Shown here piece after piece: positions 1 through 64,000 of a stretch of DNA of 64,000 nt; positions within the stretch are counted from its first letter, which is position 1, and every line of letters starts with the position of its first letter. The position numbers were made by a program, and so were the translations under genes. Origin of the DNA: Emticicia sp. 21SJ11W-3 (lineage in GTDB: Bacteria > Bacteroidota > Bacteroidia > Cytophagales > Spirosomataceae); NCBI RefSeq assembly GCF_024138715.1, contig NZ_CP092074.1, forward strand, positions 3,782,001 through 3,846,000. The letters run 5' to 3'. Below the pieces are notes generated by a model. The model made no database searches. It was not told where the DNA came from and worked only from the letters and a program-made list of their open reading frames with translations.

Positions 1-365
1 AGCTCTACGTACAAGTGCCGATAAAGCTGGCTTATAAATTAAGCCTGAAACCTGGTATGCGCTTGTTTGTTAATGGCGGCTACTATGCTGCTTACGGAGC
101 TGGCGGAAACGATAAACTGAAAAGCCAATATATAGGAATTGACAAACCCGAGGAGACGCAAACCCGTAAAACTTTTGAGTATTCAGTCATCAATAGATTT
201 GATCATGGCATAAGCACCGGATTCGGTATCGAATACTGGGATTGGACTGTTGGAGTAAATTACGAATCAGGATTGAGAGACCTGCAATATAAGTACATGG
301 CAGGCCCGGATGTATATAGCTATAAGAACCGTAATGTTTCTTTTACGATTGGGTATCGATTATAG
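1..365 (+). CDS. Outer-membrane beta-barrel protein, C-terminal part
   Basis: The reading frame is open from the left edge of the window (frame starting at base 3) and ends at a TAG at 363-365, so only the last ~121 residues are present. A GTG at 15 could be read as a start, but the upstream residues continue the same strand pattern, so the gene is almost certainly truncated by the window edge. The fragment alternates polar and hydrophobic residues, is rich in Gly/Tyr turns (for example GGYYAAYGAGG), and ends in a short aromatic strand (FTIGYRL), as expected for a terminal beta strand recognised by the Bam machinery. This matches the small PorT-like/OmpA-like barrels common in Bacteroidota. 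The ligand or function cannot be told from the fragment. Confidence 0.7.
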   Translation, partial: LYVQVPIKLAYKLSLKPGMRLFVNGGYYAAYGAGGNDKLKSQYIGIDKPEETQTRKTFEYSVINRFDHGISTGFGIEYWDWTVGVNYESGLRDLQYKYMAGPDVYSYKNRNVSFTIGYRL

Positions 366-475
366 GAAATGTTAAATTTTATTAATTTCATAAATACCTT
401 ACAACCATTTTGCAATTTGAAGCATCATTGGTATAAAGGTTCTCTAACTCTTTTACAAAATTTCTCATACAAATC

Positions 476-988
476 ATGAAAAAAACGCTCATTGGTTTTG
501 GCATTCTTTCGCTGCTTTATTTAAGCTCATGTAAGACCTCGGCCGATGAGGTACCGGCTTTGAACCGCGTTAAGGCAGAATCAATTCTCGATTTTGACTG
601 CGTCCGCAACTCAGCCGATGTGCCATTAACCATTGCAGATGCTAAAAAAGGAATTTATGGCGAATGGCAGCTGAAAGGTACCATTTTATATGCTCCGCTG
701 CCAGAAGACCTACCTGATATAAGACTAAAAATATCAGAAAAAAGTACCGGCAAACAACTGGTTGAGATATTTGAAAATGGCAAACTGGCCAAAACCATGA
801 CCTTCGACTTTACACAAGGGCAAGTAGATAAGCTATATTGGGTAACCCTTAAACCAGACTTTGAAACCTTTGCCGATGGTAGCTATAACTACATCAGAGG
901 TACTATCAGACTTTGCCCAACAGAACTGATGATTGATAACGGCATGGCCTTTGATGCGCCTGCGTATCTTTACAGAAAAATAAAATAA
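476..988 (+). CDS. Small hypothetical lipoprotein
   Basis: 170 aa. The first 19 residues form a lysine-start, hydrophobic signal ending in LSSC, a good lipobox, so the mature protein would be a lipid-anchored envelope protein. The rest looks like a compact beta-sandwich of about 150 residues, with no metal or catalytic motif I can identify. A motif around residues 55-80 (YGEWQLKGT, then LPDIRLKI) hints at a small calycin-like or META-like fold, but this is only impression. It lies 110 bp downstream of the barrel gene on the same strand and is followed by a hairpin terminator, so the two may be co-transcribed. Function unknown. Confidence 0.75.
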   Translation: MKKTLIGFGILSLLYLSSCKTSADEVPALNRVKAESILDFDCVRNSADVPLTIADAKKGIYGEWQLKGTILYAPLPEDLPDIRLKISEKSTGKQLVEIFENGKLAKTMTFDFTQGQVDKLYWVTLKPDFETFADGSYNYIRGTIRLCPTELMIDNGMAFDAPAYLYRKIK

Positions 989-1022
989 GTAAAAAATATT
1001 GTACTAATCTATTATAAATCGG

Positions 1023-1052
1023 GGGATGTTTCTGTTACAGAAACTCCCTTTT
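1023..1052 (+). terminator. Intrinsic terminator after the lipoprotein gene
   Basis: GTTTCTG (1028-1034) and CAGAAAC (1038-1044) form a perfect 7-bp stem with a TTA loop. It is extended by GGG/CCC after a small bulge and followed by TTTT. It sits 35 bp after the lipoprotein stop and just before the convergent GH95-like gene end. Confidence 0.65.
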
Positions 1053-1057
1053 GGTAT

Positions 1058-3337
1058 TTATTCGTAACCATTTCTTACCACTATTTCTCCGCCTTTTGCA
1101 AAGTTCAGTTCCATCATATTACCTGGCAGTGTTTTAACCGCCACACCCTTGCGGGTCTGAAAATAATGGGTTTTAAAAGGTAACTTTAATAGGGCTTTAC
1201 CACCTTTTTCAGCTACTATTTTAATGGCATCTACCTGCCCGGCTTCCTTACTTGCACTCACCAGAAATGCCCCTTCTGCCCTTAGCTGTTCAAAACTTAC
1301 TTGCTGCCAGCCATTGGGTATGGCCGGAAAAACCTCAATAAAACCTGCGTAGCTATGTAGCAGCATTTCCTGCACACCGGCTGCAAATGCAAAGTTACCT
1401 TCTAAGGTAAACGGCCTGTAAGTAAAGGTAGACTTACCTGTCTTGGTCTGGTCGCCGTTGAGATGAAAAGAATTGATAGAACAAAAAGCAGTAGCAAAGT
1501 CTTTTAAAGCCCTGGCGGCTCCTTCTCCGTCTTTGGCTCTGGTTTTAAGACTGCCCAGCCATGCGTAAGAATAACCACACCACAAACCGGGGCCTGTCTT
1601 TTCAAGCAGTTGTATGGTGTTTTTGATTATGGTTTGCTCTTTTACACCATTTTCCCAGCGGATTTCGCTCAATGGATGAATGGCCATCAAATGAGAAAAA
1701 TGCCTGTGCGACTGATTATAGGGCAAATTTCGGGCAAACTTCAACTCATTATTTTCGCTCAGATAATAATCAGAAAACTCCGCGTGAATCTGTTCATAAT
1801 GCCTGGCCTCGGCAGTTAGTTTCAATTCTTTGGCCAGCTCTGCCGCTTTGGCAAAAACATATTTCATCAGGGCAAGGTCATAATTGGTATTTTCGCTGAA
1901 CCAGGACCCTCTGCTATTTTCATTAATCTCCGGGCTGGTGCTTAGTGGTAATTGCCTTTTACCGGCTGCATCTTTATAGGTGATTTGTTCCAGATGCCGC
2001 GCTACCTCTTTAAACCACGGATACGCCCGCTTTTCAAGAAAAGCCCTGTCCATGCTGTACCGCCATTGCAGATAGTAATGCTGTGCCAGCCATGAAGAAA
2101 CCGTAGGCGATAGAGAATACTGAATCCAGCCGCCCATTTCTTCACCGGTTAGAGTGGTTACACCCGGCACATTGAGGCCATCTGTACCAAAAAACCATTG
2201 CGTGTACTTTTTATATTGCGCTCTGTTCTGGTCAAGGTGATTCAGATACCCCATTGCTTCATCGAGGTGGTTGCCGCTATAGGCAGGCCAGTAACTTAGC
2301 TGGGTGTTGAGGTCATGATGAAAATCACCCTTCCAGGGTGGTAAACGGCCATTGTCGGCTGTCCATGCCGCTTGTAAAGAAACAGGCGGCGTGTTGGCGC
2401 GCGCCACGCTCCCGAACTTGTATTGTTCAAGGTACCATTGTTTTTCAAGAACTGAGTCAGGCAGGCTGATAGACGACCTGCCCCAGAAGTTCTTCCACCA
2501 GGCCTGATGACTGGCAAACGATGCCTTATAGGGTTGCACAACAGACAACAGCCTTACTGCTTTTACCTTGGGCTTCTGCGGATAATGCGCCGAAATGGCC
2601 CACCGGCCTTCTACCACACTTGCTGAAACCTTTTGCCATTGTACACATACCTGATAACTGAACCCGCCCCAACCTTCTTGCTCATATACAAATGACTGGC
2701 GGTGTGCCAATACTTTTCCCTGTTTATAGCCCAGCCGCGCCAGGTCATCACCTGCCACTGAGCCACCGGCATTTTTATCTATTTCGCCTTCATATTCAGG
2801 CGCCAGAAGCTGCATACTGAAACCTTTCAGGTTCTCAAATCTGAAATACCCTACGGGTTTAGAGGCATGTACAAAAGAGGTAAGCCTTGTGCCGCTTTCC
2901 CATTCAATTTCTGCTTCGGCTTTTTCAATGTTCAGGGCAGCGCGCTTTACATCTCCCCAGCCGGTCATGTCAAATTCAAGGGCTGCACCGGGCAGTTTGC
3001 TTGGGGCGGGTTCGCTCTCGTAGGGTTCATCACCAATTTTTTGTATGGCCTTCAGGTTGTCTTTCAACACCTGTTCTTTTACCCAGGCGTAATTAAAACC
3101 GGGTGTATGCAGGTCTTTCATGGGGCGTAAATCCCATAATTCGGCATGGTCGAGCGAAAACCGTAACCTATTCCCTTTCTGCCAGATTAATTCTCCTATC
3201 AAGCCATTGCCTAGCGGCAGCCCCTCATCCCACCGCTTTGGTAATTGAGTAAACTGCAAGCCAATGGCGTTTTCAGAAATCTGCGCCAGGGTGCTGATTG
3301 AAATACATAACAGGGCAATAAACAGAGATAACCGCAT
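1058..3337 (-). CDS. Secreted GH95-like glycoside hydrolase (alpha-L-fucosidase/galactosidase type)
   Basis: 759 aa from the ATG at 3337. An in-frame start ten codons further upstream (3367) exists, but the internal Met gives a clean signal peptide (MRLSLFIALL...TLAQ). The N-terminal region has the GH95 signature around LPLGNGLIGELIW and a DHAELW strand. The middle has an (alpha/alpha)6 barrel with NTQLSYWPA, corresponding to the catalytic Asn region, and STSPEINE. The C-terminus carries the final beta domain. GH95 enzymes remove alpha-1,2-L-fucose or related sugars. Oddity: the usual D-G-N-F-G segment with the proposed catalytic-base Asp reads L-E-G-N-F here, so chemistry or specificity may differ. 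It has no SusCD partner nearby. Family assignment is fairly sure, substrate is not. Confidence 0.8.
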   Translation of the reverse strand: MRLSLFIALLCISISTLAQISENAIGLQFTQLPKRWDEGLPLGNGLIGELIWQKGNRLRFSLDHAELWDLRPMKDLHTPGFNYAWVKEQVLKDNLKAIQKIGDEPYESEPAPSKLPGAALEFDMTGWGDVKRAALNIEKAEAEIEWESGTRLTSFVHASKPVGYFRFENLKGFSMQLLAPEYEGEIDKNAGGSVAGDDLARLGYKQGKVLAHRQSFVYEQEGWGGFSYQVCVQWQKVSASVVEGRWAISAHYPQKPKVKAVRLLSVVQPYKASFASHQAWWKNFWGRSSISLPDSVLEKQWYLEQYKFGSVARANTPPVSLQAAWTADNGRLPPWKGDFHHDLNTQLSYWPAYSGNHLDEAMGYLNHLDQNRAQYKKYTQWFFGTDGLNVPGVTTLTGEEMGGWIQYSLSPTVSSWLAQHYYLQWRYSMDRAFLEKRAYPWFKEVARHLEQITYKDAAGKRQLPLSTSPEINENSRGSWFSENTNYDLALMKYVFAKAAELAKELKLTAEARHYEQIHAEFSDYYLSENNELKFARNLPYNQSHRHFSHLMAIHPLSEIRWENGVKEQTIIKNTIQLLEKTGPGLWCGYSYAWLGSLKTRAKDGEGAARALKDFATAFCSINSFHLNGDQTKTGKSTFTYRPFTLEGNFAFAAGVQEMLLHSYAGFIEVFPAIPNGWQQVSFEQLRAEGAFLVSASKEAGQVDAIKIVAEKGGKALLKLPFKTHYFQTRKGVAVKTLPGNMMELNFAKGGEIVVRNGYE

Positions 3338-3538
3338 TGGATTTATGTTTAATTGAAGAGCAACCAATTGAATAAATACAACTACTAATTAAATTGAGCA
3401 ACTAACTTGCATTTAACTACCTACATAAGTCGGTAAGACTTGTAAAAAAACCTTCGTTTTGCTAACTGATGAACTCTACGGCGAACCGTTTCAAGCATTG
3501 AATTGCAGATAATTTCTTTTCTAATACCATATAGAATA

Positions 3539-5680
3539 TCAGGGCAACGCAAAAGCCACATACTTATCGCCCGATTTACTTTTCAGTTTGCCGCCGCCAC
3601 AAGCTATTACTACGTATTGTTTGCCATTAACTGCATAAACACTGGGCGATGCGTATCCGGCAGCAGGTAGTTTGGTTTGCCACAATACTTTGCCTGTCTG
3701 GCGGTCAAATGCCCTGAACTGCTCATCTTTTGAAGCCGCAATGAACAGCAATCCTCCGGCAGTTACTGCTGCACCACCGTAGTTATCAGTACCGGTAGGC
3801 GGTATGCCTTTAGCGGTTAGTTCGGGGTATTCGCCCAAAGGCACCTGCCAAAGGCGTTTGCCAGTGTTCATGTTTATGGCTGTCAGTGTTCCCCACGGAG
3901 GTGTACTTACAGGATATCCGTTGGTATCATACCAGCGATTATACCCTGTATGGGTATAGGCCACGGTTGACAGCCCCGATTTTGCGGAACTTTGAGAACT
4001 GGAATTTTTACCGCTCAGATAATCTATAATGGCTTTTTTGTCGGTCTCTTTTATCTGGGTAAAGGCAGGCATCATTCCTCTGCCCTTGGCCAGAATCTGC
4101 AGAATACCCTCATTCGTGTACCTGGTTGTTACACCCAGTAAACCCGGTATGGTTCCGTCATGATTCCCTTCGCGGTCGGTGCCGTGGCAGGCAGCGCAAT
4201 AGGTCTGGTATAATTGTTTTCCTGACACCGCGGCCTTACCGCTTGCAGAATGAGGGGAGTCTATCAATGAGCTGAAAACCGGATTTTCTTTGGCCGGCAC
4301 ATACAGAATACTGTTTTCGTCTACCGATGCCCCACCCCATTGCGCCCCACCATCACTGCCCGGAAAAAAGAGTGTTCTCTCTCTGCCCAAAGGAATAAAG
4401 GGGCTGCCGGTTTTAGATTTTTTCAAGGTTTCAATAATTTCTTCTTTGTTTGATGCAAAGCTGTTTACATCATCAACAGTAAACTGCTGCCTGGTAAAAG
4501 GTTCGGGTAACAAAGGTATGGGTTGTGTTTTGGAGGCCAACTCGCCCGGGATATCAGAGGCCGGAAAAGGCTTCTCTTCAATCGGGAAAACAGGCTTACC
4601 TGTTACGCGGTCAAATACAAACGTAAAACCCTGCTTACTTACTACCGACACCACATCTGTCTTTTTGCCATTCAGGGTAATAGTAAACAAATTAGGCGGA
4701 GCTGGAATATCTCTGTCCCAGATATCATGATGCACCGTTTGAAAATGCCATAGCCGTTTTCCGGTACTGGCGTTCACGGCAATCAGGCAATTGGCAAACA
4801 GGTTATCACCTTTTCGGTTTCCACCGTAAAAATCAAAAGCTGCCGAACCCGTCGGTATATATACTATCCCGCGTTTCTGGTCAACAGCCATGCCCATCCA
4901 GCTATTGGCGCCGCCTACGTTTTTGTAATTCTCTTTTTCCCAGGTATTATATCCGTATTCACCCGGACGGGGTATGGTTCTGAATGTCCAGATTAATCGC
5001 CCGGATATCACATCATAAGCTCTTACATCGCCCAGCAGAGCCGTGGCACTTTCAGAGACCCTTGTGCCCACTATCAGCACGTTTTTATAAACCGAGGGCG
5101 GTGTGTTGGCCACCACGTAATCATCAGCGCCGGGTCGTTCAATCCCTTCTTTCAGATTGATTTTCCCGCCCGTGCCAAAAGTTGATACAGGCTTGCCGTC
5201 GGCGGCATTCAAAGCATACATCAAAGCGCCGTAGGCAAAGAAAATACGGGCTTCTTTGCCGTCTGACCAATAAGTTACCCCACGGCTGGTCATGTTAAAG
5301 GTATCATCATTCAGGCGTGTCTTCCAGATTTCTCTTCCGGTGGCGGCATCAACCGCAAAAGCCTGCGCCCCCGCCGAAACCCCATACAATATCCCTTTAA
5401 TAACAATCGGGTTACACTGCATCTGGGTGGTATTTTTCAGGGTGTCTGCCCCGCCTGAGGCATACGCCCAGGCTACTTTTAGTTTTTTTACGTTTTCGGT
5501 GTTAATCTGGGTAAGAGAAGAAAAATGATTTTTGTCGGGCCCGCCGTTGTACTCCGTCCAGTCGGTATCAGGCACAGCATCCGGAGTTGCATGAAGCATC
5601 AGGGCTACTATGCCCGGTAGAACCATAAGCAGGCGGACAGGCACCAAAAGCCTTTTGTAAAGGTGAGGATTTCGTTTCAT
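3539..5680 (-). CDS. Secreted PQQ-dependent dehydrogenase with embedded cytochrome c domain
   Basis: 713 aa. The N-terminus has a basic start and a hydrophobic segment to about residue 32, so the protein is exported. It then begins with the typical quinoprotein opening (DWTEYNGG) and contains eight-bladed propeller motifs (for example GRLIWTF, GKRLWHFQ, GKVLWQTKLP). A heme-c site CAACH lies near residues 495-499, with a downstream Met ligand candidate in GRGMMPAF, inserted before the last propeller repeats. Known relatives oxidise glucose or other alcohols and pass electrons to the respiratory chain, and the built-in heme should be the electron exit. No pqqABCDE genes are in this window. The substrate is unknown; similarity in layout to membrane-type glucose dehydrogenases is inference. 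Confidence 0.88.
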   Translation of the reverse strand: MKRNPHLYKRLLVPVRLLMVLPGIVALMLHATPDAVPDTDWTEYNGGPDKNHFSSLTQINTENVKKLKVAWAYASGGADTLKNTTQMQCNPIVIKGILYGVSAGAQAFAVDAATGREIWKTRLNDDTFNMTSRGVTYWSDGKEARIFFAYGALMYALNAADGKPVSTFGTGGKINLKEGIERPGADDYVVANTPPSVYKNVLIVGTRVSESATALLGDVRAYDVISGRLIWTFRTIPRPGEYGYNTWEKENYKNVGGANSWMGMAVDQKRGIVYIPTGSAAFDFYGGNRKGDNLFANCLIAVNASTGKRLWHFQTVHHDIWDRDIPAPPNLFTITLNGKKTDVVSVVSKQGFTFVFDRVTGKPVFPIEEKPFPASDIPGELASKTQPIPLLPEPFTRQQFTVDDVNSFASNKEEIIETLKKSKTGSPFIPLGRERTLFFPGSDGGAQWGGASVDENSILYVPAKENPVFSSLIDSPHSASGKAAVSGKQLYQTYCAACHGTDREGNHDGTIPGLLGVTTRYTNEGILQILAKGRGMMPAFTQIKETDKKAIIDYLSGKNSSSQSSAKSGLSTVAYTHTGYNRWYDTNGYPVSTPPWGTLTAINMNTGKRLWQVPLGEYPELTAKGIPPTGTDNYGGAAVTAGGLLFIAASKDEQFRAFDRQTGKVLWQTKLPAAGYASPSVYAVNGKQYVVIACGGGKLKSKSGDKYVAFALP

Positions 5681-6103
5681 TGTTTATAGGGTAAAACCAT
5701 CGGGCATATTGTTTTATACTTTTGCCTTGGTACTGGCAAGAGATTGGCCATAGCGCGATTTTTTTTGAATTGAATAGAGTTCTCAAAAATAATAAAATTT
5801 GAATGAGTTATTACGGCAGATTTAATTTATACTTAACATTCAAAAAAAAGATTCCGAGCAACAAACCAACCCCAACCGCCTGTATTTATGCACTTTACAA
5901 AAAAGACAGGTTATTTTACAGGCAAACCTCTCAACAAAAAAATAAAATTCCCCCGTTTTACAATGGTATCTTTTTTAAGGTATAAAGTATTGTAACTGTA
6001 TGTAAATTCTACAAGCACACGCCATAAAAAAACTATAAGCCATTGGAGAAACTTACATTAAACCACAGAAAATTAAACCAATGGAAATTAAAATCTAAAG
6101 ACT
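5681..6103. other. Divergent intergenic region, 423 bp
   Basis: AT-rich region between the divergent PQQ dehydrogenase and ROK kinase genes. A minus-strand TATTTTTG (5784-5791), matching the Bacteroidota -7 box TAnnTTTG, lies about 105 nt before the dehydrogenase start, but no TTTG at the expected -33 distance is visible. No convincing gene, repeat or RNA was seen. A 60-codon open frame at 5803-5985 has low-complexity coding and is not supported. Confidence 0.35.
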
Positions 6104-6964
6104 ATGAATATAGGGGTTGACTTGGGAGGAACAAAAATTAAAGCCGGTGTCGAAATGAATGGCGCGGTTATTAAGCAGGAAACAATTTTGCTGCAAGACA
6201 AAGATTCTCTTTCTTCCACACTACAACAATTAATTGACCTGATTAAGCCGCTGATGGCTTATTCCGTAAACAGTATCGGCATCGGAGTGCCCTCTGTAGT
6301 AGACACAGAAAAAGGAATAGTTTATGACGTAACCAATATTCCGTCATGGAAAAAGGTAGACTTAAAAGATATTCTTCAGCAAGAATTTAACGTTCCGGTT
6401 TTTGTTAACAATGACGTAAACTGCTTTACGCTGGGCGAAAGCCGCTTCGGGTTGGCTCAGGGTTTTAGCTCAGTAGTTGGCGTTACAACAGGTACGGGTC
6501 TGGGTTCGGGTATTATTATCAATAACCAGTTGTATGTGGGTAATAACTGCGGTGCCGGAGAAATAGGCCTGCTGCCTTATCTGGACCAGAATCTGGAATA
6601 TTACACCAGTAACAATTTCTTTGAGGCCATTCATGGCATAACTGCCCTTGAAGCCAACCATGCTGCAATGGCAGGCAATAAAATAGCCATAGACCTCTGG
6701 GACCAGTTCGGCAAACACTTGGGTACGGCCATTAAAACCATTATGTATGCCTACGACCCCCAGGCTATTGTGCTGGGTGGCTCGCTGTCAAAGGCTTATC
6801 CATTCTTTGAAAAGGGCATGTACCATGCATTGGGCGACTTCTCTTTTCCGGAATCACTCAAACGCCTGAAAATATTTGTTTCACAAGATGAAAACATCTC
6901 ATTACTGGGCGCAGCAGCTTTGATTCCGAACAACTACGACAACGTTTTACTGAAAGACAGATAA
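6104..6964 (+). CDS. ROK-family sugar kinase
   Basis: 286 aa, cytoplasmic. The phosphate-1 motif VDLGGTKIKAG is at residues 4-14. FVNNDVNCF holds the catalytic Asp. GTGLGSGI (phosphate 2) and CGAGEIG follow. ROK kinases phosphorylate glucose, N-acetylglucosamine, mannose or allose. The usual zinc-binding CxCGxxGCxE element is not present: after GAGEIG the protein runs into YLDQNLEYY, a variant also known in the family. The next gene on the strand is a sugar MFS transporter with its own promoter-like sequence, followed by a XylR-like regulator, so the kinase probably acts on the sugar imported by that module. The exact sugar cannot be assigned. Confidence 0.9.
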   Translation: MNIGVDLGGTKIKAGVEMNGAVIKQETILLQDKDSLSSTLQQLIDLIKPLMAYSVNSIGIGVPSVVDTEKGIVYDVTNIPSWKKVDLKDILQQEFNVPVFVNNDVNCFTLGESRFGLAQGFSSVVGVTTGTGLGSGIIINNQLYVGNNCGAGEIGLLPYLDQNLEYYTSNNFFEAIHGITALEANHAAMAGNKIAIDLWDQFGKHLGTAIKTIMYAYDPQAIVLGGSLSKAYPFFEKGMYHALGDFSFPESLKRLKIFVSQDENISLLGAAALIPNNYDNVLLKDR

Positions 6965-7017
6965 CAGAAAAGCGGGCATTGGTTAGCTTATCTGCTCATA
7001 GGTACAGGCATTTGATT

Positions 7018-7047
7018 TTTGTTTTCAAAGGCAAATGCTTACCTTTA
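7018..7047 (+). promoter_or_regulatory. Bacteroidota-type promoter for the MFS transporter
   Basis: TTTG at 7018-7021, an 18-nt spacer, then TACCTTTA at 7040-7047 (7 of 8 to TAnnTTTG). The predicted transcription start near 7054 gives a leader of about 27 nt before the ATG at 7081. Confidence 0.5.
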
Positions 7048-7080
7048 AAAACCACAATTTGACAAACACAAGGCACCCGT

Positions 7081-8334
7081 ATGAAAAGTAAAACATTTAT
7101 TGTAGTTCTGATTCTATTTATATTCTTTGTTATCTCTTTTCTGAGTAATATTCTTGGGGCTATCATACCAGACATCGCCAAGAGTTTCAGCCTCAGCCTC
7201 GGCTGGTCGGGTTTTTTGCCGTTTGCTTTTTTTGTTTCTTATGCCGTTGCTTCTATTCCGTCCGGAATCCTCGTTGAAAAATATCGCGAAAAACGCATTC
7301 TGCTACTGGCGTTTTTTCTGGCCTTTGCAGGTGCTCTTTTGTTTGCCATAAACCCCACTTTTTCGGTAGCGCTTGTTTCTTTGTTTATTATTGGCCTTGG
7401 CATGGCTATGCTACAGGTGGTAATTAACCCGCTTCTAAGAGTTTCGGGCGGTGAAGAAAACTTTGCTTTCAACTCGGTAATGGGCCAGTTGTTTTTTGGT
7501 GGTGCGTCATTCCTGAGCCCTATGCTTTACAGCTATTATGTGCAGAATGTGCACACCAACCCAAATCCTAACTTTATTGTATCAACACTTAATGGCCTTG
7601 TAAGCCCCGATTTAAAGTGGGTATCTGTTTACTGGACCTTCTCCATCATTGCACTTCTGATGGTTATCATTGTCTGGTTTGTTAAATTTCCGGAAGTAGA
7701 ACTGAAAGACGACGAGAGAATAGACACCGGTAAGGCATTTAAAGAGCTGCTGAGTAATAAATATGTGTGGCTGTTTTTTCTGGGCATATTCAGTTATGTA
7801 GGCACCGAGCAGGGAATTGCCAACTGGACATCCAAGTTCTTGCAGATATACCATAATGTAGACCCTACAACGCTTGGGGCGTCAGTTATTTCTTACTTCT
7901 GGGGTCTGCTTACCATCGGTTGCTTTTTAGGGTTGGTTCTTCTGAAATTTATCGACAGCCGCAAGGTTCTTATATTTTTTACGCTTGGTGCCATTATCTC
8001 ATTACTTGCAGGCTTATTCGGCCCACTTGAAGTTGCCCTGTATGCATTCCCGGCAGCCGGATTCTTTGCCTCTGTTATGTGGTCAATTGTGGTCTCTCTT
8101 GCGCTTAATTCGGTGCCGTATCATCATGGCACGTTATCGGGCATTTTATGTACAGGTATTGCCGGTGGAGCCGTTGTACCGGTGATTATCGGTGGCCTGG
8201 GCGAAATATTCGGGCTGCGCTTCGGAATGCTGTTTCTATTGATAACCCTGGGCTATATATTAAGCATTGGTTTCTGGGCCAAACCGCTGGTTACTAATGC
8301 CACAATTAAAAGCTGGAAAGATTTACTTAAATAG
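7081..8334 (+). CDS. MFS sugar transporter, FHS (FucP-like) type
   Basis: 417 aa with about 12 hydrophobic membrane spans. The short N-terminus enters the first helix immediately, and the loop between helices 2 and 3 has the major-facilitator pattern (PSGILVEKYREKR). VVINPLLRVSGGEENFAFN is the conserved segment typical of the fucose:H+ symporter group. The family imports monosaccharides such as fucose, glucose, galactose or mannose with protons. Position between a ROK kinase and a XylR-like regulator supports import of a hexose that is then phosphorylated. Preceded by a good promoter and followed by a hairpin at 8387-8409. Sugar identity not determinable. Confidence 0.9.
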   Translation: MKSKTFIVVLILFIFFVISFLSNILGAIIPDIAKSFSLSLGWSGFLPFAFFVSYAVASIPSGILVEKYREKRILLLAFFLAFAGALLFAINPTFSVALVSLFIIGLGMAMLQVVINPLLRVSGGEENFAFNSVMGQLFFGGASFLSPMLYSYYVQNVHTNPNPNFIVSTLNGLVSPDLKWVSVYWTFSIIALLMVIIVWFVKFPEVELKDDERIDTGKAFKELLSNKYVWLFFLGIFSYVGTEQGIANWTSKFLQIYHNVDPTTLGASVISYFWGLLTIGCFLGLVLLKFIDSRKVLIFFTLGAIISLLAGLFGPLEVALYAFPAAGFFASVMWSIVVSLALNSVPYHHGTLSGILCTGIAGGAVVPVIIGGLGEIFGLRFGMLFLLITLGYILSIGFWAKPLVTNATIKSWKDLLK

Positions 8335-8386
8335 TAAGGGCATTTAACTTTGAAATTATGATTGGTGGATATATTTTTACTATGCC

Positions 8387-8415
8387 AGAGACGCATTTCT
8401 TGCGTCTCTTTAGTT
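8387..8415 (+). terminator. Hairpin after the MFS gene; also a short palindromic repeat copy
   Basis: AGAGACGCA (8387-8395) and TGCGTCTCT (8401-8409) form a perfect 9-bp stem with loop TTTCT, followed by TTAGTTTTT. It can act as a terminator 50 bp after the transporter stop. The same AGACGCA/TGCGTCT arms recur at 37976-37995, so it may be a dispersed palindromic repeat. Confidence 0.6.
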
Positions 8416-8453
8416 TTTAGTAGAGATTGTGCTGATTACCGGAGCAGATACAT

Positions 8454-8461
8454 TAGATTTG
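8454..8461 (+). promoter_or_regulatory. Candidate -7 element for the XylR-like regulator
   Basis: TAGATTTG is an exact match to TAnnTTTG and lies 22 nt before the ATG at 8484. No clear TTTG is found 17-20 nt upstream; the nearest TTG is 24 nt away. Weak support. Confidence 0.3.
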
Positions 8462-8483
8462 TGGATTAGGGAAATTTATTACT

Positions 8484-9647
8484 ATGTATAAAATCATACT
8501 TTTAATTGACTTTGCTGAAGAGTATAGCAAGGCTCTTTTGAAAGGCATTGCCAAATACTCTAAAGACCACGGCCCCTGGATTTTCTGCCGGATGCCGCTC
8601 TTTCAGCGTGAAACCATCGGGATGGAAGGGATATTGGAATGGGCCCTTGAATGGGGCGCCGATGGTATTATCGGGCAGCTCTACAATGACCCCGCCGTTG
8701 AAAAATTCATTGAGGCGGGTATTCCGGTTATTGCACAGGACTTCAAGGAACGCTTCCCCGATATACCCAATATAACCGGGGCGCACAAGGAAGCCGGCGA
8801 AATGGGTGCCGAGTATTTTTTGCGGAAGGGTTTCAAGAACTTTGCTTTTTATGGATTTAAAGACATTGTATGGTCGCGCGAGCGCGCTGAAGGCTATGAA
8901 GAGCGCATCAGCAGAGCTGGTTACAAGGTTCATTATTTTGAACACGCCATGGCTCGTTCTACCGAAATCTGGTACTACAAGCCCAGCTCGCTGAGCCAGT
9001 GGCTTAAATCTTTGCCCAAACCCATTGCCCTGATGGCCTGCGACGATAACCAGGGGCAGCACATTACTGAAGCATGCAGGCACTCGCAAATACGTATTCC
9101 GGAAGAAGTGGCTGTGTTAGGAGTAGATAACGATGAAATGATTTGTGAGTTCTCTGACCCCCCGCTATCAAGCATTGGCCAGGATGCCGAAAAAGGAGGT
9201 TACGACGCCGCCCGGCTGCTGGAACACATGATAAAAAACGGCACGGCTAACTACTACGATATTGTTGTGAAGCCTACACAGGTAGTTACTCGCCAGTCGA
9301 CAGACATTTACGCTACCAATGATGACTACATAGCGGCATCGCTCAAATTTATTCACCAGAATATAGATAAAAACCTGCAGGTAGACGATGTTGTAAAACA
9401 GGTACCGTTGTCAAGGCGTGCATTAGAGAAACGCTTTCAGTACATAACCGGATTACCCATCTACAAGTATATTTTCAATTTGCGAATTGAGAAGCTAACC
9501 CAGAAACTACGCGAAACAGACATGACTGTGTTTGAAATTGCGCTGGATATGGGCCTTACAGACAGCAAAAATATTGCCCGGCAGTTCAGGCAAGTGAAAG
9601 GTTGCACACCCATTGAGTACCGTAACCGGTATCTGGCCGGTAAGTAG
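8484..9647 (+). CDS. XylR-like transcriptional regulator (LacI-type sensor + AraC-type HTH)
   Basis: 387 aa. Residues ~1-275 form a periplasmic-binding-protein-like ligand domain, with the opening MYKIILLIDFAEEY and the conserved CDDNQGQ and GVDNDEMICE motifs. Residues ~283-385 are an AraC-type double helix-turn-helix ending in the family signature (QFRQVKGCTPIEYRNRY). E. coli XylR, which binds xylose and activates xylose genes, has this layout. Here the regulator follows a hexose-type MFS carrier and ROK kinase and faces the GH2 and GH-like genes, so it probably senses a mono- or disaccharide released by those enzymes. The ligand is not predictable from sequence. Confidence 0.9.
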   Translation: MYKIILLIDFAEEYSKALLKGIAKYSKDHGPWIFCRMPLFQRETIGMEGILEWALEWGADGIIGQLYNDPAVEKFIEAGIPVIAQDFKERFPDIPNITGAHKEAGEMGAEYFLRKGFKNFAFYGFKDIVWSRERAEGYEERISRAGYKVHYFEHAMARSTEIWYYKPSSLSQWLKSLPKPIALMACDDNQGQHITEACRHSQIRIPEEVAVLGVDNDEMICEFSDPPLSSIGQDAEKGGYDAARLLEHMIKNGTANYYDIVVKPTQVVTRQSTDIYATNDDYIAASLKFIHQNIDKNLQVDDVVKQVPLSRRALEKRFQYITGLPIYKYIFNLRIEKLTQKLRETDMTVFEIALDMGLTDSKNIARQFRQVKGCTPIEYRNRYLAGK

Positions 9648-9727
9648 AAGTAGCTGGTTTTACCTTATTAGATATCAATCTATTCCTGTTTTTTAAAATA
9701 GCTCATTAGTATCTGAATAAAAACAAT

Positions 9728-9785
9728 ATCCCGCCGGGATTGTATATTTAAAATTCGTTTTCTTAATATACAATCCCGGCGGGAT
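9728..9785. repeat. Long perfect inverted repeat between convergent genes
   Basis: Arms 9728-9748 and 9765-9785 are perfectly complementary over 21 bp with a 16-nt loop. Each arm contains the smaller palindrome ATCCCGCCGGGAT. It lies between the convergent ends of the XylR-like gene and the GH-like gene, so it can terminate both transcripts, but no strong U-tract follows, which also fits a dispersed palindromic element. Confidence 0.75.
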
Positions 9786-9825
9786 TCTCATCATTATAAG
9801 CGCGCCTCTTAAGGCTTTTGTGCGT

Positions 9826-12174
9826 TTATTGTTTCAGCAACCAGATGTCTGAAATCTTCGAGTGTTTACGCCAGTTGAGGTGCGACTCTTCCGGAACATC
9901 AAAAGAAACATTAATAATTCCGTCCTGGCTCAGATTCAACGGCACAATCCATTCTTTAAATGTCTCATTTTCACGGTTATAAAGTACTGGGTCCAGCCTT
10001 TTTCCGTCTACCCTCAGAAGGGCTTCGCCTGAACCTGCAATTCTGATAATGTAACGCGCATCCGGCGATAGGTTATCATAAGTCAGTTCTGGTGCTTTCT
10101 GGAAAGTTTGCGAAGAAAGACGTGTGCGGCTGAAGCCGTTATCCCACCAGGCAACATCGGTGGCGTCGTCAATAATTGTTTTAACGCGGGGGCCTTTGCT
10201 GATGCTCGACACATCGTCATAGAAACTACCTGCACCCGGGTTCTCCCATTTACTGATAACGTAAAGCCTGGCCAATACCTTGGCACTGCTGTCGGCAAGC
10301 TGTGGTTTCAGTTTTTTAAACTCGTCTTCCACCCACCAGCGGTTGTTAAGCGGGTAGTCTACAAAATCAAGCAAACACCCACGCTCATAGCCTTTGGCTT
10401 TGTGTTTGGGTACGCTGGTCTGCAAGCCAATAGAAGCATACAAAGTTTCGCACAATTGCTCAATTTTTTTGCGCAAATCAGTATTCTGCGGAGCATTGTC
10501 AGCCTTTGCAAGCACCTCCAGGGCGGTGGTCATGGCTTTATCTGCTCCGGTTTTAGGTGCATCGGCCAGCAAAGAGTTGGCCTGTTTTTCAAGCCCTTGT
10601 TCGTAAATTAATCTGCGACGCGTGTAGGTGTCATAGTAAGCACGTAGCAGTAACATCTGCCAGCGCCAGTTTTCAGAAAGTTGAGGTGTGGCCGAAGCCT
10701 CCATGCTTTTCCAGAATGAAAATGTGGCTTCTACACCACCATTCTGCGCCAGTGGGCCTTTCCAGTTATTTTCAAGGGCGGCAATGCCATCGGCCATGTT
10801 ATCTGCCAGGTTATTACCAAAGAAAAAGTTACTGTAATCAACCAGAATATCTCTTACATCTGCCTGTGCGTCCCAGGCTTTCATGCTCCACACCATTTTG
10901 TTGATGTCGTCATGGCAACCGTCAGAATATGACACAAAGCCATCTGTAAAAGGTGCATAAGTAGACTGAATAGCCGCAAATTCATAAGGGCGCGGGTTGC
11001 AGGCTTCTCTGCCCAGGGTAAGGGCATAGGCCTGGTCCCATTGTCTTACCGGAAACTCACTTCTTACGTTATGGGTAAGGTCGGGGTATTCGCGGTGTTG
11101 GTAATTTTTGGGCAGGCGGTAGCGGGTTTCTGCCATAGACGGGCTGCCCGGGCCAGATACCACGCCCTGCAACCAGGTTGGTTTCTTGTCTTTCAGATAC
11201 TGATAAAAATAATCTACCTGCTCTACACTAAAGCCCTGCAACGAAAGCCATATTTTAGCTTTGGGATGGTATTTTACCAGGCGTTCGTGCAGTTCTTTCA
11301 GAAAAGGCAAAACTTCTCTCGGGTGGTTATCGCCGGGGTCTCCGCCCGGTACAAAAATATGATCAAGCCTTGGGCATTCTTTATAGAATGTCTCGTGCAT
11401 TTTCAGTTCGGCTGTGCGTTTCTGGGTATCATGCAAATCAAAGGTAACGGGTGTCCATACCCAGTAATCCTGGTCATAGGCTTTGCAAATCTCACTTATT
11501 CTGACGCGCATTTCGGCGGCAGATATCTTGAAGTGCGGACTTGGGTTTTCGTCTTCATGAAACGGAATGCCCTCAACGGCATTAGAACCAAAAATGGCCA
11601 GTTCTCTGATATACTGCTCAAACTGTACCACTGTCCAGGCATCGTAAGAATTGGCAGTGTGTCTGTACCCCAGCTGATGCCCTCTGATTGGGTAGGACGG
11701 TGAAGACGCCACATTAATTTTTTGTTTCAACTGAATGCTTTTAGGGGCAAATATGCCCTTGCGCAACACCCAGCCAGACCCAAACAATACACCACGGGCG
11801 TCGGCGCCTATTACCCACAAGATACCTCCTTTGTCGGTCAGTTCAGATACAACCCTGAAACCTTCAGGCTTAAACTCCGGTCCGTTTTTGTCTGCCCCAA
11901 CCGGAATGGCTCTGCCTTGCCAGGTTTTATCGCCCGACAAGACCAATGCAATGGCATATTCGTTGTTTTTAGGTAACGCTGCTATCGGCTTTAAAGCAAT
12001 AGATGTGCGCTTCTGAATTTCTTCGGTAAGCATTCGCAGGGTGGTTTCGCGTACCGGCGACGGGATAGAACCCGAAGCGGCAATACCTGCATTCTTAATG
12101 GTGATGGTCTGGGCTGTGGCTGCCACACAAAGCAGCCACAAAAAAGTAAAAAGGCGAATAGATGGACGATTCAT
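9826..12174 (-). CDS. Secreted glycoside-hydrolase-like protein, family not recognised
   Basis: 782 aa with a signal peptide (cleavage after the AATAQ region, about residue 21). Residues ~22-150 resemble the alpha/beta domain that precedes the catalytic barrel in GH20, GH67 and related enzymes (RMLTEEIQKRT, then GVLFGSGWVLRKG). Next comes a TIM-barrel-like part with acidic and aromatic strand ends (GIPFHEDENP, DYWVWTPV, HIFVPGGDPGDNH). A helical region and a C-terminal beta-sandwich (~680-780) follow. The GH67 alpha-glucuronidase catalytic motifs are not obvious. The gene follows the GH2 gene with a 5-bp gap, so both are made together and probably act on the same polymer. Candidate reaction: exo-glycosidase acting on a uronic acid or hexosamine; this is inference. 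Confidence 0.65.
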   Translation of the reverse strand: MNRPSIRLFTFLWLLCVAATAQTITIKNAGIAASGSIPSPVRETTLRMLTEEIQKRTSIALKPIAALPKNNEYAIALVLSGDKTWQGRAIPVGADKNGPEFKPEGFRVVSELTDKGGILWVIGADARGVLFGSGWVLRKGIFAPKSIQLKQKINVASSPSYPIRGHQLGYRHTANSYDAWTVVQFEQYIRELAIFGSNAVEGIPFHEDENPSPHFKISAAEMRVRISEICKAYDQDYWVWTPVTFDLHDTQKRTAELKMHETFYKECPRLDHIFVPGGDPGDNHPREVLPFLKELHERLVKYHPKAKIWLSLQGFSVEQVDYFYQYLKDKKPTWLQGVVSGPGSPSMAETRYRLPKNYQHREYPDLTHNVRSEFPVRQWDQAYALTLGREACNPRPYEFAAIQSTYAPFTDGFVSYSDGCHDDINKMVWSMKAWDAQADVRDILVDYSNFFFGNNLADNMADGIAALENNWKGPLAQNGGVEATFSFWKSMEASATPQLSENWRWQMLLLRAYYDTYTRRRLIYEQGLEKQANSLLADAPKTGADKAMTTALEVLAKADNAPQNTDLRKKIEQLCETLYASIGLQTSVPKHKAKGYERGCLLDFVDYPLNNRWWVEDEFKKLKPQLADSSAKVLARLYVISKWENPGAGSFYDDVSSISKGPRVKTIIDDATDVAWWDNGFSRTRLSSQTFQKAPELTYDNLSPDARYIIRIAGSGEALLRVDGKRLDPVLYNRENETFKEWIVPLNLSQDGIINVSFDVPEESHLNWRKHSKISDIWLLKQ

Positions 12175-12179
12175 AAGTT

Positions 12180-14846
12180 TTAAAGGGTGATAGATTTAGA
12201 CAGGTTGTAACCTTGTATTTTTATAACCGGGTTACCGCCTTTCAGGTCTTTTTTATTGTATTTCACAGTAATAGTTTTGCTCTCTTTTGGTGGAACAGAC
12301 ACGTAATTGTCTGACCAGAAAACGGGTGTAACCGCCTCTTTGCCATCGGTCAGTTCTGCTTCTGTAAAGAAAGCCAGCTTATCTGTGGTATTAGTCAATT
12401 TAAGCGTTACTTCAAATTCTCCGTCTTTCAGTTCTTTTACAGTCTTCTCGGCTGTCAGCTGAACTTTCGGCAAGGTATTTAATGGATTAAAGTCAGCATA
12501 TTGTTTCTGAGGCGTATAGAACCAGAAGTACTTCGACCAGTCTAACTGGTCTTTCTGTGAGGCAAGCCAGTAGAAATTATCTGCAATTACCTCTCCCTTA
12601 CTGTTTTTCAATTTCAGGTCAAGGAAAAACACTTCGTTCTTTCCGGTCAGTTCTGGTACATTCAGCCATTTTCTGGTCGAGTTTTCGCCCATTGCTACCT
12701 TTTCTGTCTTAGCAAATACCTGTTTTGAATCTTTATTGAACAATCTGATTTCGGCAGATACGCCATCTAAAGCTGTGCGGGTATCATTACTCAGATGCAC
12801 CGTATGATTATGGTAATCGTAAATGATATTAACCGGTTGAGAGGCCTTTTTGGTACCATAATAAGCGCCGGTTGGCATCAGGTAGTAGTCGTACAACTGC
12901 CAGTAAAACTCTGGCCAGGGCGAGTTAAGCATCCACTGCACCACACCCGTTGCCACAGGGCGGTTAATTACAAAGGCTTCAAACATAGGCCTTATGGCTT
13001 CATAATTCATTACCTGCGCTTTCAGAGCCAGTTCGTCCAGATTAGCAGGTGCGCCATATCGTTTGTTCATGGCGTTTAGGTAAACACCAATTGTATTAAA
13101 ATCTTTACGACCAGAGTGGTAGTTCCACATCTTGTTATCCGGTGGCCATAAATCAGCCGTTGGTATCATCTTTTTAATACTGCTTACTGGCGGCACCTGT
13201 GGCCCCGGGCCTGTTTCGCTATTAAACCCGAATGCCCCACCCAGCTTTTTATCTTCAAACCAGTAAACCGGTGGCACGTATTCGTAAGGGCCATTCATTT
13301 TCATACCCGATTTGCCGGTAATGGTACTGGTAAACTCGCCCGACGAAATCAAGAACGGACGTGTAGGGTCATATTGTTTCAGGGTTTCATGGTAACGTTT
13401 TTCAAGCGAAGGCTTCGGCATGGCGTCGCTGCCGCCTGCCCATGTAAAAATACTTGGGTGATTACGCAGCCACTTCACCTGGTCGCGCAGGTAGTTTGAC
13501 AACAACGTTTCTTCATCAGGTGTAAGTTTTACCGAATACAAATCTACTCCTTCGTTAATCGGCAGGTTTTCATCGCCGGGTTTTATTTTCAATTCCAGCC
13601 CCAGGTAATCAGGCCATTCCCACTGGCAGCTCCAGCCCACCATCAACAAAATACCGTTTTCGTCACACAAATCATAAATATGATGGTTATTCCCCCATAC
13701 GCCCTCAAATCTGAGCGAGTTCAGGTTCATTTCTTTCACGTATCGTATCTGCGCTGCATCCTTTTCAGGCATGTAACGCAAAAACAAGTCGTCTACCCAT
13801 CCGGCACTTTTAATCAATACTTCACGGCCGTTCACTTTATAGCCCCGCACGTTTTTATCGTTCAGGTAGGTTTCTATCTTTCTGATACCAAATCTGGTCG
13901 ATTGCTTGTCAGATAATTTGCCCTGCTCTTTCACTTCCATATTCAGTGTATACAAATCAGGGTTACCCAGCCCGTTTGGCCACCAGAGTTTAGGGTTTTT
14001 AATGAGCAGTTCTTTGGTATCAGCCGGGCTGAACCTCACTTCTTTGCGCTCTTTAGGGGCCAGCTTTACACTTTTGCTGAAACTGATGTTCTCAATCGTA
14101 CCGGTTACTTCTACCGTTTTAGCGTCGTTGGTATGGTTGGTTAACTCTGTGCTTACCGTAAGGCTGGCCTTGCTTAAATCTTTAGGGTCAAGGTCTGGAG
14201 CCACAAATGTGGCGTTCATAGATACCTTGCCTGAGCGTCTCAGCCTTATATCGCGGTAAATACCCATGTAATGGTCGGGTGGTGTAGGCGCCCAGTCAAC
14301 AAAACCCATGTAGAAATTTCTTACTTTCGGCGGAAACACCTCTACCAGAAGGGTATTCTCGCCATCTTTGGCTGCTTTGGTGATGTCAATTTCAAACTGA
14401 CGAAAAGCGCCGAAAAGGGTATCCTGCGATGCTATCTTCACCCCATTCAGCCAGAAATTGGCACGATAGTTTACACCATCTACATGCAAGGCCAGTTGTT
14501 CTTCTGCGGTGTCCAGGTCGTCAATAGTAAATGTATTTCTAAACCACCAGGGGTTTTCGAAAGGTGCACGGGGTATGTTTTCCAGGTTTTTGCCCATAAA
14601 AGGGTCTTTATAAACGCCGGCTTCTACCAATGCGCCTAAAACCGTGGTGGGCACGGTGGCTTTCACCCACTTATCGGGGTTTATTAATTGCTCCGACACA
14701 CTTTTGGCATCTGCAGCAGTCTCTTTGGTTGAGGCAATAGACCAGTTGTCGGTCAGGGTTCTTTCTTCCACTTTTACTTTAGGGCTGCAACCGGCCAACC
14801 AGACGCTGCCCAGCATACCCAAAAGCAAACTCCATCTTGTATTCAT
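12180..14846 (-). CDS. GH2 exo-beta-D-glucosaminidase-like lipoprotein
   Basis: 888 aa. The signal ends in WLAGC (lipobox), predicting a lipid-anchored protein. Domain order is that of GH2: sugar-binding jelly roll (~40-225), immunoglobulin-like domain (~225-335), TIM barrel (~340-650), then extra beta domains. The acid/base site reads WAGGSD with Asp474, not the usual N-E of beta-galactosidases. The nucleophile is Glu544 in FNSETGPG. A G-S-D acid/base followed by a nucleophile about 70 residues later is the mark of exo-beta-D-glucosaminidases such as CsxA, which trim chitosan or glucosamine ends. Related beta-mannosidases are the alternative. First gene of a two-gene operon with the downstream GH-like gene and divergent from a membrane-protein gene at 15000. 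Confidence 0.85.
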   Translation of the reverse strand: MNTRWSLLLGMLGSVWLAGCSPKVKVEERTLTDNWSIASTKETAADAKSVSEQLINPDKWVKATVPTTVLGALVEAGVYKDPFMGKNLENIPRAPFENPWWFRNTFTIDDLDTAEEQLALHVDGVNYRANFWLNGVKIASQDTLFGAFRQFEIDITKAAKDGENTLLVEVFPPKVRNFYMGFVDWAPTPPDHYMGIYRDIRLRRSGKVSMNATFVAPDLDPKDLSKASLTVSTELTNHTNDAKTVEVTGTIENISFSKSVKLAPKERKEVRFSPADTKELLIKNPKLWWPNGLGNPDLYTLNMEVKEQGKLSDKQSTRFGIRKIETYLNDKNVRGYKVNGREVLIKSAGWVDDLFLRYMPEKDAAQIRYVKEMNLNSLRFEGVWGNNHHIYDLCDENGILLMVGWSCQWEWPDYLGLELKIKPGDENLPINEGVDLYSVKLTPDEETLLSNYLRDQVKWLRNHPSIFTWAGGSDAMPKPSLEKRYHETLKQYDPTRPFLISSGEFTSTITGKSGMKMNGPYEYVPPVYWFEDKKLGGAFGFNSETGPGPQVPPVSSIKKMIPTADLWPPDNKMWNYHSGRKDFNTIGVYLNAMNKRYGAPANLDELALKAQVMNYEAIRPMFEAFVINRPVATGVVQWMLNSPWPEFYWQLYDYYLMPTGAYYGTKKASQPVNIIYDYHNHTVHLSNDTRTALDGVSAEIRLFNKDSKQVFAKTEKVAMGENSTRKWLNVPELTGKNEVFFLDLKLKNSKGEVIADNFYWLASQKDQLDWSKYFWFYTPQKQYADFNPLNTLPKVQLTAEKTVKELKDGEFEVTLKLTNTTDKLAFFTEAELTDGKEAVTPVFWSDNYVSVPPKESKTITVKYNKKDLKGGNPVIKIQGYNLSKSITL

Positions 14847-14999
14847 ATTGTTTGTGCTTGATTTACTTTCTGATTTATACTTGTAAAATTAGGTTTCGGA
14901 CTATTGCCATGCAAAATATATGGCCTGTAATAGTCTTTTCAATGGCTTGTATCGTATAGTAAAAGAATTCTGTACAACCTTCAATATTAACCTAAACAA

Positions 15000-16307
15000 A
15001 TGAAAGACAGACAATTATATTTCAGCATGCTGGTTGTGGCCCTATCGCTCGGAACAGCCTGGGCTATCCGTGGGCAGTTCGGGCATGAGCATGGCGCCGC
15101 CTGGGCCGGAGGTATCGGATGCCTGAGCCTGATAATGGTAGCCAAAAGAGGCGACTGGTACAGCAAAGTATTTAGTGCCACCCTGGCAGGTGCCCTCGGT
15201 TGGGGTATTGGTGGTATTATGAGCTACGGCATAGTAGTAGGTTATGGCAGAGCTTCTGATTTTATAAACACCTATTACGGCCTCATGATGCTTTTTGTTA
15301 TAGGTGGCCTTTATGGATACATCGGTGGCGGGCTGTTCGGGCTGTCGTTATCGAGTACCGCCAAAAACCCGGTTAAATGGGTAAACCTGACTATTGAAAT
15401 GGTGGTAGGCGGAATTATGTTTTACTACTTCATGATTTATGAGTTTGAGTGGTTTATGACTCCACCGCGCTCTGAAATGTGGGCGGTGTGCTTTGGTATG
15501 GCTGTTGCGCTTACCTGGTTTATGATTCGCCACCAGCAGACCTCGGCCATCAGAGTGGCTGTTTTTTCTGGTTTAGGCGGTGGGTTTGGGTTTGCGCTCG
15601 GTAATTTCTTTCAGGTTTTAGGCGGGGTTTCTGGCATTAAATTTAATTTCTGGAATGTGATGGAATACACCCTGGGTTTCTTCGGCGGGCTAGGCATGGC
15701 ATACGGAACACTTACTTCTAAATGGGAGACATCAGAACCACAACAAAAGAAAGCCAATCAGTTTTTTCCGATACTGATGCTCTCACTCATTATTCCATTT
15801 ACTGTCTGGCAACAGAATTTTGACACCAAACGCATTTATGCAACCCTGATTGAGATTGGTATAATAGATGGCAGCCCGCTATTTGCCGCTACCGAATGGA
15901 GTGGCCTTGTATTGGTGTTGATTCTGGCGGCGTTCAGCTTTTATCAGTACTATAACCACAGGCCGGCTTCGGTTACCTATACCTACAAAGAAATTCAAAC
16001 CTTTTTTGTGGTTTATCTGGGCATTTATATTGTGTTCAGCTATATAATTACAGGTGCGTTTTTTAGTACTTACCGCGTTGAGCAATATTTATACACCCTT
16101 AACCTGATAGCCATTATACTGCTGATAGGCAAAACACAGCCGACGTTCAGCAACAGAAACATTGACGGCAGTAAATGGGCTGTTAAAATGGTATGGGTGG
16201 CCTTATTTATTGCCGTGCTGGCATTTATTGCCAAAAGCTCGCATGATGAACTGAAAGGAGCCCACAAAAGATTTGGAGAAGAAGTAGTTGAAGAAACTGC
16301 CAAATAA
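15000..16307 (+). CDS. Polytopic membrane protein of unknown function
   Basis: 435 aa, strongly hydrophobic with roughly 11-12 predicted spans. The N-terminal half is glycine-rich with repeated G-W-G-I-G-G and Y-G-Y-I-G-G-G stretches, and holds a conserved-looking RGQFGHEHGAAWAGG segment at about 24-38 with two His and a Glu that could face a pore or active site. The C-terminus ends in a short charged tail. I do not recognise the family. It is divergent from the GH2 operon and separated by only 2 bp from a CPBP protease gene, so those two are certainly co-transcribed. A role in transport or processing of the sugars released by the GH2 pair is possible but unproven. Confidence 0.8.
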   Translation: MKDRQLYFSMLVVALSLGTAWAIRGQFGHEHGAAWAGGIGCLSLIMVAKRGDWYSKVFSATLAGALGWGIGGIMSYGIVVGYGRASDFINTYYGLMMLFVIGGLYGYIGGGLFGLSLSSTAKNPVKWVNLTIEMVVGGIMFYYFMIYEFEWFMTPPRSEMWAVCFGMAVALTWFMIRHQQTSAIRVAVFSGLGGGFGFALGNFFQVLGGVSGIKFNFWNVMEYTLGFFGGLGMAYGTLTSKWETSEPQQKKANQFFPILMLSLIIPFTVWQQNFDTKRIYATLIEIGIIDGSPLFAATEWSGLVLVLILAAFSFYQYYNHRPASVTYTYKEIQTFFVVYLGIYIVFSYIITGAFFSTYRVEQYLYTLNLIAIILLIGKTQPTFSNRNIDGSKWAVKMVWVALFIAVLAFIAKSSHDELKGAHKRFGEEVVEETAK

Positions 16308-16309
16308 AA

Positions 16310-17473
16310 ATGAAAAATTATATTCAGCATATTCGTTCAGGGTTTATTATTACGGGCATTTTGTTCGCGCTGTTTTTGTATTTCAACAAAGACCAACCCC
16401 TGAACGAATTGCTGATGGCAAGCGTGTGTTTTGTGCTGCTGCACCTGCTGCTGTTTACTTTGGGAAACCAGGGCGTAGCTGCACAACTTACCACCGATTT
16501 GAAGGCTGGCACCGAAAAAACCCTGCTGTTTCCGAACTGTCTGATTGCCCTGCTATACATTTACATCATTTATCATGGCGGTTCACCGCTTGAGGGTTCA
16601 GCAGCGCTGTTTCCTTTTTTTGCGTTATTTCCTGTTCTTGGTTTTCTGGCATTTAAAAAGACTTATATCGTCTGGTCTGATTTTGTATTTCTGCTTCTGT
16701 TGCTTATACCGTCGGTTTCTATATCTTTTAAAAGCAATACCAGCCTGCCAGTGCATGGCAATGGTTTCAGCTCTGTTTATAAGCTGGTAATTATGTTGCT
16801 GGCGTTTTATGCATTTGGCATTGTAAGGGGCATAAAAGACATTGGCTTTTATCCGGTTTTTCAATGGCGCGCACTGGGCATATCCCTGGCATGCTGGCTG
16901 GTGTTTCTGGGTTTGGTATGGCTCATTGCCTATGCTTCGGGTTTCCTGAATTTATCAGGTGCAGAGGCGTTCGCAGAAGAAGGTTTTGCCCAAGGGCTCA
17001 GAAACATGATACGCGTTTTTTTAGGCACGGCTTTGTTTGAAGAATTGTTTTTCAGAGGATTGATACAGAATATGCTGGCAAAGAAAATAGGGCAGTATAA
17101 AAACTGGAGACCATTCTGGCAATGGAGTCTGGTGCTTTTTGCCGCGCTGGCATTTTTAACGGGGTATCTGATGGACAAAAGCCTGTTCTGGCTACCCTTG
17201 TTGATTACCGGCTTACTGTTTGCAGCGGCTTATCTGATTGAGAAATCGGGTAAAACATCACAAGGCACTTATACTGCGCTGGCTATAACCAGCATTTTTT
17301 TCGGGCTGGTGCATTTTCACGCCGGTTCAATTATTTTTGTAGGGTTGGCAAGTATTGCGGGCTGGTTTTATGGATATACTTATCTGAAAACCCGAAATGT
17401 TTTTTATGCAGCGCTGGTGCATACACTGGTTAACTCTTCAGAATTTTTATTTGCCCTTGACGGCCTACGATAG
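16310..17473 (+). CDS. CPBP-family intramembrane metalloprotease
   Basis: 387 aa with about 9-10 membrane spans. The three Abi/CPBP motifs are visible: E244-E245-x3-R249 (EELFFRG), then FFGLVHFH, and the last His in ALVHTLVN near residue 374. These place glutamates and histidines inside the membrane for zinc-dependent cleavage, as in Rce1-type enzymes. The N-terminal half (residues 1-190) adds several further spans not needed for the protease core. The start ATG is 2 bp after the preceding stop (translational coupling). Substrate unknown; some bacterial members process peptides or give immunity to bacteriocins. Confidence 0.88.
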   Translation: MKNYIQHIRSGFIITGILFALFLYFNKDQPLNELLMASVCFVLLHLLLFTLGNQGVAAQLTTDLKAGTEKTLLFPNCLIALLYIYIIYHGGSPLEGSAALFPFFALFPVLGFLAFKKTYIVWSDFVFLLLLLIPSVSISFKSNTSLPVHGNGFSSVYKLVIMLLAFYAFGIVRGIKDIGFYPVFQWRALGISLACWLVFLGLVWLIAYASGFLNLSGAEAFAEEGFAQGLRNMIRVFLGTALFEELFFRGLIQNMLAKKIGQYKNWRPFWQWSLVLFAALAFLTGYLMDKSLFWLPLLITGLLFAAAYLIEKSGKTSQGTYTALAITSIFFGLVHFHAGSIIFVGLASIAGWFYGYTYLKTRNVFYAALVHTLVNSSEFLFALDGLR

Positions 17474-17562
17474 ATTCTTAAATTCTACTTATTATCAGGT
17501 ACAGGTCTGAGCTTACTCATAACGTTTTCAGATGCCTTCATGCATATTTGAAAAAAGAAGTT

Positions 17563-17961
17563 ATGAAAGCTTTTCAGAGTACTATAGCCTCGATACTATT
17601 ATTGCTTAACGGCCTTGGCGCAACCTATGGTGGGTGGAAATTAATTACCCGCCCGGACGGAAGCAGTATGCGGATGTCGGTTAGCCTTTTAGAGCAAAGC
17701 CCCTTTCAGGACTTTCTGATACCCGGTTTAGGCCTGCTTGTTTTTAACGGGCTGCCTAGTTTAATTGCTTTTGTGGGTATGTTAGCCAACCCCCGGAAAT
17801 TCGCCTGGGCAGTTTGGGTTCAGGGAATTATTCTTTGCACCTGGATTACCATTCAGGTAATTATGATTGAAATGCTCCACCCTTTGCATCTGGTATGCGT
17901 GGCAGCCGGCCTGGTACTAATTTTAATTGGAAGAAACCAGAGCCGGCCGAAATTTAATTAA
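17563..17961 (+). CDS. Small four-span membrane protein, hypothetical
   Basis: 132 aa from the ATG at 17563; a TTG five codons upstream (17548) also keeps the frame but is less likely. Four hydrophobic segments (about 5-28, 48-70, 78-97, 103-125) separated by short loops. No motif recognised. The 3' end overlaps the convergent GDPD gene end by 4 bp. Located after the CPBP protease on the same strand with a 90-bp gap. Confidence 0.65.
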   Translation: MKAFQSTIASILLLLNGLGATYGGWKLITRPDGSSMRMSVSLLEQSPFQDFLIPGLGLLVFNGLPSLIAFVGMLANPRKFAWAVWVQGIILCTWITIQVIMIEMLHPLHLVCVAAGLVLILIGRNQSRPKFN

Positions 17962-18815
17962 TTGTTTTCTAACAGGGTTTTGTAAACCTTACGGACGTAG
18001 TCAGTCTGAATCAGGTCTACTTTCATAGCTGTGGCTTTCTTGTAGTTGGCAGGGGTATCTAACAAACCCAGCACATCAGAGAAGACCTTTACACCATGCT
18101 TGTGTATTTCTGCTACCAAGGTTTCGTTCAGGGTTGTCCAGCGAACATCAAAGGCATAGGGTTTCAGTTTTGCAACTTTATCTGCAATCTCCTCCGGTTT
18201 ATCAAGAGAGGGCATCAGTTTAGCTTTCGGATACACCGTCTTTAGTGCCAGCAGGAAATCGTCTGACCCATAAAATACCGCATCTTTTAATAAATTATAG
18301 GCTTTTAGTTCTTTTACCAAAGGCTCAGGTGCTACGTCTTTGCAATCAACGTACAAATGGGTTTTGTGCTTATGTGCCTTGTTCCACTGCGCCACTAAAG
18401 CAGCGGTTTCGGTAAGTGTTGGTATACGCTCATCTTTAAACGCTTCTTTCCAGCCTTTACCTGCCGAAAGTTGCTTTAATTCGTCGAGTGTATAATTCTT
18501 CATGGGTCCGGTACCATTGGTGGTGCGGTTCAGTGTTCCGTCATGCAGAATAGCCAGTTGGCCGTCTTTGGTGGTTCTTACATCAATTTCTATGTAATCT
18601 ACTCCCATTTCCATTACGGCTTTAAAACTTGCCAGGGTGTTTTCTGGTGCCAGAGCCGAGTTACCCCTGTGTGCCGAAAGGTGCAACTGGTATTTTTCTT
18701 TCAGAATTTTTGATGAGTCAGACTGCGCATTGCCTGTCTTGTGAGTTAATGAAAAATCTTTGGCGCTAACTGACAGGCTAAGCGACAAAGACAGAATTAA
18801 TAACGATGATTTCAT
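17958..18815 (-). CDS. Secreted glycerophosphodiester phosphodiesterase
   Basis: 285 aa with a short signal peptide (about residues 1-18, ending SVSA). The GDPD motifs are clear: HRGNSALAPENT (catalytic His and Glu), YIEIDVRTTKDG (metal-binding Glu/Asp), and LHDGTLNRTT with the second catalytic His. The fold is a TIM barrel hydrolysing glycerophosphodiesters to glycerol-3-phosphate and an alcohol, using calcium or magnesium. The start codon overlaps the stop of the upstream 70-codon gene as ATGA, so translation is coupled. The gene lies downstream of the SusCD-phosphatase-ceramidase group, in keeping with lipid or phosphodiester use. Confidence 0.9.
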   Translation of the reverse strand: MKSSLLILSLSLSLSVSAKDFSLTHKTGNAQSDSSKILKEKYQLHLSAHRGNSALAPENTLASFKAVMEMGVDYIEIDVRTTKDGQLAILHDGTLNRTTNGTGPMKNYTLDELKQLSAGKGWKEAFKDERIPTLTETAALVAQWNKAHKHKTHLYVDCKDVAPEPLVKELKAYNLLKDAVFYGSDDFLLALKTVYPKAKLMPSLDKPEEIADKVAKLKPYAFDVRWTTLNETLVAEIHKHGVKVFSDVLGLLDTPANYKKATAMKVDLIQTDYVRKVYKTLLENN

Positions 18816-19024
18816 GAAGAAATTTCTGTGTCTTTTTCAGAATTAATGATTTGAAGCGTGTGGGAATCTTTCAGAAGTTGATTAAAAAACCGCTCAAGAA
18901 TAACAGAATACTCGGGCGACATCTCGTGTTCACCAATACCCGCCAGTAGTTCTTCCAACTCCGGTTGTGTGAGTTTACTGTTTAGTAATCTATCCATTAA
19001 GTATTCCGGACGTGAACGCTCCAT
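18812..19024 (-). CDS. 70-aa cytoplasmic protein, possible FecR N-terminal-like fragment
   Basis: 70 aa, soluble, with no signal or membrane span. Residues 7-50 (MDRLLNSKLTQPELEELLAG, then a helix) resemble the short N-terminal helical domain of FecR-type anti-sigma factors, which binds ECF sigma factors; the membrane span and periplasmic domain of FecR are absent. Overlaps the GDPD start by 4 bp (ATGA). It may be a stand-alone small regulator, a relic of an anti-sigma gene, or unrelated. The assignment is an impression from residue pattern only. Confidence 0.5.
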   Translation of the reverse strand: MERSRPEYLMDRLLNSKLTQPELEELLAGIGEHEMSPEYSVILERFFNQLLKDSHTLQIINSEKDTEISS

Positions 19025-19121
19025 ACCTACATCTGACGGTTGAAAATGATTTTGCGATTATTTAAGGTACTTCAATTTTGTTTACCTGCGTTCCCTCCGG
19101 CAGTTAATGACCGGTGAAATG

Positions 19122-19146
19122 GCCCCTTCCTAATTAAGGAAGGGGC
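19122..19146 (-). terminator. Hairpin downstream of the PqaA-type gene
   Basis: GCCCCTTCCT (19122-19131) and AGGAAGGGGC (19137-19146) form a perfect 10-bp stem with a 5-nt loop, 35 bp past the stop at 19181. The trailing U-run on the minus strand is short, so termination may be partial and allow read-through to the 70-aa gene. Confidence 0.6.
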
Positions 19147-19180
19147 TTTATACTATGTACCCATTTAATCTTCGTGCTTA

Positions 19181-20536
19181 TTATAACACTTTGCTGCCAT
19201 CTACCAGAAACACTCTGGTACTAACCGTATAAGTGCCCCCGTTGGGGTCTTTGTACTTTAAGTCTACATAATAAGCAGCATAACCTTTTTTGGCATAAGG
19301 AAGGGTTGCTTTAATAACCGGTTCTTTGGCCAGTTTCAGGTTGTGGCTTTGCCACAGATTATTACGAAAATCAAGGTCTGACGACGTTGTGTACCATACC
19401 GTTGCACCAACCAGGTCTGTTTGCAAAGCGTTAATTGAAAGTTCTACGCCCTCTTTACCGTTGGTGGTGGTCCAGGTGCTTGCCGGATACTCCTTGTTCA
19501 TTAATGTAAGACCAAAAAAGGCAGTAAGTGATTCAAAAGCCTGTTTGCCACCGGCCAGGTCATGCCCTGCATTTGGCGTATAATGAATCATGTTCTTACC
19601 CGGAATCTGGTCATAATAATGTTTGATAGCGTCTACCGTCCAGTATTCATCGTTCGTACCAATAAATATAATTTTTGGTATGGTCAGTTTCTTACGATAC
19701 GAGTAAGGGTCTATCATGGTTGTAAGCGCTCTGCCTTCTTTTGAGTCTGTACTTTGCGGAATACCCAGCTTGGTATAATCTTCAATCTGGATACTGTATT
19801 CGCCATAAGATTTAAACTGGTAGTCGAGTGTGGCAGGCATATTCAGCATATCAATTACCATTGGGCCTATACCTACAACGCGTTTGTCTTCAATAGCGCT
19901 AGACAACCAGGTGGTCCATCCGCGTTTCGAAGCCCCTGAAATTACAAAGCGATTTACTGCAAAGTTATTGTTTTTCCTGGCAAATTCCTGAACGGCGTCC
20001 ATTGCCTTAACCGCCGACTTCACCATCGGAAACAACAATGGCCAGGTGTAATCGTTGTCTTTTTTGAAATTATGCAGGGTATAAGATATCAGTGCGTCTT
20101 CGGTCAGGTCGCCATACAAAGGTTGGTTAGGCACCTGCTTTATCAAAGCCACAATGGCCTTGGTTTTTTCGGCAGTTGCTGATAACGACGGCCACAATCT
20201 GTCGTCTTTCGACCAGTTAGGTTGCTCGTCTTTATTTGATCCACCCGTAATAAACAACAGGGCGCCATCATATTGCTTTACTTTTGGTACAAAAATAGTC
20301 AACTGGTGTCTCCAGGTAATTTTTCTCCAGGTCTGTGACGTCAACACCAGATTATACATAGTAACGTTGTCTTTGGTAAGTGAGTCTTTTACTTCCCACT
20401 TATAGGTTTTGTCGCCATTATTCACATAGCTTTTCAAGGCAGTTTCGGGGGTAACAGAACCCTGAGCGAACACACCTGCAGTAGTTATAACAGCAAGAGT
20501 AAAAAGAGTAACAAATTTCAGAAAGGTGCTTTTCAT
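19181..20536 (-). CDS. PhoPQ-activated pathogenicity-related (PqaA-type) alpha/beta hydrolase
   Basis: 451 aa with a signal peptide ending near residue 25 (AGVFAQ). The body is a PqaA-type alpha/beta hydrolase: SGASKRGWTTWLS carries the nucleophile serine, FIGTNDEYW lies at the acid position, and NAGHDLAGG supplies the histidine. Salmonella PqaA is induced by PhoPQ, but the reaction is still poorly defined. It follows the ceramidase-like gene with a 42-bp gap and shares its direction, so both are probably on the SusCD operon transcript. Likely periplasmic or outer-surface esterase or amidase; substrate unknown. Confidence 0.88.
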   Translation of the reverse strand: MKSTFLKFVTLFTLAVITTAGVFAQGSVTPETALKSYVNNGDKTYKWEVKDSLTKDNVTMYNLVLTSQTWRKITWRHQLTIFVPKVKQYDGALLFITGGSNKDEQPNWSKDDRLWPSLSATAEKTKAIVALIKQVPNQPLYGDLTEDALISYTLHNFKKDNDYTWPLLFPMVKSAVKAMDAVQEFARKNNNFAVNRFVISGASKRGWTTWLSSAIEDKRVVGIGPMVIDMLNMPATLDYQFKSYGEYSIQIEDYTKLGIPQSTDSKEGRALTTMIDPYSYRKKLTIPKIIFIGTNDEYWTVDAIKHYYDQIPGKNMIHYTPNAGHDLAGGKQAFESLTAFFGLTLMNKEYPASTWTTTNGKEGVELSINALQTDLVGATVWYTTSSDLDFRNNLWQSHNLKLAKEPVIKATLPYAKKGYAAYYVDLKYKDPNGGTYTVSTRVFLVDGSKVL

Positions 20537-20578
20537 ATTTTAGGTTTTTAGTGCTTGTTTAAATTCCTGTTAATATAT

Positions 20579-21868
20579 TTATTGAGGTTTTGGACTTTCT
20601 TTTACTAATTTAATGGCCTGCTCCATATAAATTTCGGCGGTCATTTCGCCCAGGCTGGTGCGGCTTACGTATTCATATCTTTTAAAGCTGTTGAAATCAA
20701 CCTTGGTAAGCATATAACCGAAGGCGTCGTTGGTAAGCCCGAACAAAAACGGAAGCCGGGTATTCATATTACGTTTTACATAATAACCAATATTAGGCAG
20801 GGCCTCGCCGGGTATAGTCAGTATCTGCGCAGGGCCAATATTGAGCAGGTTCAACTGGGTACTTACAATGTTATCTTTTTCAAATGTAAACTTCAATGGA
20901 GAGTTTTTCAAAATAAACCTCATCATCTGAGAATCGACAGGAAACTCAATTTTCCTGGCCGCGCAGTAAATATCAGGGTTAGGCAATACAGCCGCCTTAT
21001 CAACAATGCGTAGTGCTTCATCTGCCAGCAACTCTCCTATTCTTATGCATTCGTCCCAGGTGTTGGCTTCCTTCTGGCCCTCTCCTTCCTTGCCATATTC
21101 CAGGCGGGTATCTGCAGTTACCATTCCCCCCTGTGCGCCATTCATAAACAAAGCAATGCCCCCGGCTTTGGCCTCAATACGGTCATAAAGAGGGCCACAA
21201 AGGTCAGGGCTCAGGATACCCCTACCTGAGCCTATCACTTCGGGGTGAACTGCATAATTCACCAAGGTCGCTATGGCTTTGCCTTGCCGGCTGCCGGTGG
21301 TGGCAATGGCCTGTATTACGCCACATCGTGGGTCATATAAAGCCGGTGCATAATAATTATAAGCAATTTTACCTTTGGCCTCGTCAACCGCTATTTTTAA
21401 TGAGGCGGGTTCCAGCTTGCTGATGGCCTCATTTACAGCATCTGCTATCTGCTGCACACACCAGTCCAGGTATTTCAAATCAGCATAAGATTTTCCGGAT
21501 GCATCCGGAAAAGCATAGGCATCAGGCGCACTATGGGTGTGAGTTGCGCCAATGAGAATGTTTTCAGCAGGTATGCCCTTAATTAAATCGCGTGATTTAT
21601 TACCCAGAATAGAGCTCCAGCCCAGGTTGTCAACGTTTACAATGGCAATGCGGGTTGTTCCTTTTTCAAACACCATGGCACGCGCATATAAATCACCTTT
21701 ATTCTGGGTACTGGGTTTTGGTGTACCAATACCACCCGACACCGGCAACAAGGGGTTGGGGGTAATTACCCGCAGCGCAGCGCCCACTTTCAGGGTCTGC
21801 CCGATGGCTGCAGATATACTTAAAAAACAAATTATTAAAAGGGTTGAACAGATGGCAATTTTTTTCAT
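20579..21868 (-). CDS. Neutral/alkaline ceramidase-like hydrolase, secreted
   Basis: 429 aa from the ATG at 21868 (MKKIAICSTLL); an upstream start at 21883 is also in frame but gives a poorer signal. Signal peptide to about residue 24. The protein opens with the ceramidase N-terminal strand (VGAALRVITP) and has the zinc-binding segment ATHTHSAPDA, then VNYAVHPEVIG and MNGAQGGM. The full neutral ceramidases are about 650-700 aa and have a C-terminal Ig domain, so this is the short form that covers only the catalytic domain. Such short members are common in Bacteroidota; the substrate may be ceramide, another N-acyl compound, or something unrelated. Located between a phosphatase and PqaA. Confidence 0.82.
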   Translation of the reverse strand: MKKIAICSTLLIICFLSISAAIGQTLKVGAALRVITPNPLLPVSGGIGTPKPSTQNKGDLYARAMVFEKGTTRIAIVNVDNLGWSSILGNKSRDLIKGIPAENILIGATHTHSAPDAYAFPDASGKSYADLKYLDWCVQQIADAVNEAISKLEPASLKIAVDEAKGKIAYNYYAPALYDPRCGVIQAIATTGSRQGKAIATLVNYAVHPEVIGSGRGILSPDLCGPLYDRIEAKAGGIALFMNGAQGGMVTADTRLEYGKEGEGQKEANTWDECIRIGELLADEALRIVDKAAVLPNPDIYCAARKIEFPVDSQMMRFILKNSPLKFTFEKDNIVSTQLNLLNIGPAQILTIPGEALPNIGYYVKRNMNTRLPFLFGLTNDAFGYMLTKVDFNSFKRYEYVSRTSLGEMTAEIYMEQAIKLVKESPKPQ

Positions 21869-22033
21869 GTTAATCATAGGCATTAAGTTCTTTCGGATGG
21901 CAATTATCAGGCTGATTTACAATATTTTCCGCGTCTGATAACAAACCATTCAATATACTACCCTGCTATTTAAAAAGGCTATTAACCGGCATATATTTTT
22001 TGACAAAACGCTTACTTTTCTGAAATAAAAAAA

Positions 22034-22054
22034 GGATAAGCCAATGGCCTATCC
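22034..22054 (-). terminator. Hairpin after the phosphatase gene
   Basis: GGATA-A-GCC (22034-22042) pairs with GGC-C-TATCC (22046-22054) with one mismatch and a 3-nt loop. On the minus strand the stem is followed by a U-tract (the A-run at 22027-22033). It lies 26 bp after the stop at 22080. Confidence 0.6.
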
Positions 22055-22079
22055 CCTGTTTTTAACATCACTTCTTGGG

Positions 22080-23432
22080 TTAGTTCTTCTCTGGTGTTTT
22101 CGGAATTTTATTAACCAGTACATTGGGTTTGCCGGGTTGTTTTTTCAATTCAAAAGAATCGTAAAGCTCTCCGGTTGCGGTAAAGGCTTTATATAAAAGC
22201 GAGTTACCCTCAACTGTTAATATCTGAAACAACTGTGTATTGCTGGCTTTGCGGTTCATCCAGGGGTCGTTAGATATATCATACATCTTTGGCCCTGAAA
22301 CCGAAACCACATACACCGTTCCTGATGCCTGATTTTTATTGCCCTGTCCGTTTACCGAATTACTTATTACGCCGCGTCCGTAGGCGTGGTCGTGGCCTTG
22401 CAATACAATATCAACTTTATGTTTGTCAATAATGGGTTTGAAACGCTTGCGCAGCTCAATGTTATCGCGGTTAGGCTTGGTTGAATAGAACGGATAGTGC
22501 AAAGTAATGGCGGTCCATTTGCGAGGATTATTGGTAAGTACCGAATCAAGCCATTTGGCCTGTGCATTAGCAAAGTGTTCCGACTCATCAATTTCTTCGG
22601 CGTTCAGCGAAATCACCTTCAGGTCAGAATAATTTACTTCATAGCAGGTTTCTTCCAGGCCTTTCGGGCCATTAACAGGCAGGTTAAACTGGGGTCTCCA
22701 TTGCGGCGACAGTTTCCCTTTGCCATATTCATGGTTACCGGGTGTCATTACACTAGGTACGGTAGCATGAATATAAGAACCCGCATAGAACCATTCGCCC
22801 CACTCAACATCGTGGTCGTGGCGGTTTATCAGGTCTCCGGCATGCAACATAAACGATACCTCAGGCATGGTTTTGTAGGCTTCTCTGATAACACGAGACC
22901 ATTGCGACTTTACGTCATTCTGGGCATCGCCAAAATAAAGAAACGAGAGCGGCCTGCCGGGTTTATTACCAGGCAAACGCATCTGAAACCACTCTGACCA
23001 GTGCTTGTCATAACCAACCCGGTAAACATACAAGGCACCCGGTTGAAGGTTTTCAATAACGCCCGAGTGGTAATATGCATTTATTTCGGGTTCGTTCGGG
23101 TATTTAACTTTCAGATTTTCTGAAATGGCATTAATGGTGCGGATGTTTTTCTGAAACTGTGTACCATCTGTAGCCTGGGCAAACTGTATTTCGCCTTTGT
23201 TAATGGTTGAATCTGTGCGCCAGTTTACTGCTACCGAGGTTTCAGGTGTGGCTGTCAGATTCAGGATAATTCTGTCTGGCGTGGCAGAAGGAAAAAGGAC
23301 TTTTACGTCCATATTCAACGACCTCGCGTGGTCGTGCGGATGCTTGTGTGTCTGTGAAAAAGCCGTATGGAAAGTATTACTGCAAATAAAAAAACAAAGA
23401 GCCTTTACCACATTTTTTCTGATACTATGCAT
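22080..23432 (-). CDS. Secreted purple-acid-phosphatase-like metallophosphoesterase
   Basis: 450 aa, signal peptide to about residue 27, followed by a His-rich stretch (HKHPHDHAR). Residues ~48-150 form a fibronectin-III/PAP N-terminal domain. The catalytic domain carries the metal-ligand set FGDAQND, HAGDLINRHD, PGNHEYG, TLHYPFY and QGHDHAYGR, which is the complete calcineurin-like dinuclear centre of purple acid phosphatases. These enzymes release phosphate from mono- or diesters. The gene follows susD with a hairpin between, and precedes the ceramidase-like gene. Confidence 0.9.
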   Translation of the reverse strand: MHSIRKNVVKALCFFICSNTFHTAFSQTHKHPHDHARSLNMDVKVLFPSATPDRIILNLTATPETSVAVNWRTDSTINKGEIQFAQATDGTQFQKNIRTINAISENLKVKYPNEPEINAYYHSGVIENLQPGALYVYRVGYDKHWSEWFQMRLPGNKPGRPLSFLYFGDAQNDVKSQWSRVIREAYKTMPEVSFMLHAGDLINRHDHDVEWGEWFYAGSYIHATVPSVMTPGNHEYGKGKLSPQWRPQFNLPVNGPKGLEETCYEVNYSDLKVISLNAEEIDESEHFANAQAKWLDSVLTNNPRKWTAITLHYPFYSTKPNRDNIELRKRFKPIIDKHKVDIVLQGHDHAYGRGVISNSVNGQGNKNQASGTVYVVSVSGPKMYDISNDPWMNRKASNTQLFQILTVEGNSLLYKAFTATGELYDSFELKKQPGKPNVLVNKIPKTPEKN

Positions 23433-23464
23433 ATCTGAGAGGTTTGTGTTAAATAATTAAAAAT

Positions 23465-23492
23465 TAGAGGCGGTTATAAAAAACCACCCCTA
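23465..23492 (-). terminator. Imperfect hairpin downstream of susD
   Basis: TTAG-GG-GGTT and AACC-CC-CTAA arms pair with two mismatches around an A-rich loop. On the minus strand the stem is followed by TTTTTAATT. It lies 28 bp after the susD stop and may give stepwise reduction of the downstream phosphatase transcript. Confidence 0.45.
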
Positions 23493-23520
23493 ATCCACTT
23501 CTTTTCAAAACAATCTATAA

Positions 23521-25161
23521 TTACCAGGGTTTACCTGTTCCCTGAACAACCCATGGTTTTGACCACGCACTGTTTTTACCGTCTGCCTGAGAAAAACTTG
23601 TAGTTTCAAGTCTGTCAAGTGCAGCATTGGCATTGGCTTTATTAATATTCAATTCGTCCTGCATGTAGTAGAATCTTAAAGGCATTGCCTGGCGTTTAGC
23701 TGCCGGGCCTGGTTTAAGAGCCGGGAAGCCTGTTCTTCTGAAATCAAACCATGCTTCTGTAGCAGCTGTCCAGCTGGCAATCCATTTTTGTTCTAATACT
23801 TGTTTCAAAGTACCGTCGTAGGCAACACCTGCATTGGTAAGGTAAGTAGTGGCAGCACCACTTACACCCCAGGTAGCTAATGAAGCTTTTACACCTGCTT
23901 CGTAACGTGACTTGGCATCTCCGGCCGACCAGCCTTTCAATGCGGCCTCAGCCAATATAAAGTTTACTTCCGCTGCAGAAATCAAACGTGCTTTCAACAA
24001 AGAGCCTGTTGCTGCTTTATAGATATCGTTCAGGAACGAAACATGTGGGTTGAACGATGTCTGGCCCGGTGTCGGGTTCAGGTTATAAGCAGACGGCAAT
24101 GCTGAGAAACTGGTAGGTATACCTACATAATCAGGATCGGTGTCAATAAGCGTATTACCAACTTTATCCGGTGACAAATATCTTTTACCACCTTCAATTT
24201 TATCGGTTCCTGCAGGTAAGCTTGCATCAACCACCAACGGAATCTCAACTTTATTAGCCCAGATAGCCAGACGAGGATCTTTCTTTGCCTGCAATGACTC
24301 TACCAATGTAGCAGCCATTTTAATACGGCGGTAGTTACTTCCGCTCACGTCATAAACGGTGTTGGCAGGCCAAGAGGTTGCATCACTGGTACCAGGGAAG
24401 CCCATAGTGGCATCGTCAGAGTTAGATGTAATGATTGGGTACTGGCTTGCATTACCTGCAATTTTCTCGATACCAGCTTTAGCAACATCTGGTTTTTTTG
24501 ATGAGATACGCATATAATAACGTAGAGCAAGCGAGTTGGCAAATTTTCTCCATTTGGTTGGGTCTCCGCCATAATAAACGTCAACGTTATCAACTATGCT
24601 TGAGTACTCAGCTTTGGTTTTCGACAACAAGGTATTGGCTTTTTCCAAATCGGCCAGAATACCTGTGTAAATAGCCTCCTGGCTATCATACGAAGGCAGA
24701 ATATCTTCTGTTTTACCTAACTCACCTTTTAGGGCAGAGGTATAAGGTGCATCACCCCACAAGTCGGTAATTAAGCCAAACATGAACGACTTCATTACCA
24801 GTGCCACACCCTGATGATACTCCAGGTTAAGCGCTACGGCGCGGTCATACACCAACTGGTTGTTACGTAGTATGTCGTAGTAGGCGCTCCAGCTTTGGTT
24901 ACCACCCCAGTCATAATCATTATGACCAGACGACCAGGCATCTTTTTGCGTGTGTTGAACCACACCGGCGATATCCTGATACCCAAGGTTAACATAAATT
25001 TTTGCGGCTTCTGTAAGCACCGTTGGCAATACCAGGTTAGGGTTTACCAAATCAGGCTGCACCCCGTTGGGGTTTTTGTTTACTTCTGTCAAATCTTCGC
25101 ACGAAAAGAAGCCCGTAAAAAGAAAGACTAATGCTATTATTTTTTTGTAACTGGTTTTCAT
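23521..25161 (-). CDS. SusD/RagB-family lipoprotein (SusD-like_2 type)
   Basis: 546 aa. The signal ends in FFSCED, so the mature protein begins with a lipid-modified Cys at about residue 21 and is exposed on the cell surface. The first mature segment (LTEVNKNPNGVQ) and the tetratricopeptide-like helices (for example SFMFGLITDLWGDAPY, TKWRKFANSLALRYYMRIS) identify the SusD-like_2 group. It forms the lid of the SusC transporter and helps capture oligomeric nutrients. Gap to the SusC stop is 21 bp. Surface residues that would bind ligand cannot be read out; neighbours suggest phosphorylated or acylated compounds. Confidence 0.95.
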   Translation of the reverse strand: MKTSYKKIIALVFLFTGFFSCEDLTEVNKNPNGVQPDLVNPNLVLPTVLTEAAKIYVNLGYQDIAGVVQHTQKDAWSSGHNDYDWGGNQSWSAYYDILRNNQLVYDRAVALNLEYHQGVALVMKSFMFGLITDLWGDAPYTSALKGELGKTEDILPSYDSQEAIYTGILADLEKANTLLSKTKAEYSSIVDNVDVYYGGDPTKWRKFANSLALRYYMRISSKKPDVAKAGIEKIAGNASQYPIITSNSDDATMGFPGTSDATSWPANTVYDVSGSNYRRIKMAATLVESLQAKKDPRLAIWANKVEIPLVVDASLPAGTDKIEGGKRYLSPDKVGNTLIDTDPDYVGIPTSFSALPSAYNLNPTPGQTSFNPHVSFLNDIYKAATGSLLKARLISAAEVNFILAEAALKGWSAGDAKSRYEAGVKASLATWGVSGAATTYLTNAGVAYDGTLKQVLEQKWIASWTAATEAWFDFRRTGFPALKPGPAAKRQAMPLRFYYMQDELNINKANANAALDRLETTSFSQADGKNSAWSKPWVVQGTGKPW

Positions 25162-25182
25162 TGATTTCAGAGTTTAAGTTTT

Positions 25183-28100
25183 TTAGAAAGTCAACCCTAA
25201 CTTAAAGCCTACCGGCATAACCCAAGGCATTACGTTATATCTTTCTATACCTTGTTTGAATTGAGTACCTGCCTGTGCACTAGCTTGTGGCTGGTACGCC
25301 ATCTCTGGGTCTACACCGATTTTCGCGGCTGTCCAAAGCATGATGTTACGGCTGTAAACTGATACATTGGCACTTTGCAGACCTAATCTTTTTACAAAGC
25401 CAGATGGAAGCTCATAGCCCAAAGACACTTCTCTTAATTTGATAAACGATGCATCAAACATGGCAGCTCTTGTGAAATCCCAAGGGTAGTTGTCGCCGTA
25501 AGGAATAATTTTGGTACCAGGGCCACCCAGGTTTTCTGTGTAACCTACTACTTTGCCAGACTCGTCATACTGTGCAATTACACCAGGGTTAAACACACCA
25601 TAAGGGTAGGTATTGCCACCGTATGTGAAAGGAAAACCACCATACTCGGCAGTAGGACCACCCACAATGTTGAATTTATTACCTACTACACGCACAAGGT
25701 CGTTGTTAACCAGGTAGTCGCGAAGCGCCTGACCAGATAAACCGTTAGGGTTAATCAGGTTATCAAGGAAACGTTGTGATTTAAGGTCAGATTCAGCATA
25801 ACGATACGTTTGCGAAACAAAGTCGCCACCTTGTCTCCAGTCGAACGTCATGTTCAGGCTAAAGTTTTTGTAGCTCAATGAAGTTTGAAGACCAAGGATG
25901 AAATCAGGGTTGAAGTTACCGATTTTGTTACGGCTGTTGCTGGCGCTTACTGCCTGCCATGAACCGTCAGAATCAAGAATCGGATATCCGTAGTATGGAG
26001 ACGATTTGTCTTTTACTGTAACAAGTTCTGAGTCATAAATATCACCAACGGTTTCACCTACGTATGTCCAGGCACCACCTTTAGCATCTGTCCACAAGGT
26101 ATAGAAGTCAATACCCGGCGACAATTCTTTAATAACTGTTCTGTTTCTGTAGAAGTTAGCTGTCAGATCCAATCTCCAGCCGTTTCTTTCAAGTGGCGTG
26201 CCACCCACAGTAATTTCGGTACCTCTACTAACTAACAAACCAGCGTTGATGTTTTTAGACGTATAACCAGACGACGGAGGCAATTTGGTTGGTATAATCT
26301 GGTTTCTGTTCTCAACCATGTAGTAAGTACCCGAAACACGCAATTTGTTTTTAAACATGGTCAGGTCAACACCCAGGTCATAAGAAGTAGCAATCTCTGG
26401 TTTCAGGTCTGGTAACAGGATAGTACCTGATTTAGACAAACGGGTGATACCATTCCATGCTTCGTTACTACCCAAAGTGTTTAGCAAGGCATAAGGGTTG
26501 GTGTCATTACCTACCTGTGCTACACCGGCTCTCAGTTTCAACATATTCAGGTTTGGCGACGAGTTGGCAAACAATTCGTTGGCCAATAAGCTCACCGAAG
26601 CAGCAGGGTAGAAATAAGAACGGTTTGCAGAAGGCAAGGTACTTGACCAGTCATTTCTACCTGTCAGGTCAACAAATACAAGGTCTTTGAAACCAACAGT
26701 TGCAGTACCGTAAAGGCTATACACCATCTTTTTTGAATAATAGCTGGTGTACAATAAGTTTGCAGGAGTAATATTCTGAAGCGTAAACAAGCCCGGAATA
26801 ATAAGGCCGGTACCGTTGCGGCTTTGGTTGACTACGTCTGAGTACTTGGTGTTACGAACGTTACCACCGGCAGAGAATGTTAACGAAAGGTCGTTTACAT
26901 TTTTGTTATACGTAGCCAGGAAGTCAGCATTACTTTCAAAACGTCTAAGGTTGATGATACCATAAGCACCGCGAGGCTCAGCTGTGTAGCTGTTAGCAAT
27001 TTTGGTTTCACGGTTTTCGCCATAGCTGTCTAATGAATATCTGGCCATCAAACTCAACTCTGGAGTAATCTGGTAATCAGCTTTCATGTTTCCGAACAAA
27101 CGATTTCTTTCAAAAGCGTTTTTCACTTCATGAGCTAGGAACCACGGGTTATTGAAGTTTTTGGCCGACTGCGATTTTTGTTGCAGACCTTCCTGACCCG
27201 GCACCCAGTAGTCTTTCAGCTCGTTGATATCAATATGAGGAGATAACGCATACGCCCATTGCAATGGGTTGGCGCCTCTTTCACCGGCAGGGCGGTTGTT
27301 AGAGTTGTTACGGCTCAAATCGATGTTAGTGCTTAATCTTAATTTATTGCTTAACTTCATTGAAGTAGCAACCGCCAATGAGTTTTTAAATAAGTCTGAA
27401 CCAGGAATGATACCACGGTTGGTCATATTTGAATACGCCACACGGTAGTTAATAAAATCATTACTGTTAGAGATTGAAATACCATTGGTAGTTGTAATAC
27501 CTGTTTGAACGAAATCTCTTACGTTGTTAGGGTGAGAAACCAGTTCGGTCGGAATAGACTTGCCATTGGCATCTTTAGGGCTGTTCCATTGAATAGCCTT
27601 GTAACCTTTGTCAAGCTCTGGGCCTACACCGCCTGCGCCACCTTCCTCAATCTGAAGGATACCACCCGGATACGGGTTTTTGTCTGGTGTGAAAGGAAGG
27701 ATACCCGTAGCAAATTTGTGGTGGAAATCAAGGAAACGGTACGGTTGGTCAAAAACGGTATTGGTAGTAAGGTTAACTGTCAGTTTCTTAGCTTTTGAAC
27801 CGTTCTTGGTTGTAATAAGCACCACACCATTACCCGCTCTTGAACCATACAGCGCAGCTGCACTTGGCCCTTTCAGGATAGACACGCTCTCTACGTTGTC
27901 CGGGTTTAAGTCAGATATTGCGTTACCGTAGTCAACACGGTTGTCGCCACCAATCTGGCTTACGTTGTTAAGGGTGTTAATGATAGGTACACCGTCAATT
28001 ACAAATAGTGGCTGGTTGTCGTTGCTCAAAGACTTGGCACCTCTGATAACCATACTCACAGACGAACCCGTACCACCAGTGGCATTAATAGCCACACCGG

Positions 28101-28572
28101 CCACTTTACCGGCCATGGCGTTCAAAACGTTTTCGTTTGAGATACGGCCCAGGTCTTTGCCATCTACCTTACCTATTGAGTAACCAAGCGATTTCTCTTC
28201 GCGTTTGATACCAAGGGCGGTAACTACCACCTCTTTCAGGCTTTCAGAGCTAAGTTCAAGCGCTACATCTACTGTACTTCTGTTGCCCACAGGCACATCA
28301 ATGGCCTGATAACCCACGAACGAGAAAACCAGAACTGCATTGCTACCGCTTACTTCAATAGAGTAAGTACCATTGGCATTAGAGCTTGTTCCGCGCTGGG
28401 TTCCTTTTAATGCAATGTTAACACCGGGCATGGCCGTACCGTCTTCTTTGGCGGTTACCTTACCTGTTACGACCCGGGTTTGTGCCCAAACCGCCGGAGC
28501 ACATACCCCCAACAGGAATCCATAAAGAACCAAACCCCTAAGCATGCTTCGGAGAGTAAAGTTTAACTTCAT
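25183..28572 (-). CDS. SusC/RagA-family TonB-linked outer-membrane transporter
   Basis: 1129 aa. Signal peptide to about residue 30 (AVWAQ). A CarboxypepD-regulatory-like beta-sandwich (about 35-115) comes first. A TonB box region (LKEVVVTALG) and the plug domain follow (VIDGVPI, VESVSILKGPSAAALYGSRAGNGVVLITTK). The 22-strand barrel fills the rest, and the protein ends in a final aromatic strand (GFKLGLTF). There is no N-terminal STN signalling domain. SusC imports ligands captured by SusD using TonB energy. It is the first gene of the operon and lies 134 bp downstream of an ECF sigma gene on the same strand. Substrate class is inferred from the downstream hydrolases only. Confidence 0.95.
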   Translation of the reverse strand: MKLNFTLRSMLRGLVLYGFLLGVCAPAVWAQTRVVTGKVTAKEDGTAMPGVNIALKGTQRGTSSNANGTYSIEVSGSNAVLVFSFVGYQAIDVPVGNRSTVDVALELSSESLKEVVVTALGIKREEKSLGYSIGKVDGKDLGRISNENVLNAMAGKVAGVAINATGGTGSSVSMVIRGAKSLSNDNQPLFVIDGVPIINTLNNVSQIGGDNRVDYGNAISDLNPDNVESVSILKGPSAAALYGSRAGNGVVLITTKNGSKAKKLTVNLTTNTVFDQPYRFLDFHHKFATGILPFTPDKNPYPGGILQIEEGGAGGVGPELDKGYKAIQWNSPKDANGKSIPTELVSHPNNVRDFVQTGITTTNGISISNSNDFINYRVAYSNMTNRGIIPGSDLFKNSLAVATSMKLSNKLRLSTNIDLSRNNSNNRPAGERGANPLQWAYALSPHIDINELKDYWVPGQEGLQQKSQSAKNFNNPWFLAHEVKNAFERNRLFGNMKADYQITPELSLMARYSLDSYGENRETKIANSYTAEPRGAYGIINLRRFESNADFLATYNKNVNDLSLTFSAGGNVRNTKYSDVVNQSRNGTGLIIPGLFTLQNITPANLLYTSYYSKKMVYSLYGTATVGFKDLVFVDLTGRNDWSSTLPSANRSYFYPAASVSLLANELFANSSPNLNMLKLRAGVAQVGNDTNPYALLNTLGSNEAWNGITRLSKSGTILLPDLKPEIATSYDLGVDLTMFKNKLRVSGTYYMVENRNQIIPTKLPPSSGYTSKNINAGLLVSRGTEITVGGTPLERNGWRLDLTANFYRNRTVIKELSPGIDFYTLWTDAKGGAWTYVGETVGDIYDSELVTVKDKSSPYYGYPILDSDGSWQAVSASNSRNKIGNFNPDFILGLQTSLSYKNFSLNMTFDWRQGGDFVSQTYRYAESDLKSQRFLDNLINPNGLSGQALRDYLVNNDLVRVVGNKFNIVGGPTAEYGGFPFTYGGNTYPYGVFNPGVIAQYDESGKVVGYTENLGGPGTKIIPYGDNYPWDFTRAAMFDASFIKLREVSLGYELPSGFVKRLGLQSANVSVYSRNIMLWTAAKIGVDPEMAYQPQASAQAGTQFKQGIERYNVMPWVMPVGFKLGLTF

Positions 28573-28706
28573 AATATGTGTTTTTTAAGTGAAGATTGAA
28601 TTGTAACTCAAGTTTTAATTAGTTTTTACTGAATTACTCATCAAGTGGTGAAATGTACTATTCTGTTTAAATTATTAAATTTTTAATTATGAAGAAGGTG
28701 GATATA

Positions 28707-29246
28707 CTAAAGTGCCAATGTCATATCAATGCTACCGCGCAAAAACTGTTTGGCTTTCACAAGCTGATTTTTAACTGTGTTTTTTGATATACGCATCATT
28801 TCAGCAATCTCCTGATAAGATTTACCGTCTTCTACGTTCAGCTTCAGAATCATCTTTCGTTTAGCGGGAAGGCTGTTCATTGCATTGCGGAGCAAAACTA
28901 TCTTGGCCTCTTCGGCGTCAGTATCGCTCCCGTGGTCATCGGCCATCATTTGCATATACTGATGCTGAAGCAACTGGTTGCGCTCCATTTTTTTAAGGTA
29001 GTCAAAAGCCATGTTTCGCAGGCAGGTGAAAATGTAAGAGTTGAAGTTCAGCTCCGGATTAATCTGCTCACGGCGGTTCCAAATCTTGATAAAAACTTCG
29101 TGTAACATATTTTCTGCCTCTTCCTCATCTTTTATAATGGCCATAGAAAACCGGATACCCGGCTCTTTATAGTGATTATATAATTTAGTAAAAGCCTTGC
29201 TGTCTCCGGCCGCGACTTTCATAATTATGTGATCGAGTGCTTCCAT
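28707..29246 (-). CDS. ECF sigma-70 factor
   Basis: 179 aa. Region 2 includes FTKLYNHYKEPG and the core-binding/-10 segment (ENMLHEVFIKIWNRRE, FNSYIFTCLRNMAFDYLKK). Region 4 has the -35 recognition helix (LPAKRKMILKL, SYQEIAEMMRISKNTVKNQLVKAKQFLR). This is the Bacteroidota SusCD-associated group. The gene points toward the SusC gene, so it may drive that operon. Unlike most such systems, no FecR anti-sigma gene lies next to it, and the SusC lacks the STN domain that usually signals to FecR. Control may come from elsewhere. Confidence 0.93.
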   Translation of the reverse strand: MEALDHIIMKVAAGDSKAFTKLYNHYKEPGIRFSMAIIKDEEEAENMLHEVFIKIWNRREQINPELNFNSYIFTCLRNMAFDYLKKMERNQLLQHQYMQMMADDHGSDTDAEEAKIVLLRNAMNSLPAKRKMILKLNVEDGKSYQEIAEMMRISKNTVKNQLVKAKQFLRGSIDMTLAL

Positions 29247-29698
29247 AATGTTAGCTAAAGTTAGGATAGATTGTAATTTCAGGTAAAAAAAGAAACATTA
29301 ATAAATGCAAATTATTCGTCCAATAATACCAATCAGAAAAAGCCGTATTTTTGCTGCTCCGTGCTAACGCAAAATTTTAAAATACAAGCAAAAAAATTGT
29401 TGATTAATTCTTATTCTGACTCCTGAACCGGCAGTTCAAAAGCTGCTGAGACATTCTGAAATTGTATGGCTGAATAATTATGAAATAAATGTACAAGGAT
29501 TTTGTAACATTATATTCGCATATTACGTAAAATAATCCTCAAAAAGCGCAAGGCCTCTATTTATTAACTTTACGCTAAAATTGGGGTATATTTTATTAAC
29601 AGTTTTATAAAATTGCGTCGTCGCACATCCTCAATTTGCGTTTTTTTTCAGAGCCTCAACATTTCTGCTATCTTTATTGCCGCTAAACATTAACCCCG
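29247..29698. other. Divergent intergenic region, 452 bp
   Basis: AT-rich region between the sigma factor and DmpA-type peptidase genes, which diverge. A plus-strand TATTTTTG (29346-29353) and a TAACTTTA near 29565-29575 resemble -7 boxes, each without a convincing -33 TTTG. No RNA gene, repeat array or open frame of note was seen. Confidence 0.3.
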
Positions 29699-30847
29699 AT
29701 GAGTAAACTACTTTTTGCCTTTATTTTATTAAGCCTGCCCATTGCAGCACAGAAACCCCGTGCCCGCCAGTTAGGCATACCATTTAATGGTAACCCGGGT
29801 GCCTTTAATGCCATTACCGACGTACCAGGCGTAGAAGTAGGCTACAAAACACTTATAACCGGAAAAGGCGAACTGCAAACAGGGAAAGGGCCTGTTCGTA
29901 CCGGAGTAACCGTAATACTACCCAAAGGTAAAACAGATGCGGGTTATCCTGCTGCATGGTTTTCTTTGAATGGCGATGGCGAACTTACCGGCCTGCCCTC
30001 TATTGACGACTTCGGCCTGGGTTATGGCCCTATCGGCATTACCAACACCAACAGTGTGGGTATTGTGAAAGACGCCATAGGCGAATGGTGCTTTAAAAGA
30101 TTTTCGAAAGGAGATTTTGTTGACTATTCTTTTGGGCTACCCGTAGTGGGTGAAACGTATGATGGTATACTGAACGACATCAACGGCCTGCACGTAAAAA
30201 AAGAACACGTCTGGGAGGCCCTCGACAACGCCAAAACAGGCAGCCTGGCAGAAGGCAACGTGGGTGGCGGCACCGGCATGGCGCTTTACAGTTTTAAAGG
30301 GGGCAGCGGAACGGCATCAAGGGTTTTTACGATTGCATCCAGACAATACACCCTGGGAGTTTTTGTACAGGCCAACTTTGGTAGAAGAGACGAACTGACC
30401 GTGGCGGGTGTACCTGTAGGTAAAGAAATACAGGATTTTATGCCCATACTCAACCGCGACAAAAGAAAGGATGGTTCTATTATTGCCATAGTGGCCACTG
30501 ATGCGCCTTTGCTGGCCGGCCAGCTTAAATTACTGGCCAAACGGGTAACACACGGCATAGCCCGTACAGGCACTTACTCGCACCACGGTTCAGGTGAAAT
30601 TTTCCTTGCTTTTTCAACGGCTTCGCCTATATATAATAAGGATAATACGGAAGAACAATGGAGGGTGATTCCGAAAGGACATCTGGACCCACTTTTTAAA
30701 GCTACCGTTGAGGCCACAGAAGAGGCCATCATCAATGCCCTGATAGCAGCCGAAGACATGGAGGGAATCAACGGAAACAAATACTTCGCCATTCCGCATG
30801 ACAAGCTAAAGGCAGCGATGAAAAAATATAATCGGTTAAAAGAGTAA
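29699..30847 (+). CDS. Secreted P1-family (DmpA-like) aminopeptidase/D-esterase
   Basis: 382 aa with a short signal peptide (about 1-17, ending PIAAQ). The S58 family pattern is clear: AITDVPGVEVGYKT, TGVTVILPKG, LNGDGELTGLP, and the self-cleavage segment DGSIIAIVATDAPLL, where Ser260 would become the new N-terminal nucleophile after cutting between Gly259 and Ser260. HHGSGEIFLAFSTA follows. DmpA-type enzymes release N-terminal L-residues, D-esters or beta-peptides. Being exported is common for Bacteroidota versions. Single gene with its own promoter region; convergent with an esterase gene. Confidence 0.92.
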   Translation: MSKLLFAFILLSLPIAAQKPRARQLGIPFNGNPGAFNAITDVPGVEVGYKTLITGKGELQTGKGPVRTGVTVILPKGKTDAGYPAAWFSLNGDGELTGLPSIDDFGLGYGPIGITNTNSVGIVKDAIGEWCFKRFSKGDFVDYSFGLPVVGETYDGILNDINGLHVKKEHVWEALDNAKTGSLAEGNVGGGTGMALYSFKGGSGTASRVFTIASRQYTLGVFVQANFGRRDELTVAGVPVGKEIQDFMPILNRDKRKDGSIIAIVATDAPLLAGQLKLLAKRVTHGIARTGTYSHHGSGEIFLAFSTASPIYNKDNTEEQWRVIPKGHLDPLFKATVEATEEAIINALIAAEDMEGINGNKYFAIPHDKLKAAMKKYNRLKE

Positions 30848-30866
30848 TTCAACTTAGTCACCCGGT

Positions 30867-30958
30867 GAAACTCCGTGCAAAACTCAGTGATTCTCCGGGA
30901 AAAGGTTCTAATCAAGTTTTTTACCACTGAGTTGCTCAGCGTTAAAACTCGGAGTTTC
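30867..30958. repeat. Nested inverted repeat between convergent genes
   Basis: Outer arms GAAACTCCG (30867-30875) and CGGAGTTTC (30950-30958) and inner arms AACTCAGTG (30881-30889) and CACTGAGTT (30925-30933) are each perfect 9-bp inverted repeats, nested to give a long hairpin over 92 bp. It fills most of the 128-bp gap between two convergent genes. It can end both transcripts, and its structure also fits a dispersed MITE/REP-like element. Confidence 0.65.
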
Positions 30959-30975
30959 ATTGTTAATAATATAGT

Positions 30976-31839
30976 TTACCCGGCAGGAAAAACACGCTGC
31001 AGCCAAACAGTCAGCTTCGTATAAACATCAAAAAGGCTTTTCCGCATTTCATGCGTTTCATTCGGATATAGTTCCAACTGCGAACGCAATCCTAAATCCT
31101 GGTATTTTTTGTGCAAAGCTTTTGCCTGTTGCACCGGCACCAGTTCATCGCTTTCGCCATGAAAAATAATTAAAGGCACAGCATTATCTTTATTTATTTG
31201 AAGAATCGGACTTGCCTCAACGGCCACAGGAGCATCGGGGTTGGCATTACCTAAAAACTGGGTTATTATATCTCCGCTGTTCTTGCCCTTCCTTAAATCC
31301 GCATCCGTCAGGTCGGTCGGGCCAACTATATCAATAACGGTTTTAATCTGCCTGTCTTTGTCGTGCTTATAGGTATATAATAATGATAAATGCGCCCCTG
31401 CGCTTACACCCAGCAAAGCAAACTCACGGCCATTAAACCCATATTGGCCAGCTTTAGCGGTAAGAAAAGCAAATGCGTTAGTTAAATCTTCCATTTGCGC
31501 AGGGAAACGGTTACTCCCCTCTTTTAACAATCTGTAATTTAAAGCCACTACTCCATAGCCTTTGGCGGTAAGTGTGCCGACAAGCAACTTCGGGAAATCG
31601 TTTTTACTGCCCCATTTCCAGGAGCCACCGTGCACATAAACAATCAGTTTTGTGGTTATTGAATTATTTTTGGGCAGATACAGATCCAACAGGTTTGCGG
31701 TTCCTTCTGCTGGGCCGTAACGCAGATCCACATATTGCTTATAGGTGGAATCCTGTGCTGAATGGCTTTTGCTTCCGGCTTGCACCGGAGCCACACTTAC
31801 CAGACACAAAAAAGCTAATAACAAAGGCATGGTTTTCAT
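30976..31839 (-). CDS. Secreted alpha/beta hydrolase (BD-FAE-like carboxylesterase)
   Basis: 287 aa, signal peptide to about residue 21. The oxyanion-hole motif YVHGGSWKWGSK, nucleophile elbow LLGVSAGAHLS, FHGESDELVP for the acid, and NETHEM for the catalytic His give a complete triad in the expected order. The arrangement is that of the BD-FAE/acetyl-esterase-like group, which often removes acetyl or feruloyl groups from glycans. It is divergent from the GH92 gene and may be regulated with it. Confidence 0.88.
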   Translation of the reverse strand: MKTMPLLLAFLCLVSVAPVQAGSKSHSAQDSTYKQYVDLRYGPAEGTANLLDLYLPKNNSITTKLIVYVHGGSWKWGSKNDFPKLLVGTLTAKGYGVVALNYRLLKEGSNRFPAQMEDLTNAFAFLTAKAGQYGFNGREFALLGVSAGAHLSLLYTYKHDKDRQIKTVIDIVGPTDLTDADLRKGKNSGDIITQFLGNANPDAPVAVEASPILQINKDNAVPLIIFHGESDELVPVQQAKALHKKYQDLGLRSQLELYPNETHEMRKSLFDVYTKLTVWLQRVFPAG

Positions 31840-31997
31840 TTCTTTACAGTTCTGATTATTAATACGCTATAAGGTATGTTTTGTACCAACTCAAAAAAGC
31901 CCTGATTATTGTTTTTTTTCTTCAGGCAATAGTCTTGAAACACAGTATTGAAGTACTTACACTGTACATCATAACCAATCTGAGCCCTGCTGAAAGT

Positions 31998-34400
31998 ATG
32001 AACAAGTGTCTATATAAATATTCAACCCCAAACCGCCAATTCCGATTTAACCTTTTTGCATTAGGCCTGATTTTGATTTGGGTTACCCAATCATGTGCGC
32101 GCAAAGAAGAACCCGCCGACATGGTTGACCCGTTCATTGGCACCGATTATTTCGGGCATACTTTCCCCGGTGCAGTTGTGCCTTACGGAATGGTACAGCT
32201 AAGCCCCGACCACGATACCCAGGGCTGGACCTACAGCAGCGGATTCAGTTATTCTGACAGCTCTATTGTTGGTTTCAGCCATACGCATTTCAGCGGTGTG
32301 GGCATGAACTCCGGCGGAGATATCCTGCTGATGCCCACCGTTAAAGACAAAATACAAACCAGCCCCGGAACCAAAGAAAACCCCGATGCAGGCTACAGGT
32401 CAAGATATAATAAGGATGACGAAAAAGCCGTGCCGGGCTATTATAGCGTGGTGCTGAAAGATGAGAACATCAAAGCAGAACTAACTACCACCAAGCATGT
32501 AGGCATGCACCGTTATACTTTCCCGAAAGCCAGGCGCTCCAACATATTGCTGGACCTGGGCCATGAAATAGGCAACGATGATAAAAGTGGTTTATCTGCC
32601 CTAAAAATAGTAAGCGACAGCACCATTGAAGGTTATAAAGATGCCAACGGTACAATGGTCTATTTTGTGGCTCAATTCAGCCGGCCTTTTGATTATTACG
32701 GCACCTGGGATGCTGACTACAACACGCCTGAGTCGTCAGAGGGTTTCTGGCCATACAAAAATGAAGAAAAAGGCCGCAATGTTGGGGTTTTTGTGAGCTA
32801 TGCTACCAAAGAAGCTGAGCAGATACTGGTAAAAGTGGGTATTTCATTTGTGAGCCTTGAAGGCGCGCGCAATAACCTGCAAACCGAATTGCCTCACTGG
32901 GATTTCAACCAGGTGAAAGAAAATGCGTACCAGGCCTGGAACAACGAACTGAAAAAGGTATCGGTAACAACTACTGACGCCGCCAAAAAACAGGTATTTT
33001 ATACAGCAGTTTACCGTAGCTTGCTGGCGCAATATACCGGGCAGGATGCCGACGGACAATATATGGGAATGGACAAAAAGGTGCATACTGCCAAAGGTTA
33101 CGACTTCTACCCGAATTTCTCGTGCTGGGACACTTACCGCAGCCAGCATCCTTTACTTACCATTATTGCGCCTGACCACGTAAACGACCTCGTGAAATCA
33201 ATAGCAGCCAAAACAACTGAATATGGCTGGTTACCGGCCCAGCATTTCAGAAACGTTTTCGGGCAAGGCATGGTAGGCGACCACCTGGTACCGGTTATTG
33301 TTGATGCTTATAAAAAAGGATACCGCGACTGGGATATTGAAGGGCTTTACAATGCCATGCGTAAAAAGGCGCTTGAAGCCCCACCGGCTCCATTGCCTGC
33401 CTCTAATGGCCGCTCAGGTCTGGCACAATACATGAGTTTGGGCTATGCTCCATGCGACGTAGTAACAGAATCAGTACCGAATACGCTTGAACTGGCCTAC
33501 AACGATTGGTGTATTGCCCAACTGGCTGATGCCCTGGGTAAAAAAGAAGATGCAGCCTTGTTTTACAAACGTGCCCAGAACTACCGCAATGTATATGATA
33601 CCACCACGCTATTCATGCGCCCGCGTCTGAAAAACGGCTCTTGGCTGCCAGAAAAAGGCACTAATGAACAAGAAATAGTAACCGTAGGAGAACACAGTTA
33701 TTATAAATATTTTGACCCACTACTGGTAGGCCGCCGCCCCAACCGCCATTATACTGAATCTAATGCCTGGCAGTACCTCTGGTCGGTACAACATGATGTA
33801 AAAGGGCTGATTAACCTGATGGGCGGCAATGAAGCCTTTAATAAACGATTGGATACCTTTTTTGAAATGGATGCATCCATCAGCGAACCAAAATATGTGG
33901 GTGTAGTGGGTACCATCGGCCAGTATGTGCATGGCAATCAGCCGTCGCACCATGTGGCTTACTTATATAATTACGCCTCTGCACCCTGGAAAACACAGGC
34001 CAGAACGCGTGAAATCATGCAGAAATTTTATCGCACCGGCCCGGGTGGTTTAAGTGGTAATGAAGACATGGGCTCGTTGTCGTCCTGGTATGTACTCAGC
34101 AGTATGGGTATTTATCCGGTTACACCGGGCAGCAGCCAGTATGCCATTGGTAGCCCCTTGTTTGATGCCGTTGAAATCAATGTAAAAGATAACAAGAAGT
34201 TTACCATTAAGGCCAATAACAATAGCACTAACAATAAATACATACAATCGGCCACACTAAATGGCAAACCTTTCAACCGTTGCTTTATTGACCAGTCTGA
34301 AATTACAGCAGGCGGAGAACTGGTTTTTGAAATGGGCGCAACACCTAACAAAAGCTGGGGAGTTGGGAAAGACGCCGTGCCATATTCGTTGACGAAATAA
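31998..34400 (+). CDS. GH92 family alpha-mannosidase, lipoprotein
   Basis: 800 aa from the ATG at 31998. A longer open frame reaches 31881, but the chosen start gives a basic start, a hydrophobic stretch and a lipobox-like TQSC. GH92 motifs: VDPFIGTDYFGHTFPGA and PYGMVQLSPD at the N-terminal beta-sandwich; GFSHTHFSGVG; the barrel with YTESNAWQYLWSVQHD (general-acid Glu region); and GNEDMGSLSSWYVLSSMG, matching the GNDDxGxxSxWY signature with the catalytic-base acids. GH92 enzymes are calcium-dependent exo-alpha-mannosidases cutting alpha-1,2/1,3/1,6 mannose on N-glycans or yeast mannan. First gene of a same-strand run of exported proteins. Confidence 0.93.
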   Translation: MNKCLYKYSTPNRQFRFNLFALGLILIWVTQSCARKEEPADMVDPFIGTDYFGHTFPGAVVPYGMVQLSPDHDTQGWTYSSGFSYSDSSIVGFSHTHFSGVGMNSGGDILLMPTVKDKIQTSPGTKENPDAGYRSRYNKDDEKAVPGYYSVVLKDENIKAELTTTKHVGMHRYTFPKARRSNILLDLGHEIGNDDKSGLSALKIVSDSTIEGYKDANGTMVYFVAQFSRPFDYYGTWDADYNTPESSEGFWPYKNEEKGRNVGVFVSYATKEAEQILVKVGISFVSLEGARNNLQTELPHWDFNQVKENAYQAWNNELKKVSVTTTDAAKKQVFYTAVYRSLLAQYTGQDADGQYMGMDKKVHTAKGYDFYPNFSCWDTYRSQHPLLTIIAPDHVNDLVKSIAAKTTEYGWLPAQHFRNVFGQGMVGDHLVPVIVDAYKKGYRDWDIEGLYNAMRKKALEAPPAPLPASNGRSGLAQYMSLGYAPCDVVTESVPNTLELAYNDWCIAQLADALGKKEDAALFYKRAQNYRNVYDTTTLFMRPRLKNGSWLPEKGTNEQEIVTVGEHSYYKYFDPLLVGRRPNRHYTESNAWQYLWSVQHDVKGLINLMGGNEAFNKRLDTFFEMDASISEPKYVGVVGTIGQYVHGNQPSHHVAYLYNYASAPWKTQARTREIMQKFYRTGPGGLSGNEDMGSLSSWYVLSSMGIYPVTPGSSQYAIGSPLFDAVEINVKDNKKFTIKANNNSTNNKYIQSATLNGKPFNRCFIDQSEITAGGELVFEMGATPNKSWGVGKDAVPYSLTK

Positions 34401-34436
34401 TGAATGGCGAATGAGTGAATGATGAATTAGTGAATA
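34401..34436 (+). repeat. Degenerate GAATGAGT-type simple repeat
   Basis: Short direct repeat of units like TGAATGGCGAA-TGAGTGAA-TGATGAAT-TAGTGAAT between GH92 and the next gene. The same motif on the other strand occurs at 51631-51666. It starts at the GH92 stop codon. Confidence 0.5.
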
Positions 34437-34478
34437 AAAATTGAAAGTATTTACATTACTTATAAAGTAGACAAGCAC

Positions 34479-36779
34479 ATGACAACCAGAGGATTGTTCA
34501 GCACATACAAAAAACTATGGTTTTTCTCTTTTTTGGGATTAACCATCACCTTTTTTATGTATGCCTGCAAATCTACTGAACAGCACGAATCTGCCGCTAC
34601 TTATAAAGACGCTCCTTTCTGGCAAGAATACCACGAGGCATATCCTATCAGTGAAAATACCGAAGAAAATAACGTAAGAAGCATAGTTATCGACAAAGCA
34701 AATAATGTTTGGGTAGCCACAGCCTCAGGCATTTTTATGAAAAAAGCCAATGAATCGAACTGGGCATCCATTCAAAACGCAACTGACAAAGGCCCTGCTT
34801 TTGCGGTGGAAGTAGATGACGAAGGCACAGTATGGATAGGCACCTGGAATGGCATATATCGCTTTAAAAATAACCAACTCGAAAAACTGCAAGGAGTAAA
34901 CGCTCCCGTTTCTGCTATTTGTATAGCCAAAGAAGGCGTTTATGCCTTAGGGCCACATGGCATCTGGCTATTTGACGGACAGGCATTTAAAAAACCACAA
35001 TCCGATAAAGAAGGCTATCAGCTTCCGCGTTCTGTAAGAGACGTTATTTCAGACAATAAAGGCGGTTTGTGGATTGCCAGCGATGTGGGCTTATACCATA
35101 CTAACAACCACGAAACAAGGGTCTTCCGCAATAAAGAAGATGTCATCAGTGGCTACATCAAAGGTATAGCCATTGATAGCAATCAGCACCTATGGGCAGG
35201 AGGTTTAGGCGGAGTGAGTATTATTCAGGCTGATAAAAAAATCAGAGAAATAACTCCGAAACAAGGCTTACCTACCGTATTTGTTACCTGTGTAGATACA
35301 GCGCCTAATGGCACTTTGTGGGTGGGTACAGAACAAGGCCTGGTTCGTTATCAGCCACATACCTCAACGCCCGACAGTTCATATTCAATGCTTTTCAGTC
35401 GCAGATGGTTGCTGGATGACCATGTGAATGACATTGCTTTTGATGCCCAAGGCAACGCCTGGGTAGCTACTGCAAAAGGGGTAAGCGCCATTAAACGCCG
35501 ACAAATGACATTGGCGCAGAAAAACGATTACTTTATGGATGTGCTTATGAAACGCCACATCCGTGTCCCCTGGATAGCCGGGCAGGCGCATCTGCGCATA
35601 CCCGGAGACACCACCTCATGGCAACCGGAAGATGATGACAATGATGGCGAATACACAGGCAATTATTTAGCCATGGAATCTTTCAGGTATGCCGTTACCA
35701 AAAGTCTGGAAGCAAAAGAAAACGCCCGCAAGGCCTTTGGTTTCCTGAAACTGCTACAGGAAGTAACAGATACCGAAGGTTTTTTTGCACGTACCGTTGT
35801 TCCGGCCAGCTGGAGTACATTGCATGACGGCAACCGTACTTTTACACCGCGCCAACTGGCAGACGAACTGGTAAAAGAACCTCGCTTTAAACCCGTTCAA
35901 GTGCGCTGGCGCAAATCAAAAGATGGGAAATGGCTCTGGAAAGGCGACACCAGCAGCGACGAAATGTGCGGGCACATGTTTGGTTACTTTTTCTACTATG
36001 AATTAGTGGCCGACGAGGTCGAAAAAGCCATCGTCCGGCAGCACGTATCACGCATTGTAGACTATCTTATCAAGCATAATTTTAACTTTATTGACATAGA
36101 TGGCAAACCAACCCGCTGGTCGGTCTGGTCGCCGGATCAACTAAACCGTGACCCTGAATGGGCACCCGACAGAAACCAGAATTCGATGGAGATGCTGGCT
36201 TTTCTTAAATTTGCGCATCATATTACCAACAATGAAAAGTATCAGCAACAATACCTGAGGCTGATTAATGAAGAGCATTACCTCGACAACATGGCGCAGG
36301 TACCCAACCAGAACAGAGCATGGTTTATCTATTTTGACGCCATCCTTCAGGCATATCTTTACCCCATACTTTTAAAATGCGAAACCGACCCTGAGCGGCT
36401 GGCTTTTTATGAAAAACATATTGACCATTGGTTTGAGACCCGTAAGGTAGACCATAATCCGCTTATTAACTTTATTTACTGTTATTCAAGAGGCAAAAAA
36501 CAAGAAGTAACCAATTCGGTTGATTTCCTGAAAGATACTCCGCTTGATTTGGTAGACTGGCACATTGACCACACCAAACGGGAAGACATACAACTGGTAA
36601 GAAACATAGTGCTTGATGAACTGCAGGTTTCTGAATTACCCCCTGCCAGTATCAGAAAAACCGTCCGGTGGGACAAAAACCCTTTTGATGCCCGTGGCGG
36701 AGACCCTCAAGTGGAAAGAGAACCCGTTTTCTGGCTACTACCCTACTGGATGGGCCGGTACACTAACATGATTCAATAA
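34479..36779 (+). CDS. Lipoprotein with seven-bladed Reg_prop propeller and C-terminal helical domain, family unrecognised
   Basis: 766 aa. The hydrophobic leader ends in FMYAC, an acceptable lipobox. Residues ~65-340 hold seven repeats of the ligand-binding-sensor type (for example NNVWVATASGIF, GTVWIGTWNGIYRF, GLWIASDVGLYH, GTLWVGTEQGLVRY), normally found in hybrid histidine kinases, but no kinase follows. Residues ~350-766 are helical and resemble an (alpha/alpha) toroid, with acidic/aromatic patches (TSWQPEDDDNDGEY, TSSDEMCGHMFGYF, DGKPTRWSVWSPDQ) and a tail ending LLPYWMGRY. A paralogue (39251-41479) shares the helical part and that tail. The architecture suggests a glycan-acting enzyme or lyase, with the propeller as binding platform. 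No catalytic activity can be assigned. Confidence 0.75.
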   Translation: MTTRGLFSTYKKLWFFSFLGLTITFFMYACKSTEQHESAATYKDAPFWQEYHEAYPISENTEENNVRSIVIDKANNVWVATASGIFMKKANESNWASIQNATDKGPAFAVEVDDEGTVWIGTWNGIYRFKNNQLEKLQGVNAPVSAICIAKEGVYALGPHGIWLFDGQAFKKPQSDKEGYQLPRSVRDVISDNKGGLWIASDVGLYHTNNHETRVFRNKEDVISGYIKGIAIDSNQHLWAGGLGGVSIIQADKKIREITPKQGLPTVFVTCVDTAPNGTLWVGTEQGLVRYQPHTSTPDSSYSMLFSRRWLLDDHVNDIAFDAQGNAWVATAKGVSAIKRRQMTLAQKNDYFMDVLMKRHIRVPWIAGQAHLRIPGDTTSWQPEDDDNDGEYTGNYLAMESFRYAVTKSLEAKENARKAFGFLKLLQEVTDTEGFFARTVVPASWSTLHDGNRTFTPRQLADELVKEPRFKPVQVRWRKSKDGKWLWKGDTSSDEMCGHMFGYFFYYELVADEVEKAIVRQHVSRIVDYLIKHNFNFIDIDGKPTRWSVWSPDQLNRDPEWAPDRNQNSMEMLAFLKFAHHITNNEKYQQQYLRLINEEHYLDNMAQVPNQNRAWFIYFDAILQAYLYPILLKCETDPERLAFYEKHIDHWFETRKVDHNPLINFIYCYSRGKKQEVTNSVDFLKDTPLDLVDWHIDHTKREDIQLVRNIVLDELQVSELPPASIRKTVRWDKNPFDARGGDPQVEREPVFWLLPYWMGRYTNMIQ

Positions 36780-36795
36780 ATAAATTACCATATAA

Positions 36796-37857
36796 ATGAT
36801 AAAGCTCAAATCAACCCTCCTGACAGGCCTGTTTTTAGCCTCTGCAGCTTTTGCACAGGCACAGGAAACATACGCCGAAAAACTGGGTTTCCCGAAAGGT
36901 AAAAAAGTTGTGATTTTCCATGTGGACGACTGCGGTATGTCGTACTCATCTAACCAGGGCGCTATTAAATCAATTGAACAGGGCGTGGCAACTTCATGCA
37001 GCATTATGATGCCCTGCCCCTGGGCGCCCAGCTTCATTAAAAACTATATTCAGAAGAAAAACCCGAACCTCGATGCAGGCTTGCACCTAACCCTTACCTC
37101 TGAATGGAAAGACTACCGCTGGGCTCCGGTTGCCGGTTTCGAACACGCACCCGGCCTTGTAGACGAAGAAGCCTGCATGTGGCATACAGTTGAGCAGGTG
37201 GTAAAAAATGCTTCGGCCGATGAGGTAGAAAAAGAAATCAGAGCGCAGCTGGCGCGTGCCCACAAAATAGGCTTAAAGCCAACACACCTAGACTCGCACA
37301 TGGGTACTCTCTTTGCGCATCAGCCGTTTCTGGAAAGATACATTAAAGTAGGTATTGAAAACGGCATTCCGGTTATGTTCCCGGGTGGCAATAACAAACT
37401 ACTCATTGAATGCCTCAACGCCCCGGTCATAAAAAACCTGAAAGCCAAAGGGCAATGGAAAGAAGGCATGCAGTTACCAGTACCGGCGCTTGTAAAACAA
37501 ACCAAAGCCGTTGGTGAAATGATATGGAAAGCCGGTTTACCTGTACTTGACGACCTGCACACCATTAGTGGGGACTGGAAACCGGAAGGCAGCAACATAA
37601 CTGCCGAAGCATGGGGCAAATATAAAGCTCAGAAATTTATAGAAACCCTGAAAAACATGCAGCCCGGCGTAGCCATGCTGATTGTACATAGCAGCGATAT
37701 AACAGACGCATTTCAGTACATCAGCGGTTCAGGCGGCTCACGATATGCCGATATGCTATCAATGATGAACCCGGAACTAAAAGCCTACATTGAAAAAGAA
37801 GGCATTATTCTGACTACCTTCCGCGAGTTGGCTGAGAGACGTAAGAAGGTAAAATAA
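36796..37857 (+). CDS. Exported ChbG/HpnK (YdjC) family carbohydrate deacetylase
   Basis: 353 aa with a signal peptide (about 1-22, ending AFAQAQ). The YdjC fold's metal site is visible: HVDDCGMSYSSNQG (Asp pair), LDAGLHLTLTSEW (His), and PTHLDSHMG (two His). ChbG removes an acetyl group from chitobiose and chitotriose in the cytoplasm of E. coli, while HpnK acts in hopanoid synthesis. This one is exported, unlike ChbG, so it should deacetylate N-acetyl sugars on glycans outside the cytoplasm. It lies between the two propeller-helical genes (16 bp after the first), strongly suggesting a shared substrate. Confidence 0.87.
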   Translation: MIKLKSTLLTGLFLASAAFAQAQETYAEKLGFPKGKKVVIFHVDDCGMSYSSNQGAIKSIEQGVATSCSIMMPCPWAPSFIKNYIQKKNPNLDAGLHLTLTSEWKDYRWAPVAGFEHAPGLVDEEACMWHTVEQVVKNASADEVEKEIRAQLARAHKIGLKPTHLDSHMGTLFAHQPFLERYIKVGIENGIPVMFPGGNNKLLIECLNAPVIKNLKAKGQWKEGMQLPVPALVKQTKAVGEMIWKAGLPVLDDLHTISGDWKPEGSNITAEAWGKYKAQKFIETLKNMQPGVAMLIVHSSDITDAFQYISGSGGSRYADMLSMMNPELKAYIEKEGIILTTFRELAERRKKVK

Positions 37858-37873
37858 CACAGCAAACACGTAG

Positions 37874-37892
37874 AGCCGCATTGCATGCGGCT
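37874..37892. repeat. Palindrome AGCCGCA-N5-TGCGGCT
   Basis: Perfect 7-bp stem (37874-37880 with 37886-37892) and loop TTGCA just downstream of the ChbG-like gene. Related in form to the palindrome at 37976-37995. Confidence 0.55.
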
Positions 37893-37975
37893 TCAGGGGC
37901 AGATGCGAACAATAAAATCATTATTCAGCCATTTGAATTGCAAATCACATTAGTTGATACCCCAATTCTACGATA

Positions 37976-37995
37976 AGACGCATTGCAATGCGTCT
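37976..37995. repeat. Perfect 20-bp palindrome
   Basis: AGACGCATTG-CAATGCGTCT is self-complementary over all 20 bases and lies 29 bp before the sialidase-fold gene start. The outer arms AGACGCA/TGCGTCT match the hairpin at 8387-8409. It may be a dispersed repeat or a regulator site in the leader. Confidence 0.6.
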
Positions 37996-38024
37996 CTACC
38001 AATAAAAAAACTGATAACGCCTTA

Positions 38025-39206
38025 ATGAAAAAAACACTAACATTACTTTTATTATTATCTATCAGCAGCTGGCAGGCTATCGCACAGCATCCAGCCATAT
38101 TGCATGCGGGTATTATATTTCCTGTACAACCACAGCACGTGCATGGCAGCAGCATTGTAAGCCTGCCTAACGGCGACTTTCTGGCAGTTTGGTTTCAGGG
38201 AAGTGGAGAACGCACAGCCGACGACGTAAAAATTATGGGAGCCAGATTACGCAAAGGTGAAAAAACCTGGAGCGAACCTTTTCTGATGGCCGATACCCCC
38301 AACATACCCGACTGCAACCCGGTTGTTTTTCTTAATCAGGAAAACAAACTTTTTCTGGTATGGATAGCCGTGCAGGCCAATCAGTGGGAACAATCCATTC
38401 TGAGAGTCAGAACCTCTACCGATTACAGCAAACCCGGTGCTCCGGTCTGGAACTGGCAGGATAACATTCTGCTGAAACCCGGCGACGACTTTGCCAAAGA
38501 AGTGGCCAGCCGTTTCAAAAACATGCCTGAAACCCACGCAGGCTGGGCCGGTTATGCCCCAAAATATGACGACATGATCATTAAAGCCGCTACTGATGCC
38601 ACCAAACGCAGCATAGGCTGGATGACCCGCATTAAACCATTGTTAATGCCCGGCGGACGCATTGTACTGCCTTTGTATTCAGACGGTTACAATATGTCAA
38701 TGATGGCAATCTCTAACGACAACGGCACAACCTGGCACCCGGGCTTACCACTGGTTGGCCGTGGCCCTATACAACCTGCCGTTGTTCAAAAGAAAAACGG
38801 GAATCTGGTTGCCTATATGCGCGACAGCGGCGACGGCCCCACACGTGTGCACATCAGCGAGTCGACCGATAAAGGCGAAAGCTGGTCGGCCTCTGTTAAA
38901 ACAGATATACCCAACACAGCCAGCGTAGAACTACTGGTTCTGAACGACGGCCGCTGGGCATTTTTAGGAAACGATATTGATGATGGCCGATACAAGCTAA
39001 GCCTGTATCTGTCAGACGATGAAGGCAAAACCTGGAAATGGAAAATAAAAATGGAAGACCACGACCCAAAGAATGACGGTGGATACTCTTACCCTTCTAT
39101 GATACAAACCAAAGACGGGCTACTGCACCTCACTTATTCGTATCATCCGGAAAGCAAACAAAAATCAATTAAATATGCCGTGGTAGACCCACAGAAAATC
39201 AAGTAA
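38025..39206 (+). CDS. Secreted sialidase-fold (BNR/Asp-box) protein
   Basis: 393 aa from the ATG at 38025 (MKKTLTLLLLL...AIAQ signal); an ATG-like start 14 codons upstream gives no signal peptide. The mature protein is a six-bladed beta-propeller of the predicted-neuraminidase group, with three Asp boxes: SNDNGTTWHP, STDKGESWSA and SDDEGKTWKW. The opening HGSSIVSLPNGDFLAVWFQG and the closing GGYSYPSMIQTKDGLLHLTYSY fit the group as well. Catalytic Arg triad assignments cannot be made with confidence. Relatives are annotated as sialidases, but similar folds also cleave other acidic or rhamnose-containing glycans. A NanA-like aldolase and SSS symporter lie 8 kb downstream. Confidence 0.8.
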   Translation: MKKTLTLLLLLSISSWQAIAQHPAILHAGIIFPVQPQHVHGSSIVSLPNGDFLAVWFQGSGERTADDVKIMGARLRKGEKTWSEPFLMADTPNIPDCNPVVFLNQENKLFLVWIAVQANQWEQSILRVRTSTDYSKPGAPVWNWQDNILLKPGDDFAKEVASRFKNMPETHAGWAGYAPKYDDMIIKAATDATKRSIGWMTRIKPLLMPGGRIVLPLYSDGYNMSMMAISNDNGTTWHPGLPLVGRGPIQPAVVQKKNGNLVAYMRDSGDGPTRVHISESTDKGESWSASVKTDIPNTASVELLVLNDGRWAFLGNDIDDGRYKLSLYLSDDEGKTWKWKIKMEDHDPKNDGGYSYPSMIQTKDGLLHLTYSYHPESKQKSIKYAVVDPQKIK

Positions 39207-39250
39207 ATTTCCGTTTCACACAAAATACTAATCAATTACCTTACATTCTT

Positions 39251-41479
39251 ATGAGATTATCATCTTACGTTTTCATTGGTTTGGCTTTGGCGGGGTTTGC
39301 ATCCTTTGCACAAAAAACCACAGCCAAAACACAGCCCGTGTACGCCGACAAGCCTTTTATGCAAGACTATGCCATTAAGTTTTATGCAAAATCTGCCAAT
39401 ACAAAACTGATGGATGTAGCCGCCGACAGAAACGGAGCTATCAAAATTTTTTCGTCTGAAGGCCTCCTTATCCCGCACGATGGTCAATTCCTGTATCCTG
39501 GCTCATTAGAAGCTGATAAAACTTACCGCACTATCGGCCACAAAAACCTGAAAGGTTTGGGCAGTTATGAGAATCAGTTTGTGTTGCTGGACGACAAATC
39601 TGTACTAAGCAATGCCTGGGCAGGTAAATTGTTCAACAAACATGAGCTAAGCGGTGCCAGATTGTTTGTAGGTGGCAAAGACTTTGCATTTCTGGTTTCA
39701 GACGGCAAGTCGCTGCAACTTGTAAAAGATTCTAAAAGTATCTGGAAAGGCAACCTGGCCGGAGACGACGTAGTTGCACTACGCTATCAGGCAGGTACCG
39801 ATACCTACTGGATTCTGGGTAAAAAATCTTTATCAACCCTATCGGGCACCAAGCTAACCAAAGTATTTGATGGCGCAGGCTTTACGGCTTTCGATACCGA
39901 CGGCAAAAAAGTAATCATTGGTACTACCGACGGCATTATTACCTTAGATGCTGCCACCAAAAAACAAACAGGCGCTAAAAATCAGAAACTGCCGGTTACC
40001 GAAATTACAGCAGTGAAGGCTATCGGCGACAAATTCTGGTTTGGTACAGTTAATGGTGCGTTTGCTTCTCGTGCCGATGGCAAATTTGATTACTACAACG
40101 GCGAACGCTGGTTGCCGGGCAACGAAGTTACCAACATTGCTGAAGGCCCAGAAAACTCGGCTCTTATTCTTACTACTGCCGGTTTAGGCCAGATTTGTTT
40201 CAAGAAAATGACCTTGCAAGATAAAGCCGTTTATTTCGACAAACAAGTGCGCAGCCGCCATATCCGCAATGGTTTCAATGCCTCTCTCAGCAATATGCAA
40301 AAAGGCAACTTAAGTACCGGTTATCTGTCTGACTCAGACAACGACGGCTTGTGGACATCCATGTATCTGGGCGGCGAAGTTTTCAGATATGCGGTAACCA
40401 AAGACCCTGAAGCACTGCAAAACTGCGTGGAGTCGTTAGATGCCATGGAGCGTTTATTTACCGTTAACGGCATTCCGGGTTTCCCGTCACGTTCTTTTGA
40501 AAGAAGAGGGTATATCGAACAATTATCAGACCCTGAGCGCTGGCAGCATTCGGCTGACCCTGAGTGGGACTGGAAAGCAACTACCAGTAGTGATGAGGCC
40601 ATCGGTCATATATTTGCTTATGGTGCAATGGCAGAGCTGATTCAAGAGCCGACTCTTAAAAAACGTGCCATTACCCTGATAGATACCATGATGAGCCATA
40701 TCATCAAAAATAATATGTATATGATTGACTACAACGGTAAACCAACACAATGGGGCCGCTGGAATCCTGAATATGTGAATGCTTTCCCGATAAATGTGGG
40801 CGACAGAAAACTGAATTCATCTAACATCGTAGCTATGTTGCAAACGGCGTATCACTTCACTAAAAAGGAGAAATATAAACAAAAGGCTTTTGAGCTGATG
40901 AATAAATACGGGTACTACGAAAACCTGATGCGCCCCATGAGCATCATCGGTAAAGCGCCCGCAGATGCCGATGAACATAGCAAGCACATGTCAGACGGCT
41001 GGAATCACTCAGACGATGAAATGTATTTTGTTGGCTACTGGGGTTTATACCGCTATGCATTAAATGACACCCTGAAAGCCGCCTACAAAAAAGCAATTCT
41101 TGACCACTGGCAGGCAGAACGTCCTGAAAAAGAAGGTGCATGGAATATTTTTACGGCGTTAACAGGCGTTAAGAATTTTGACCTGAACGAAGCAGCCTGG
41201 TATTTAAGAGAGTATCCGCTTGATATGATAGACTGGGTAATTATGAACAGCCACCGTAAGGATATTGAGAAAGTAGCGCCTAATTTCCGTAACCAGACCA
41301 TTAAAGAAGTGCTACCACCTGACGAAGGCCCGATTCAACGCCACAATGGTAATACTTTCAACCTTGACCGCCGTGGTGGCAACGGTACCTCAGAGCATAG
41401 TGCCGGAGACATCTGGTTACTACCTTACTGGATGGGCAGATACCTTGGCGTAATAAGCGCACCGGCTACGACGAAGTAA
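39251..41479 (+). CDS. Secreted paralogue of the propeller-helical protein, family unrecognised
   Basis: 742 aa with a signal peptide (cleavage after about residue 20, AGFASFAQ). The N-terminal ~340 residues are propeller-like, but the Reg_prop repeats are less regular (for example RNGAIKIFSSEGLL, DTYWILGKKSLS, DKFWFGTVNGAFA). Residues ~350-730 align by eye with the helical domain of the 34479 gene: TTSSDEAIGHIFAYGAMAEL versus TSSDEMCGHMFGYFFYYEL, NGKPTQWGRWNPEYVN versus DGKPTRWSVWSPDQLN, and both end LLPYWMGRY. The segment around the conserved S-D-E/G-H and W-N/S-P motifs could be an active site. It follows the sialidase-fold gene by 44 bp. Duplication with different anchor (soluble versus lipoprotein) suggests the two act on the same material. 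Confidence 0.75.
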   Translation: MRLSSYVFIGLALAGFASFAQKTTAKTQPVYADKPFMQDYAIKFYAKSANTKLMDVAADRNGAIKIFSSEGLLIPHDGQFLYPGSLEADKTYRTIGHKNLKGLGSYENQFVLLDDKSVLSNAWAGKLFNKHELSGARLFVGGKDFAFLVSDGKSLQLVKDSKSIWKGNLAGDDVVALRYQAGTDTYWILGKKSLSTLSGTKLTKVFDGAGFTAFDTDGKKVIIGTTDGIITLDAATKKQTGAKNQKLPVTEITAVKAIGDKFWFGTVNGAFASRADGKFDYYNGERWLPGNEVTNIAEGPENSALILTTAGLGQICFKKMTLQDKAVYFDKQVRSRHIRNGFNASLSNMQKGNLSTGYLSDSDNDGLWTSMYLGGEVFRYAVTKDPEALQNCVESLDAMERLFTVNGIPGFPSRSFERRGYIEQLSDPERWQHSADPEWDWKATTSSDEAIGHIFAYGAMAELIQEPTLKKRAITLIDTMMSHIIKNNMYMIDYNGKPTQWGRWNPEYVNAFPINVGDRKLNSSNIVAMLQTAYHFTKKEKYKQKAFELMNKYGYYENLMRPMSIIGKAPADADEHSKHMSDGWNHSDDEMYFVGYWGLYRYALNDTLKAAYKKAILDHWQAERPEKEGAWNIFTALTGVKNFDLNEAAWYLREYPLDMIDWVIMNSHRKDIEKVAPNFRNQTIKEVLPPDEGPIQRHNGNTFNLDRRGGNGTSEHSAGDIWLLPYWMGRYLGVISAPATTK

Positions 41480-41507
41480 TTCGGACCAAAAATTAACAGC
41501 AAACCCA

Positions 41508-42860
41508 ATGAAATATTTACTTTTGACCTTTATTGTATCATTATTATCAGCTTGCACAACTATGGAGTATCTGGAAGAGAAACAAATTACGAATGACCTG
41601 ACGTATCATCACGATTTAGACAACAACGATAATTTCTCACCGGATAACGAATGGCTGGTGTACGATACCCGAACCGATGAAGGCGGCATTGCGGCTTCCG
41701 GCCGCATTGAAAAAGTAAATATTTCAACGGGTGAAAAAAAGATTGTTTACCAATTGCCCAACAATCAGGCATGGGGCCCGGGTGCAGGGGCGGTAAGCTA
41801 CTCGCCTGTAGAAAACGCCGTGGTTTTTATTCATGGCCTGATGAGCGTAACTGAAGCCAATCCTTATCAGCAATGGCGGCGCACCGGAGTAATTATCAAT
41901 ACAGACCAACCCGGAAAACCCATTTTTATGGACGCGCGCGACATTACAGCCCCTTACACCAAAGGGGCCCTGCGTGGCGGTACCCATCGCCACGAATGGA
42001 GCGGCGACGGCCAGTGGATTGGCTACACTTACAACGATGCCGTACTGAAAGCGCTGGAAGATTCAACCGGCCAAAAGCATAACCTGCGTACCATTGGTGT
42101 TTCTAAACGAATTGGTGCGGTAAAGGTTGAAAAAGATAGTAAAGGTGATAATGTATCTGGCGAATGGTTCAGTGCGCTGGTAGTTAAAGTAACACCGGAA
42201 CCCAAACCCGGCACTGATGAAATAAGCCATGCGGCAGGTGATAGCTGGGTAGGCACAAACGGCTATAAAAAACCCGACGGCAGCCCACAAATAGCACGTG
42301 CTTTTATTGGCTCGGTGATTGATAAAAACGGCAAAAAAGTAGATGAAGTTTTTATTGTGGACATACCGGACGATATTACGAAAGAAGGGAACTCAGGCCA
42401 GCTGGCAGGTACAGAAACAGCCATGCCTGCACCGCCTGAAGGCACCGTGCAGAGAAGACTGACATTTACCGCCAATACTGCACAACCCGGTTGCGTAGGT
42501 ATTGTGCGCAGCGCACCAGATGGCCAGTCGCTGGCTTTTCTTGCTAAAGACACCAGGGGTATTCTACAAATATTTACCATTGACCCCTACGGTAAAAACC
42601 TGACACAGGTTACGCATCATGACAGCCCCGTTGAGGGCTATGTGCGTTGGCATCCGTCTGGCAAGAGTCTTTTTTACGTCTGGAACGGCAGCATTGTTAA
42701 ATGTAACACCGGCAGCGAATCATTTGAAAAACGATTCCAACTGCTTACCAAACCATCGGTACCCTCGCCAACCAATCTGGTTATTTCGCACGACGGCAAA
42801 ACCATTGCCTTTAACAGATTAATCGGTAACGCAAAACAGATATTTACCGGAAAGCTCTAA
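41508..42860 (+). CDS. DUF3748/YidR-like TolB-fold lipoprotein
   Basis: 450 aa. Lipobox LLSACTT at about residue 16. The conserved core around RTGVIINTDQPGKPIFMDARDITAP and GGTHRHEWSGDGQWIGYTYNDA marks the DUF3748 family, of which E. coli YidR is a member. WD40/PD40-type repeats (PDGQSLAFLAK, DGKTIAFNR) indicate a TolB-like beta-propeller. Function unknown in general. It is the last gene of the run, 28 bp after the second propeller-helical gene, so it probably belongs to the same system, perhaps as a surface binding protein. Its 3' end overlaps the convergent AsmA-like gene by 17 bp. Confidence 0.82.
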   Translation: MKYLLLTFIVSLLSACTTMEYLEEKQITNDLTYHHDLDNNDNFSPDNEWLVYDTRTDEGGIAASGRIEKVNISTGEKKIVYQLPNNQAWGPGAGAVSYSPVENAVVFIHGLMSVTEANPYQQWRRTGVIINTDQPGKPIFMDARDITAPYTKGALRGGTHRHEWSGDGQWIGYTYNDAVLKALEDSTGQKHNLRTIGVSKRIGAVKVEKDSKGDNVSGEWFSALVVKVTPEPKPGTDEISHAAGDSWVGTNGYKKPDGSPQIARAFIGSVIDKNGKKVDEVFIVDIPDDITKEGNSGQLAGTETAMPAPPEGTVQRRLTFTANTAQPGCVGIVRSAPDGQSLAFLAKDTRGILQIFTIDPYGKNLTQVTHHDSPVEGYVRWHPSGKSLFYVWNGSIVKCNTGSESFEKRFQLLTKPSVPSPTNLVISHDGKTIAFNRLIGNAKQIFTGKL

Positions 42861-45303
42861 AAGGCAGCTTTCTTGGTCTTTTAAACATTAGTTTGAGATT
42901 CACCTTACCATTTTCGTCAATAGCTTTCAGGTAGATGTTTGAACCTACGTTGGGGTCATATTCACGAAACTGGTAGGTGCTGTCTCGCTTCCGCAGATTA
43001 CTGAACGGTATCTGTATATTAAGGTCGGTCTTATTACCCAGGCTATAAACGCCGTCCATAAAGAAAGTAATTACATTGCTTTCTATCTGCATTTTTTTCA
43101 CTTCCACTTCCTGCCCGTTTATGGTAAACTCATGCACAATAGGTGCAAACTGTACATGTTCAAGCTGACGATTTCTGAAAATCAAGCGTTTCATTTTCAG
43201 AAAAGGGTCAAAATCAATAATTTCGGCATCACGTAAATCAACAGACAAAACACCTCGTACCGAATTAGACACCAGCGACGCGTCGTTTTTCAGCAATGCG
43301 CTGAATTTAAACCTGCTGGTTAGTTTACCCTGAAGGTTTCTGTCTGTTATGGTGTATTGCCCAAAATTATTGAAAGAAGAAAACACCGACTTCACGTCTG
43401 TATTATCTACACTTGCGTTTACATTCAATTGCATAGGCCTGCCATTGGCACGTAAATTATTGATATCGCCTGATATCTGAAACGTTCCGCCAAAGGCATT
43501 CATAGAAAAGCTGTTCAGGTTTATTTTATTAGAACTGAGCGTTACTTTCCCTTTCAGATTTTGGGCCGTGAGGCGGTTGTATTTAAAGCGGCCGGCCTGA
43601 AGCGTGGCATCAACCTCTATGTTATCAATGGCATTGTCAAGAAAACCAGACAATGTAAATTTACTATCACTGCTGCGTTTGGGTTTGTTGTTATCCAGGT
43701 TTAATAGCACCTTCAGCCAGTTAAGCTCCCAGTCGGGTATATTTATATTTACCCGTGCTTTTAACGGGTAATTATCCAGATAAAGATAAGGAACCAACCC
43801 CACGATATCGCCATTAATAAACAGTTTGTTGCGGCCGTCAAACACTTGTATGTTGGGTATCCGAACTTCTTCGCCGGTAAAGGCCACATCTCCTCTTATT
43901 TGCTGTATACTGATTTTCTTGGGAAGATACGTAATTGCCAGATTCTGTAATGATACATTACCAAACAACAGCCCGTTAATTTTACGTTTTTTTTCGTCAA
44001 ATAGCGTCTTTATATTCCCTTTATAATTCATTTTCATAACAGCCAGCCCATCCTTTACTTTGTAGCGGTCTGGGTCCAGCAGGCCATTCAGCGCATCCGG
44101 GTCAGCCTTCAATGTACACTCAATTTCGGCAAGAGCCTGATCCAGATTCGTAATTACCAGTTTTGCTTCCAGAGGTACGGTTTCAAACATACCTCTGATA
44201 TTGTTGCCCGTAATGCGGGTGTTATCATCATTTGCAGGCAGTTTTTCGTCGTAATGGTTGGTAAAAATACCCTGCGTGCTTAAGTCTCTGAGCAAACCTA
44301 CACGCAGCTGATACTGAAACGAGCGCGCATCAAAATTAATATCAACTTTAGGTATCCGTTCGCCCAGTTTGCCTTTCAGGTGAACATCGGCAGTTACGAT
44401 GGGGTCAATTTTTATTTTTTCAAGAACATTCGACAAATGCTTTGTCAGCAATTTTCTGGCATTGGTAAGCCGGAGTTTATTGGTTGAAAAATCAAGCTGA
44501 ATAGTACGGGCGCTCTCGCTGAAATCAAACATACCCGATAGCTGAATCTTGTCTCTGGTTGCCGTTTCAATCTCCGACGGATTAATAACCAGTTGTTTCT
44601 CCTGCTGCATGTAAGCAACATCCAATTTCAGTTCCACTTCCTGGTCTGTCAGAAAACCTCCCCTTTCTTTGTTAAAAACCAATCCTTTGAAGTAAGTATT
44701 CCCACGCGATTTCACATTCCAGATTCCCTTATCAAAATCAATTTTGTTTACAAAATCATGAAAATCAACATTAAAAGATTTATCCTGAAGAGAATCAATG
44801 TACTGCACGTGGAAATCGCGGAACACGATTTCATCCAACTGCTCCAGCATCCGGTTATCTTCTTTCTTATCCTGATTGGGTTTGTTTCCGGATTGATTTG
44901 CAAAAACAGCAAGATTGGTTGTGCCGTCTTTTCGTCTGAAAATATTGAGGCTGCCATTGGTAAACTTAAGGGCATGTATTTCTGCCTTCCCTTGTAAAAG
45001 TGCTGTGGTTTTTAAAGTTATGCTGATAGTACCGGCATCAATCAGAGGTGTATTATGCTTTGCGAAATCTTTGTCGCTCAGTTTTACACCCATTAACGAG
45101 AAAGTGAACCCTACACCATTATTGAACGGAGTAAATTTAAAACTCCGTATCTCAAGGGTGCCGTCTATTTTTTCATTGGCAGCAGACTTAAGGCGGTCAA
45201 AAATTTTATCCTGATTTAAATAGGCCAGCAGGCCTACTCCAGCCAGAAGCAATACAAGCACACCAATAATGATAAACGCTACCCGAAAAAATTTAGAGGA
45301 CAT
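42844..45303 (-). CDS. AsmA-family envelope protein
   Basis: 819 aa from the ATG at 45303 (the ORF extends 9 codons further but lacks a better start). A single N-terminal membrane helix (about residues 5-27) is followed by the AsmA opening (DKIFDRLKSAANEKIDGTLEIRSFKFTPFNN) and long, repeated beta-strand-rich segments. The C-terminal AsmA-like domain (for example RGVLSVDLRDAEIIDFDPFLKMKRL) is present. AsmA-like proteins form long hydrophobic grooves between the inner and outer membrane and take part in lipid transport or outer-membrane homeostasis. It stands alone, convergent with the DUF3748 gene and upstream of nothing obvious. Confidence 0.88.
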   Translation of the reverse strand: MSSKFFRVAFIIIGVLVLLLAGVGLLAYLNQDKIFDRLKSAANEKIDGTLEIRSFKFTPFNNGVGFTFSLMGVKLSDKDFAKHNTPLIDAGTISITLKTTALLQGKAEIHALKFTNGSLNIFRRKDGTTNLAVFANQSGNKPNQDKKEDNRMLEQLDEIVFRDFHVQYIDSLQDKSFNVDFHDFVNKIDFDKGIWNVKSRGNTYFKGLVFNKERGGFLTDQEVELKLDVAYMQQEKQLVINPSEIETATRDKIQLSGMFDFSESARTIQLDFSTNKLRLTNARKLLTKHLSNVLEKIKIDPIVTADVHLKGKLGERIPKVDINFDARSFQYQLRVGLLRDLSTQGIFTNHYDEKLPANDDNTRITGNNIRGMFETVPLEAKLVITNLDQALAEIECTLKADPDALNGLLDPDRYKVKDGLAVMKMNYKGNIKTLFDEKKRKINGLLFGNVSLQNLAITYLPKKISIQQIRGDVAFTGEEVRIPNIQVFDGRNKLFINGDIVGLVPYLYLDNYPLKARVNINIPDWELNWLKVLLNLDNNKPKRSSDSKFTLSGFLDNAIDNIEVDATLQAGRFKYNRLTAQNLKGKVTLSSNKINLNSFSMNAFGGTFQISGDINNLRANGRPMQLNVNASVDNTDVKSVFSSFNNFGQYTITDRNLQGKLTSRFKFSALLKNDASLVSNSVRGVLSVDLRDAEIIDFDPFLKMKRLIFRNRQLEHVQFAPIVHEFTINGQEVEVKKMQIESNVITFFMDGVYSLGNKTDLNIQIPFSNLRKRDSTYQFREYDPNVGSNIYLKAIDENGKVNLKLMFKRPRKLPFRAFR

Positions 45304-45486
45304 AATAGGTAATTTTTGTACGTACGACATTCGATTTCAGGCAGGTAGTAGCAAAATGTTATCAGGCACAATTTAATCAGTAAACTTTAGTTAACCGCAA
45401 TCAGATTCCAATTTTAATGAAATACTAATAAAACCGCACCTTTGTAAACCTTAATGCTACTACCGCGCCATTGTTAATCATACGAC

Positions 45487-45520
45487 AACCGTGCCAGGGG
45501 TGTCCCCCACTGGCACGGTT
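45487..45520. repeat. GC-rich palindrome between asmA-like and LLM genes
   Basis: AACCGTGCCA (45487-45496) and TGGCACGGTT (45511-45520) pair perfectly, with inner G-G-G/C-C-C pairing around a short loop. It lies 4 bp past the LLM gene stop at 45525. No U-tract follows, so it may be a REP-like element as well as a transcript end. Confidence 0.6.
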
Positions 45521-45524
45521 ACAA

Positions 45525-46529
45525 TTATTCGCCGGGTTTCAGGTCAAAAGCCTCGGCCAGCAATTCAAAAGAGCGGCGTCTGCTGCTTGTATTGTTGGCC
45601 ATTGTAGAAACAATTACCTCATCTACCCCAAAGTCGCTGGCAAGTGCCAGAAGTTTTTCTTTTACCTCATCTTTAGTACCAGAAATAACCCTGCCACGGT
45701 TACGATGGATACGCTCCTGCTCTGCCAGTGTAAACTGGTACTTTCTGATATAGTTTTCGTCGCCAAAGTTATCAAACCTGCCCTGTTCAAATTGTACCAG
45801 CACATAATCAATAAACTTGCGCATATCGTGTGCCTGCTCTTCGGTTTCGCCACAAAGCACCGAAATAGAAAGCAAGGCTTGCGGCTTTGCCATCTGCGAC
45901 GACGCCTCAAAGTTCTTTTTATACACCTCAACTATATCTGGCTGAGCAAAACCGTTGATGAATCGGGCTACGGCCAGGCCCATACCAAACCGGGCTGCTA
46001 TTTTACTACTGCCCCCGCTTGAGCTAAGCACCCATTGGGCCGGAATGGTTGGCGCCTGCGGAACAGCCAGCAGAGGGCCATATTTGGTGGCGGCGGTATC
46101 AGTAAAAAACCTTTGCAGGTATTCCAGCTGTTTTAAATAGCTCTCTTCACTGAAATCATTAGACGGATTCAACAAGGCAGCTGTTATTCTGTCGCCGCCG
46201 GGTGCACGGCCAATACCCAGGTCAATTCGCCCCGGGAAAAGAGTTTCAAGCATTCTGAAATTCTCGGCTACCTTTAGTGCGCTGTGGTTGGGCAGCATTA
46301 CACCCCCCGACCCTATTCTGATATGTTGTGTTACATCGGCCAGTTTTACCATCAGTATCTCTGGCGTAGAGCCGGCAATAAAAGTTGAATTATGGTGTTC
46401 TGACACCCAAAAGCGGCTATACCCCAGCTTTTCGGCAAGTTTTACTGTGGCTATGGTTTCTTCAATAGCATCAACAGCGGTTTTGCCAGTGGGTACTATA
46501 GACTGATCAAGTATTCCTAATTTTAGCAT
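45525..46529 (-). CDS. LLM class flavin-dependent oxidoreductase
   Basis: 334 aa from the ATG at 46529, chosen because MLKLGILDQS is the normal family start; longer frames upstream have no signal. The bacterial-luciferase-like TIM barrel shows GYSRFWVSEHHN, GSGGVMLPNHSALKVAENFRMLETLFPGRIDLGIGRAPGG and a C-terminal GTKDEVKEKLLAL. This is the MsnO8-like group. It uses reduced FMN to oxidise a small substrate, unknown here. It lies between a palindrome and a terminator, so is probably its own transcription unit. Confidence 0.92.
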   Translation of the reverse strand: MLKLGILDQSIVPTGKTAVDAIEETIATVKLAEKLGYSRFWVSEHHNSTFIAGSTPEILMVKLADVTQHIRIGSGGVMLPNHSALKVAENFRMLETLFPGRIDLGIGRAPGGDRITAALLNPSNDFSEESYLKQLEYLQRFFTDTAATKYGPLLAVPQAPTIPAQWVLSSSGGSSKIAARFGMGLAVARFINGFAQPDIVEVYKKNFEASSQMAKPQALLSISVLCGETEEQAHDMRKFIDYVLVQFEQGRFDNFGDENYIRKYQFTLAEQERIHRNRGRVISGTKDEVKEKLLALASDFGVDEVIVSTMANNTSSRRRSFELLAEAFDLKPGE

Positions 46530-46627
46530 TATTGTATTCTGTTTTCTAATAGGCTTAACACAATAAACCCGGCTTTCGTTACCAATAGAAGGCATATAGT
46601 TGCTATACCGGAAGATAGTAACAAAAA

Positions 46628-46655
46628 AATCTCCGACAGATATTTGCCGGAGATT
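46628..46655 (-). terminator. Intrinsic terminator of the symporter-aldolase operon
   Basis: AATCTCCG (46628-46635) and CGGAGATT (46648-46655) form an 8-bp stem, extended inside by CA/TG. On the minus strand it is followed by seven U residues, 36 bp after the aldolase stop. Confidence 0.75.
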
Positions 46656-46690
46656 CTGCGTATGAAACAATTACTAAAGAAAAAAAAATT

Positions 46691-47656
46691 CTAAGCTAAA
46701 GCCACTGCATTTAGGTAGGCGGGGGTTATCCCTAGTTCTTTCTGCAGGTTATCAATGGTAACCAGCAGGTCGTCCATACCAGCTTTCAGGGTGTCTGTCA
46801 GCACACCAACATCGCGGCGGGTATAGGTTGATATCGGAAAGCCTCTTTTTACCAGGCTGTATTTGGCAATTGTAGGATAAGCCGAATGCACTATATCCAT
46901 AGAGTCATTAAAAAACTGCTGTACTTTTTCTACCTCTGCAACGCGGGTTTCGTCGTTAAAATGTTTGCAGAACCAAACTATCAATTCGGGGAAAATATTA
47001 CCCTGTATGCACGACAGTCCGGCCGCACCAGCCTGCAAAGAAGACCTGGCATTTACCATGTAGGCATCATACAAACCAAAATTATAGCCCTGGCCCGCAT
47101 CAATTCTGCGTTTTACCTCTACAGCATCAAGGCAGGTATCTTTATGATAAATCAAACGCCCGGTTGGCAGCAATCTGGCCAGTATTTCGGCGCTTATCAG
47201 GCGTTTGTAGGGTACAGGGCATTCATAAAAGCCCAACGGAATACCAGGGGTAAGACTCATCAGCTCTTCCATGCGCTCCAAAAATACTTCGTCAGATTCG
47301 TCTGCCTCTGCTATCAGGCTTGTAATAACAATAACAGCCTGCACGCCTGTGGCATAAATTTTCTTAACAAATTCGGCCTGCTCGGCAATAGTACCGCCCA
47401 GCGTGCCGGTAGCTACAACCGGAATAACACCCGCGGCTTGTTTTACAACCTGGCTTGTAACAGCCAGCCGTTCTTCTTCTGTCAACTCATACATCTCGCT
47501 CGACAAACAGTTGGCAAACAAACCGGCCGAACCGGCATTGATGTAATATTCTGTCAGGACTTTCAGCCCATCATAGTCAACAGCTCCTGAATCTGTAAAC
47601 GGCGTTAGCATTACAGGTATAAAACCCTGTGGCAAAGTATTGGTGGAAGACAACAT
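46691..47656 (-). CDS. DapA/NanA-family class I aldolase
   Basis: 321 aa, cytoplasmic TIM barrel. The Schiff-base lysine is Lys172 in IYHKDTC and the catalytic tyrosine is Tyr144 in GFYECPVP. The segment that usually reads G-T-T-G-E (binding the pyruvate carboxylate) reads NCLSSEM here, so the substrate acid is bound differently or the partner is not pyruvate. The family covers dihydrodipicolinate synthase, N-acetylneuraminate lyase, KDG aldolase and others. It lies 29 bp downstream of an SSS symporter gene with an AraC regulator divergent from that, so catabolism of an imported keto-acid sugar (for example a sialic acid) is likely, and biosynthesis of lysine unlikely. Exact substrate unknown. 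Confidence 0.87.
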   Translation of the reverse strand: MLSSTNTLPQGFIPVMLTPFTDSGAVDYDGLKVLTEYYINAGSAGLFANCLSSEMYELTEEERLAVTSQVVKQAAGVIPVVATGTLGGTIAEQAEFVKKIYATGVQAVIVITSLIAEADESDEVFLERMEELMSLTPGIPLGFYECPVPYKRLISAEILARLLPTGRLIYHKDTCLDAVEVKRRIDAGQGYNFGLYDAYMVNARSSLQAGAAGLSCIQGNIFPELIVWFCKHFNDETRVAEVEKVQQFFNDSMDIVHSAYPTIAKYSLVKRGFPISTYTRRDVGVLTDTLKAGMDDLLVTIDNLQKELGITPAYLNAVALA

Positions 47657-47685
47657 AATGTTATAAATTATTCAAAATTGAGAGG

Positions 47686-49245
47686 TTAATCATTTGCTTT
47701 TTTTAGCCTGCTTAAAAGCAGGCCAGTCAGGAAGATACTTAGTGTACCCACAATCATAATCATATTCTGATGAAACGGACTCCGTAAGGCGGCGTATTGG
47801 TCTGGTATCTGCTTAGAGAAGGTCATCCAGCATATTACCAGAATACCAACAATGGTTGCAATTACTGCTTCTGCATTTTTAGCTTTGCGGGCTATCATAC
47901 CCAGCAGGAAAAGCCCCAGCATACCTCCGGCAAAAATACCCGATAGCATCCACCAGATGTCAAGCACGCTTTTGACGCCTATCATGGCCACACCCGTAAA
48001 CATACCTAAAAGGCCAAAAACTGTAGTGGCAATGTATAACAGCCTGAGCGACTGCTTAGAGGTTAAGTCTGACTTGATGTAACGCTGATAAATATCAACT
48101 GAAAAAACGGTGGCTGAGGCATTCATACCCGAACTGATGGTACTCATAGCTGCCGACATAATGGCCGCCACAATAAGACCTACCAGACCAGCCGGTATTT
48201 TGTTGACCATAAAATGTGGCATAACCTTGTCGCCGAAATCGGCTGGTGACAATGAAGCCGCTAACTGTTTGATGGCCTCGGCACTGCCACCCGGCAGGCG
48301 TTCGGTTGCTACTTGCATACGCACCTGATTAAGCATATCGGGGTTGGCCTGATAATATGCATACAAACAAGAGCCAATTACAAAAAATATAAGCGAAACA
48401 GGGAGGTACAGATACACACACAACCAGATAGAACGCGTAGCCTCTTTGATAGATGACGTTGTATGATAACGTTGCACATAGTTTTGGTCCATCCCGAAGT
48501 TGTTAAGGTTCATGAAAAATCCATATAACAATACAACCCAGAAAGTAGACTGCGTAAAATCAGGTGCAAAACTACCCAGGCTGAACTTGCCGTCTGCCTG
48601 GCCAATTTCAATTATCTTACTTACACCACCCGGCATACCTTTAATTATCAGCGCCAGAATAATAAGCGCTCCGATGGTCTTTATAATGCCCTGCACCACT
48701 TCTGTCCAGATAACGGCCTCCATACCCCCCATTACGGTATAAATAATGATACAGATACCCACCACTACCATGACGCTTTCCATTGAATAACCGGTAAGTG
48801 CCTGCAAGCTAAGCGCAATGCCAAAGAAAATAGAACCCATACGAGCCAGCTGCGTAAGCAGGAAACAGACAACGGCGTAGGTTCTGGCCCAGGCTCCAAA
48901 CCGATTTTCAAGATGGGTGTAGGCTGATACCTCTCCGGTGTTTCTGTAAAAAGGCACAAAGAAACGAGCTGCCACCCAGGCAGCTACGGGCATAGAAAGA
49001 CTAAAAACGAACGAGTTCCAGTTACTGCCAAATGCCTTGCCCGGCACACCCAGAAAAGTATTACTGCTCAGGAATGTGGCATAGATAGAAAGACCAATGG
49101 CCCAGCCCGGTATTTTGCCCGAGGCCGTGGTAAACTGGTCGGCGTCTTTGTTTTTTCGTGAGAAATAAATACCTATCACTACCATTCCGACCAGATAGCC
49201 AAAAATGATAAGCAGGTCAATTACAGGAAGCTTGGAAATATTCAT
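47686..49245 (-). CDS. SSS-family sodium:solute symporter
   Basis: 519 aa with about 13-14 membrane spans. The SSS motifs are seen: SIYATFLSSNTFLG in span 2-3 region, GGMEAVIWTEVVQGIIKTIGAL near spans 5-6, and ISSGMNASATVFSVDIYQRY near spans 8-9, which carries the second sodium site. Such symporters import sialic acid, glucose, galactose, proline or other solutes. Its operon with a NanA/DapA-like aldolase supports an acidic-sugar substrate. Divergent from the AraC gene at 49452, so the two probably share the 206-bp control region. Confidence 0.92.
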   Translation of the reverse strand: MNISKLPVIDLLIIFGYLVGMVVIGIYFSRKNKDADQFTTASGKIPGWAIGLSIYATFLSSNTFLGVPGKAFGSNWNSFVFSLSMPVAAWVAARFFVPFYRNTGEVSAYTHLENRFGAWARTYAVVCFLLTQLARMGSIFFGIALSLQALTGYSMESVMVVVGICIIIYTVMGGMEAVIWTEVVQGIIKTIGALIILALIIKGMPGGVSKIIEIGQADGKFSLGSFAPDFTQSTFWVVLLYGFFMNLNNFGMDQNYVQRYHTTSSIKEATRSIWLCVYLYLPVSLIFFVIGSCLYAYYQANPDMLNQVRMQVATERLPGGSAEAIKQLAASLSPADFGDKVMPHFMVNKIPAGLVGLIVAAIMSAAMSTISSGMNASATVFSVDIYQRYIKSDLTSKQSLRLLYIATTVFGLLGMFTGVAMIGVKSVLDIWWMLSGIFAGGMLGLFLLGMIARKAKNAEAVIATIVGILVICWMTFSKQIPDQYAALRSPFHQNMIMIVGTLSIFLTGLLLSRLKKAND

Positions 49246-49451
49246 GAGTTAGGGTTGAAAGATGCAATAGGCTAATTTGTACACTTTTCAGTATTATGAT
49301 AAAAACATACATTGATTTTTAAGCCAATGGCTGTTTTTTATAATCTGACAAATATTTTATTTAACTTTACAAAGATAGAAGATAAAAATACAGGTTTTTT
49401 ATATACTCTTTCCCAATCATTGTACAATATTAGCATTTAGTTTTTTAGTCG

Positions 49452-50333
49452 ATGAAACCACATTTTCATAAAGTACCCACCAATACGGGGCATTCGTTCA
49501 GTATCAGACACGACATAAAACCTAACTTCGGTTCTATATGGCATTATCATCCCGAACTTGAGCTTCATTATGTAATAAAGGGTGAAGGGGTTCGGTTTAT
49601 TGGCGACAACGTAAGTAATTTTTCATCGGGCGAGGTATTGCTACTGGGAGAGAATCTGCCCCATACCTGGCGCTGCAATAAAGAGTATTTTCAGGGTAAT
49701 GCAGATTTGCAGGTAGAGGCCATAGTAATGCAGTTTATGCCCGATTGCCTGGGGGGCGACTTCCTGAACTTAAATGAAGCTTATGCCATCAGGAAACTGT
49801 ACGAAAAAGCCAAGCAAGGCCTGCTTATTAAAGGTAATACAGCACAGCGCCTGAAAACCCTGATGGAAGGTGCCGTTAATGCCGGCCCTTTGCAAAGGCT
49901 GGTGATTCTGTTATCTGTTCTTGAATTGCTGACTGAGTCTGACGAGTTGGAGATGATAACCGCCGCCAATGCCTTTTACCAGTCGAACGAAATGGAAACC
50001 GTCAGGCTTAATAATGTATGCAGTTATACACTGGCCAATTATGCCAAAGACATCAGCCTGGAAGACATAGCCGCTATAGCCAACCTGAGCACCACCTCGT
50101 TTTGCAGATACTTTAAATTAATGACCCACAAAACTTATAACGATTTTCTGACGGAAGTAAGAGTAAGCCATGCCTGCCGGGCATTAATAGAAAATAAGCT
50201 GAGCATTGAGATAATATGCTTTGACAGCGGCTTTAATAACCTTTCTAATTTCTACAGGCATTTCAGAAAAGTGAAAGGCACTACACCACTGGAATATAAA
50301 AAGCAGTATCTGAAGAGCGAGGTAGCCGGGTAA
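49452..50333 (+). CDS. AraC-family transcriptional regulator
   Basis: 293 aa. Residues ~20-115 are a cupin-like ligand domain (WHYHPELELHYVIKGEGVRFIG, LLLGENLPHTW) that would sense a small effector. Residues ~190-290 hold two HTH motifs (ISLEDIAAIANLSTTSFCRYFK and IEIICFDSGFNNLSNFYRHFRK) ending KGTTPLEYKKQYL. It is divergent from the symporter-aldolase operon and is the obvious local regulator of it. Effector unknown. Confidence 0.92.
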   Translation: MKPHFHKVPTNTGHSFSIRHDIKPNFGSIWHYHPELELHYVIKGEGVRFIGDNVSNFSSGEVLLLGENLPHTWRCNKEYFQGNADLQVEAIVMQFMPDCLGGDFLNLNEAYAIRKLYEKAKQGLLIKGNTAQRLKTLMEGAVNAGPLQRLVILLSVLELLTESDELEMITAANAFYQSNEMETVRLNNVCSYTLANYAKDISLEDIAAIANLSTTSFCRYFKLMTHKTYNDFLTEVRVSHACRALIENKLSIEIICFDSGFNNLSNFYRHFRKVKGTTPLEYKKQYLKSEVAG

Positions 50334-50338
50334 TTTCC

Positions 50339-51034
50339 TTATTTACCTCTGCAAACCGAAATGCCGTGTGCGTCATGCCCGGTTAAGTGATTTGAAGATA
50401 AATTAACACCTTTGAAGATGAGCCAAACGGCCAGTGCAATATAAGAGAATCTATAAACAGCCTTAGGCTGAAAACTGACATATTTACGGATACCATTACC
50501 CAAAAAAGCAAAGCCGAGCATCATGGGTAGAGTACCCAACCCGAACAATGCCATAAACAGCACACTCTCCCAGGCCTCACTCATCAGAAAAGCCCCACTC
50601 AGTGCGGCATAAACCAGCCCGCAAGGTAACAGGCCATTGAGAACCCCGAAAATAAACTGCGAAAACAAAGAATGTCTTTTGTAGAAAGCAGACAGTGAAG
50701 ACTTGATAAAGTTATTGAAACGGCTTACATAAGGTAATACGTCTATTGATTTGGTCCAGCGGGCAGGCAGAATAAACGCCAGCAATATCAGGCATCCTAC
50801 TACCACAAATAATGTTTTTTGTGAGGCCAGCAATGCCACCTGTTCTCCGGCAAAGCCAACCAGCAGCCCCAGCAGGCTGTAGGTTAAAATGCGTCCGGCA
50901 TTGTAAATGAGCCTGCCCAGAATATACCTTCCGCGTCTGGATTTATCGCCGGGCAAAAGCATGGAAATAGGGCCGCACATACCCATGCAGTGCAAACTTC
51001 CGGCAAACCCTATCATCAATGCTGAATACAACAT
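50339..51034 (-). CDS. SafE/UreH-type sulfite-exporter-like membrane protein linked to cbb3 oxidase
   Basis: 231 aa, about 6 membrane spans. It begins with the conserved Met/Cys/His cluster SLHCMGMCGPISM, typical of the COG2836 heavy-metal/TauE-like group found with ccoGHIS genes. A role in copper handling or heme-copper oxidase assembly is likely by context. It follows ccoH with a 1-bp gap and is the last gene of the oxidase operon. The next gene (AraC, plus strand) converges on it. Confidence 0.85.
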   Translation of the reverse strand: MLYSALMIGFAGSLHCMGMCGPISMLLPGDKSRRGRYILGRLIYNAGRILTYSLLGLLVGFAGEQVALLASQKTLFVVVGCLILLAFILPARWTKSIDVLPYVSRFNNFIKSSLSAFYKRHSLFSQFIFGVLNGLLPCGLVYAALSGAFLMSEAWESVLFMALFGLGTLPMMLGFAFLGNGIRKYVSFQPKAVYRFSYIALAVWLIFKGVNLSSNHLTGHDAHGISVCRGK

Positions 51035-51035
51035 C

Positions 51036-51473
51036 TTATAAAACTATTTTCTCTTCTTTCAGATAAGCCTTTCCGGCTTTTTGCCATTCCAGCTTTACAA
51101 CCCAAAGTCCTTTAGCCAGCTGATTCACCGGAATGCTCTGTACCGTATTTTCATTGATGCTCAGGGCAAGCGAATAATCTTTTTTGGCATCAGACGGACG
51201 ATAGAACTGTACCGTACCTGTTGCCCCTTTCAACTCTTCAGGAAAACTGATACTCACCTGTTGTTTTTCGCCAGTGTAACTTATCACTACAGGGGCCGCC
51301 AGCTGCGCCACATTCCGTTGCTTGATAATCTCATCCTGATACGCAATTTCTTTTTTGTAGTAGTCGTTGCTCACCAGCGAAATATCTTTCTGCTGCACAC
51401 AAAGCACCACCATTGTAATCATAAAGACTACAAACAACCCGTAGAATATTCCGATTTTATGTCCAAAATTCAT
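51036..51473 (-). CDS. ccoH: CcoH/FixH-family cbb3 oxidase assembly protein
   Basis: 145 aa. One N-terminal membrane helix (about residues 6-27), then a periplasmic domain with LVSNDYYKKEIAYQDEI, a segment typical of FixH, and a beta-sandwich. CcoH is needed for stable maturation of the cbb3 oxidase in proteobacteria. It lies between ccoG and the SafE-like gene. A 187-bp gap separates it from ccoG. Confidence 0.88.
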   Translation of the reverse strand: MNFGHKIGIFYGLFVVFMITMVVLCVQQKDISLVSNDYYKKEIAYQDEIIKQRNVAQLAAPVVISYTGEKQQVSISFPEELKGATGTVQFYRPSDAKKDYSLALSINENTVQSIPVNQLAKGLWVVKLEWQKAGKAYLKEEKIVL

Positions 51474-51630
51474 GGTATATTATTTTATGAACTAATGTAT
51501 TAAAGCAATTGAGCGATTATAGCTCCTATTTCTTAAATTTTGAACTGTCGATTTAACTGACTCAATGTTTTTTTGATTCCCTTCATGATTATTTACCAAT
51601 AACATTGGCAAAACTCTTCCGGATACCTTA

Positions 51631-51666
51631 AATCACTCAATCACTCATTCGCCCAATCACTCAATT
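51631..51666 (-). repeat. Degenerate ATTGAGTG-type simple repeat at the ccoG stop
   Basis: Units like AATCACTC-AATCACTC-ATTCGCCC-AATCACTC-AATT run into the ccoG stop codon at 51661-51663. The reverse strand form (GAATGAGTG-type) also occurs at 34401-34436. Confidence 0.5.
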
Positions 51667-53082
51667 ATCTTTGAATCCCAAAAAATTAGTCTTGATGGTC
51701 TCCAGTTTTTCTTCTCCTTCCCAAACTTCAATTTCAAGACTGGTTTTTATTTTTTTAATATCGGCTTTGTTCATATCCAGAAAGAAAACCACATCAGCCT
51801 TGCCTTCTTTTTTTATTCTGATACTTTTTTTGCCGTCTATCAATCTGATGTTCCCTGCGTTGTCGCCCACTTTTAAGGTTACTACCAGGTCTTCATTACT
51901 TTTATTCACAATCTGGGCGTTATACAGGTTACTGATTTTGTTATTGGCCTGTTCCTGATACATTTGCCCCGGCACACGCATAATGGTGGTTTCAATAACC
52001 GAGCGGCTCATCAGCAGAAACACCTCTACCCCAACCAGCAACAATAAAACTACCGAATAAGCATAAGCCCGTGGCGACATCTTATATGGAATGCGTTTTT
52101 CGACACTTTCTGCCGACCCGTATTTTATCAAACCTGTGGGTTTGTTTATCTTGGTCATTACGTCATCGCAAACGTCAATACAGGCGGTGCAATTAATACA
52201 CTCCAATTGAGACCCGTTTCTGATATCAATTCCTGTTGGGCATACCTGAACACATAATTTGCAATCTATGCAGTCTCCTTTAGGCGCTGCTACCTGGTTG
52301 GCTGGCTCGTGCTTATTCAGTTTGCCACGGGGTTCGCCGCGCACCCAGTCATAAATAATATTAATGGTATTGCGCCCCATTAACACCCCCTGCAAACGGC
52401 CGTAAGGGCAAATAGCCACACAAACCTGCTCTCTTAATTTGGCAAAAACATAATAAAACACCGCTGTAAAAGCTACCAGACCGATAAATCCGGGTAAATG
52501 ATTTGCCGGCGACTGCGAAATGATGCCAACCGTTGCATCTATACCTATCAGATACGCCATAGTGGTATGGGCTATCAGAATAGATATAAGCAGATATATT
52601 AACCTTTTGGCGCCCTTTTTCAGAATCTTTTCGGTTGTCCAGGGCGCTTTGCTCAGTGCCAGCTGCTGTTTGCGGTCTCCTTCAATCCAGTATTCAATTT
52701 TACGGAAAACCATTTCCATAAAAACTGTCTGAGGGCAGGCCCAGCCACACCAGAACCGGCCATAAACTACCGTAAACAAGGTAATAAAAATAAAGAACGT
52801 AATCAGACCCACGCTAAAAATAACAGAGTCTTGTGGCAGAAACAACTGGCCGAACAACACAAATTTCCGCTCAAACACATTAATCATCAATAGGGGCTGT
52901 CCGTTGATTTTCACAAATGGGCCCGCAAAAAACAGCGTCAGAAAAACAATGGTTGTCAGTATCCGGTAATTATGATACTTACCACTCGGTTTTTTCGGAA
53001 ACACCCAAATTCTCTTCCCCTCACTGTCTACGGTGGCAATGCTGTCACGGTAGGCCTCATCTATAAAATCTAAATTGCTCAC
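51661..53082 (-). CDS. ccoG: CcoG cbb3 oxidase accessory iron-sulfur protein
   Basis: 473 aa. About 5 membrane spans with the cytosolic-side CGWACPQ and CVAICPYGR clusters, then two [4Fe-4S] ferredoxin motifs (CIDCKLCVQVCPTG and CINCTACIDVCDDV) near residues 270-300, then a final helix and a C-terminal Ig-like periplasmic domain. CcoG (FixG) reduces copper(II) for CuB site assembly in cbb3 oxidases. The stop lies in the GAATGAGT-type repeat. It follows ccoP by 69 bp, within the oxidase operon. Confidence 0.94.
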   Translation of the reverse strand: MSNLDFIDEAYRDSIATVDSEGKRIWVFPKKPSGKYHNYRILTTIVFLTLFFAGPFVKINGQPLLMINVFERKFVLFGQLFLPQDSVIFSVGLITFFIFITLFTVVYGRFWCGWACPQTVFMEMVFRKIEYWIEGDRKQQLALSKAPWTTEKILKKGAKRLIYLLISILIAHTTMAYLIGIDATVGIISQSPANHLPGFIGLVAFTAVFYYVFAKLREQVCVAICPYGRLQGVLMGRNTINIIYDWVRGEPRGKLNKHEPANQVAAPKGDCIDCKLCVQVCPTGIDIRNGSQLECINCTACIDVCDDVMTKINKPTGLIKYGSAESVEKRIPYKMSPRAYAYSVVLLLLVGVEVFLLMSRSVIETTIMRVPGQMYQEQANNKISNLYNAQIVNKSNEDLVVTLKVGDNAGNIRLIDGKKSIRIKKEGKADVVFFLDMNKADIKKIKTSLEIEVWEGEEKLETIKTNFLGFKDN

Positions 53083-53151
53083 TGTTCCGGATATTTATTT
53101 CTTTCTGATGGCGGCCGGAATTTTACTGCCAGCCACCATCCGAAATGTTTG

Positions 53152-53946
53152 TTACTTAGTTGCGGTTGAATCAGCCCCGGCTGAGGCTTTTTCTCCCTGA
53201 GGTGCCTTTGCATTAGGCGGATTAGTACCTTGTATAGACAAAATGTAGTTACTTACCTCTTGTATCTCTGCGGGTTTCATGGTTGCCTGCCAGGCAATCA
53301 TACCCTTTTCAGGTACACCGTATTTAACGGTTTTAAAAACATCATTAATAGTACCACCATGCAGCCAGTATTCGTCAGTAAGGTTTGGCCCAACCCCGCC
53401 TTCACCTGCCTGCCCGTGGCAAGCGGCGCATTTTGAGGTAAAAATCTGTTTACCCTGGCTAAGGGTTTTGTCGTCTTTCATCAGCTTAACCGATTTCTCG
53501 TCAATGGTATTAGCCATTTTAGACTGATACAGTTCTACCTCTTTCTTGGCCTCATCCATTGCTATCTGATACTCTTCTTCCTGCAAAGGTGTGATGTTCC
53601 AGATATGATACAAACCTAAATACACAACGGCAAACACAATGGTAATATAGAATAACTTAACCCACCACGGTGGCAGGTGGTTGTCGAGCTCCTGAATGCC
53701 GTCATAGTTATGACCAAGCATAATAGACTCTTCTTTTTCTAACGGAATGGCCGTGCCAGCCTCTCTTTGCCACCATTTCTGAAAACTGAAAGTTTCAATA
53801 GTACGGCCTTCTTTTTCGGCGATAATCCTGCTGATAACCCGATACATATTTAAAACCACAACCAGCAGAACGATAGCTGTAAGAATCAGTATAATAAGCA
53901 CCAGGAGTTGAATGAGTTCATCGCCTGATTTAATGAATGTTCCCAT
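53152..53946 (-). CDS. ccoP: CcoP subunit of cbb3 oxidase, single heme c
   Basis: 264 aa. Two membrane helices: one near residues 10-33 and one near 92-115 (LPPWWVKLFYITIVFAVVYL), the latter being the usual CcoP anchor after the conserved YDGIQELDNHLP. One heme-c site only, CAACH at ~173-177, with distal Met candidate in GMIAW. Canonical proteobacterial CcoP has two heme c; the second is missing here and the C-terminus is short and Ala/Lys rich. It passes electrons to CcoO. Positioned after ccoQ. Confidence 0.92.
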   Translation of the reverse strand: MGTFIKSGDELIQLLVLIILILTAIVLLVVVLNMYRVISRIIAEKEGRTIETFSFQKWWQREAGTAIPLEKEESIMLGHNYDGIQELDNHLPPWWVKLFYITIVFAVVYLGLYHIWNITPLQEEEYQIAMDEAKKEVELYQSKMANTIDEKSVKLMKDDKTLSQGKQIFTSKCAACHGQAGEGGVGPNLTDEYWLHGGTINDVFKTVKYGVPEKGMIAWQATMKPAEIQEVSNYILSIQGTNPPNAKAPQGEKASAGADSTATK

Positions 53947-53998
53947 AAATGAGTATATTTTAATTTTCTTTAAACCTGGATATTTGGCTCTGAGCCGG

Positions 53999-54154
53999 TT
54001 AATCTAATGGCAGCTTCTCTATGTAGCTTTGTTTCTTTTTATCAAGTTTTATGACATACCAGCCAAGACCCAGAAAAAAGAAAAAGAAAACAAGCAGAGA
54101 AAAAACCGGGTAGATGCTCACGCCGTCTATTTGTTCGAAATAATGTTTAAACAT
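53999..54154 (-). CDS. ccoQ: CcoQ-like small cbb3 oxidase subunit
   Basis: 51 aa, read directly from the gap between ccoNO and ccoP: MFKHYFEQIDGVSIYPVFSL, then a strongly hydrophobic stretch LLVFFFFFLGLGWYVI, then a Lys-rich tail ending PLD. One membrane helix, an N-terminal amphipathic start and position between ccoNO and ccoP match CcoQ/FixQ, which stabilises the complex. Too short to verify by motif, so the call rests on position and shape. Confidence 0.82.
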   Translation of the reverse strand: MFKHYFEQIDGVSIYPVFSLLVFFFFFLGLGWYVIKLDKKKQSYIEKLPLD

Positions 54155-54166
54155 GGTCGTAAATAA

Positions 54167-56302
54167 TTATTGTTTAATATCAGTACCTAGTCTCTGCAGA
54201 TAAGCAATCAGTGCTACTATTTCCTTATCGCCGCTTGTTTTAATTTTGGCATCAGCCAGACGCTTCGCAATTTCTGCAGCTTGTTTTTCTGCATCAGCAA
54301 CCGCAATGTTTTCATAACCTTCCGGATACGGCACACCCAGGGTACGCATGGCTTTAATTTTTGACGGAATCATCTCTTTATCGTAATCGTTTTCAAGCAA
54401 CCACGGGTAAGGAGGCATAATTGAACCGGGCGACATAGTGGTAGGGTCCATCATGTGGTTATAGTGCCAGCTGTCGGGGTATTTTTTACCAACACGGTGC
54501 AAGTCCGGCCCGGTACGTTTAGAACCCCACAGGAACGGGTGGTCATACACAAACTCACCGGCTTTAGAGTACTCGCCGTAGCGTTCGGTTTCTGAACGGA
54601 ACGGACGAACCATCTGCGAGTGACAGCCCACACAACCTTCTTTGATGTAGATATCGCGGCCTTCCAGTTCAAGCGGTGTGTAAGGTTTCACTGCCGCAAT
54701 AGTAGGTACGTTAGAGTCTATCAGCGCAGTAGGCACAAACTCTACCACCCCGCCAATAGCCACGGCTATAATTGCCAAAGCTGTAAAAACAACCGGTTTA
54801 CGCTCTAAAACTGAGTGCCAGCCGCCACCTACAACTTTTACGTGTTTTTCAAGCGCTGGTGCCTCGCCGTATTCTACCGCAACAAAAGTTCCTTGTTTGG
54901 CTGTCTGAATCAGGTTATATATCATTACCAGCGTACCAATCAGATACATGGTACCACCCACGGCTCTGATCATATACAGAGGTACAATCTGTGTAACGGT
55001 TTCAAGGAAGTTAGGGTAAGCAAGGAACCCATCTTGTGTAAACTCTTTCCACATTAAACTTTGTGTGAAACCCGCCCAGTACATAGGCAACGCATAAAAT
55101 ATAATACCTAATGTACCTAACCAGAAGTGCGTATTGGTTAATCCTTTAGAGTAAAGCTGGGTTTTATACATACGTGGTATCAGATAATAAAGGATACCGA
55201 ATATCATGAAACCGTTCCAGCCAAGGGCACCAACGTGCACGTGGGCGATGGTCCAGTCTGTAAAGTGCGAAATAGCATTCACGTTTTTCAAAGACAACAT
55301 CGGGCCTTCAAAAGTAGCCATACCATAGGCAGTTACTGCTACCACAAAGAATTTAAGAACCGGGTCTTCACGAACTTTGTCCCAGGCGCCGCGCAAGGTA
55401 AGCAAACCATTAAGCATACCACCCCATGATGGCGCAATAAGCATAATTGAGAACACCGTACCAAGGCTTTGTGCCCAGTCTGGTAATGAAGAGTACAACA
55501 AGTGGTGAGGCCCCGCCCAGATATAAATAAATATGAGCGACCAGAAGTGGATAATTGATAACTTATATGAATATACGGGTCTGTTGGCTGCCTTAGGCAG
55601 GAAGTAGTACATTAAACCCAGATAAGGCGTGGTGAGGAAGAACGCAACCGCGTTGTGGCCGTACCACCATTGTACCAGGGCATCTTGCACCCCGGCGTAT
55701 AGCGAATAGCTTTTGGTTAATGAAATTGGCAACTCAAAAGAGTTTACAATGTGTAGCAAAGCAACCGTAACCACAGTGGCTATGTAAAACCAAACAGCTA
55801 CATACATGTGGCGCTCGCGGCGGCGTATAATAGTGCCAAACATATTAATGGCAAATACTACCCATATTAAAGCAATGGCAATGTCTATTGGCCATTCCAG
55901 CTCGGCGTATTCTTTACTGGTTGTTATACCAAGAGGAAGCGTAATAGCCGCTGCCAGAATAATAAGCTGCCAGCCCCAGAAGTGTATCCACGATAGCGCC
56001 TTGCTGAACATGGCGGTTTTAAGCAGCCTGGGCATAGAGTAGTAAATACCTGCAAACATGGCATTACCTACAAAGGCAAAAATAATGGCATTGGTGTGTA
56101 AAGGTCTTAACCGCCCAAAGGTAACGTGGGGGGTTTCAAAATTGGCTCCAGGCCAAAAGAGTTGTACAGCCAGGGTTAAGCCGGCTAACATGCCAACCAA
56201 ACCAAAAATGACCGTTACAACAAGAAAGGCTTTGACGATTTTATTATCATATTCAAATCGTTCTAATGTCCCAACTGACTCGGGCTGCGTAATATGCTGC
56301 AT
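54167..56302 (-). CDS. ccoNO: Fused CcoN-CcoO catalytic subunit of cbb3-type cytochrome c oxidase
   Basis: 711 aa. The N-terminal ~470 residues are subunit I with about 12 helices. Heme and CuB ligands are visible: HTNAIIFAF (low-spin heme His), WWYGHNAVAF (CuB His), WAGPHHLL (CuB His pair), and HFTDWTIAHVHVG (two heme His). The C-terminal ~200 residues are CcoO: one anchor helix near 505-527, then heme c at CVGCHSQMVRP (~557-561) and a Met-ligand region (PTTMSPGSIMPPYPW). Separate ccoN and ccoO genes are usual in proteobacteria; the fused form is typical of Bacteroidota. It reduces oxygen to water with high affinity and pumps protons. First gene of the structural operon. Confidence 0.96.
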   Translation of the reverse strand: MQHITQPESVGTLERFEYDNKIVKAFLVVTVIFGLVGMLAGLTLAVQLFWPGANFETPHVTFGRLRPLHTNAIIFAFVGNAMFAGIYYSMPRLLKTAMFSKALSWIHFWGWQLIILAAAITLPLGITTSKEYAELEWPIDIAIALIWVVFAINMFGTIIRRRERHMYVAVWFYIATVVTVALLHIVNSFELPISLTKSYSLYAGVQDALVQWWYGHNAVAFFLTTPYLGLMYYFLPKAANRPVYSYKLSIIHFWSLIFIYIWAGPHHLLYSSLPDWAQSLGTVFSIMLIAPSWGGMLNGLLTLRGAWDKVREDPVLKFFVVAVTAYGMATFEGPMLSLKNVNAISHFTDWTIAHVHVGALGWNGFMIFGILYYLIPRMYKTQLYSKGLTNTHFWLGTLGIIFYALPMYWAGFTQSLMWKEFTQDGFLAYPNFLETVTQIVPLYMIRAVGGTMYLIGTLVMIYNLIQTAKQGTFVAVEYGEAPALEKHVKVVGGGWHSVLERKPVVFTALAIIAVAIGGVVEFVPTALIDSNVPTIAAVKPYTPLELEGRDIYIKEGCVGCHSQMVRPFRSETERYGEYSKAGEFVYDHPFLWGSKRTGPDLHRVGKKYPDSWHYNHMMDPTTMSPGSIMPPYPWLLENDYDKEMIPSKIKAMRTLGVPYPEGYENIAVADAEKQAAEIAKRLADAKIKTSGDKEIVALIAYLQRLGTDIKQ

Positions 56303-56357
56303 AGTAAAATTAAGTTTAGAAACTTTGATGGCGTAAAATTACTTTCGGCACTATGCT

Positions 56358-56392
56358 GAAAACATGACATAGGCTTTAAGAAAACATGACAT
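56358..56392 (-). promoter_or_regulatory. Phased 13-bp direct repeat upstream of ccoNO (candidate operator)
   Basis: GAAAACATGACAT occurs exactly at 56358-56370 and 56380-56392 (plus-strand reading), period 22 bp, about two helical turns. In the ccoNO direction this is ATGTCATGTTTTC twice. The gene-proximal copy ends about 17 nt upstream of TAATTTTA (7/8 match to the -7 box), so it would overlap the -33 region, as class II activator sites do. Confidence 0.6.
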
Positions 56393-56426
56393 TAATCATA
56401 ATTCAGGCGGGGTAGTATTTCCCGGC

Positions 56427-56819
56427 CTAATCAATGCCTTCGGTATCTGAATTAGCAATAAAAGCCCTGAATCTGGCTTTCACGCTGCGGTAGTCCTGCT
56501 CAAAATAATCCATCCTTTCTCTGAAATAGCTCTGGTCCAGCCTTTGCTCTTTATCAAGAATGTTATCTTCCTGTACGCCCACAGCCAACCCCTTTTCAAT
56601 GTCAGTCAGTTCGGTCGATAACTGTTTAATAAGCCTTTCGAAATGATGAAACTGGTTTATGAACCACTCCTGCCTGTTATTGAGCTCTTTGTTGTCAAGG
56701 GTGTCAATTTCCTGTACTACGGTCAGAAAAAAATCTGTTTCCTTTTGCATCATTTCCAGTTCATTGCGCCATATCCTGTTCTGAAAATGACTATGGCTTA
56801 GTTCTGAGTACTTTTTCAT
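56427..56819 (-). CDS. Hypothetical coiled-coil protein upstream of ccoNO
   Basis: 130 aa, soluble, rich in Glu, Gln, Asp and aromatic residues. Two or three long amphipathic helices (about 10-60 and 60-125) suggest a coiled-coil bundle. No Cys-pair, heme or metal motif. It lies between the USP and ccoNO genes on the same strand with the direct-repeat control region immediately downstream. Family not recognised. Confidence 0.6.
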   Translation of the reverse strand: MKKYSELSHSHFQNRIWRNELEMMQKETDFFLTVVQEIDTLDNKELNNRQEWFINQFHHFERLIKQLSTELTDIEKGLAVGVQEDNILDKEQRLDQSYFRERMDYFEQDYRSVKARFRAFIANSDTEGID

Positions 56820-56936
56820 TGTCTGGTGTGTTTAAATATTTGAATGATTCAGGTAGATTTTCAGACCTGAAAATGGTCTGTTTTATTTATAGAATATCTT
56901 TTTTTGAAAGGGCTTCTCCGCTGGCAGGTTTTTAGT

Positions 56937-56974
56937 AAAAGCCCCTTTGCCTTTAGCAGACAAAGGGGCCTTTT
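56937..56974 (-). terminator. Terminator downstream of the universal stress protein gene
   Basis: GCCCCTTTG (56941-56949) and CAAAGGGGC (56961-56969) form a perfect 9-bp stem with an 11-nt loop. On the minus strand a U-run follows (AAAA at 56937-56940 on the plus strand). It separates USP from the coiled-coil gene. Confidence 0.7.
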
Positions 56975-57049
56975 CTGGCTGATATCAAGGCTAAGCCGGG
57001 CTTTATTTTACCAGAATGGCCGGCCTGATTGTGCTGACCCTGCCATATT

Positions 57050-57913
57050 TTAAAAAGTAACTACTTCATGTTCTGGCACTGTAACGTTCGCTTCGTCATA
57101 AATACTAAACAATGGTATGGTTGGGTTATAGGCAAACCGGCGGGTAACTGAACGGTTAAACAGCACATCAAAAAATGTATGGCGGCGTGTAACCATTACC
57201 AGCATATCTACCTCGTGGTTATTCAGATACTCAATTATTCCTTCCTCAGCCGTATCACCTATTATCTGATAATCCACCAGATTCACGCCTTTAAAATAAT
57301 CATGGTATTCGTATCTGGTAAGACTGTTTATATCTGTCGGAACCTGGTTTTCTTTCAATACATTCAATAAAGTAAGCGTAGCGTTATTGTTAATCAGCAA
57401 CGCTTTCAGTTCGTCCAGCTCATGAAAAGACTGCACAGGTTTGTAGTCAACCGCAAGCACCACATTTCTTACTGGTCTTATTTCAGATTTAACGGGTACT
57501 ACAATAGAATTGGTCATTACGTTTCTTACCACATCGGTAGCAGTACTGCCAAATAGAATGTCATTACCCTTGCCTGTAGCGCCTACCACTACAAAATCAT
57601 ACTGATTTTTCTGGTTAAGCACCTGAATGGCACTACCCGGCGATGTTGGCATCAAATCTGTTTTAAATGTATGTATCTTGCGGGTATCCCATTGTTTTAC
57701 TTCTTCCAGATGCTCCAGGATTTCTTCTTTGGCACGGGAGAACAACTCTTCTATCATTGAATACGCAATTTCAGGAGACCCTCCTGTCGGAAAAGTATCG
57801 TAAGCATGCATCAGCGTAAACTCGCAGGGAGTATCGCCAAACAATTGAATGGCGTATCGTATGGCCTTTTCTGAAGCTTTCGAGAAATCGGTCGGAAGAA
57901 GTACTTTTTTCAT
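57050..57913 (-). CDS. Tandem-domain universal stress protein
   Basis: 287 aa with two Usp domains (about 1-145 and 148-280). The first has LLPTDFSKASEKAIRYAIQ and the ATP-binding-like loop GATGKGNDILFGSTATDVVRN; the second has VVLAVDY at its start and VTRRHTFFDVLFNRSVTRRF near its end. Universal stress proteins help cells cope with oxygen or energy stress. Located between the oxidase operon and the ccoI-S group, so oxygen-related regulation is plausible. Confidence 0.93.
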   Translation of the reverse strand: MKKVLLPTDFSKASEKAIRYAIQLFGDTPCEFTLMHAYDTFPTGGSPEIAYSMIEELFSRAKEEILEHLEEVKQWDTRKIHTFKTDLMPTSPGSAIQVLNQKNQYDFVVVGATGKGNDILFGSTATDVVRNVMTNSIVVPVKSEIRPVRNVVLAVDYKPVQSFHELDELKALLINNNATLTLLNVLKENQVPTDINSLTRYEYHDYFKGVNLVDYQIIGDTAEEGIIEYLNNHEVDMLVMVTRRHTFFDVLFNRSVTRRFAYNPTIPLFSIYDEANVTVPEHEVVTF

Positions 57914-58007
57914 GATGGTTGAAATTTATTTTAACGAAACAAAGCTATATCAGCCATCATCATTTTTTTATGAGCGTATATAGGTACAAACATGATTGAT
58001 GTCAGAA

Positions 58008-58036
58008 AAAAAAGACAGGCAAAACCTGTCTTTTTT
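58008..58036. terminator. Bidirectional intrinsic terminator
   Basis: AAAAAAGACAGG (58008-58019) and CCTGTCTTTTTT (58025-58036) form a perfect 12-bp stem with a 5-nt loop and U-runs on both strands. It ends the transcript of the 282-aa gene about 75 bp after its stop at 58111. Confidence 0.85.
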
Positions 58037-58110
58037 CAGCATTTGAACCTAAATACTTTACCCTAGCAAATTAAAAAACTGCCTTATACCTTAACAAAAC
58101 TGACAGTTTT

Positions 58111-58959
58111 TTAATTTTTTATAAATTGTTGCGTAATGCCCGGGGCTTCTGCTATTTTTTCGCATCCGCGGTTATTAAGGCGGTTTGCAAAGCAAGGCAC
58201 TAATACTTTTTCAATTTCTTCTATTCTGAATTTCAGTAGCACACCTCTGGTGTTATTCATCATGTCGTTGTTCAGATACACCACCAGCATATTTTTATCA
58301 AGACCTATCTGTCTGGTATAGGCTTTCCAGTCGCTCACCAGATTCTGCTTTAGTTTTTTTACCCGGTTTTCAATCAGGCTATAAAATATCTTCTGCGATT
58401 TTTCATCCTGATTAATGATATCGCTTTCCTGCAAAAAACGCTTGCCTCTCAGGTCATATATCTCCCAGTCCTGATTTTCAAGACAATAGCTTCTTTCAGT
58501 TTTGCAGTTACCCTCATGCAGATAAAAACCCAGAAAATCGTTCTTCAGGTAGCTCACCCGGGTTGATTTATAGAAATAATGATACAGCTCAAAATCATAG
58601 CATTCTTTGTCTCCTTCACAATTTCCGAAGGCGGTCATACCAGACAACCAATCGTTCAGAAAATCCTGAGTCCGAATGTCAAGCATTCCGTCCAGCACTG
58701 CGTGAGACGTTTTCCAGGTGCAGTCAATGTCATCTTCCCGTTGCACATACTTTACGTTTTTTACGGTTATCTGTGCTTTATTGTTTATGAATTTCTCTGT
58801 TTCCGGAATCCCCGCAAAATCAACCTGCGCCTCACAATTACGTGCAACAAAGAATAGAATCACCAACAATATAACACCGGCTAACGCCCCGGACTCAAGG
58901 ACAAACACAATAGATTTACGAACGTATGCAATCAGGTTTCTATGTACTTTTGTTTTCAT
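58111..58959 (-). CDS. Membrane-anchored or secreted hypothetical protein
   Basis: 282 aa. A hydrophobic helix at about residues 20-40 (after a basic N-terminus) exports the rest. The mature part is rich in Cys (about 9), including DCTW, NCEGDKECYD and CKTERSYC, in pairs that suggest disulfides outside the cytoplasm. A helical C-terminal region ends in a Cys/Arg segment. No known family recognised; the charged pattern has some likeness to RsiV/DUF3298-type proteins but this is weak. It lies 60 bp after ccoS on the same strand. Confidence 0.65.
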   Translation of the reverse strand: MKTKVHRNLIAYVRKSIVFVLESGALAGVILLVILFFVARNCEAQVDFAGIPETEKFINNKAQITVKNVKYVQREDDIDCTWKTSHAVLDGMLDIRTQDFLNDWLSGMTAFGNCEGDKECYDFELYHYFYKSTRVSYLKNDFLGFYLHEGNCKTERSYCLENQDWEIYDLRGKRFLQESDIINQDEKSQKIFYSLIENRVKKLKQNLVSDWKAYTRQIGLDKNMLVVYLNNDMMNNTRGVLLKFRIEEIEKVLVPCFANRLNNRGCEKIAEAPGITQQFIKN

Positions 58960-59019
58960 AGACAGGTTAAATTGATAAGCAAAACTAGGTAAGCGCTGCC
59001 AACCAAAATCTATTGTGCC

Positions 59020-59187
59020 TCATGAAACTTTATGATTTTCGGCAGGTTTTTCTTCATCAAACAAAATCCTTACCGAGGGCGTATAGGTGTCGTCAAACTG
59101 GCCATCGTTAGTAGCCCAGATAAACGAGAACAAGAAGCCGCCCGCTACCAGCAGGGCCGCCACAACCAGAAATATAATAACAGCCAT
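59020..59187 (-). CDS. ccoS: CcoS cbb3 oxidase assembly protein
   Basis: 55 aa, read directly from the gap beside ccoI: MAVIIFLVVAALLVAGGFLF, then SFIWATNDGQFDDTYTPSVR and a short acidic tail. One membrane helix followed by the FxWAxxxGQFDD segment is the CcoS signature. CcoS is needed for heme and copper insertion into the cbb3 oxidase. One base separates its start from the ccoI stop. Confidence 0.93.
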   Translation of the reverse strand: MAVIIFLVVAALLVAGGFLFSFIWATNDGQFDDTYTPSVRILFDEEKPAENHKVS

Positions 59188-59188
59188 T

Positions 59189-61594
59189 TTAAATCAGTTT
59201 TTTGATGCGTGCAAAGAGGTAGGTCATGCCTACGGCAAACAATACTACAGAAAGCGAGCTTAAGGGCATAAATATAGCTGCCATTACTGGTGATAACTGC
59301 CCCGAAACCGCCCAGCCAATACCTATAAAATTATAGACCAGCGACAACACAAAGCTGGCTTTTACAATATTAAGCGCCGTTTTACTAAAACGGAGAAAGT
59401 CGGTCAGCCTGTCAAACTTTGTGGCATCCAGAATGGCATCACAAGCCGGCGAAAACGCCTGCACGTCTTCGCTCAGGGCAATGCCCACATTACTTTGGCG
59501 CAAGGCTCCGGCGTCGTTCAGGCCGTCGCCAATCATTAGCACGTGGCGGCCAGTCTCCTGCTCTATTCTTATAAAATCAAGTTTATCCTGTGGTTTCTGA
59601 TTAAACAGCAAGCGGTTTTTATCAAAATAAGGGCTCAGGTTTTCTTTCTCTTCATCGTTATCGCCCGATAATAAAGCGAGCTTAAAGCCAGATTTCAACC
59701 GGGTCAACACTTCGCGCCAGTTTTTTCTATAATTGGCTTTGATGGTAAAATACCCCCGGTACTCCTTATTAATCTCTACATTTACCTGCCCGGTGCGCAG
59801 GGTATGGGTATGCAAACCTAAAAACTCTGCATTACCCAGCCTTATAAAATTACCGGCTACTGCCCCTTCAATACCCATGCCTTTTATTTCATTAAAATAG
59901 CTGATTTCGCCGCTTCCGGCACCAAGGTGGCGGCTTATCATTTTGCTCAGCGGGTGCACCGACTGTGCCGTTAGCTGGCTAACCCACCCTTTTTCTTCTT
60001 CGGTAAGTTGGCCGTCTTCAAAGTGCAGCTGGCCGTTTTTGTTTTCGGTAAGGGTTCCTGTTTTGTCAAACACCACCTCATTAATCTCTGTAAGCAGTTG
60101 AATTACATTCTGATTTTTAACAAAAAACTTATTGCGCCCAAAAATACCCATGGTGGTGTTCATGGTAAATGGCATTGATAGTGTCAGGGCACATGGGCAG
60201 GCCACCATCAGCACAGCGGTTACGCTTTTCCAAACAATATCAGGCTGTACATTGTACCAGTAAATGCCTGTTACAAGTGCAATCAGTAAAGTGGTATAGG
60301 TAAAATATTTACTAAAGGCATTGGCCAGATCTGTAGCAGGCGTCTTTTTTTCTTTTTTAAAGGCCTCGTTGTTCCATAATTCGGTCAGGTAGCTTTGCGA
60401 CACCTTCTTTTGCACGGCCAGTGTTACCTTTTCGCCAATCAGCCGGCCACCTGCATATATCAATTCGCCTTTCTCTTTTTTTATCGGTTCCGATTCCCCC
60501 GTTACAAAACTGTAATCAACGTAGGCTCGCTCCGACAGCAACAGCGTATCGGCCGGAATCAGCTCCTGATGGTGAATCTCCAGTACATCGCCTTTCTGAA
60601 CCTCAGTTACGTTTTTATAACCTCCGTTTACTTTTACTGCCAGCGGGAAATAAGATTTGTAGTTTCGTTCAAAAGACAGGTAGTTATAAGTTACCTGTTG
60701 TACCCATTTGCCGGTAAGCAGAAAAAAAACCAGCCCGGCTAGGCTATCCCAATACCCGGCTGAATGGTTAACGAAGGTCTCGAAACTACTGCGTACAAAC
60801 AAGGCTGTAATACCCAGCGCAATAGGAATATCTACGCTTAACACATGGGTTTTGTTCCGGATATTCTCTTTGATAGACACAATGGCGCCTTTCAGGTAAT
60901 CTGAAGCCCCAAAGAAAAACACCGGCAACGATAACAGAAAGTTGAGATACAGGAAAAACCTCTGATACGTGGCATCCACCAGGTTGTTTAAATCAAGCCG
61001 GAAATACTCCGGAAAACTCAACAGCATGATATTACCCATGCAAAAGCCCACCACCCCTATCTGCATAATCAGGCGGCGTTGCACACGGTTTTGCCCGGGC
61101 TGATGCTCAGCACTTTGCAGGTTTATCAGTGGCTCATAGCCCAGTGTTGCCAGTAGTTCCACTATGGTTTTCAGGCTTACTTTGGCTGGGTCATAGCTCA
61201 GCGACAGCTCCTTTTTCAGAAAATTGAGCCGGGCTGTAAATACCCCGTCCTGAATTTTGTTGAAGTTTTCTAACAACCATACGCAAGAACTACAATGAAT
61301 GGCCGGAACAAAAAGCGTAACCTTATGAATGGTCTCGCTGCTGAAATCAAGCAATTGCGCCTGAATTTTGTCGTCGGCCAGATAATCAAACCTGCCCTTA
61401 AAGTTAGCCGCTTTCAGGCTAACCCCGGCATGCTGGTTAAGGTCATAATAAGAACAAAGATTATTGTCTTGCAGTATCTCATAAACTGTTTTACAGCCAT
61501 GACAACAAAAGTGTTTGTCTTCCAACACAATCGGGCTGTCGGCACAATCTTCACCACAATGGTAGCACGTTGTTTTTGTTTCGTTCAGTGTCAT
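59189..61594 (-). CDS. ccoI: CcoI copper-translocating P1B-type ATPase
   Basis: 801 aa. The N-terminal metal-binding region has CYHCGED, FCCHGCKTVYEIL and the HMA-domain motif CSSCVWLLENF. Eight membrane helices follow. Motifs in order: TGES phosphatase site (VTGESEPI), CPC in span 6 (VACPCALTLS, ~468), DKTGTL phosphorylation site (~510), and GDGLNDAGAL hinge (~690). This is the FixI/CcoI-type ATPase that exports copper for cbb3 assembly. It lies upstream of ccoS and 19 bp downstream of a fatty-acid desaturase gene. Confidence 0.95.
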   Translation of the reverse strand: MTLNETKTTCYHCGEDCADSPIVLEDKHFCCHGCKTVYEILQDNNLCSYYDLNQHAGVSLKAANFKGRFDYLADDKIQAQLLDFSSETIHKVTLFVPAIHCSSCVWLLENFNKIQDGVFTARLNFLKKELSLSYDPAKVSLKTIVELLATLGYEPLINLQSAEHQPGQNRVQRRLIMQIGVVGFCMGNIMLLSFPEYFRLDLNNLVDATYQRFFLYLNFLLSLPVFFFGASDYLKGAIVSIKENIRNKTHVLSVDIPIALGITALFVRSSFETFVNHSAGYWDSLAGLVFFLLTGKWVQQVTYNYLSFERNYKSYFPLAVKVNGGYKNVTEVQKGDVLEIHHQELIPADTLLLSERAYVDYSFVTGESEPIKKEKGELIYAGGRLIGEKVTLAVQKKVSQSYLTELWNNEAFKKEKKTPATDLANAFSKYFTYTTLLIALVTGIYWYNVQPDIVWKSVTAVLMVACPCALTLSMPFTMNTTMGIFGRNKFFVKNQNVIQLLTEINEVVFDKTGTLTENKNGQLHFEDGQLTEEEKGWVSQLTAQSVHPLSKMISRHLGAGSGEISYFNEIKGMGIEGAVAGNFIRLGNAEFLGLHTHTLRTGQVNVEINKEYRGYFTIKANYRKNWREVLTRLKSGFKLALLSGDNDEEKENLSPYFDKNRLLFNQKPQDKLDFIRIEQETGRHVLMIGDGLNDAGALRQSNVGIALSEDVQAFSPACDAILDATKFDRLTDFLRFSKTALNIVKASFVLSLVYNFIGIGWAVSGQLSPVMAAIFMPLSSLSVVLFAVGMTYLFARIKKLI

Positions 61595-61613
61595 AGCTGT
61601 ATCGTTTATCAGA

Positions 61614-62360
61614 CTACATATAGTTCAGGTCGTTGTTCAGTTTCAGCTTCACAATTTTAAGTTTGTTCAGCAGCAGAATAATTGGGTACGTAGGGTCAAA
61701 CTCATGCCATTTTACGCCGAAGTTCGCCCTACCGCCCAATTTATGATGGTTGTTGTGGTAAGATTCGCCCATCATCAGAAAATCAAAGGGCAACAGATTT
61801 CTTGCGGTGTCGTTCACCTTAAAGTTGGTGTAGCCATATTTATGTGCAAACCAGTTAATAATAACCCCGTGCACCGGGCCCATCAGGTAATGGATCGGCA
61901 ACAACAGATACTCCCAGGCACTGGTTGCAAAATACATATAAAACAAGGTATACAATACCCCCCAGCCTATTCTCGACACCCAGGCGTCACCCAGGCGCTC
62001 CATAAACATCCAGTTAGGTACACCTTTCTTAAACTTGGGCTCAATGTTGGCTTTGTCGTTCAGAATATCGTTATAGTAATTTTTGGTTTTCCACATCATG
62101 TGAAACAAGTTATCTGAGTAGCTCGGCGAATGCGGGTCTTGCTCGGTGTCGGCATAAGCATGGTGCAGGCGGTGCATAATACCGTAAGCTTTAGGGCTGA
62201 GAAACGACGACCCCTGTGTTACATACGTAACCACGTAGAAAAACCTCTCCCAACCCTTCGTCATCGTAAACATCTGGTGGGCAGCATAGCGGTGTAAAAA
62301 GAAAGTTTGTGAAAACAATGATAGGTACCAGTGGGCCAGGAAAAAAATTAAGATTGCCAT
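61614..62360 (-). CDS. Membrane fatty-acid (acyl-CoA) desaturase
   Basis: 248 aa with about 4 membrane spans. The three His boxes are visible: HRYAAH near residue 23, HRLHHAYAD near 65-73, and ESYHNNHH near 200-207. Such di-iron enzymes insert a double bond using oxygen and electrons. The gene is first in a unit with ccoI and ccoS, 19 bp from ccoI, and is preceded by a promoter-like sequence at 62386-62413. Coupling oxygen-dependent lipid desaturation with an oxidase copper pump suggests a shared response to oxygen; this is inference. Confidence 0.92.
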   Translation of the reverse strand: MAILIFFLAHWYLSLFSQTFFLHRYAAHQMFTMTKGWERFFYVVTYVTQGSSFLSPKAYGIMHRLHHAYADTEQDPHSPSYSDNLFHMMWKTKNYYNDILNDKANIEPKFKKGVPNWMFMERLGDAWVSRIGWGVLYTLFYMYFATSAWEYLLLPIHYLMGPVHGVIINWFAHKYGYTNFKVNDTARNLLPFDFLMMGESYHNNHHKLGGRANFGVKWHEFDPTYPIILLLNKLKIVKLKLNNDLNYM

Positions 62361-62385
62361 TAAGAATTGTGGTTATTTTAAAGCC

Positions 62386-62413
62386 CAAAATTAGGTATCG
62401 TTCCAAACCACAA
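62386..62413 (-). promoter_or_regulatory. Bacteroidota-type promoter for desaturase-ccoI-ccoS
   Basis: On the minus strand TTG (62411-62413), a 17-nt spacer, then TAATTTTG (62386-62393), an exact match to TAnnTTTG. Start of transcription near 62379 would leave a leader of about 20 nt. Confidence 0.5.
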
Positions 62414-62490
62414 TTATGACCAAACGCCAATAAAAAAACTGATAGATATCATTTTTTTTAGAAGCCGATTCAAAATCTGAATCCAGAAAT

Positions 62491-62520
62491 TTTGCTAAAC
62501 GGTAGAAAACATTATTTTTG
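62491..62520 (+). promoter_or_regulatory. Bacteroidota-type promoter for the TlpA-like gene
   Basis: TTTG (62491-62494), an 18-nt spacer, then TATTTTTG (62513-62520), an exact match to TAnnTTTG. The same spacer length is seen in the MFS promoter at 7018. The leader to the 62829 start would be about 300 nt and includes the tiny frame at 62572. Confidence 0.5.
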
Positions 62521-62571
62521 TAGTACCAATGTTCAATTAAACTTATTGCTGGTTTTTAAACCATTCAACAC

Positions 62572-62670
62572 ATGAAAAACCTTAAACTTTTTTCTGGCTG
62601 CTTTACCGGCTTTGGTCGCAGCCTTTGCCTGCCTGCATTTATACTGCACAAACATTTTATGATGGCTTAG
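62572..62670 (+). other. Tiny frame, possible frameshifted signal peptide
   Basis: ATG at 62572 gives 32 codons (MKNLKLFSGCF...). Removing one base from the six-T run near 62586-62591 gives LFLAALPALVAAFACLHLYC, a good Sec signal with Cys, then a stop. It may be a degraded lipoprotein start, a leader peptide, or chance. Confidence 0.2.
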
Positions 62671-62828
62671 CCAAAGTAATAATTGACTGAAAGGCCCGTT
62701 GACGCTCTTAAACTTATTCATTTTAAGGCTTTATTAGTCTTCCGGCTATTGTACGCCTATTCGGCAGAGTAGGTTAGTTCAACTTACTATACCATTCCAT
62801 AAACTAACAATGTTCAAAACTAACTTTT

Positions 62829-64000
62829 ATGAAAACTCACTTCCGGTTTCTTTCATTTTTTATGGCTTTATGCGCAACTGTTTACGCCAAACAAGACTCA
62901 ACCATTATTATCGTCGACAAAAAGAAAGCACATACGCCCATTTTTGTGCAATACAACGGTAATTTTAGTGGCTATAAGGTTTTAGAACTCAATGAAAACA
63001 AAACCGAAACTCTGGTTATTAAAGAACCTTACCCAATTAGATTGATATCAAACGACACCGACAAAAAGTACCGGTTCGGGCGTCAGCTATCTTTTGTAAT
63101 ATACCCCGGCGAAAAACTCTATCTATCTAAAAACAAAGACAATGTAACTTACATCAGAAGCCTTTCTGACAGCACCAGAAACAACGAACTTGATTTTTTC
63201 AACGAGTTCGAAAAAATATGTGGCCAGTTTGAAGGATTCGCCGTTATGCAAATACCTGTCAAAATTTCAGGAATACCCAGATACAAACAGCTTGAAGCCA
63301 ATTACAACAAAAGAATAGCTTTTTTAAATGAATACAAAAGCCGAAAACCAATACGAGAAACCTATTATCAATACCTGAAAGCCCTTTTTCTGAACGATTA
63401 CCTCGTTACCCTTGCTGCACCTTACTTTTCGCCATACGAACAAAAGCGATTACCGCAAAACAAGGAAATAACAGCCGCGTTCGAGAATAACTTCATTAGC
63501 AGCGACCAGTTCTTCTATGAATCCAACTATCGGGCCACTGTGCTGAGTTACGTATTGCTTAAGTCTGGCCAAGACCTTGAAAAAACCGGAACTGATTATA
63601 AGAAAATGGCAGAAATAGCCCTGAACAGCTTTTCTGGTGCTACGCTTGAGGCTGTTCTGCTAGACATCATCAACCTTAATAAACAGAACATCGATAAATC
63701 AATTAATCTTCATATTGCAGAAAAACTGGCATCAATTTCCCAAAATCTATTCATTCGTTCTTTTGCAACTGATAACCTCCTGCCTTTTTATAAAACCACT
63801 CAACAAATAGGAAACAACCTGCCCTTGCTAAACGGCAAGTATGAAGCGGGGGAACTGAACGACATTTTCAAAAAATCGGATAAGCGCTTTTACTATGTAG
63901 ATTTCTGGGCCAGCTGGTGTGAGCCATGCCGGGCAGAAATGCCGGCATCACATAAACTGAAAGCAGAATATGAGGAGAAAGGCATCGGTTTTGTTTATAT
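62829..64000 (+). CDS. TlpA-family thioredoxin-like protein, 3' truncated by window
   Basis: About 390 residues are present and the frame is open at the window end. The start ATG at 62829 gives a signal peptide (HFRFLSFFMALCATVYA). Residues ~25-330 are a long, helical and strand-mixed N-terminal domain like that of many Bacteroidota TlpA proteins. The thioredoxin fold begins near residue 333 and the active site reads FWASWCEPCRAEMP, with Cys at 364 and 367. These exported disulfide reductases act on apocytochromes or other envelope proteins. Likely role near the oxidase locus: keeping heme-binding cysteines reduced, which is inference. Confidence 0.9.
   Translation, partial: MKTHFRFLSFFMALCATVYAKQDSTIIIVDKKKAHTPIFVQYNGNFSGYKVLELNENKTETLVIKEPYPIRLISNDTDKKYRFGRQLSFVIYPGEKLYLSKNKDNVTYIRSLSDSTRNNELDFFNEFEKICGQFEGFAVMQIPVKISGIPRYKQLEANYNKRIAFLNEYKSRKPIRETYYQYLKALFLNDYLVTLAAPYFSPYEQKRLPQNKEITAAFENNFISSDQFFYESNYRATVLSYVLLKSGQDLEKTGTDYKKMAEIALNSFSGATLEAVLLDIINLNKQNIDKSINLHIAEKLASISQNLFIRSFATDNLLPFYKTTQQIGNNLPLLNGKYEAGELNDIFKKSDKRFYYVDFWASWCEPCRAEMPASHKLKAEYEEKGIGFVY

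Follow-up and report, generated by a model that had tools for sequence, protein, structure and literature searches.

Two open reading frames, hereafter named genes A and B, are located on the forward strand of the window (the whole stretch of 64,000 nucleotides of the Emticicia sp. 21SJ11W-3 genome that was analysed). Gene A (34479..36779) encodes a protein of 766 aa, a putative lipoprotein with a lipobox-like site (MYAC, identified by eye), in which a Reg_prop-type propeller precedes an (alpha/alpha)6 domain. The propeller part (34665..35495, about residues 63-339, limits approximate) was recognised by six Reg_prop stretches in Pfam and by phmmer matches to BT4663-type propellers of the PDB, and the helical part spans positions 35502..36776. 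Gene B (39251..41479) encodes a protein of 742 aa, which appears to be exported, as judged by a signal peptide seen by eye. It consists of a diverged propeller (39356..40213, residues 36-321, assigned from the AlphaFold2 model and from propeller matches obtained with Foldseek and VIA) and an (alpha/alpha)6 domain (40205..41476), which shows twelve longer helices in the AlphaFold2 model and is 31% identical to the helical half of A. Over 553 columns the two proteins share 30% identity. The ORF listing confirmed both reading frames at the positions given in the original prediction, and the motifs that it had described as common to A and B were indeed present: TSSDE at A491/B445, GKPT at A542/B496 and LLPYWMGRY at A753/B723.

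The Pfam search detected Reg_prop in A (six stretches, E 3.6e-20), whereas no Reg_prop was seen in B. The best stretch of no Pfam or NCBIfam family fell in the helical half of A (E<=10), and B gave zero matches to either collection at the same threshold. According to Pfam, NCBIfam and the AlphaFold2 model of B, neither protein contains a kinase domain, as had been proposed, or a regulator domain. Judged by sequence, the A/B propeller belongs with the sensor propellers of HTCS proteins (BT4663, PDB 4a2l; BT4673; BT3049), to which it is related in both sequence and fold (E 1.2e-40 with the family profile, E 2.7e-23 with A alone). Unlike the HTCS proteins, however, A and B have one propeller followed by a toroid, with no kinase or regulator domain found, and they are not HTCS.

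Genes A and B are part of a run of six ORFs on the forward strand. A gene for a GH92 family glycoside hydrolase (31881..34400; Pfam PF07971, E 6.1e-177), listed from a TTG codon although its true start is probably further in, ends 78 bp upstream of A. A YdjC-type carbohydrate deacetylase gene (36796..37857; Pfam PF04794, E 6.3e-53; PDB 8jqe, 'YdjC family protein', E 9.3e-42) begins 16 bp after A and is followed, after 125 bp, by a gene for a sialidase-like BNR_2 protein (37983..39206; Pfam PF13088, E 2.5e-51), also a TTG ORF, whose likely start is a downstream ATG and which ends 44 bp before B. The run is completed, 28 bp after B, by a gene for a DUF3748/PD40 propeller-repeat protein (41508..42860), assigned by Pfam. 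The gaps given are those between the ORFs as listed, and the GH92-A-YdjC-BNR-B-DUF3748 run is likely an operon. Within 7 kb of the A/B gene, in 80 loci carrying relatives, BNR genes were found in 31 loci (40 of 41 genes on the same strand) and YdjC genes in 25 (25/25 on the same strand), together with SusC in 24, SusD in 23, DUF3748 in 19 and GH92 in 8. A neighbour scan of 44 representatives revealed no common partner, each of the best 25 of 65 families being present in one member. In the PDB, the BNR_2 protein matched 'Hz136' (E 3.8e-6) and entries named sialidase from E 1.1e-5. A sialic-acid specificity deduced from this protein was not accepted, because the PDB matches were partial and weak.

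A second run lies on the reverse strand (17958-28572) and is ordered SusC-SusD-purple acid phosphatase-ceramidase-like-PhoPQ-related-GDPD. It comprises a SusC-type TonB-dependent receptor (25183..28572; Pfam CarbopepD_reg_2 and Plug), a SusD-type lipoprotein (23521..25161; SusD-like_2, E 3.8e-77), a phosphoesterase of the purple-acid-phosphatase type (22080..23432; Pfam), a Ceramidase_alk-like protein (20579..21883) with a marginal Pfam score (32.4 bits against a cut-off of 32.1) and, after the PhoPQ-related gene, a glycerophosphodiester phosphodiesterase at the end of the run (GDPD, 17958..18815; Pfam PF03009, E 7e-35). The ceramidase-like protein has orthologues in the runs of loci L062, L059 and L065, and no match was obtained for it in a PDB sequence search at E<=1. 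This run has a lipid/phosphodiester flavour that is unusual in a polysaccharide-type locus. In L062, a metagenome-assembled Cytophagaceae genome, the genes for SusC, SusD, the ceramidase-like protein, YdjC, BNR and B form one string, followed by a 432-aa gene, the orthologue of which in L059 encodes a GntP permease; identities to the window proteins are 73% (SusC), 80% (SusD) and 79% (ceramidase-like). Since this string joins SusC-SusD-ceramidase-like to YdjC-BNR-B, the reverse-strand run of the window is tied to B and its partners. With SusC and SusD in the window and the same pair next to YdjC-BNR-B in L062, the locus is a Sus-type polysaccharide utilisation locus.

Full-length fold searches with Foldseek and VIA returned, among the matches listed, propellers or propeller-containing proteins, and therefore the helical half was modelled alone. 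In A and in B this half is confidently predicted to be an (alpha/alpha)6 toroid of the six-hairpin glycosidase type, and its twelve longer helices may be grouped into six hairpins, one of them made by the first helix and the last. Foldseek gave nothing at E<=0.001 and 505 matches at E<=10, among the best 50 of which the TM scores ranged from 0.21 to 0.57; hence, no reaction can be transferred to A or B from these matches. Carbohydrate-active enzymes were the majority of the best 50 structures in each fold search, which supports the original suggestion of a toroid of this enzyme type, and sugar epimerases headed the Foldseek list. VIA re-examines the candidates of Foldseek, and the absence of a family from its list excludes nothing. 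The check for a named GH or PL family that had been proposed returned no significant sequence match to the helical half in Pfam, NCBIfam and PDB profile searches. PDB sequence searches with the whole-family and helical-half profiles found nothing significant beyond propeller proteins. The named six-hairpin Pfam families (GH88/105, GH9, GH116, GH95, GH127 and others) matched neither the helical half of A nor any part of B at E<=10, and either protein may be a distant member. When 30 family members were scanned with Pfam (E<=1), Reg_prop appeared in 19 and 29 families were found in all; GH127, in one member with E 0.037, was the sole glycosidase name among the best 25 of these. The predicted fold of the toroid is common among carbohydrate-active enzymes, but the toroid matches no family model searched in Pfam or NCBIfam.

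Two enzyme families with this fold were compared with A and B. To our knowledge, no GH76 enzyme carries a propeller. The GH76 model of Pfam was absent on A, on B and among the best 25 of the 29 families of the 30 members, and GH76 is a fold match only; with alpha-mannanases such as BT2949 (4v1s) the Foldseek TM score was about 0.3. GH76 enzymes possess an adjacent catalytic Asp-Asp pair, mutated according to the titles of 6shm and 6y8f. In A and B none of the adjacent pairs is invariant: D363 and D365 are split by an Asn, and the residue next to D588 is Asp in B and Ala in A. The PL27 L-rhamnose-alpha-1,4-D-glucuronate lyase (BACCELL_00875, 5no8) is described as a two-domain protein with an (alpha/alpha)6 barrel and an N-terminal beta-sandwich (PMC8377490), whereas the N-terminal domain of A and B is a propeller.

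Conservation was concentrated in the helical half. In the propeller and the toroid the values were 51.1 vs 72.8% within A, 45.7 vs 68.4% within B and 18.4 vs 29.6% between A and B. Six acidic residues (D363, D365, D448, D493, D588 and D658, B numbering) were invariant in 77/77 helical halves; in the same alignment H337 occurred in 77/77 rows and H453 in 72/77. With loop limits drawn after the model had been seen, all ten near-invariant acids were placed in loops that run into the inner helices (p 0.002; p 0.005 against the 54 D/E of the helical half), and the face loops were weakly enriched in near-invariant polar or aromatic residues (32/47, p 0.03). As regards the conserved acidic pocket originally proposed as a check, invariant acids were located at the loops entering the inner helices, but the 70 near-invariant positions taken together were not enriched in the face loops (40 observed vs 38.0 expected, p 0.34). 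The predicted active site is the meeting place of the loops entering the inner helices, which the six invariant acids would line. Near the end of the propeller, R286 and W287 were both invariant in a 30-row alignment; in a 96-row alignment W287 was invariant and R286 was present in at least 90% of the rows. Their conservation hints that the propeller edge meets the toroid there.

Among 395 genomes drawn from across the phylum, seven, the window genome counted, contained relatives of the helical half of B, and a 30-row profile returned the same seven; for the helical half of A, relatives were present in 39 of 98 close genomes, a count that likewise includes the window genome. A contig scan confirmed at least 562 relatives out of at least 592 pattern matches. 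Relatives thus number in the hundreds in environmental Bacteroidota, yet none of the domain models searched extends over their helical half. In viral contigs two scans found no relative (one had no pattern match, and none of 15 pattern stretches was confirmed in the other). The 80 loci kept bear Bacteroidota names, except one MAG contig titled Thalassobius (Pseudomonadota; L091), which is probably misbinned because its B-type gene nests among Bacteroidota rows of the tree. In the window genome A and B were the only members, with one further match at E 0.38, and an A-closest ORF was present in 26/80 loci, counted over the whole locus. In a tree of 88 rows, whose long branches leave the deeper joins unsure, A belonged to a clade of 18 rows and B to another of 59 rows, both with 100/100 support, indicating that they are ancient paralogues and ruling out a local duplication. 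The description of A and B as duplicated secreted proteins thus agreed with their apparent export, as read by eye, but they are not recent copies. Relatives of 407 aa without a propeller were found in two genomes (G190 and G449); they are distant (31-32% identity over part of the helical half, E 1.1e-15 and 2.1e-17; tree branch 5.5). In these ORFs (L140:1533-2753 and L141:1860-3080) the SSD motif reads DLSSDK, and a GH127-like gene was noticed by eye near each.

Beside the domain make-up, conservation and gene linkage observed for A and B, we infer catalysis and a glycan substrate: A and B are probably exported six-hairpin enzymes of a Sus-type locus, which constitute a new family and cleave glycans as hydrolases or lyases. 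The number of invariant acids speaks slightly more for a hydrolase than for a lyase. The toroid of A, as a lipoprotein, and of B, as an exported protein (both read by eye), would cleave glycan bonds, while the propeller would hold the glycan chain or help to bind or shape the substrate site, and its conserved R286-W287 may reach the toroid. SusC/SusD would import the products, and YdjC, BNR and GH92, which would act on glycans together with A and B, would trim them. Among the open-licence papers listed in literature searches, none dealt with a propeller-toroid fusion, as judged by title or abstract start. Should A and B prove to be enzymes, they would form a catalytic family that is new and in which residues for mutation can readily be chosen. 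In addition, the two proteins suggest an enzymatic part for a propeller that is best known in sensors of glycans, so that one fold could be compared in reading glycans and in helping to cut them.

A and B might instead be non-catalytic glycan binders of an outer-membrane Sus complex, with the toroid serving as an enzyme-like scaffold for binding only. The lipoprotein character of A, seen by eye, the sensors to which similar propellers belong and the fact that none of the relatives found has a known function are consistent with such a role. Nevertheless, binding does not usually require six acids that stay unchanged in 77 rows or a helical half so much better conserved than the propeller, and helical relatives free of a propeller exist; we regard a purely binding role as unlikely. 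It seems very unlikely that the toroid, instead of cleaving glycans, epimerises or isomerises sugars in the manner of AGE/cellobiose 2-epimerases. These epimerases fold as (alpha/alpha)6 barrels with two catalytic histidines, and they (7d5g, 3vw5) occupied the first Foldseek rows for the toroid with E 1.4e-3 to 5.0e-3, but their identity to it is 10-12%, A and B appear to be exported, and the catalytic histidine pair is not evident in them.

A role in envelope assembly or signalling instead of glycan use, for example like that of PorZ in the type IX secretion system, is highly improbable. A weak match of A to NCBIfam T9SS_PorZ (58.6 bits vs a cut-off of 260) and a sigma-70-family gene within 7 kb in 20/80 loci point towards it, but the best PorZ stretch (residues 28-138) lies in the propeller half with a score far under the cut-off. 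Moreover, the patchy occurrence in 7 of the 395 sampled genomes is unlike that of core machinery, and the family travels with SusC/SusD, YdjC and BNR, and with GH92 in eight loci.

The neighbours of relatives give some hints of the substrate. Within 7 kb, UxuA genes were found in 6 of the 80 loci, HpaI-type aldolase genes in 8, GntP genes of one cluster in 5, murQ-like etherase genes in 11 and HldE-like kinase fusions in 10; these are raw counts, and the neighbour clusters were named from one or two representatives each. In L056 GntP adjoins an altronate/galactarate dehydratase gene, and in L058 HpaI-type aldolase and GDPD genes directly follow A-B-B. The sets differ between lineages; they point to several kinds of sugar and hint at acidic sugars, amino sugars and phosphodiesters. 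For the 'acidic glycan' substrate originally suggested, the hints are neighbouring genes of some relatives that encode UxuA, an altronate/galactarate dehydratase, GntP or an HpaI-type aldolase. A more specific proposal, that A and B are CAZymes of a new family whose active site is composite, the propeller Arg-Trp completing the substrate site, and that the locus serves phosphodiester-lipid glycans such as glucuronate-/glucosamine-containing plant inositol-phosphoceramides, we consider doubtful and quite unlikely. It was raised because phosphatase, ceramidase-like and glycerophosphodiesterase genes are part of the SusC/SusD run, and because some relatives adjoin uronate-catabolism, aldolase and phosphodiesterase genes.

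A MurNAc-specific role deduced from the murQ-like gene (11/80 loci) was judged weak, because most of these loci carry Cyclobacteriaceae titles and because the sole above-cut-off murQ match of the window genome lies elsewhere. The murQ-like etherase gene (about 269 aa) is located just downstream of B in L100, L104, L119, L120, L123, L128 and others, and in several loci it is joined by an HpaI-type aldolase gene. Counterparts of the regulator, MFS and ROK-kinase genes at 6104-9647 of the window, with 78, 73 and 61% identity, occur in Cyclobacterium L119, where they diverge from an alkaline phosphatase-BNR-YdjC-BNR-B run with the murQ-like gene (named via its L104 relative). Two further window proteins have relatives in A/B loci: one of 782 aa (9826-12174), with no Pfam or NCBIfam match at E<=10 and a best PDB E of 0.55, in 12/80 loci, and another of 435 aa (15000-16307), with a marginal DUF3464 match (25.6 bits, cut-off 25), in 11/80.
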